DNA from: Suillus spraguei
Taxonomy: Eukaryota; Basidiomycota; Agaricomycetes; Boletales; Suillaceae
Assembly (NCBI GenBank): GCA_016800925.1
Contig: JABCPU010000698.1
Coordinates: forward strand, 1-30,219
Length of the DNA: 30,219 nucleotides
Direction of reading: 5' to 3'
Below are positions 1-30,219 of this stretch, one piece after another. The position numbers and the translations under genes are program-made. Numbering within the stretch: the stretch's first letter is position 1; each line of letters opens with the position of its first letter. The notes beneath the pieces were generated by a model. That model searched no databases. It had not been told where the DNA came from and saw only the letters and a program-made list of their open reading frames with translations.

Positions 1-268
1 GTGGATACCAATGGCTTGCGCCAGCCAACACCTTGCAGTCGTTTTAATTATCAAATAGAAAACATGTGCACCACAATAATGGTTACACTGAGATCCATGC
101 ACGATTTCAAATATAGAGATTGACTCACATTTACGGAAGCGGCCAGCAAGGTCTCCTCGTGTACGCCTCATGATGCACAGCTATATCAAACATTGCCCAC
201 TACCCAGTGATTCCGGCGCCCTAGATCAGTTTCCGGTACCCTGTTATCAGTCGAACCTTACTTGATTC
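1..268. other. no gene seen
   Basis: No coding region, RNA gene or clear repeat could be supported here. The stretch leads into the left arm of the inverted repeat that starts at about 269. Confidence 0.5.
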
Positions 269-862
269 TTTCGAGTTTCTCCAAACTCTGCACAGAAAAA
301 GTCCGAGCACCCTCAGTCCTGGCATGATGGTTAGTATTCACAGCGAAAAGACCCCAGACTCTGCTCGATATCGCGTCGCTTCTGCAGTCACCAGCAATTA
401 TCGAGCAGCCTCACCCACAATATTTTTAATGAAAACCTCATTGCATGTTTCTCCAATGAGGTCCAGGCTGCTGAGGCTCGGCACTTTTATGGGCTCCAAA
501 TCACAACGGAAAACGAGACTTCTCATTGACACCGTTTGTCCTCGTACACAGCCTCGAACCTGCTACATCCCGAAAGCTGCTCGCTCTGCGGCCTTGGACA
601 TGTTCACTTAATAAACCTTCTTAGTGGTGAGACAACCTTTCTGGGCAAACTAACGAGAGCAGCGTCTTCTTGCTATCCAAACTCAAGTTGCGCAGGGATG
701 AAGATATCGATATCTTGATACCATTGTATACCGCTCGATAATGGCTGCAACATTAAACTGAAGCGAATATAAATATGTCGAGCAGAGTCTGGGGTCTTTT
801 CATTGTGGATGGCGTGAGGGTGTTCGGACTTTTTCTGTGCAGGGTTTGGAGAAACTCGAAAA
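269..862. repeat. imperfect inverted repeat with about 0.3-0.5 kb centre
   Basis: The left arm (269-368, extending weakly to about 412) is the reverse complement of the right arm (778-862, extending back to about 728). Shared pieces include TTTCGAGTTTCTCC, CTGCACAGAAAAAGTCCGA and AAAAGACCCCAGACTCTG, read on the plus strand in the left arm and on the minus strand in the right arm. The spacer has short ORFs that I do not recognise. This could be a MITE or foldback element, or an inverted duplication. I could not find matching target-site duplications, so mobility is not shown. Confidence 0.7.
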
Positions 863-1263
863 GAGGTCCGAAGGGTACATTAAACTCTATTTTCAGAACG
901 ATGAATGTTGCGTTGCATATAGATCATTTTTTTTGATGAAAACAAAAACATAAGGTTTTAGTAGTTCTTGGATTGACAAGATAACTTGAACTACAGTCTT
1001 CCTGCATTCTATGTGGTCGCAAGGTCCGAGCTATGGGAGACTTGCAAAATTCATGACCCAGCAGGGACTCGGAGATTAAATATAGACCTACTGATAGGTA
1101 CATTTATTACGTTTCACGGGGCTTAAGGGCAAATTCCAGTGCCAACGACTCCTGCACGCCTCATGACGGAAGTCGTATTGGATTCAGGTTCAGGGTCCAC
1201 ACTGCACACCGATAAATTATAAGGTTGCATCAACGCTTCTCACTCACAATATTTGCCTTCCCT
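863..1263 (+). promoter_or_regulatory. upstream region of the GTPase gene
   Basis: About 400 bp without a supported gene. A TATA-like AATTATAAG lies at 1215-1223, roughly 45 bp before the chosen start codon at 1264, which is a plausible distance for a short fungal 5' leader. No other regulatory site is recognised. Confidence 0.3.
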
Positions 1264-2445
1264 ATGGATCCTTCAGAGATAAAGGAGAAAATCGGTCGCT
1301 TTCGAATCCTCACTATAGGAAGAGCAAATGCGGGAAAGACTACCATTCTCCGGAGGGTTTGCAATACTCGGGAGAATCCAGTAATCTATGACTGCGCTGG
1401 AAAAAAGGTGCGCACTAGTAAGAGGGTGGCAATGATCACTACTAACCCATTAACATCAGGTCGACCCTGCAGTTTTGGATCCATCCAGAGAGGTATTGAG
1501 GTATGCTCTTGGCTGATGACATGAATTGACATACTCTCAGCGTGGAGAGCACAATATTGAGAATGAATTGGTGTTCCCAAGCAACCCGGGATTCGTCTTC
1601 CATGATTCACGTGGGTTTGAGGCGGGCGGCGAATCCGAGTTTGACCAAGTCAAGGAATTTATCGCGCGCCGTTCAAAGGAAACCAAACTAAAAAACCAAC
1701 TCCATGCTATATGGTAATTGTAATTGATCAATTGCGACGTGTGCCATCTCACATTTCAACACAGGTATTGCATCCCGATGGACGAAGCAAGCAGATCGTT
1801 CACCGCAGGGGAAGTCAAATTTTTCTCCCAGTGTGACACAGGAAGCAGTAAGCGACTATAGTTGATGTTCAACTGATACGCAAAATCAAAATCACAATCC
1901 TCAGTCCCTGTGATAGTATTATTTACCAAGTTCGATGCCTTCTACGACGTCGCCTATGGAGAGCTAAAATCAAAGGGAAAATCAATAAAAGACGCTCGAG
2001 CGCTGGCCCCGACACACGCCCAGGAGTCATTTGCTAATGGGCCGCAATTGGAGTTTCTCAAGGGTGTTCGGTTACCTCCAAAATGCCATGTGTGCCTTTC
2101 CAGTAAGCTAGATGATAGTCAAGTTGTGATACATAATGACCATTGATCCATTAGACATGGACAAGGATGATGCAGATTGTGGACCACTCATCGAACGCAC
2201 AGCTGGAACTCTGGATAGTAACGTGCTTCAGCGATTATTCATCTCGACGCAGCAGATCAACTTGGAGCTCTGCATGAAATATGCAGTTGAGAAGTAACTA
2301 CCCATCGTCTCATTTACCTCGCCACAAGCGTTGACGACGAATATCGTCTAGCATGCTGCCTTACCTCTTGCACCCAGCTGAGACAACTGAGGAATGGCAT
2401 GAGGCGTTAATAGCCAGATGCAGTCTCTGGTTTCCACATGTTTAT
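1264..2445 (+). CDS. P-loop GTPase (G domain-containing protein), exons 1-7
   Basis: Seven exons join in frame: 1264-1407, 1460-1492, 1541-1713, 1765-1847, 1905-2102, 2155-2293 and 2352-2445, giving 288 codons. All introns are GT-AG and 48-58 nt long. The G1/Walker A motif GRANAGKT is at residues 19-26, G3 DSRG at 81-84 and G4 TKFD at 152-155, so it should bind and hydrolyse GTP. This matches a dynamin/septin/HSR1-like small GTPase type that is expanded in mushroom genomes; its cellular role is not known to me. The start at 1264 puts nine residues before the first beta strand. Exon 7 ends in phase 0 after the codons for WFPHVY, and a GTAAGA donor at 2446 leads into the one-codon exon array. 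The open frame would stop soon after any intron retention in this part, so splicing is needed. Confidence 0.85.
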
Positions 2446-2566
2446 GTAAGATTATCAGAAAGTTTGAAGGTTGTTCTCATTTATGTTTGGGGCGTTTACT
2501 TGCAGATGGTGTGTTGATCAATCCTATGGAGTCATGCTGATCAAAGTCCTTGCCCACTCTTCGCAG

Positions 2567-4913
2567 GCTGTGAGTGTGTCGATCCTCCTTCGAGTTCGAG
2601 CGATTCTGATCCAAGTCCTTGCCCACTCTTCGCAGGATGTGAGTGTGTCGATCCTCCTTCGAGCTCGAGCGATGCTGATCCAAGTCCTTGCCCACTTCGC
2701 AGGATGTGAGCGTGTCGATCCTCCTTCGAGCTCGAGCGATGCTGATCCAATTCCTTGCCCACTCTTCGTAGTATGTGAGTGTGTCGATCCTCCTTCGAGC
2801 TCGAGCGATGCTGATCCAAGTCCTTGCCCACTCTTCGCAGCGTGTGAGTGTATCGATCCTCCTTCGAGCTCGAGCGATGCTGATCCAAGTCCTTGCCCAT
2901 TCTTCGCAGATGTGAGCGTGTCGATCCTCCTTCGAGCTCGAGCGATGCTGATCCAAGTCCTTGCCCATCTTCGCAGTATGTGAGTGTGTCGATCTCCTTG
3001 AGCTCGAGCGATGCTGATCCAAGTCCTTGCCCACTCTTCGCAGTATGTGAGTGTGTCGATCGTCCTTCGGGCTCGAGCGATGCTGATCCAAGTCCTTGCC
3101 CACTCTTCGCAGGTTGTGAGTGTGTCGATCCTCCTTCGAGCTCGAGCGATGCTGATTCAAGTCCTTGCCCACTTTTCGCAGGATGTGAGTGTGTCGATCC
3201 TCCTTCGAGCTCGAGCGATGCTGATCCAAGTCCTTGCCCACTCTTCGCAGGATGTGAGTGTGTCGATCCTCCTTCGAGCTCGAGCGATGCTGATCCAAGT
3301 CCTTGCCCACTCTTCGCAGTATGTGAGTGTGTCGATCGTCCTTCGAGCTCGAGCGATGCTGATCCACATCCTTGCCCACTCTTCGCAGCTTGTGAGCGTG
3401 TCGATCGTCCTTCGAGCTCGAGCGATGCTGATCCAAGTCCTTGCCCACTCTTCGCAGGATGTGAGCGTATTGATCCTCCTTCGAGCTCGAGCGATGCTGA
3501 TCCAAGTCCTTGCCCACTCTTCGCAGCTTGTGAGTGTGTCGATCGTCCTTCGAGCTTGAGCGACGCTGATCCAAGTCCTTGCCCACTCTTCGCAGCGTGT
3601 GAGTGTGTCGGTCGTCCTTCGAGCTCGAGCGATGCTGATTCAAATCCTTGCCCACTCACTCTTCGCAGCGTGTGAGTGTGTCGATCCTCCTTCGAGCTCG
3701 AGCGATGCTGATCCAAGTCCTTGCCCACTCTTCGCAGGATGTGAGTGTGTCGATCCTCCTTCGAGCTCGAGCGATGCTGATCCAAGTCCTTGCCCATTCT
3801 TCGCAGGATGTGAGTGTGTCGATCCTCCTTCGAGCTCGAGCGATGCTGATCCAAGTCCTTGCCCACTCTTCGCAGTATGTAAGTGTGTCAATCCACCTTC
3901 GAGCTCGAGCGATGCTGATCCAAGTCCTTGCCCACTTTTCGCAGGATGTGAGTGTGTCGATCGTCCTTCGAGCTCGAGCAATGCTGAATCAAGTCCTTGC
4001 CCACTCTTCGCAGGATGTGAGCGTGTCGATCCTCCTTCGAGCTTGAGCGATGCTGATCCAAGTCCTTGCCCACTCTTCGCAGCGTGTGAGTGTGTCGATC
4101 GTCCTTCGGGCTCGAGCGATGCTGATCCAAGTCCTTGCCCACTCTTCGCAGCGTGTGAGTGTATCGATCCTCCTTCGAGCTCGAGCGATGCTGATCCAAG
4201 TCCTTGCCCATTCTTCGCAGAATGTGAGCGTGTCGATCCTCCTTCGAGCTCGAGCGATGCTGATCTAAGTCCTTACCCACTCTTGCAGGCTGTGAGTGTG
4301 TCGATCGTCCTTCGAGCTCGAGCGATGCTGATTCAAGTCCTTGCCCATTCTTCGCAGTATGTGAGTGTGTCGATCCTCCTTCGAGCTCGAGCGATGCTGA
4401 TCCAAGTCCTTGCCCACTCTTCGCAGGATGTGAGCGTATCGATTCTCCTTCGAGCTCGAGCGATGCTGATCCAAGTCCTTGCCCACTCTCGCAGGCTGTG
4501 AGTGTGTCGATCGTCCTTCGAGCTCGAGCGATGCTGATCCAAGTCTTTGCCCACTCTTCGCAGTATGTGAGTGTGTCGATCGTCCTTCGAGCTCGAGCGA
4601 TGCTGATCCAAGTCCTTGCCCACTCTTCGCAGTATGTGAGTGTGTCGATCGTCCTTCGAGCTCGAGCGATGCTGATCCACATCCTTGCCCACTCTTCGCA
4701 GGATGTGAGCGTATTGATCCTCCTTCGAGCTCGAGCGATGCTGATCCAAGTCCTTGCCCACTCTTCGTAGGCTGTGAGTGTGTCGATCTTCCTTCGAGCT
4801 CGAGCGATGCTGATACAAGTCCTTTCCAACTCTTCGTAGTCTGTGAGTGTGTGAATCAATCCTCCTTCGAGCTCGAGCCGTTCTCAATCAAGCCATCTCC
4901 CGTTTGTTGATAG
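2567..4913 (+). repeat. 69-bp minisatellite, about 34 copies
   Basis: This is the young part of the micro-exon array. The usual unit is 69 bp: a variable dinucleotide plus T, then GTGAGTGTGTCGATC, a middle block with CTTCGAGCTCGAGCGAT, the branch-like GCTGATCCAAG, and CACTCTTCGCAG. Most units are nearly identical. Exceptions are introns of 64 nt (2639-2702, 2980-3043), 65 nt (2912-2976, 4224-4288, 4430-4494), 70 nt (3599-3668) and 71 nt (4843-4913). Private variants, such as CCACATCC near 3364 and 4677 and GTGAGCGTATTG at 3461 and 4705, show that blocks of several units have been copied. Because the unit is a multiple of three, long ORFs appear on both strands; these are by-products. Confidence 0.95.
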
Positions 4914-5667
4914 GATGTGAGCGAGCTCATCATTTATTGAGTGTAAGAATTTCTGACTAAAGCAATCGACGATCTCTCGGCAGGAGGTCAGTACATTGAT
5001 CTTCTACCGACCTTGAGCCACTCACAGAACAAATCATTGATCTCTTGACAGCTTGTGAGTGTGATCATTTTCTGCCGACCTCCTATCTTCCTCATTGATG
5101 CGCTCGCTGATCTATTGTCAGGGTGTGAGTGTATTAATTCTCCGTTGCCCTGACGCCATGGTCTATATGACCGAAAACATTGCTGCTTTATTAACAGCTT
5201 GTGAGTTGGTCCATCCAGTGTCGAACTCGAACCATACTGAGTGACGCGTTGCCCATCCATTCACAGAGTGTAAGCACATTGATCCGCGGTCGAATTGGAA
5301 TATCACTGACCAATGACATTGCCGATTCCCATTGACAGCACGTGAGTAGTGTTCATCTACGGTTGAGCTCAAGTGTCGCTGATTGATTGACAGGTGGTGA
5401 GTCTCTTCACACCAATCGAGCGTCAGCCTAGCTCACCAATCCCAATCTCATGGCTCATCTAGTCACAGCATGTTAGTGTGCTGATCTTCTGTTGAGTTCA
5501 AGCTTTGCTTACTACTGAAATCGCACGTCCCTTAACAGCTTGTGAGTGTTTTTATCTTAGAGTCTTGCTTGCAAACGACATCGCTGATCCATCAATAGGA
5601 GGTTAGTTTCTTCATCCTCCTTTGACTTTGGGTCACACTGAATGAAGATGCTACACATTGGCAGAAA
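4914..5667 (+). repeat. diverged distal part of the micro-exon array
   Basis: Twelve further units (islands 4914 to 5665) whose intron bodies no longer align easily with the 69-bp unit and whose lengths run from 52 to 73 nt. Donors are GTGAGT, GTGAGC, GTAAGC, GTTAGT and GTCAGT; acceptors are mostly ACAG, CCAG-like or TAG. The island between acceptor and donor stays exactly 3 nt in every case. Faint similarity to the young unit (a GTGTGATC- or GTGTCGATC-like start, CTGAT near the middle) indicates common origin. Confidence 0.75.
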
Positions 5668-5888
5668 GTGAGTGTAACGATCCTCAGCAGAGTGGATGAT
5701 TTTCAATTTTCCATCATTGTTTGACCAGATTTCTCGGAAACAGTATGCAGACATGCAGTCTAGGTTACTCTCCGTGGTGTGTCTAATTAGTCACAAATTG
5801 TGCACATTTCTCATGTTGTGAATGTGCCAGGTCTCTGGCTCAACACCCTCGGAGACCGGTGTTCAACTCATTTCTGGTGACTTTTGAG
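5668..5888 (+). other. junction between micro-exon array and C-terminal exon
   Basis: After the last 3-nt island (AAA, 5665) comes a GTGAGT donor. The next plausible acceptor is TTGACCAG at 5727-5728, followed by an open 35-nt exon (5729-5763, reading ISRKQYADMQS). Its donor GTTACT is weak. Another open segment follows a CCAG at about 5834. How these join to the exon at 5889 cannot be settled by eye, because its only nearby acceptor is TTTGAG. Confidence 0.35.
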
Positions 5889-6292
5889 GCTACGTTGCGA
5901 TGAACCTGCTCATTATCGATCATTTAGCCGCTGTCATTATCTTCGAACACTCATTCTACATTTTCGACAAGCAACGCTATCTTCCGGACGAGCAGAAGTC
6001 TGTTCCTTCTTTTAATGTCGCTCTCGAGCGGTACATTGCGTCTCCGCATGCCGCTGCTGTGAGGAAAGCTGTGAGGGTTGCCATACACGGAAACTCGTTT
6101 ACTTGGAAAGCCAAACTACTTGGACGCTTCCATAAGAAGGGAACGCGATCTGTTGGTGACTCTCATGAGTTGGCCAGAAGAATCGTTGAAATCACTTTAG
6201 AGCATCGCCTGTGTATGTTTAGCTGTTATGTCCTGGCAGTAATCCCGCTGATCTGCTTGTCTTCAGCGAGACCTGGCGATGCAACGACATAA
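5889..6292 (+). CDS. probable C-terminal exon(s) of the GTPase gene
   Basis: An open frame from about 5889 contains a hydrophobic stretch (NLLIIDHLAAVIIFEHSF), then a helical charged region of about 80 residues ending near ITLEHRL. A typical intron lies at 6213-6266 (GTATGT, CTGAT, TTCAG; 54 nt), or with the alternative donor 6211, and the frame ends at TAA 6290-6292. The position, strand and lack of its own clear start support its being the last part of the GTPase gene after the micro-exons. The hydrophobic segment could be a membrane-associating helix. It could instead be a separate small gene starting at ATG 5900. Confidence 0.5.
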
Positions 6293-7385
6293 ATGATGTT
6301 CCGGTTCGGAGTGGAGCTTAGGTGTGGATGCAGGTTGCTTGAAAGGTCTGTCGAGGTAGATTCAGGATGTGGAACTGTGCGAAATGGTTGTATAATCACG
6401 CAACTTCGTCTGGTATGGCGTATACGTGTTTGGAGAATGTTGGTCGTCCTCAGTCGAGATAGTGACAAGAGCTACTGCATTTGATGTACCTCTCATGTAT
6501 CCGCGGTCCAATTCCAAGTACATCAAGGTTGAGTTAGTCCCTGTTTCAACCTGCACCACTTTCGTTATGGTCATTTTAACCTTATAAACTCTATGTAGAC
6601 ACATGAACACAAACGTTCCTGAGAACATCGCTGACTCCAGCTGGTTGCATGATGAATGAGATCTCTGAAAAGACCTGGCTGCGAGCGGAAGATGGCCTTC
6701 AAACTCGATAGACTTTGACACACGTTGATTTTCAGGGACAGCGTGCGATGTGCATCAGGATATGATCATGGCTCTGAGTTGAGGTTTTACAAACTGGGTG
6801 CATTATTCGATATAAATTCAGCATTGGCCCCTGCTCTGTGTAGGTGACAGTCAAAACCCATTATCACTTTTGCTCATATGATATCGTGCGGATCATATTC
6901 TGGAATCAAGATGCGTCTTCTCAAGAACCGATAGACGACGCCATCGTGGAACAAAGGATAAACCGACTTACACAGTACCTTATAGCGTGTCTTATGAAAT
7001 GTGAGCGCATTAAAGTTTAACTGTATCCAGGAGCCTGCTGCAGCGACCGACGACGACTCCATTGCTTAGTATCAGGATCCTGGTGTGTAGTTCAAGATAT
7101 CAAATTATCGATTCTCCTGTGGTTCGAGTTGTGCTGGGACATAAGAGCTATTGGTAGTGAGCGTATTGATTCACACTCGCACCATGCTGAGATTTTCGGA
7201 AAGGAGGGGTTGTTGCGACTGTCCTCATAAGTCAGACATACAGCGGAGGGACAGTCAAGTCTGCCTTGACAGGTTGACTTGTCGGAGTTTCGATGCAGTC
7301 CTCGGCCTCCTCGGCTGTCTTGGAGCATCCAACGTCTGCTACATTCCTCGCCCCAATTGATCAAGGATAGATCTAGATTCGGACT
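6293..7385. other. region with decayed array units, no supported gene
   Basis: No convincing gene. Several segments resemble old array units: about 6503-6520 shares ATCCGCGGTC-AATT with 5281-5297; 7013-7040 has GTGAGCGCATT and TATCCAG; 7086-7135 shares a TCGATTCTCC and TTCGAG core; 7157-7190 begins GTGAGCGTATTGATT, like 3461 and 4705. They do not form a regular chain of acceptor, 3 nt and donor. Confidence 0.4.
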
Positions 7386-7614
7386 GTGACCACGACAAAG
7401 TATTTGAAAATAGCAAGAGTAAGTCTTTCTTTCAAATTTATTGTGGCTTCGCGTTCTCTCACTCCCGCAGCAGAGTGCCAGCGAGTGACGATCAATGTCA
7501 GTACTTCCATCTTTTACATGCTCTCTAACTTCTTGAAGAAATTTGAGCGAGACTGTCCCAGGTTGTTGTCAACGGTGTTCAATATAACTCCCATGAGCGT
7601 CAGCCTCACACAAA
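7386..7614 (+). other. possible 5' exons of the NACHT gene
   Basis: A clear intron-like segment (GTAAGTC at about 7411 to CCCGCAG at about 7470) and a second possible one (GTCAGTACTT to TTCTTGAAG, about 7498-7540) suggest short upstream exons, with an ATG at 7386. The reading frame into 7615 could not be fixed, so no N-terminal domain is named. Confidence 0.3.
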
Positions 7615-8661
7615 ATGTTTGCAAGGGACTCGGTGGATCTCCTGAAATACATCTACGGATTCCTAGACAATACAGAGAAGAATCGACTCGTTTGGCTGCA
7701 TGGCACGGCTGGCGTTGGAAAATCTGCCATTGCATTTACAGTAGCTGAAAAATTGAAAGGTCTAAAAGTGAGCGAAGAGACAAATGTCGAAACGCGGTTG
7801 ACGGAAACATTCTTTTTCTCGTGCAAACACACCAAATGGTGTACGGGTGGATATTTCTTTGCGACGCTCGTCTACCAGCTTGCCACAAATTTTCCAAGCA
7901 TCCGGCGAGATGTGAATAGAGCCATCTGCAACAATCCCGCTCTACTAGACCTAGACACGCCTCTCTGCGACCAGATGGAGGCTCTCTTTCTCCAACCCCT
8001 CAGGAAACTTCAACTCAGATTGCGTGTATGTCCCCCTTTGACGTTTGTTGTCGATGCCCTTGATGAATGCACATGCGAACCTGAGCTTACCGATCTCATC
8101 CTTTCCCTTGCGCGGGCTCTTCATGAGCCTGATCTGCCCATGACCCACATTCTGCTCACGAGTCGCTCGGAATCGCATATTTGTAAAGCCTTTCGGAATG
8201 AAGAAGTGCGCCCGCTGGTGTGCGAGATACCAATGAAAACTTCTGGGGAGGGCGTTACTACTATCATCTCGCTAGATGGTGCCGATATCGACAATGACAT
8301 CTGTATATTTCTACAGCATTTATTCAGAGAGCTACAGTGCAGCCATCCCAATTTCCCGCAACCCTCGTGGGGTGACCTTGCGAAGCTGGCAAGGCGAGCT
8401 GGCAGACGATTCATCATGGCGTCGACGACGACGAAATTTATTGTCGATGGATACAAGGATCCACGGGATCAGTTACAACTGATGCTCGAACTGACAAGCG
8501 AGCTGCTAGCAGGAACGGAGGTGTACAAGTTATACGATTATATCCTCTCTACGTGTACCGACCCCAAGCGGGCATACCTGCACTTGCAGACCCCCTGTCG
8601 CTATCACAAATCTCGAAACTCCTTGGCCCTGGTCAGGGCTGTGATGCTGAGACGACGCTAG
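7615..8661 (+). CDS. NACHT-domain STAND NTPase (NLR-like), core fragment
   Basis: The 348-codon frame contains a full NACHT core: Walker A GTAGVGKS at residues 30-37, an aromatic FFFS strand at about 66-69, Walker B VVDALDEC at 145-152, and a sensor-like HILLTSRSE at about 180-188. In fungi such proteins are NLR-like switches used in heterokaryon incompatibility and other non-self responses: the NACHT domain oligomerises on nucleotide exchange, an N-terminal effector signals, and C-terminal repeats sense. Here the start ATG is probably internal to the real gene. The frame is lost at about 8560-8580: the expected continuation (a PLSLSQISKLLG helix and a winged-helix-like IYHSSIRDYVSDP motif) is in another frame, and about 10-15 residues seem missing at the switch. 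It may be a pseudogene, unless a small intron repairs it. Confidence 0.8.
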   Translation: MFARDSVDLLKYIYGFLDNTEKNRLVWLHGTAGVGKSAIAFTVAEKLKGLKVSEETNVETRLTETFFFSCKHTKWCTGGYFFATLVYQLATNFPSIRRDVNRAICNNPALLDLDTPLCDQMEALFLQPLRKLQLRLRVCPPLTFVVDALDECTCEPELTDLILSLARALHEPDLPMTHILLTSRSESHICKAFRNEEVRPLVCEIPMKTSGEGVTTIISLDGADIDNDICIFLQHLFRELQCSHPNFPQPSWGDLAKLARRAGRRFIMASTTTKFIVDGYKDPRDQLQLMLELTSELLAGTEVYKLYDYILSTCTDPKRAYLHLQTPCRYHKSRNSLALVRAVMLRRR

Positions 8662-8830
8662 TGCAGCTACGGCCTGTCATGGATAACCCTATAGATAGCA
8701 CTCTCCCCGTGAGTATATATCACTCATCCATTCGCGACTATGTTTCCGATCCATCAAACTGCGGCCTTCCTGAAGTACGCGATATCGCATCACCTCACCC
8801 TCACTCTCTGCTCGCATGTTCTTCTCTCCG
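8571..8830 (+). pseudogene. frameshifted continuation of the NACHT gene
   Basis: This frame (phase differs from the NACHT core ORF) reads LADPLSLSQISKLLG, then a QLRPVMD region and SIYHSSIRDYVSDP, the usual segment after the NACHT fold in mushroom STAND proteins, and then ASPHPHSLLACSSLR. At 8831 it runs without a stop into the 27-bp repeat, and this frame stops at 9048-9050. No WD40, ankyrin or TPR sensor repeats follow. Confidence 0.65.
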
Positions 8831-9275
8831 AGGAGGACGAGACTGGTTGCAGACTGAGGGAGGACGAGACTGGCTGCAGACCCAGGCAGGACTAGATTGG
8901 CTGCAGACCCAAGCAGGACGAGACTGGCTGCAGACTCAGGTAGGGCGGGACTGGCTGCAGAGGATGGGACTGGCTGCAGACTTGGAGAGGATGGGACTTG
9001 CTGCAGATACAGGGAAGACGGCACTGGCTGCAGACAGAGGGAGGATGTAACTGGCTGCAGACCCAGGCAGGACGAGACTGGCTGCAGACAGGGAGGGAAA
9101 ATTTGGCTGCAGACCCGGGGAGGACGAGACTGGCTGCTGACAGAGGGAGGACGAGACTAGTCGCGGACCCGGGGAGAACGAGACTGGCTGCAGACCCAGG
9201 GAGGACAAGACTGGTTGCAGACCCAGGGAGGACGAGACTGGCTGCGGACTCGGGGAGTACGAGATTGGCTGCACA
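8831..9275 (+). repeat. 27-bp minisatellite at the end of the NACHT gene, about 17 copies
   Basis: The unit is a GGACGAGACTGGCTGCAG core plus ACCCAGGGA-like filler, 27 bp, encoding the 9-residue unit GRDWLQTQA in the frame of the NACHT continuation. The first five copies stay in that frame; shortened copies near 8955 and later shift it. Copies are imperfect, with changes in GACTGG, CTGCAG and the filler. Since 27 is a multiple of three, other frames and the minus strand also stay open. Confidence 0.9.
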
Positions 9276-10086
9276 GTCCCCACGGTCAAGAGTGGCAGTC
9301 CACTCCTGCGGCCTCCGTCTGGGTGACAATGGAAGAATTCTTGAAAACATCGGAAGTACTCAACGGGTATATCATTACCAGCGACCCGCCTTTACTGCCA
9401 GCTTTTCAAGTAATCCAGCAGATCAAGACTTTGCCAGATTTCTCAAGTGATCTGTAGCTGTGCGAACTGTGGAAGAATTCTATTCTGCTCCTGCAAAAAT
9501 ATGCCGTTAAAATTTTGAGTTGTACAACTTGTAGATCTATCGACGCATCAATAAATGCCTGAGTAACATGAGCGCTTGAGCAGTGCACTGCAACAATGTG
9601 ATGACTCTAGTGCTCATCAGCAAACCACAACGCTCTGTACATCCTCATTGGTGTTACCATAGATTATCTGGACAAATCTAAGCTTGCGAGTCTGTGGAGG
9701 GCACCGACAGTAAATTAGATGAATCCGAGGCACTGGCGCTTAACAAAGAAGGAATCTATCTGCTAGTATATGGGCGACTACCTGATACGCAACATGTGAT
9801 GCCATGTTAACGTATACACCCACCTAGTACTACAATCAGAATGCCAGAGCCCCTCACTCTCGAGTTGTTTCCTTAAGAACGAAGATGGCACATATCTAAC
9901 GAGTTGTTCAAGCTTTCCCCCTATTGACCGAATTGTATAGCCGTCGCTGCCTCGGTCAAAACAGAACTAACTATTGCAAACTATTACATGAGACGAGCCA
10001 CCAAAAAAAAGCAGGCTACAAGAACAGGGAGTGCATGGAGATCCAGGACTCCGAACACATAGTTAGGCGCATCAACTTCACATTCC
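9276..10086. other. no supported gene
   Basis: A short open segment after the repeat (9329-9457, from a VTMEEFLKTSEVL-like start to TAG) may be the last remnant of the NACHT gene, but I do not recognise it. From 9460 to 10086 I see only AT-rich intergenic sequence without clear genes or repeats. Confidence 0.4.
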
Positions 10087-11163
10087 TCAATCAAGTGTGT
10101 AACGTCCAGTGGCCGCGTCGCGTTTGAGGGTCCAAGTCGTGCTCTCAGGAAGCCTGGTGAGATCCTGCGACCAGATCGCATGGCTGGCGACAGCATCTCG
10201 TATAAGTGCAGTCTCTTCATAGTCCGACATAATGTAGGCGCGCAAGACCGGAGTGAACCGAGCAGTGACATGACTGCCATCCCTGTGTTTTGTACTGTGA
10301 GCACTCTGAAAAGGAAAGAGGGGAGAGAGAACACACCCAACATCGCAGAAGTAGAGCGCGGGCTTGGGCGTCAAGTCTCCTGGGTTCATAAAGCCTGGAG
10401 ACGAATAATACAATGAGGGGAAAGAAGAGGAGATGATGATGGTCACAAACCAACTGCCATGTCCTGAGTGGCCCCAGTGTTGTTTACGGCCTGCAGAACA
10501 CCAGGCGTTCCAGACTGAGGGGACTACACGAGATATTCGTGAGCGGTCAATCATAGAGATTAACGAAAGTTAGACTCACAGAGAAATGATAGACGTTGTT
10601 GGCCTCGGTCAGGAATGTTTTCTCGCTGACCTGCGTCATGACTTGCGTCGGTGCTAGGAATTGCAGAACAGACGAAAGTTGCTCACATTGATCTTAACGC
10701 TGGTTTCGGCGTCGATGATGTTTCCACCAGCGACCTGCGGTTTAGAGAAAGCAAGTCTATACATTAAATAAGCATCGTATATGAGCACCATCTGCGTCTT
10801 CTGTCTTACTGGTTCGTGTAGGTTGCGTGAGTCCTGTATTGCCCTAGAAAAAGCGGTCAAGTATAAGCTGGCAACTTGGAAACGAGAGAGTAGAAACACC
10901 CACCTGTCCTGCCGAATTTGCAGACCCTAAAAAATTGCAAGGTTTGGAATCGTCAGGGACAAAGTAAGCGGACTTACTTCCAGACTACGGAAAGAAGTCC
11001 TCGTAGAGGCCTTTCATGTCAGCATCGAAAGTAAGCATGATCGTTGTTTCCTTGCTGAGATCGTTGCTGCGAGACAACAGTGAGTAGGGTAAAAAAATAT
11101 AGAGTGATAGACCAAAGACGCTCACGACTGAAAGGTCAAGTTCCTGGTGAAGATGTGTGACAT
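10087..11163 (-). CDS. small intron-rich gene of unknown function
   Basis: On the minus strand, ATG at 11163 begins MSHIFTRNLTFQS; a GTGAGC donor at 11125 and CGCAG acceptor at 11067 join it to NDLSKETTIMLTFDADMKG. Later exons read GLQIRQD, RAIQDSRNLHEP, VAGGNIIDAETSVKIN, VSEKTFLTEANNVYHFS and SPQSGTPGVLQAVNNTGA. A last open block around 10087-10320 contains FTPVLRAYIMSDYEETALIR and ends TGRYTLD before a TGA at 10087. Introns are about 50-60 nt with good GT-AG ends. No signal peptide or membrane segment is seen; the beta-rich composition suggests a compact soluble protein. I do not recognise the family. Frames do not join cleanly at 10985-10990, where TAG follows FFP, so it may be broken or carry an unrecognised splice. 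Confidence 0.6.
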
Positions 11164-11452
11164 TGCTAAGGATAAAGTGTGCTAGTTAGGATTGAATGTG
11201 AATCGAAGAGCTCGAGTTCTGCAGTTAGTCTCAGTAAGGTCTTTTATAGGTTTCATGTAGGGTACTGTTGAAAGTTCCCGGTGAAAACGCAATATCCGGG
11301 CCCGGGCATGGTGCGATGGGATCCAATTATTTTATGGATTTGGACGTGATTTGGACGTGGATTTGGATGCTCATCACTTTGCCGCGTCGGAGTTTAATTT
11401 ATCGTTGTATCAACATTTGTAGTAGAATGTCACGAACCTTCGTGAAAACACC
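11164..11452. other. intergenic, no gene seen
   Basis: Contains a short imperfect repetition of GATTTGGACGTG around 11337-11372. Nothing else is recognised. Confidence 0.4.
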
Positions 11453-11811
11453 ATGCCATTTCAGACTGAACGCCAACAAGCTGCAGATTCAGTGCTTGAG
11501 GCATATGATGATCTTGCAGCACTAGTAGCGGAATCCCAAGTCCTCGTTGATCATATCTCTTCTATCAAGTTCTTCGGAAAGATCCGAGAGCTCCAACAGA
11601 GTCGGATGATGACCAGCGATGTATTTTGATGTGATAGACTACACTCGGACTCCGGAGATACCTTGACCTATTGTTAAGACTGGCGCCTTCTCCTTGTGGA
11701 TTGGAAATTTACGAGATTTTCAGAGCTTGTGTCCGGTTAACCCCTGATTGTTTTGACGTGCTTGTTGCTCTGGAGGATGATCCAGTGTTCTATAGCCAGA
11801 TGAGTTGTTGA
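11453..11811 (+). pseudogene. possible transposase N-terminal fragment
   Basis: A 58-codon ORF (11453-11629, starting MPFQTERQQAADSV) is helical and charged. About 70 bp later another short open stretch (about 11695-11811) reads IYEIFRACVRLTPDCF and then DVLVALEDDPVF. This resembles the N-terminal region that precedes the catalytic core in PIF/Harbinger-like DDE transposases of mushrooms, from memory of family style only. No catalytic DDE part is present, so at best it is a scrap. Confidence 0.3.
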
Positions 11812-11869
11812 CTGCATGGAAAAGAGCTACTGCCAGTACTGAGTAAACCGTTATGTAAGAGTAGTAACG

Positions 11870-12234
11870 TTGTGCGGTGTGTTTGAAGGTCCGACTCATG
11901 ATCAGCTGATTTCATTTTCGAAAATCCAAATAAAATTTTTGCCCCTATCTACAACGAGTTCCTCGGGCGCAATTGTGTCTGGCCATTGCATTCCCCGCGC
12001 TAACATTGCGTTCTATCCAAATCGTTCTTCGTCGATGGTAAATCGAAGACATTTTCCCTTGCGGCCTGCGTATGCAACCACATTTAACGGGTGTCAAGGG
12101 TTAACGCTGGCGCGCACCGTAGTCGACCTTCGAACGAGTCTTTTTGGTCACGGTCAATTGTACACAGCTTTGTCGAGAGTGAGATCGTCAAGAGACACAG
12201 GACAGCGCGAACATTGTATTTCCTGAATTGCTAT
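11870..12234 (+). pseudogene. C-terminal fragment of a Helitron PIF1-like helicase
   Basis: The frame carries the conserved end of Helitron RepHel helicases: RRHFPLRPAYATTFNGCQG (motif V-like, normally close to AMTINKSQGQ), then LTLARTVVDLRTSLFGHG and QLYTALSRVRSSRD (motif VI region). The Rep nuclease and Walker A/B parts are missing. The end of the ORF overlaps the truncated end of the DIRS-like element on the other strand. No CTRR-plus-hairpin Helitron terminus was identified. Confidence 0.75.
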
Positions 12235-12967
12235 TATAGACATCAATGTGTAGTGTATATGACATGGCGGTATCGGTGATAGTGAGTGTGTGTCGTAAAG
12301 GCACCTTCCGGTAAGTCTGACGGCTGATTGCATCTGGCCAGGTCAATTCTCCAAGACGTTGGAGTGTTGCAAAACCGGTGAATAACAGAGCAAGGAAGAG
12401 ACTATCATCATGTTGCAGTGAAGAACCAAAAAACAAGCGCACACGTTGCAAGTCATCCACACACAAAGGTAACTTCCTTTGTATTGGTTTTGACATACGG
12501 CGTTTGCAACCACGGAGAGTCCGTGCAATCAAGGGTGAACGTCGCGCGGCCCGTACCATGGGGTATGTGTCCTCTAGCCGACTGGCGATGCCCGAAAGAT
12601 ATGAGTCAACTGACCGAGGTTCAATATGGTGTGATAACCATACAACATAAAAAGATAATGTATCCACTGTGGGATCAATAGGGAGGTGGTGCAGCCGACA
12701 GAAAGTGATGTAAGAGTTGAGATGTGAGTCGTAAACAGACGCAGTAGTGGAATCAATAGCAAAACCAAGCGCCACTGAACGTTCGTATAAGAGACGCTCG
12801 TGTGTCCAGGCTGCCTGGATGATAGTGAAACTTGCATCATTTTTTTGCTGCCCCCAGCGCATTCCGAGGGGGTTTGAAATCAAAAAAGCTGGCATCTGGT
12901 GCCAACTCCAAAACTCTTTCGTTTTGCAAACGTGAGAGTGCGTCGGCAACCATATTCTCACATCCAC
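12188..12967 (-). pseudogene. tyrosine recombinase, truncated (DIRS-like)
   Basis: The N-terminal core-binding domain is well kept: a helix with LNSYITFCRLHHLPIDP, then SVDSYLSGIASRLED and ARTLRGCKRRM. The start of the catalytic domain follows (LLFTGFATLQRLGELTW), including the first catalytic arginine in QRLGEL. The HxxR and tyrosine parts are absent because the ORF runs into unrelated sequence at about 12235. It overlaps the RNase H ORF by about 130 bp in another frame. Confidence 0.75.
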
Positions 12968-13451
12968 TAATGTGCCCTACACGTAACTCCACCTCATACT
13001 CGAGTAGAACATCCATTGCTGAGAGCATGATGGAATTATAAGGAGGATGCGCACGGAGAGAGTTGAACATCGACACTGTATTTGTGTTATCGGTGTATAT
13101 GAGCATTCGGGGTGGGACTTCTGTCATGTTAGGGATTGCGTGAATTGCGGAGCAAACCGCCAATGCTTCAAAGAAAAAGATGGTGTTTTTAGGAGCATCC
13201 GCAGGCAAAGATGATTGACCCGCAAAGTTATCATGAGGGAACCAGAGACCCATTCCTACACCAGATGCGTCGGTATAAGCAACCACGACATCATCAGATG
13301 ATGGATCAAAATCCAAAGATTTGTAAAACATGAGCCCTGGTAAATGTTCCTGGTTTGAGCAAAGGGAAAATATTGAAACTCCATTCGCACCATCCGGCAA
13401 GCTGTTGATATTCACGAAGCGTCCAACGATAGTTTTTACAGGCAAAGTCAC
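12837..13451 (-). pseudogene. RNase H domain of the DIRS-like element
   Basis: The frame has the RNase H acidic residues in order: D in VVAYTDASGVGMG, E in FFFEALAVCSAIH, D in MLIYTDNTNTV, and a C-terminal GHISGCENMVADALSR, the typical end of retroelement RNase H. It follows the RT in a different frame, so a frameshift lies between 13306 and 13451. Confidence 0.75.
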
Positions 13452-13985
13452 GTAGATCCTTGATCAACTCATTCTTTTTGTGCCTCGGCAAAGTAGCAGA
13501 CATAGCGTTAGGGTCGACGTCGAAACCAATAATGGTCAGAGTTGAACCAAAGAGTTGTTTGGGACGATCATGAGGGATTCCGAGCTCGTCCCAGAGTTGT
13601 AACAGACGAGTCTGTTTCTCAGGGTAGTCAGTTTGATAAGGCGGATAGTACAACATACGCTCTGCTAGCTCAAATGAAAAAGAGTCGTCCATATAAAGTT
13701 TAAGAGCATCGATAAGCATGCGATGAATTGCAATCCAAGTGACCAGTGACATAAACGAGATTCAGACCTTAGGGGATCCTCGTCCTCCAAAGTTATTGCA
13801 ACGATCCACATGACGTTGACCTTGTACCGTTAGCACTTGCTTGGTTTGCCACAGCGGGTGCATAGGTAACCGCCGAAAAGCTTGAGAAACATCCGATTTA
13901 AAAAGGACCAATTTATCATTAGGATGTTCTTGTCAAAATTGCAGCAGGGAAGCACCAAGCGAATGCAAACCGTCAAGTTTGGTGC
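13306..13985 (-). pseudogene. reverse transcriptase palm of the DIRS-like element
   Basis: One frame from about 13985 to 13306 carries GLHSLGASLLQF, motif A with LFKSDVSQAFRRLPMHP, a QRHVDRCNNFGGRGSP segment and motif C YMDDSF at about 13687-13698, followed by thumb sequence. Two in-frame TGA codons (13933-13935 and 13762-13764) break it. Both sit where related elements usually have an amino acid (probably CGA and TGG), so they look like recent C/G-to-T/A changes. Confidence 0.75.
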
Positions 13986-14132
13986 CTCTTGTTGGAATAT
14001 TTAGTGACGAGCTCGACTCGGAAGGAGCCGAAACGGTGGCTTAAACCTTAAATCGTCGGTGGATAAATACAGTAGCTAGTTTTTGTGTACGCTACGCGTT
14101 TGTTAGCGGGTTCCCTGTACAATCGAGTTAGA
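13986..14132. other. about 145-bp insertion inside the DIRS-like RT
   Basis: The RT alignment to the family expectation is interrupted here: no frame continues between LRHVVEV (ending 14133) and the next RT block. The segment, read on the plus strand, begins near a TGTTGGAATATT, a start common in fungal LTRs, but no matching CA end or target duplication is found. Confidence 0.35.
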
Positions 14133-14617
14133 TCATACTTCGACGACGTGTCTGAGACTTGCGGATAACTCAATACCTCTAACGGCATCTGAATCAATCA
14201 TGGAGTTCAGCGAGTATTCTCCTGCTGTGTGATCCACTACAAGGCGTAGTTTATCTGGATTGGGTTTAGGGACGGTATGCATTGGCACACTGTACATTCC
14301 GGGGAATAAATCTGGACCAAAAGACTCTGATACACGTCCAAGACGTATTTCTTCTCGTAGCTGTTCCTCAATAAACTTTTCTTGATCCGCTGATTTTGCA
14401 CAGGTGTGCATTGAGTTATTGTTTATAGAGGGATATGACTCATCTGAAGCATCTGTCCATGGCCAAAAACCTTCACATAAGGCTCGACACACCACAAAAC
14501 GAAAGGTTGATTTGGATGGTCAGCAAGGAGAACTTGAAACTGATCAACGTTGATCGGTGTTACTATTTTGAAGAGATCTGGATGATTGCATACTGTGCGG
14601 GCTGCATCACTGTCCAT
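14133..14617 (-). pseudogene. N-terminal RT region of the DIRS-like element
   Basis: Two overlapping frames together give HPDLFKIVTPINVDQF, a DHPNQPFV stretch, then VCRALCEGFWPWTDA, FGPDLFPGMYSVP, a VPKPNPDKLRLVVDHTAG block and SLNSMI. This is the conserved region that opens the RT in fungal DIRS-like elements. A frameshift near 14495 separates the two parts. Confidence 0.7.
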
Positions 14618-15011
14618 AAGGTAAGTAGGAGCTCTGGGACAGGATCCGCATACTCTGTAGAACGTGCGGTTGGGCTAAATGAATTATCGGCTGGCGACCA
14701 AATCAGCCCTCGGCAAAACGCGGACGTTTAAGGTATTTTTCAGGCTGATTTAGTGTTCCCATCCTCATGATGTTTTGTTTTGACATGACGACGGGCACAG
14801 ATACATCCATTTTGTTCGACATTGCAGACGTGTGCGTAACGACAGGTGGCTGCACTGTGTGTGCATTCACCATTATTCCATTTACAGCAGGGTTCTCATT
14901 TGGTGACATTTTCTCGACCTCCTCCAGTGGATTTGTTAGATTCCTCCGTTTCATTATGCAGTCTTGCTCCAGTGGAGAAGTGAGAGCTGTAGATGTCCCT
15001 GAAGCACTCAA
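14618..15011 (-). pseudogene. gag-like N-terminal region of the DIRS-like element
   Basis: ORF 15011-14703 (102 codons, MSASGTSTALTSP start) ends RPRFAEG and stop. A frame just after it reads IWSPADNSFSPTARS, the usual proline-rich linker before the RT. Low complexity and no zinc motif are visible. Assignment rests on position. Confidence 0.5.
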
Positions 15012-15021
15012 AGTCTGACAA

Positions 15022-15495
15022 TGTTACAGTCGTACGTGCCCCTATTCATTTTCCCTTTATACTCTTACTGTATATCACGTCACATGACTCTGACTCATAT
15101 GCTCAACGCATCTGTACAAAACATGCCTTCCTTATTAGGATACGCAGTTACATTCTCACGGTTACTTGGTCTGTGCGCACACATTGGCTTATTTAAGCAC
15201 AGTGTACTTGTAGTAAATTCCTTACTTTAATCTTACTGGGTTTTACCTGGAATCTCCTTCGCTTAGGTCTCCAACCTAAGTCGTCTTGAATCGTCTCTAA
15301 GTCTAAGCACTCCTTAGCCTTAGTCCCTATTCTTGCAGAACTTCTAAGACTTGTCTTAGAGCCGAACCCTTGATCGTACTCGGAACGCGTTCCTTGTAAC
15401 TTTCACCTTGTCCTTCTTTGGACATTGTAAGAACTTCCCAGCAGACCGCCTGTGTCTTTTCACTGTCGCTGGTGACGCCACCCCAGTTCGTAACA
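15022..15495 (+). repeat. 5' LTR of element A (hybrid)
   Basis: 474 bp, begins TGTTAC and ends GTAACA. The first 120 or so bases differ from the 3' LTR at about 19 positions, the remaining 355 at only about 5, suggesting that the two parts come from different LTR copies. Confidence 0.92.
15190..15234 (+). promoter_or_regulatory. LTR promoter: TATA-like box and predicted transcript 5' end
   Basis: TATTTAAG at 15190-15197 lies 34 bp upstream of ACTTTAATCTT (15224-15234). The latter is the exact reverse complement of the putative PBS at 15497-15507, so the R region should begin at about 15224. The same pair of signals is found in the LTR at 22175 and in the LTR at 23293. Confidence 0.6.
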
Positions 15496-15496
15496 A

Positions 15497-15507
15497 AAGA
15501 TTAAAGT
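15497..15507 (+). other. primer-binding site (self-priming type)
   Basis: AAGATTAAAGT starts two bases after the LTR end. It is complementary over all 11 bases to the predicted 5' end of the element's own RNA at 15224-15234, as in the Tf1/sushi group where the mRNA's first 11 nt prime minus-strand synthesis. I saw no obvious tRNA-like match. Confidence 0.65.
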
Positions 15508-15676
15508 CACCCGATCGTCGACTATCCAGTCTTCGACCCTGAACCCCGAACTAGCATACACGTACGCTGAGCAGACTGTCAAGAGAAGCCCTCTGACAAA
15601 AGACAAGCCCTGACGGACAGCAAGACAGCGCGTGTAGGCATCGAGAAAGTATAACTCATCAGACGAATCAGCAAAC

Positions 15677-16513
15677 ATGGCAACCAAAGAATTCGAATAC
15701 AAGATCGGCCAGCCAAAAGCTTTTGATGGAGATCGCGACAACTCTCACGAATTTATCCAGTCGTGCAATCTTCATTTTGATATCAACGAAAAGCTTTACG
15801 CAACCGACAAGCAGAAGATCATTTTCATAACATCCTTCAAGACCGAAAGGAATGCCAAATCCTGGAAAGAACAATTCCTTGACCATGCTCAATCAACCGA
15901 CACCTCTGGACAAAAAGTTGGTTATGGGACAATGGTGGATTTTATGAAAAGCTTTAAAGAAGCCTTTGAGCCAGTGGATACCAAAGGAACTGCACTCACG
16001 AAACTCAGGGATCTCAAACAAGGAACAGGAGATCTTCACACTTACATCGCTGATTTCGAGGCACTTGCAGCCAAGGCTCATATCACCGATAATGCAACAA
16101 AGATCCAATTCTTCCAAGATGGCCTGAGTTGGGGTATCCTTACAAAGCTTTTCGCACTAGGAGATGTCTCCGAAGTATTTCGAGACGTTGTGCTGCAATG
16201 CGTTTCCATTGACAACTCCTATCACCGCCTTCAAGCCATGAGGACACGTCATGCTCCACAACAAAAGAAGAAGAACTATGTAAATGCACGGTACATTCCG
16301 AACCGTGATTCCAATGCAATGGTCGTAGATCGAATCTCCGATACGGAGAGATCCAAATGCATGAAGAAGGGACAATGCTTCGGATGCAAGAAAACAGGAC
16401 ACTGTATTCATAACTGTCCTGACAGAAAGAAGAAAACCCCACTCCGACAAACTGAAGTCAAAGAAGAAGATGAAGATGAAGAAACTGTGAGGCGGATTGT
16501 AGAGGATTTTTGA
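15677..16513 (+). CDS. Gag polyprotein, element A
   Basis: 278 codons, intact. The N-terminal and central capsid-like region (start MATKEFEYKIGQPKAFDGD, then an FITSF and SWKEQFLDHA region) is typical of Retrotrans_gag proteins. A CCHC zinc knuckle, CFGCKKTGHCIHNC, lies at residues 234-247 with C234, C237, H242 and C247. It ends in a lysine- and then glutamate-rich tail (KKKTP, EEDEDEE) and VRRIVEDF before TGA 16511-16513. Gag should form the virus-like particle and bind the element RNA. Pol lies in the -1 frame and overlaps here. Confidence 0.92.
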   Translation: MATKEFEYKIGQPKAFDGDRDNSHEFIQSCNLHFDINEKLYATDKQKIIFITSFKTERNAKSWKEQFLDHAQSTDTSGQKVGYGTMVDFMKSFKEAFEPVDTKGTALTKLRDLKQGTGDLHTYIADFEALAAKAHITDNATKIQFFQDGLSWGILTKLFALGDVSEVFRDVVLQCVSIDNSYHRLQAMRTRHAPQQKKKNYVNARYIPNRDSNAMVVDRISDTERSKCMKKGQCFGCKKTGHCIHNCPDRKKKTPLRQTEVKEEDEDEETVRRIVEDF

Positions 16514-17151
16514 CTTGGAGAAACAAAGATTCGATGTATGTTTCTCCTAATGTATTACTAAGACTTGTATGTGCTGTAGGTGAAAGAAAAGAACTTCGCG
16601 TCCCTATCACCCTTCACTCGTGTACTCGCTTGAAATCTGTCAATACCACCGCCGTCATTGATTCAGGAGCGGCAGGAACATTCATTTCCGAGGAGTTTGT
16701 GAAACTCCATCAAATCACACGACAAAAACTCAAAACACCATTTCAAGTTACTATGGCTGATGGAACTCTCATCAAAAAAGGACCAATCACACACTACTGT
16801 CTCCTAGTGGTCAAAATTGATGAACGAACCATGTATGGGAAATTCAACATCACCAAACTAGGAAGAAGGGATCAAATCCTTTTGGGAATCCCATGGTTAT
16901 GCGCAATGAACCCAAGTATAGATTGGGCCGCTGAGACACTTGTCCTTCCCCGAACAACAAAATCAGATGAAATCGAAATTGATATGGATATGGATCGGAA
17001 GAAGAATGGACTACCCTCAGCCTTCAATGGTCATTCTAAGAAATGGGAACATTCCCGACTTCTGAGATCCCTCGTCATCCCTCTTGAGCTAGAACCGGAA
17101 GTACAAACACCACACACCACCAATCCTACTCCACGTGTACAACTTCCATGA
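16510..17151 (+). pseudogene. Pol N-terminal part, aspartic protease, element A
   Basis: The frame is open from 16480 and is -1 relative to gag. There is no ATG at its start, so it is probably reached by frameshifting. The retropepsin motif AVIDSGAAGTFIS contains the catalytic D, followed by an ILLGIPWL flap-end motif. TGA at 17152-17154 ends the ORF. In element C the same codon is CGA, in CCG-CGA, so both CpGs have changed (CCA-TGA). The frame continues open after the stop through a charged linker. Confidence 0.85.
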
Positions 17152-17154
17152 CCA

Positions 17155-18828
17155 GTATCACCGATTCCCCGTGCGGAAAAGCGTAAGAATGACTCCGAAC
17201 CCGAGCATCGGGCCGGACAAGAGCCTATTGAGCAACAGCCAATAGAAGAACAGAAGTATGGAAAAAGAAAAGCCGAAGAGGAGATCCCCGGACAAGATAC
17301 CAATGTGCCAAAGTTATCCAAGTTCTATGTACCTCCGAAAACTCTTCAACATACCCCCTTGGCTTCGATAGAAGAAACCCCCGATGAAGAAGAACCCATA
17401 CCCTCGTTGATCCCAACAGAGGATGATGACCAATTTAACACCATGCAAGATGTCTGGCATGCACCAGAAGTGCAAGAGATTTCTTCCTATGAACTTGGAG
17501 ATGGAGAATTCCTTGTGGAATATGATATTGATAGAGTCAGTATGAGAATCATCGAAGAAGTATCCATGGATACACCCCTTACACATGATGGAACTTCTCG
17601 ACTCGAACAACTCTCCAACTACTCCGCAATTCCCCTCCCTCCTCCAAAGTACAGTAACAAGGCTCAAGAATTCACCACGGATGAAAAGGAAAAGAAAAAG
17701 AAATCCTTCGAAGAACTGATCCCGGACTATTTGCACGATTTTGCAGACATCTTTGCTAAAGATGGACTGAACAAACTACCTCCCGAATGCCCTGGTATCG
17801 ATCATCGGATTGACACTAAACCCGGTTTCATCCCTTGTACGTCTAAGGTTTACCCGCTATCGGAAAAAGAACGCGCTGCCGTCAAAACGTTTATTGATGA
17901 AAATGTTGTGAAAGGTTTCATCTCAGAATCGAAATCACCTCAAGCCAGTGGCTTCTTCTTTGTGGGAAAGAAGAGTGGAGAATTGCGTCCCTGTCAAGAT
18001 TATCGCTACATCAATGATTGGACAGTCAAGAACGCTTACCCGCTCCCACTCCCTATCTCCCTTGTCGCACGCCTTCATAATGCACAGTTCTTCACGAAAA
18101 TGGATATTCAGTCTGGTTATAACAATATTTGCATCCATCCCGATGATCACTGGAAAGCTGCTTTTACTATGGAATTCGGCCTTTTTGAACTGAACGTTAT
18201 GTTCTTTGGCCTTTGCAATTCCCCAGCTACTTTCCAAGCATATATGAATCATACCTTCCAACAGGAAATCAATGAAGGATGGATGGTTATCTACATGGAT
18301 GATATCCTGATTTTCTCTACAACTATGGAAGAACATCGCGAACGGACAAGACGGGTTTTGATGAAAATACGAAAAGAACGTCTGTTCTTGAAACCGGAGA
18401 AATGCACCTTCGATGCAGAAGAAGTGGAATACCTCGGAATGATAATTCGTCCTGGACAAGTTGCTATGGATACCGCTAAGACCAAGGGAATCTCCGAATG
18501 GCCAGTCCCAAAATCTGTAAAAGATGTTCGGTCATTCCTTGGTTTTTGCAACTTCTACCGCATGTTCATTTCCCATTATTCTGACATCGCCCAACCTCTT
18601 ATCGATTTAACAAAGAAAGATAAGGCCTTTGATTGGTCAACCGAATGTATGGACACCTTTGAAGAATTGAAACGATGCTTCACATCCCAACCGGTACTCC
18701 GTAACCCTGATCCTTCCCGACAATTTGCTATTGCCACCGATGCTTCACTCGTACAACTGGTGGAGTTCTCTTGCAGACTGATGAAAATGGCGTTTATCAT
18801 CCATGTGCATATCTCTCGCAGTCTTTGA
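17155..18828 (+). pseudogene. Pol: linker and reverse transcriptase, element A
   Basis: Same frame as the protease part. After a linker rich in E, P and K come DYLHDFADIFAKDGLNKLP, the RT fingers (VGKKSGELRPCQDYRYIND), motif A with FFTKMDIQSGYNNI, and motif C YMDD at 18292-18303. The start of RNase H (FAIATDASLV) is followed by a shift: relative to element C, one G is missing just after GTA at about 18753, and the frame ends at 18828 out of register. Confidence 0.85.
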
Positions 18829-20618
18829 ACCCTGCAGAACACAATTATCAGATCTTTGACCGGGAACTCCTTGCCGTAATCCGGGCATTAAATGAATGGC
18901 GCCACTATCTTGAAGGAAACCCACATCCCATCCTGGTATTCACTGACCACAAGAACCTTCTGTACTTTCGAAGTGCACAGAAGCTTACCCGTCGCCAAGC
19001 ACGTTGGCAATTGATTTTATCTATCTATGATATCAAATTGCACCATGTTGCAGGTACCAAACTAGCAGTACCTGATGCACTATCCCGCCGGCCCGACTAT
19101 AACTCCGGCAAAGACGATAATGAGGACCAGACTCTCCTCCCTGACGCTCTATTCATTCGACTTATTGACTCTGACCTGAAGGATGTTTTATCATCCTCTG
19201 ACCCCCTCGACGACCCTGTCTTCAAAACAGCGTCTGATGCCCTTGATGGCGTGTGCCTTCCCCCTATGAAATCAGCACTCTCTGACTGGAAGATTGAGGA
19301 GAACGTCCTCTACTTTAAGAATCGCGCCTACATTCCACCGGTGCATCGTTCCGATATCTTGAAAAGGTATCATGATCATCCTGCCGCGGGCCATCCCGGT
19401 AGATTCAAAACTGAGGAACTTGTGAAGAGAGAAGCCTGGTGGCCTGCCATGGGCTCCTATATTCGGAAATACATTGAGGGTTGCGCCCTTTGTCAGCAAA
19501 TGAAGGCGGATACACATCCCGTTCGACCCCCACTTACCCCGATTTCCTCCTCTGCGACCCGTCCTTTCTCTCAGGTCTCTGTCGATCTTATCACTGACCT
19601 CCCTGTCTCTGGAGGCTTTGACAGTATCATGGTCGTGGTAGACCATGGCCTTACGAAGGGGGTGATTATTGTCCCTTGTTTGAAAACTATCACCTCCGAA
19701 GGCGTTGCTAAACTATTTTTGAAACACGTCTACCGACGATTTGGACTCCATGACAAAGTCATCTCAGATCGAGGCCTGCAATTCATATCTCGTTTCTCTA
19801 AGGAACTTGCCCGACTTCTTGACTACGTCATCGCTCCATCCACAGCTTATCACCCACAGACTGATGGTCAAACCAAAAGACTAAATCAAGAACTTGAAAC
19901 ATACCTGCGTATCTACTGCCACAACAATCCAGAAGATTGGGTAGAACATCTACCAATCGCCGAATTTGTCCATAACCACCGAAAACATGATGCAAGGAAT
20001 GCATCACCCTTCTATCTGATGATGGGATATGAACCACATGCTATCCCTCATCTTATCCCTGATTCATCCGTCCCTGCAGCAGAAGATCGAGTACAATCCC
20101 TGCAGAAGATAAGAGAAGAAGCAATCACCTGCCATAATATCGCAATGCAAACAATGGCCGAATGATCCCGAGGAGATAAGTACATCCCATGGAAGATTGG
20201 GGATAAGGTCTGGCTATCTGCCGCAAATCTTAGACTCAAACTCCCATCAAGGAAACTTGCGCCGAAGTGATATGGACCTTTCCTGATTATCGACGTCTTA
20301 TCCCCCATCACGTTCACGCTCAAACTCCCTCTACAGTGGAAAATTCATCCATGTTCCACACTTCAGCCTTATCGTCCTATGTATAGCGAAACGGACATAC
20401 ACAGTCCGAACTTCCCTGAACCACCACCTGACATCATTGAAGAAGAGGAAGAATATGAAGTAGACGCAATTCTTTCTCACAAAGGAACCGGCACTCGCCG
20501 ACGCTATCTCGTTTCTTGGAAAGGATATTCATTGGGAGATAACAAATGGCTCCCAGAGAAGAACTTGAAGAACTCCGCTCGAATCTTGAATGCTTATAAG
20601 AAGCAACACGCCCTCTGA
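18771..20618 (+). pseudogene. Pol: RNase H, integrase and chromodomain, element A
   Basis: This frame restores the RNase H (NYQIFDRELLAVIRALNEW, VFTDHKNLLYF, VPDALSRRPDY), then the integrase HHCC finger (H...HPAAGHPGRF...CALCQQMKAD), the catalytic D in VSVDLITD and D in ISDRGLQF. The third catalytic residue is AAA (Lys) at 19875-19877 where element C has Glu, in DGQT-x-RLNQ. TGA codons at 20163-20165 and 20268-20270 replace CGA. After a compensated indel pair near 20348-20386, a chromodomain (YEVDAILSHK, RRRYLVSWKGYS, WLPEKNL) ends at TGA 20616-20618. Confidence 0.88.
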
Positions 20619-20672
20619 TTATCCTTTAGTCAATCAACTCGCACCAGCACTTGATCAACTACCACCATCGAA

Positions 20673-22141
20673 ATGTCTTTCCCCACTGCCTACATCACCC
20701 CCGTCACTGTTGCCAACGATAACTCCGACTCTGATGTTGAAAACTACGGATCCCTTACCACAGAAATCGACAACACTTCTTACATCGAAGCCGCCCTTCT
20801 ATGTGAAAGACATGCCCTTGAAATTGAAAGAATCCTCACAGAAAAAGGCGCCTTTCCGGCCCTCCTCCTCGTCAACATTATCCGCACCACCGCTCTCATT
20901 GAAGCCACAGCTAAGGAAACTACCAATCCTACATTTGGTCAACGCTTCCTACATCTTCAAAAATGTATTCGTTCTTATGCTATGCTGTTGCTTCCCGGTT
21001 CTTTTAAAAGCAATGTTGAAGAAGCTATTCACATCGTGGCCGAACGTCAAGCAGGTGTTGCTCGACCTCCCTCTCCGCAGGAAGATATGCCACTTCCTAT
21101 TCCAGTACCCTCTTCTTCGCGTGTGTATTCTAGTGTTAACGCCCTTGCTGGCTTATGCACTGCTGTTCAAGAGATCGGGCAGCTTACCAATGCGGTCATC
21201 GAAACCATCCAGCAATCAGTTGCTGAAACCAGAGCAGCCAGAAACTTAGTTGAAGAAGCCATTACTGATCTACAACAAACACAAGCCGACCTCACTTCCC
21301 CCGAACCCCGTCTCCTATCGAGAAACCAACCTCACCATCTCCCATCATAGTCTCTCTCGACCATCCTCCGTGGCTATATGAACCCTGCACAGAAGAACAG
21401 TGTGAGGCCGCGAAACTATTGGGAATCCCTGTCACTGAGCTGGTAACACTCGGTCCTCGACTTCGCAACCTCCACATCCACCCTCCCATGACTATTCCGT
21501 CATCATTTGGTCCAATGGATCCTATCTCGCCAGTTTTAGTAAAAGACTTCGGCATCACTTCCTCTTCTTCCTCTAACGAACTTCTTGCAGTTGCTGAACG
21601 AGGGACTACTCCTGACCTCCCCGCCTCCGCGTACATGCTAACCAGTAAGCAACAAGCGCAGCTTAGGCGTGACAACGCCGTCGCCTTAAAATGCATGACG
21701 CGACAGAAAGGGAAGAAGCGTGCTAGATCCACCAGTCCCAAGCCCGTTATTTCACCATCACTACTACGCATGGCCATCTCTAGCACTAACAAAAACATGA
21801 AATGCCGACTATGTGGCATCGCCGGACATCGGCAAAAGAATTGCCTTGACTATCAGTGCCAAATCTGCCTTCGACACACTCCTACCCATCTATCTCTTTA
21901 TTGCCCCCAGCGTTGTGGGGAACCCCCATTTACGCTTACATGGAAGGACGATGGATTCTATGATGCACTGCGTAGGTGGGAACAGTATCTTATTAACCGT
22001 CGATGACGCAAAGAGGGTCGACGGGCGAGGACTGTAGCAGAGGAGGAAGCAGCCTATATGTTAGGAGGAAGTGCCGCTGATGAAGACGTCGCTAACTATG
22101 ACGACTATGATCCCGTCTATGACGACAACAGAGATGTTTGA
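20673..22141 (+). pseudogene. ORF3: zinc-knuckle protein between pol and the 3' LTR, element A
   Basis: ORF3 begins 54 bp after the pol stop and ends 33 bp before the LTR, about 489 codons. It has an N-terminal helical region (ALEIERILTEKG; VEEAIHIVAERQAGVARPP), a proline-rich patch, a likely coiled coil (EIGQLTNAVIETIQQ and AARNLVEEAITDLQQ), a basic KGKKRARSTSP that could be a nuclear signal, a CCHC knuckle CRLCGIAGHRQKNC, a second CQIC...H...YCP finger, and an acidic C-terminus (DYDPVYDDNRDV). This copy is broken: local out-of-frame indels at about 21300-21365 with TAG, a one-base loss near 21405, and TGA 22004-22006. There is no signal peptide or membrane segment, so it is not an env. Function unknown. 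Confidence 0.75.
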
Positions 22142-22160
22142 AAGTCGGTGATTTTCAATG

Positions 22161-22174
22161 TAATATGGGGGTAA
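22161..22174 (+). other. polypurine tract of element A
   Basis: TAATATGGGGGTAA directly precedes the 3' LTR start TGTTAC. A short G-run next to the LTR is the usual plus-strand primer site in gypsy elements. Confidence 0.6.
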
Positions 22175-22650
22175 TGTTACAATTGTACGTGCCCCTATTC
22201 ATTTTCCCTTTGTTTCTTTACTTGTATGATGTGTCACATGACTTTGCCTTATATGCTCAATGCATCTGTACAACACGTGCCTTCCTTATTAGGATATGCA
22301 GTTACATTCTCACGGTTACTTGGTCTGTGCGCACACATTGGCTTATTTAAGCACAGTGTACTTGTAGTAAATTCCTTACTTTAATCTTACTGGGTTTTAC
22401 CTGGAATCTCCTTCGCTTAGGTCTCCAACCTAAGTCGTCTTGAATCATCTCTAAGTCTAAGCACTCCTTAGCCTTAGTCCCTATTCTTGCAGAACTTCTA
22501 AGACTTGTCTTAGAGGCCGAACCCTTGATCATACTTGGAACGCGTTCCTTGTAACTTTCACCTTGTCCTTCTTTGGACATTGTAAGAACTTCCCAGCAGA
22601 CCGCCTGTGTCTTTTCACTGTCGCTGGTGACGCCACCCCAGTTCGTAACA
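22175..22650 (+). repeat. 3' LTR of element A
   Basis: 476 bp, TGTTAC to GTAACA. It has the same TATTTAAG box and ACTTTAATCTT (22378-22388) as the 5' LTR. It is joined directly to codon 2 of a gag sequence, with no PBS or leader. Confidence 0.92.
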
Positions 22651-23292
22651 GCGACCAAAGAATTCGAATACAAGATCGGCCAGCCAAAAGCTTTTGATGG
22701 AGATCACGACAACTCTCGCGAATTCATCCAGTCATGTAATCTTCACTTCGATATCAATGAAAAGCTTTACACTACCGACAAACAGAAGATCATTTTCATA
22801 ACATCCTTTATGACCGAAAGGAATGCCAAATCCTGGAAAGAGCAATTCCTTGACCATGCTCAATCAACCGACACCTCTGGACAAAAAGTCGGTTACGGGA
22901 CAATGGTAGAGTTTATGAAAAGTTTCAAAGAAGCCTTCAACCCGGTGGATACCAAAGGAACCGCACTCACGAAACTCAGGGACCTTAAACAAGGAAGTGG
23001 AGATCTTCACACCTACATCGCTGATTTCGAGGCACTTGCAGCCAAGGCTCATATCACTGATAACGCAACGAAGATCCAATTCTTCCAAGATGGCCTGAAT
23101 TGGGGTATCCTTACAAAGCTTTTCGCACTAGGGGACGTTTCAGAAGTATTCCGAGACGTTGTTCTGCAATGTGTGTCCATTGACAATTCCCATCATTGTC
23201 TTCAAGCCATGAGGACACGTCATACTCCACAACAAAAGAAGAAGAACTACGGAAACGCACGTTACATCCCCAATCGTGATTCCAACGCAATG
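22651..23292 (+). pseudogene. gag fragment of a third element copy (B)
   Basis: Starts GCGACCAAAGAATTC, corresponding to gag codon 2 onward, and runs in frame for about 214 codons to AACGCAATG, where the next LTR begins. It lacks start codon, leader, zinc knuckle and everything downstream. It matches gag of A and C closely (for instance an IIFITSFMTERNAKSW segment). The frame is open into the flanking LTR on both sides only by chance. Confidence 0.9.
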
Positions 23293-23768
23293 TGTTACAA
23301 TCGTACGTGCCCCTATTCATTTTCTCTCTGTTTCCTTACTTGTATATCATGTCACATGACTCTGACTCATATGCTCAACGCATCTGTACTATAGTTGCCT
23401 TCCTTATTAGGATACGCACTTACATTCTCACGTCTCTCTTGGTCTGTGCGCACATATTGGTCTATTTAAGCACATTGTACTTGTAGTAGATTCGGTACTT
23501 TAATCTTACTGGGTTTTACCTGGAATCTCCTTCGCTTAGGTCTCCAACCTAAGTCGTCTTGGATCGTCTCTAAGTCTAAGCACTCCTTAGCCTTAGTCTC
23601 TATTCTCACGGATACCTCTTAGACTTGTCTTTGAGGCTGAACCCTTGATCGTACTCGGAACGCGTTCCTTGTACTTTTACCTTGTTCTCTTTTGAACATT
23701 GTAAGAACTCCCAGCAGACCGTCTGTGTTCTTTCACTGTCGCTGGTGACGCCACCCCAGTTCGTAACA
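23293..23768 (+). repeat. 5' LTR of element C
   Basis: 476 bp, TGTTAC to GTAACA. TATTTAAG at 23463-23470 and ACTTTAATCTT at 23497-23507, 34 bp apart as in element A. Confidence 0.92.
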
Positions 23769-23769
23769 A

Positions 23770-23780
23770 AAGATTAAAGT
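23770..23780 (+). other. primer-binding site of element C (self-priming type)
   Basis: AAGATTAAAGT, exact reverse complement of 23497-23507 in the LTR; same arrangement as in element A. Confidence 0.65.
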
Positions 23781-23966
23781 CCCCTTTGATCGTCGACTAT
23801 CTAGTCTTCGACCCTGAACCCTGATCGCCTAGATCAGCAGACTAGCGTACACGTACGCTGAGCAGATTGTCAAGAGAAGCCCTCTGACAGAAGAAAGCCC
23901 TAACGGACAGCAAGACAGCGCGTGTAGGCACCGAGAAAGTATAACTCATCAGAAGAATCATCAACC

Positions 23967-24803
23967 ATGTCGACCAAAGAATTCGAATACAAGATCGGTC
24001 AACCGATTGGTTTTGATGGAGATCGTGATAACTCTTGCGAGTTTATCCAGTCGTGCAATCTGCACTTTGACATCAATGAAAAGCTTTACACCACCGACAA
24101 GCAGAAAATCATCTACATAACTTCCTTTATGACCGAGAAGAATGCCAAGTCATGGAAGGAACAATTCCTTGAACACGCCCAATCTACCGATACTTCGGGA
24201 CAAAAAGTTGGTTATGGGACGATGGTGGATTTTATGAAGAGCTTCAAAGAAGCATTCGAACCAGTGGATACCAGGATGACCGCACTTACACGTCTTAGAG
24301 ATCTCAAACAAGGAACTGGAGATCTTCACACTTACGTCGCCGACTTTGAGGCACTTGCAGCCAAGGCTCATATCACCGATAACGCGACGAAGATCCAGTT
24401 CTTCCAAGACGGTCTTAATTGGGGTATCCTCACAAAGCTTTTCAATACGGGAGATGTCTCCGAGATATTCAGAGATGTTGTGTTGCAATGCGTTGCTATT
24501 GACAACGCCCATCATCGGCTTAACGCCATGAGGACGCGTCATGTTCCACAACAGAAGAAGAAGAACTATGGGAATGCACGGTATATTCCGAACCGAGATT
24601 CCAACGCAATGGTCGTAGATTGAATCTCCGACATGGAAAGATCCGAATGCATGAAGAAAGGGCAATGCTTCGGATGCAGAAAGACAGGACACCGCATTCA
24701 CAACTGTCCTGAAAGAAAGAAGAAGACCCCGCTCCGACAAACCGAAGTCAAAGGAGAAGAAGAAGATGAAGAAACCGTGAGACGGATTGTTGAGGATTTT
24801 TGA
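23967..24803 (+). pseudogene. Gag, element C, with one premature stop
   Basis: ATG at 23967 (MSTKEFEYKIGQPIGFDGD). The frame reaches a TGA at 24621-24623, where element A has CGA (GAT-CGA-ATC), so a C-to-T change at a CpG cut it after 218 codons. Downstream in the same frame the zinc knuckle CFGCRKTGHRIHNC and the EEEDEE tail remain, ending VRRIVEDF and TGA 24801-24803. Without read-through the product lacks the RNA-binding knuckle. Confidence 0.9.
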
Positions 24804-25900
24804 CTTGGAGAAACAAAGACTCGACGTATGTTTCTCCCAATGTAATACTAAGACTTGTACACGCTGTAGGTGAAAGAAAAGAACTTCGTGTCCCTATCAC
24901 CCTCCACTCGCGTACTCGCTTAAAATCCGTCGACACCACCGCTGTTATCGATTCAGGAGCAGCAGGAACATTCATCTCCGAAGAGTTTGTGAAACTCCAT
25001 CAAATCACACGACGTAAACTCAAAGAACCATTTCGAGTTACAACGGCAGATGGAACCCTCATAAAAGGAGGGCCGATCACGCATTACTGCCTTCTAGTGG
25101 TCAAAATTGACGATCGAACCATGTATGGAAAATTCAACATTACTAAACTAGGAAGGAGAGATCAAATCCTCCTTGGAATCCCATGGTTACGAGCAATGAA
25201 CCCAATTATAGATTGGGCTGCTGAAACGCTTGTCCTTTCACGGACAGAGAAATCAGACGAGATCGAAATCGATCTGGATAAAGACCGAGAGAAGAGCGGG
25301 TTGCCCCGACTATTCAAACATCATACTAGATGGCAACATTCCCGACTCCCGAAACCATTTGTTGCCTCTCCTATCAACGTTTCTGAAGACTCAGAACCAG
25401 AAGTACGAACGCCACGTACTATCGAACCTACCCCACGAGTGCAACTACCGCGAGCAGTGTCACCGATTCCTCGCGCAGAGAAGCATAAGATTGAATCTGA
25501 ACCCGAACATCGGGCCGGACAAGAACCTATTGAGCAACGACCAATAGAAGAACAGAAGCAAGGAAAAAGGAAACCGGAAGAAGAACTCCCAGGGCGAAAC
25601 ACCAACGTACCGAAATTATCCAAGTTCTTCGTTCCCCCGAAAACTCTTTCAACTTCAATTGAAGAAATCCCCGATAAAGAAGAACCCGTGCCCTCATTGA
25701 TCCCAACTGAGGATGATGACCAATTTGACACCATGCATGACGTCTGGCATGCACCAGAAGTACGCGAAATTTCCTCTTATGAACTAGGAGAAGGAGAATT
25801 TCTTGTGGAATATGATACCGATGGGATTAGCATGAGGATCATAGAAGAAGTATCCATGGATACACCCTTAACACAGGATGGAACTTCTCACTTTGAATGA
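24800..25900 (+). pseudogene. Pol N-terminal part, aspartic protease, element C
   Basis: The frame is -1 to gag and open only from 24794 because of a TGA at 24791. It carries AVIDSGAAGTFIS and ILLGIPWLRA as in element A, then a long linker with EP repeats and KRKPEEE. It ends at TGA 25898-25900, where element A has CAA in a locally diverged stretch; the frame continues open after it into the RT. Confidence 0.85.
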
Positions 25901-28900
25901 TCCTCTCCCTATTCTTCGATTCCACTTCCTCCTCCGAAATATAGTAACAAAGCTCAGGAATTCGCTATGGACGAGAAGGAAAAGAAAAAGAAATCCTTCG
26001 AAGAATTGGTCCCGGATTATTTGCATAACTTCGCGGACGTCTTTGCTAAAGACGGATTAAACAAACTACCCCCCGAACGCCCTGGTATCGATCACCGGAT
26101 CGACACCAAACCCGGTTTTATTCCTCGTACGTCTAAGGTCTACCCGCTATTGGAAAAAGAACGCGCTGCTGTCAAAACATTTATCGATGAAAATGTTGCG
26201 AAAGGCTTCATCTCAGAATCGAAGTCACCTCAAGCTAGTGGCTTCTTCTTTGTGGGAAAGAAGAGCGGAGAACTGCGTCCCTGTCAAGATTATCGCTACA
26301 TCAATGATTGGACAGTCAAGAACGCATACCCGCTCCCGCTCCCTATTTCCCTTGTCGCACGTCTTCATAACGCACAGTTCTTTACGAAAATGGATATCCG
26401 GTCCGGTTATAATAACATTCGCATCCATCCTGACGATAGGTGGAAAGCTGCTTTTACCACGGAATTTGGCCTCTTTGAACCGAACGTCATGTTCTTCGGC
26501 CTCTGCAATTCCCCAGCAACTTTTCAAGCATACATGAACCGCACCTTTCAACAAGAAATCAATGAAGGATGGATGGTTATCTATATGGACGATATCCTGA
26601 TTTTCTCCACGACAATGACAGAACACCGTGAACGGACTAGACGAGTTCTGATGAAAATACGAAAAGAACACCTGTTCTTGAAACCGGAGAAATGCACCTT
26701 TGATGCAGAAGAAGTGGAATACCTCGGAATGATAATTCGCCCTGGTCAAGTTGCTATGGACATCGCCAAAACCAAGGGAATCTCTGAATGGCCAATTCCA
26801 AAATCTGTAAAAGATGTTCGGTCATTCCTCGGTTTTTGCAACTTCTACCGCACGTTCATTTCCCACTATTCTGACATTGCAAGACCTCTTATCGATTTGA
26901 CAAAGAAAGACAAGGTCTTTGAATGGTCAACCGAATGTATGGACACTTTCGACGAATTGAAACGGCGCTTCACGTCCCAACCGGTACTTCGTAACCCCGA
27001 TCCTTCCCGACAATTTGCCATTGCTACCGACGCTTCGCTTGTAGCAACTGGCGGAGTTCTCCTGCAGACTGATGAGAATGGTGTTTATCACCCTTGTGCA
27101 TACCTCTCACAGTCTTTGAACCCCGCAGAACGCAATTATCAGATCTTTGATCGGGAACTCCTTGCCGTGATCCAGGCATTGAACGAATGGCGTCATTATC
27201 TCGAAGGAAACCCACATCCCGTCCTGGTATTCACCGACCATAAGAACCTTCTGTACTTTCGAAGTGCACAGAAGCTCACCCGTCGCCAAGCACGTTGGCA
27301 ATTGATTTTGTCCATTTATGACATCGAACTGCATCACGTTGCAGGTACTAAATTAGTGGTACCTGATGCACTGTCCCGCCGGCCTGATTATGACTCTGGC
27401 AAAGAAGATAACGAGGACCAGACCCTCCTTCCTGACGCTCTGTTCGTTCGTCTTATTGACACTGACTTGAAAGATGTGCTATCATCCTCCGACCCTCTTG
27501 ACGACCCCGTTTTCAAAACGGCGTCTGACGCCCTTGATGGCGTGTGTCTTCCCCCCATGAAATCGGCACTTTCTGATTGGAAGGTTGAGGAGAACGTCCT
27601 CTATTTTAAGAATCGCGCTTACATTCCACCGGCGCATCGCTCTGATATCCTGAAAAGGTATCATGATCATCCTACCGCGGGACACCCCGGTAGGTTCAAA
27701 ACTGAAGAACTCGTCAAACGAGAAGCTTGGTGGCCTGCAATGGGCTCTTACATTCGGAAATACGTCGAGGGTTGCGCCCTTTGTCAGCAAATGAAAGCGG
27801 ATACTCATCCCGTTCGACCTCCGCTCGTGCCTATCCCCTCGTCGGCTGTTCGCCCGTTCTCCCAGGTCTCCGTTGATCTTATCACTGACCTCCCCGTCTC
27901 TGGAGGCTTTGACAGTATCATGGTCGTGGTAGACCATGGCCTTATGAAGGGGGTAATTGTTATCCCTTGTTTGAAAACCATCACTTCAGAAGGTGTGGCT
28001 AAGCTATTTTTAAAACATGTTTACCGACGATTTGGACTCCATGACAAAGTCATCTCGGATCGAGGACCGCAATTCCTATCTCGCTTCTCAAAGGAACTTG
28101 CCCGACTCCTTGACTACGTCATCGCTCCATCTACGGCTTACCACCCACAGACTGATGGCCAAACTGAGAGGCTAAATCAAGAACTTGAAACGTACCTCCG
28201 CATCTACTGCCGAAATCACCCCGAAGACTGGGTAGAACACCTACCAGTTGCCGAATTCGTCCACAACCACCGAAAACACGATGCAAGGAACGCATCACCC
28301 TTTTACTTGATGATGGGATATGAACCACGTGCTATCCCTCATCTGATCCCTGATTCATCCGTCCCCGCAGCAGAAGATCGAGTACGATCTCTGCAGAAGA
28401 TAAGAGAAGAAGCAATCGCCTGTCACAACATTGCCATGCAGACAATGGCCGAACGATCCCGAGGCGATAAGTACACCCCATGGAAGATCGGAGATAAGGT
28501 TTGGCTATCCGCCGCTAATCTTAGACTTAAACTCCCATCGAGGAAATTGGCACCGAAACGATACGGACCTTTCTTGATCATCGATGTCTTATCACCCATC
28601 ACGTTCACACTCAAACTCCCTCCGCAGTGGAAGATCCACCCCACGTTCCATGCTTCTGTCTTATCATCCTATAGCGAAACAGACGTACACGGACCGAATT
28701 TCCCTGAACCACCCCCTGATATCATCGAAGAAGAAGAAGAATATGAAATAGAAGCTATTCTTTCCCACAAAGGAACCGGTACTCGCCGACGTTATCTTGT
28801 TTCTTGGAAAGGATATTCATCAGGAGATAACGAATGGCTCCCAGAAAAGAACTTGAAGAACTCCGCCCGAATCTTGACCGCTTATAAGAAGCAACACAAC

Positions 28901-28906
28901 CTCTGA
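25901..28906 (+). CDS. Pol: RT, RNase H, integrase and chromodomain, element C
   Basis: A long uninterrupted frame; the first ATG at 25967 gives 979 residues (numbers from there). RT motif A FFTKMDIRSGYNNI, motif C YMDD at 206-209; RNase H with FAIATDASLVATGGVLLQ, IFDRELLAVI and TDHKNLLYF; integrase zinc finger HHCC around 555-607 ending CALCQQMK; catalytic D637 (VDLITD), D698 (SDRGPQF) and E734 (GQTER), the D-35-E spacing. A chromodomain (YEIEAILSHK, RRYLVSWKGYS, EWLPEKNL) lies at about 926-975 and probably guides integration to marked chromatin. It ends TGA 28904-28906. It may be translated only as part of the Gag-Pol product, which two upstream stops now block. Confidence 0.92.
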   Translation, partial: SSPYSSIPLPPPKYSNKAQEFAMDEKEKKKKSFEELVPDYLHNFADVFAKDGLNKLPPERPGIDHRIDTKPGFIPRTSKVYPLLEKERAAVKTFIDENVAKGFISESKSPQASGFFFVGKKSGELRPCQDYRYINDWTVKNAYPLPLPISLVARLHNAQFFTKMDIRSGYNNIRIHPDDRWKAAFTTEFGLFEPNVMFFGLCNSPATFQAYMNRTFQQEINEGWMVIYMDDILIFSTTMTEHRERTRRVLMKIRKEHLFLKPEKCTFDAEEVEYLGMIIRPGQVAMDIAKTKGISEWPIPKSVKDVRSFLGFCNFYRTFISHYSDIARPLIDLTKKDKVFEWSTECMDTFDELKRRFTSQPVLRNPDPSRQFAIATDASLVATGGVLLQTDENGVYHPCAYLSQSLNPAERNYQIFDRELLAVIQALNEWRHYLEGNPHPVLVFTDHKNLLYFRSAQKLTRRQARWQLILSIYDIELHHVAGTKLVVPDALSRRPDYDSGKEDNEDQTLLPDALFVRLIDTDLKDVLSSSDPLDDPVFKTASDALDGVCLPPMKSALSDWKVEENVLYFKNRAYIPPAHRSDILKRYHDHPTAGHPGRFKTEELVKREAWWPAMGSYIRKYVEGCALCQQMKADTHPVRPPLVPIPSSAVRPFSQVSVDLITDLPVSGGFDSIMVVVDHGLMKGVIVIPCLKTITSEGVAKLFLKHVYRRFGLHDKVISDRGPQFLSRFSKELARLLDYVIAPSTAYHPQTDGQTERLNQELETYLRIYCRNHPEDWVEHLPVAEFVHNHRKHDARNASPFYLMMGYEPRAIPHLIPDSSVPAAEDRVRSLQKIREEAIACHNIAMQTMAERSRGDKYTPWKIGDKVWLSAANLRLKLPSRKLAPKRYGPFLIIDVLSPITFTLKLPPQWKIHPTFHASVLSSYSETDVHGPNFPEPPPDIIEEEEEYEIEAILSHKGTGTRRRYLVSWKGYSSGDNEWLPEKNLKNSARILTAYKKQHNL

Positions 28907-28963
28907 TTATTCCCCAGTCAATCAACCGCACTAGCACTTGATCAACTACCAACAAACATTGAA

Positions 28964-30219
28964 ATGTCTTTCCCCACTGCCTACATTACCCCCGTCACTG
29001 TTGCCACCAATGACTCCGACTCTGAAGCAGAACAATACGGAACCCTTACCGCAGAAATTGACAACCAATCCTATATCGAAGCTGCCATCCTCTGCGAGGG
29101 ACATGCCCTCGAAATTGACAGAATTCTCACCGATAGAGGTGCTTTCCCCGCTCGACTCATCGTTAACATCATCCGTACAGCAGCTCTTATCGAAGCTCCG
29201 CTAAAGAAACTACAGATATCACACTCCGTCACCATTTCATTCATCTCCAAAAATGCATTCGTGCTTACGCTATGCTGTTGCTTCCCGATTCTTTTAAGAA
29301 TGATGTTGAAGAAGCTATTCACATCATTGCCGAACGTCGAGCAGGCGTTGCTCGACCTCCCTCTCCGCAAAGAGATACGCCACTTCCTGTTCCAGCACCC
29401 GCTTCTTCGCACATCTATTCTAATCTTGATGCCTTTACTGGCCTATACACTGCTGTGCAAGAAATTGGGCAACTTACCAGCACAGTTGTCAATACCATCC
29501 AGCAATCAGTCGTTGAAACCAGAGCGGCCAGAAATCTAGTAGAAGAAGCCATCGCTGACTTACAACAAATGCAAGATGATCTTGCATCCCCCAGAACACC
29601 ATCCCCGATAGAACAATCAACTTTTTCACTTTCCGCCACGTCACTCTTGATTGCCCTGATTGGCTGTATGAACCCTGCACAGAAGAACAGCTTAAGGGCA
29701 GCTAAACTATTGGGTATCCCCGCTACCGAGTTGGTAACACTCGGCCCTCGACTTCGTGACCTTCATATCCATCCCCCATGTCTATTCCATCATCATTCGG
29801 TCCTATGGACCCCATTCACCAGTCTTAGTAAAAGACTTCAGTATCACTTCCCCCTCCTCTTCCACCGACTTCTTGCAGCTGCCGAGCGTGCAGTCACTCC
29901 GGACCTTCCCGAATCGGCATACACATTGTCCTCTGATCAACAGGCGCAGCTTAAGAAAGCTAACACTCTCGCCTTAAAACGTATGAGGAAGAATAAAGGG
30001 AAGAAGCGCGCGAGATCCACCAGTCCCACACCCATTATCTCTCCATCTCCTTTGCGCGCAGTTCATTCCAACCCGATGAAAATATGAAGTGCCGAATCTG
30101 TGGTTTGCTAGGGCATCGTCAAAAGAATTGCGCGGAATATCAGTGCAGAATCTGCAGGTATGCGTGTCGCCGACGCATTTGGTCTCTCTACTGCCCCCAC
30201 GTTGTTGGGTCCCTCCCTT
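28964..30219 (+). pseudogene. ORF3: zinc-knuckle protein, element C (partial)
   Basis: Starts 57 bp after pol with MSFPTAYITPVTVA, as in element A. A one-base loss near 29197 moves the frame; the rest is open from about 29272 to 30087 (EEAIHIIAERRAGVARPP, AARNLVEEAIADLQQ, KGKKRARSTSP). Three single-base losses between 29775 and 29870 cancel out. A shift at about 30080 leads into CRICGLLGHRQKNC and the second CRIC finger at the window end. The shared layout with element A supports a real protein in the ancestor. Confidence 0.75.

Follow-up and report, generated by a model that had tools for sequence, protein, structure and literature searches.

The window analyzed here is a 30,219-nt stretch of the genome of Suillus spraguei, an ectomycorrhizal mushroom (assembly GCA_016800925.1, contig JABCPU010000698.1, positions 1-30,219, forward strand). 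It contains a GTPase gene in which seven upstream exons (1264-2445; 288 residues) are separated from four downstream exons (134 residues, resuming in phase 0) by a long chain of very short islands, each lying between an AG and a GT. The features of the gene are listed below, with the basis of each in brackets.

1264-1407 (+), exon 1 of the GTPase, with P-loop GRANAGKTT (open, splice signals; matches to family proteins)
1460-1492 (+), exon 2 (gene model)
1541-1713 (+), exon 3 (gene model; homologues)
1765-1847 (+), exon 4 (gene model)
1905-2102 (+), exon 5 (gene model)
2155-2293 (+), exon 6 (gene model)
2352-2445 (+), exon 7, ending in phase 0 with ..WFPHVY (gene model)
2506-5667 (+), predicted chain of 47 micro-exons (island scan)
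2534-4878 (+), homogenised part of the chain, 69-nt period, 34 copies, 92% matches (tandem-repeat analysis)
2910-2911 (+), sole 2-nt island, AT (AAT in contig C1100), a probable assembly indel (scan and contig comparison)
5729-5776 (+), exon following the chain, starting in phase 0 (gene model; comparison with P0004)
5777-5830 (+), short intron with an in-frame TGA (gene model; residues missing from the transcript-like protein P0004)
5831-5876 (+), exon (gene model)
5877-5927 (+), short intron with a second in-frame TGA (gene model; residues missing from P0004)
5928-6212 (+), exon encoding a conserved C-terminal region (AAVIIFEHSFYIFDK..) (gene model; homology)
6267-6292 (+), last exon with stop codon (gene model)

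An earlier note on this DNA had placed the chain in phase 0 behind a conventional seven-exon GTPase, and exon 7 indeed ends in phase 0 at 2445. Its downstream acceptor near 5888 proved too late, as the exon after the chain begins at 5729 and is followed by two further short introns. The same note regarded the chain as a peptide tail; because the conserved C-terminal region lies downstream and phase 0 is kept on both sides, the chain is instead read as an internal linker. Degeneration of the window copy into a pseudogene was considered and rejected: both TGA codons fall within introns, and since the transcript-like P0004 lacks the residues around both (MQSRLFSVAFGSSPLENILQLGSAAVIVFEHSF), the window copy is read as intact. 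The same two sites are CGA in sister loci, and loci C453 and C392 are open through both.

The encoded protein family was characterized through four relatives. Pfam assigned P0004 to the MMR_HSR1 GTPases (23.7 bits against a cut-off of 21.9), with P0022, P0049 and P0101 falling short of the cut-off by 0.6-2.3 bits, and detected no NACHT or ankyrin family in these four proteins at an E-value of 0.01. An AlphaFold2 model of P0004 had a mean pLDDT of 84, dropping to ~50 at residues 291-320, within the linker. Foldseek returned weak matches for this model, topped by bacterial dynamin-like and mouse IRG GTPases (best E 3e-4; TM about 0.2-0.41 among the best 14 matches listed; 11-13% identity), which share with it a GTPase domain followed by helices; we know of no microexon chain in IRG or dynamin-like GTPases.

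The island scan, run for lengths of 1-7 nt with a fixed donor list, confirmed the reported 47 units, 46 with islands of exactly 3 nt and one of 2 nt, spaced 55-76 nt apart with predicted introns of 52-73 nt in between. The introns of the last ~12 units have diverged and AG-NNN-GT is retained. A control scan of 115,374 bases of other sequence on both strands gave a single run of three islands of mixed length, and the longest run in 500 mononucleotide shuffles of 2441-5720 comprised four. Contig C1100, 98.4% identical to the window (contig C922), reads AAT at the 2-nt island at 2910, and the four 2-nt islands of C1100 itself have 3 nt in the window, so this island is probably an assembly indel. 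The two contigs differ by 2 substitutions and 2 indel columns in chain codons and by 7 substitutions and 13 indel columns in chain introns, numbers too sparse and indel-rich for a codon-versus-intron test.

The earlier note suggested looking for AG-NNN-GT chains in paralogous GTPase genes of related genomes. In the same genome, protein and DNA searches, followed by analysis of fetched stretches, revealed 16 chain-bearing loci, each with 13-87 islands. The counts, which are lower bounds wherever a donor lies outside the scan, are 47 for the window and C1100, 27 for C522 and C333, 31 for C453 and C432b, 87 for C392, 16 for C1120, 24 for C158, 44 for C432a and C888a, 15 for C888b, 34 for C158b, 21 for C751, 13 for C669 and 32 for C292. 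Over 14 loci, leaving out the near-duplicates C1100 and C888a, 449 islands comprise 440 of 3 nt, seven of 2 nt, one of 5 nt and one of 7 nt. The 2-nt islands are found in the window (one), C522 (four) and C333 (two), and are likely assembly indels as well, since ordinary exons of C522, C333, C1100 and C392 also contain frame breaks. None of the 440 three-nt islands is a stop codon, which carries little weight because many units are copies. The 69-nt unit has 531 matches in the genome, and those among the matches listed all lie on contigs with GTPase chains. Annotated Suillus spraguei protein P0067 could be placed at C292, where 222 of its 272 residues are found exactly in blocks that span residues 49-272 but for two, the compared stretch stopping short of the first exon. 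A related GTPase match on C360 showed no chain within 4.1 kb. A fragment on C191 was discarded as a chain locus, as it holds the C-terminal part only, with no chain upstream; this segment (L079, C191:143800-150300) contains a 99% copy of window positions 5909-6349 that lacks the upstream chain and GTPase and is broken or rearranged. A second GTPase family, 39-49% identical, lies head to head with chain genes on C158, C432, C453, C751, C888, C1100 and C292; no chain was found in the fetched stretches of the two members examined of ~15 matches.

The array might be a minisatellite that grew within one intron and is removed whole (2446-5728), its islands being remnants of copied splice sites. The near-identity of ~34 units fits this origin, as do Suillus models that end at or before the chain (P0080, exactly where the linker starts, and P0067) or have only a short linker (P0001). 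Against it stand the diverged loci C292, C432a and C158, where all 100 islands are still 3 nt long (32/32, 44/44 and 24/24). The 31 chain introns of C292 have a median pairwise identity of 0.66, with some pairs up to 0.97, compared with a median of 0.60 for shuffled interiors; mean diversity among 66-nt introns is 0.27 in C432a and 0.14 in C158, and intron lengths in these three loci represent all classes modulo 3. A YTNAY branch-like motif occurs in 30 of 31 C292 introns (shuffle mean 18.3, maximum 26) and in 40 of 41 C432a introns (mean 21.2, maximum 29); of the 11 distal window introns 10 have it, which does not exceed shuffles (mean 6.5, maximum 10). A conservation test on E-L-G was discarded as circular, the E-L-G codons being the anchor itself. 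Since long variable linkers also appear at the chain position in transcript-like proteins (below), removal as a single intron is considered very unlikely.

Alternatively, the array could be translated unspliced into a 23-residue repeat (VSVSILLRARAMLIQVLAHSSQ-like) with one hypervariable position each, in the style of a repeat receptor. Such a reading is not absurd for C432b or the window, because the entire C432b chain is open over 688 codons and 23 of the 46 window introns keep the frame and lack stops; the consensus 66-nt intron has no stop in frame 0, and P0125, P0052 and P0098 show read-through of intron-like pieces. Nonetheless, the frame is broken by 14 of the 46 introns of the window and by 25 of the 86 in C392, whose lengths are not multiples of 3; in C292 just 2 of 31 introns both keep the frame and lack stops; and no 22-residue repeat is present in nine measured linkers. 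We consider translation of the unspliced array very unlikely.

The protein database yielded relatives, among which those on short JGI contigs include four full-length proteins (P0004, P0022, P0049 and P0101) and others without the N-terminal part. Nine relatives, a count that leaves out P0005, P0092, P0098, P0102 and P0112, have linkers of 19-48 residues at the exact chain position and come from contigs of 1135-1848 nt. An unspliced chain, at 69.7 nt per codon, would by itself occupy ~1.3-3.3 kb, in each case more than the contig, so that, judging by size alone, the contigs are probably spliced RNA or cDNA. These records establish that variable in-frame linkers occupy the chain position in relatives on short contigs: the linkers are of low complexity and hypervariable among the seven relatives compared, and that of P0004 (WFPH-IWARYYYDDVRDLDVLDLLRDLDVLLLLKREKLDRSDCEK-MQSRL) has a residue alphabet close to the genomic chains. 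P0121 and P0122 agree at 89% before the linker and 97% after it, and at 16 of 38 positions inside. The linker of P0092 is only a short one. No RNA of the window gene or of its species turned up among the records examined, and none of the transcript-like records corresponded to a genomic chain at each codon. Over 26-48% of its length, the queried half of P0049 shows 97-98% similarity to Suillus cothurnatus models, and a search with the linker half of P0101 matched only P0101 itself. Long linkers of low complexity are also present in P0101 and P0112, which come from less related sources, a hint that the chain predates Suillus.

Some records appear to retain chain introns. P0098 has 17 extra residues, ASRLIPHYLCLLIIIYQ (ASR..YQ), that are missing at the same place in P0022, as would result from one retained phase-0 intron with a GC donor and a CAG end deduced from the residues. 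P0052 and P0125 run into chain-intron-like sequence (scores of 48 and 51 versus shuffle maxima of 38 and 39), and for the retained pieces of P0098, P0005 and P0080 the scores against the introns of the genome stayed within the range of shuffles.

We put at roughly 0.87 the probability that the chain consists of serially spliced single-codon exons, which would add ~47 residues as a hypervariable linker joining the GTPase domain to a conserved C-terminal helical region. The single-codon exons proposed at the outset are supported by the 100/100 three-nt islands and above-shuffle branch motifs of diverged chains, by the lack of stops in 440 islands, and by the presence of the expected linkers in transcript-like proteins. 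Recognition would proceed intron by intron (intron definition), relying on the strong GTGAGT donor and the CTGAT-like branch site of each.

The diversity of codons was compared with that of the introns around them in 128 units from seven loci (C1100 left out), each a 3-nt island with a following 66-nt intron more than 80% like the consensus. At codon positions 1, 2 and 3 nucleotide diversity was 0.625, 0.704 and 0.061, versus 0.040 in the intron. Sixty identical introns are preceded by nine different codons, and seven kinds of codon occur among 27 that have an identical 66-nt intron on either side. In C432b the codon values reach 0.675, 0.675 and 0.655 versus 0.005 in the intron, with AGA, GAC, TTT and GAA preceding the same intron. 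When the similarity filter was dropped and all 14 loci that have seven or more units with 66-nt introns were analyzed, diversity at codon positions 1 and 2 was at least fourfold that of introns in 11 of 14 loci; in C432a and C888a codon diversity was just two- to threefold that of introns, and C292 showed no clear codon excess (0.81/0.52 versus 0.50, 7 units). Four features can be read directly from the assembled DNA: the length of the islands, the phase-0 junctions at either end of the chain, its occurrence at 16 loci, and a codon diversity exceeding that of introns. Codons of C432b and C888b mostly do not end in T (AGA, GAC, GAA, TTG; TTT is an exception), whereas those of the window group are mostly NNT, even though the introns of the two groups are nearly alike in sequence.

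The notion that chains change by an intron-plus-codon unit also gained support, from chain lengths of 13-87, probable alleles of unequal length and a linkage between codon and intron. The codon CGT of C392 stands after 14 of its 16 introns of 74-75 nt and after none of its 56 introns of 66 nt, indicating that the copying unit in this locus is an intron with its following codon; linkage of a codon to the following intron was not clear, with one column at P 0.03. On contigs C432 and C888 a common pair of genes occurs in unchanged order. The C432a and C888a chains are an identical 44 codons, and those of C432b and C888b have 31 versus 15. In the upstream flank of the latter pair 1237 of 1275 aligned bases agree (5 gap columns) and in the downstream flank 1458 of 1467 (66 gap columns), an agreement of 97-99%, and the contigs probably represent two haplotypes, with C432b and C888b an allele pair.

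The codon diversity could be unselected, a remnant of old coding sequence whose introns were later made alike by gene conversion or RNA-mediated intron copying, which is compatible with serial splicing since it concerns the cause of diversity and not the splicing. C292 and C432a, with diverse codons and diverged introns, resemble the ancestral state that it presupposes, and the diversity peak is exactly exon-wide; yet the probable alleles differ in chain length, the codon alphabets are small and locus-specific, pointing to cassette copying, and CGT is linked to its preceding intron. We regard an unselected origin as possible, though doubtful. Under serial splicing, the cassette may be gained or lost by unequal exchange, altering the protein one residue per step with the frame kept, and the codons might further be held different by selection, perhaps because the linker recognizes something; a recognition role for the chain GTPases is something we can only infer. 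Skipping of a cassette is predicted to leave the frame intact, so that many isoforms could arise from one gene. On a broader and tentative proposal, to which we give slightly less than even odds, Suillus would build hypervariable recognition GTPases residue by residue: intron-codon cassettes duplicate, selection together with exchange holds the introns identical and lets codons diverge at as many as all three positions, and haplotype-specific chains together with codon skipping make up a germline and splicing diversity generator, evolved separately from that in truffle NLRs.

Similar devices exist elsewhere. Schistosoma micro-exon genes produce variable proteins from tandem frame-neutral microexons, as the chain may do, and differ in having longer exons and encoding secreted proteins. 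Introners, mobile spliceosomal introns, likewise yield many near-identical introns per genome; in contrast, the listed matches of the 69-nt unit sit on GTPase-chain contigs and are not scattered over other contigs. A dozens-long chain of single-codon exons, thought in the earlier note to lack a known parallel, has a precedent in Tuber melanosporum, whose NACHT-ANK genes are described as alternatively spliced with tens of, or multiple, codon-sized microexons (PMC3689799 and PMC4986451, citing Iotti 2012), as also stated in a passage of PMC10197012. The abstract of PMC11121469 calls functional microexons previously undescribed in filamentous fungi, yet cites Iotti 2012. Tuber, as described in PMC3689799 and PMC4986451, is likewise an ectomycorrhizal fungus with an expanded NTPase family, tens of one-codon exons and a proposed diversification of recognition proteins. 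The feature typical of its nank genes, tens of tandem 3-nt exons, is matched here by 46 of the 47 window islands and by 16 loci, with splicing predicted. The Tuber proteins are ascomycete NLRs with ankyrin repeats, whereas a basidiomycete GTPase is concerned here; the cited passages make no mention of hypervariable codons between homogenised introns; and the Tuber genes are reported to be alternatively spliced, whereas the present chain is known from sequence. No one-codon exon chain in Suillus or in GTPase genes was reported among the best-ranked open-access literature matches listed. As far as these searches go, the kind of structure is known from Tuber, and what is new is its occurrence in another phylum and another protein family, with hypervariable codons set between homogenised introns and a difference between probable haplotypes.

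If the serial-splicing reading holds, one spliceosome copes with dozens of successive 3-nt exons, and the genes offer a natural, frame-proof route to single-residue protein variation as well as a testable example of the diversification of putative recognition proteins in mycorrhizal fungi. The same device in NTPase families of two fungal phyla would point to convergence. The P0080 and P0067 models, both ending at or before the chain, suggest why such genes are mis-annotated.

The surroundings of the gene hold further features. About 1.3 kb 3' of it lies an ORF for a NACHT/NPHP3_N NTPase (7597-8661, +; Pfam), so that two recognition-like NTPase genes are neighbors. This ORF is followed at 8832-9273 by a 27/54-bp tandem repeat of ~17 copies, one frame of which reads as RDWLQTQAG-like repeats. 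Across much of 12188-30087 the ORFs are presumably retroelement-like, with two related sets on the + strand. Directly upstream of the GTPase gene, inverted arms at 269-371 and 775-861 (47 and 36 nt, 96% and 89% complementary) enclose a stretch of ~600 bp that resembles a small terminal-inverted-repeat element.
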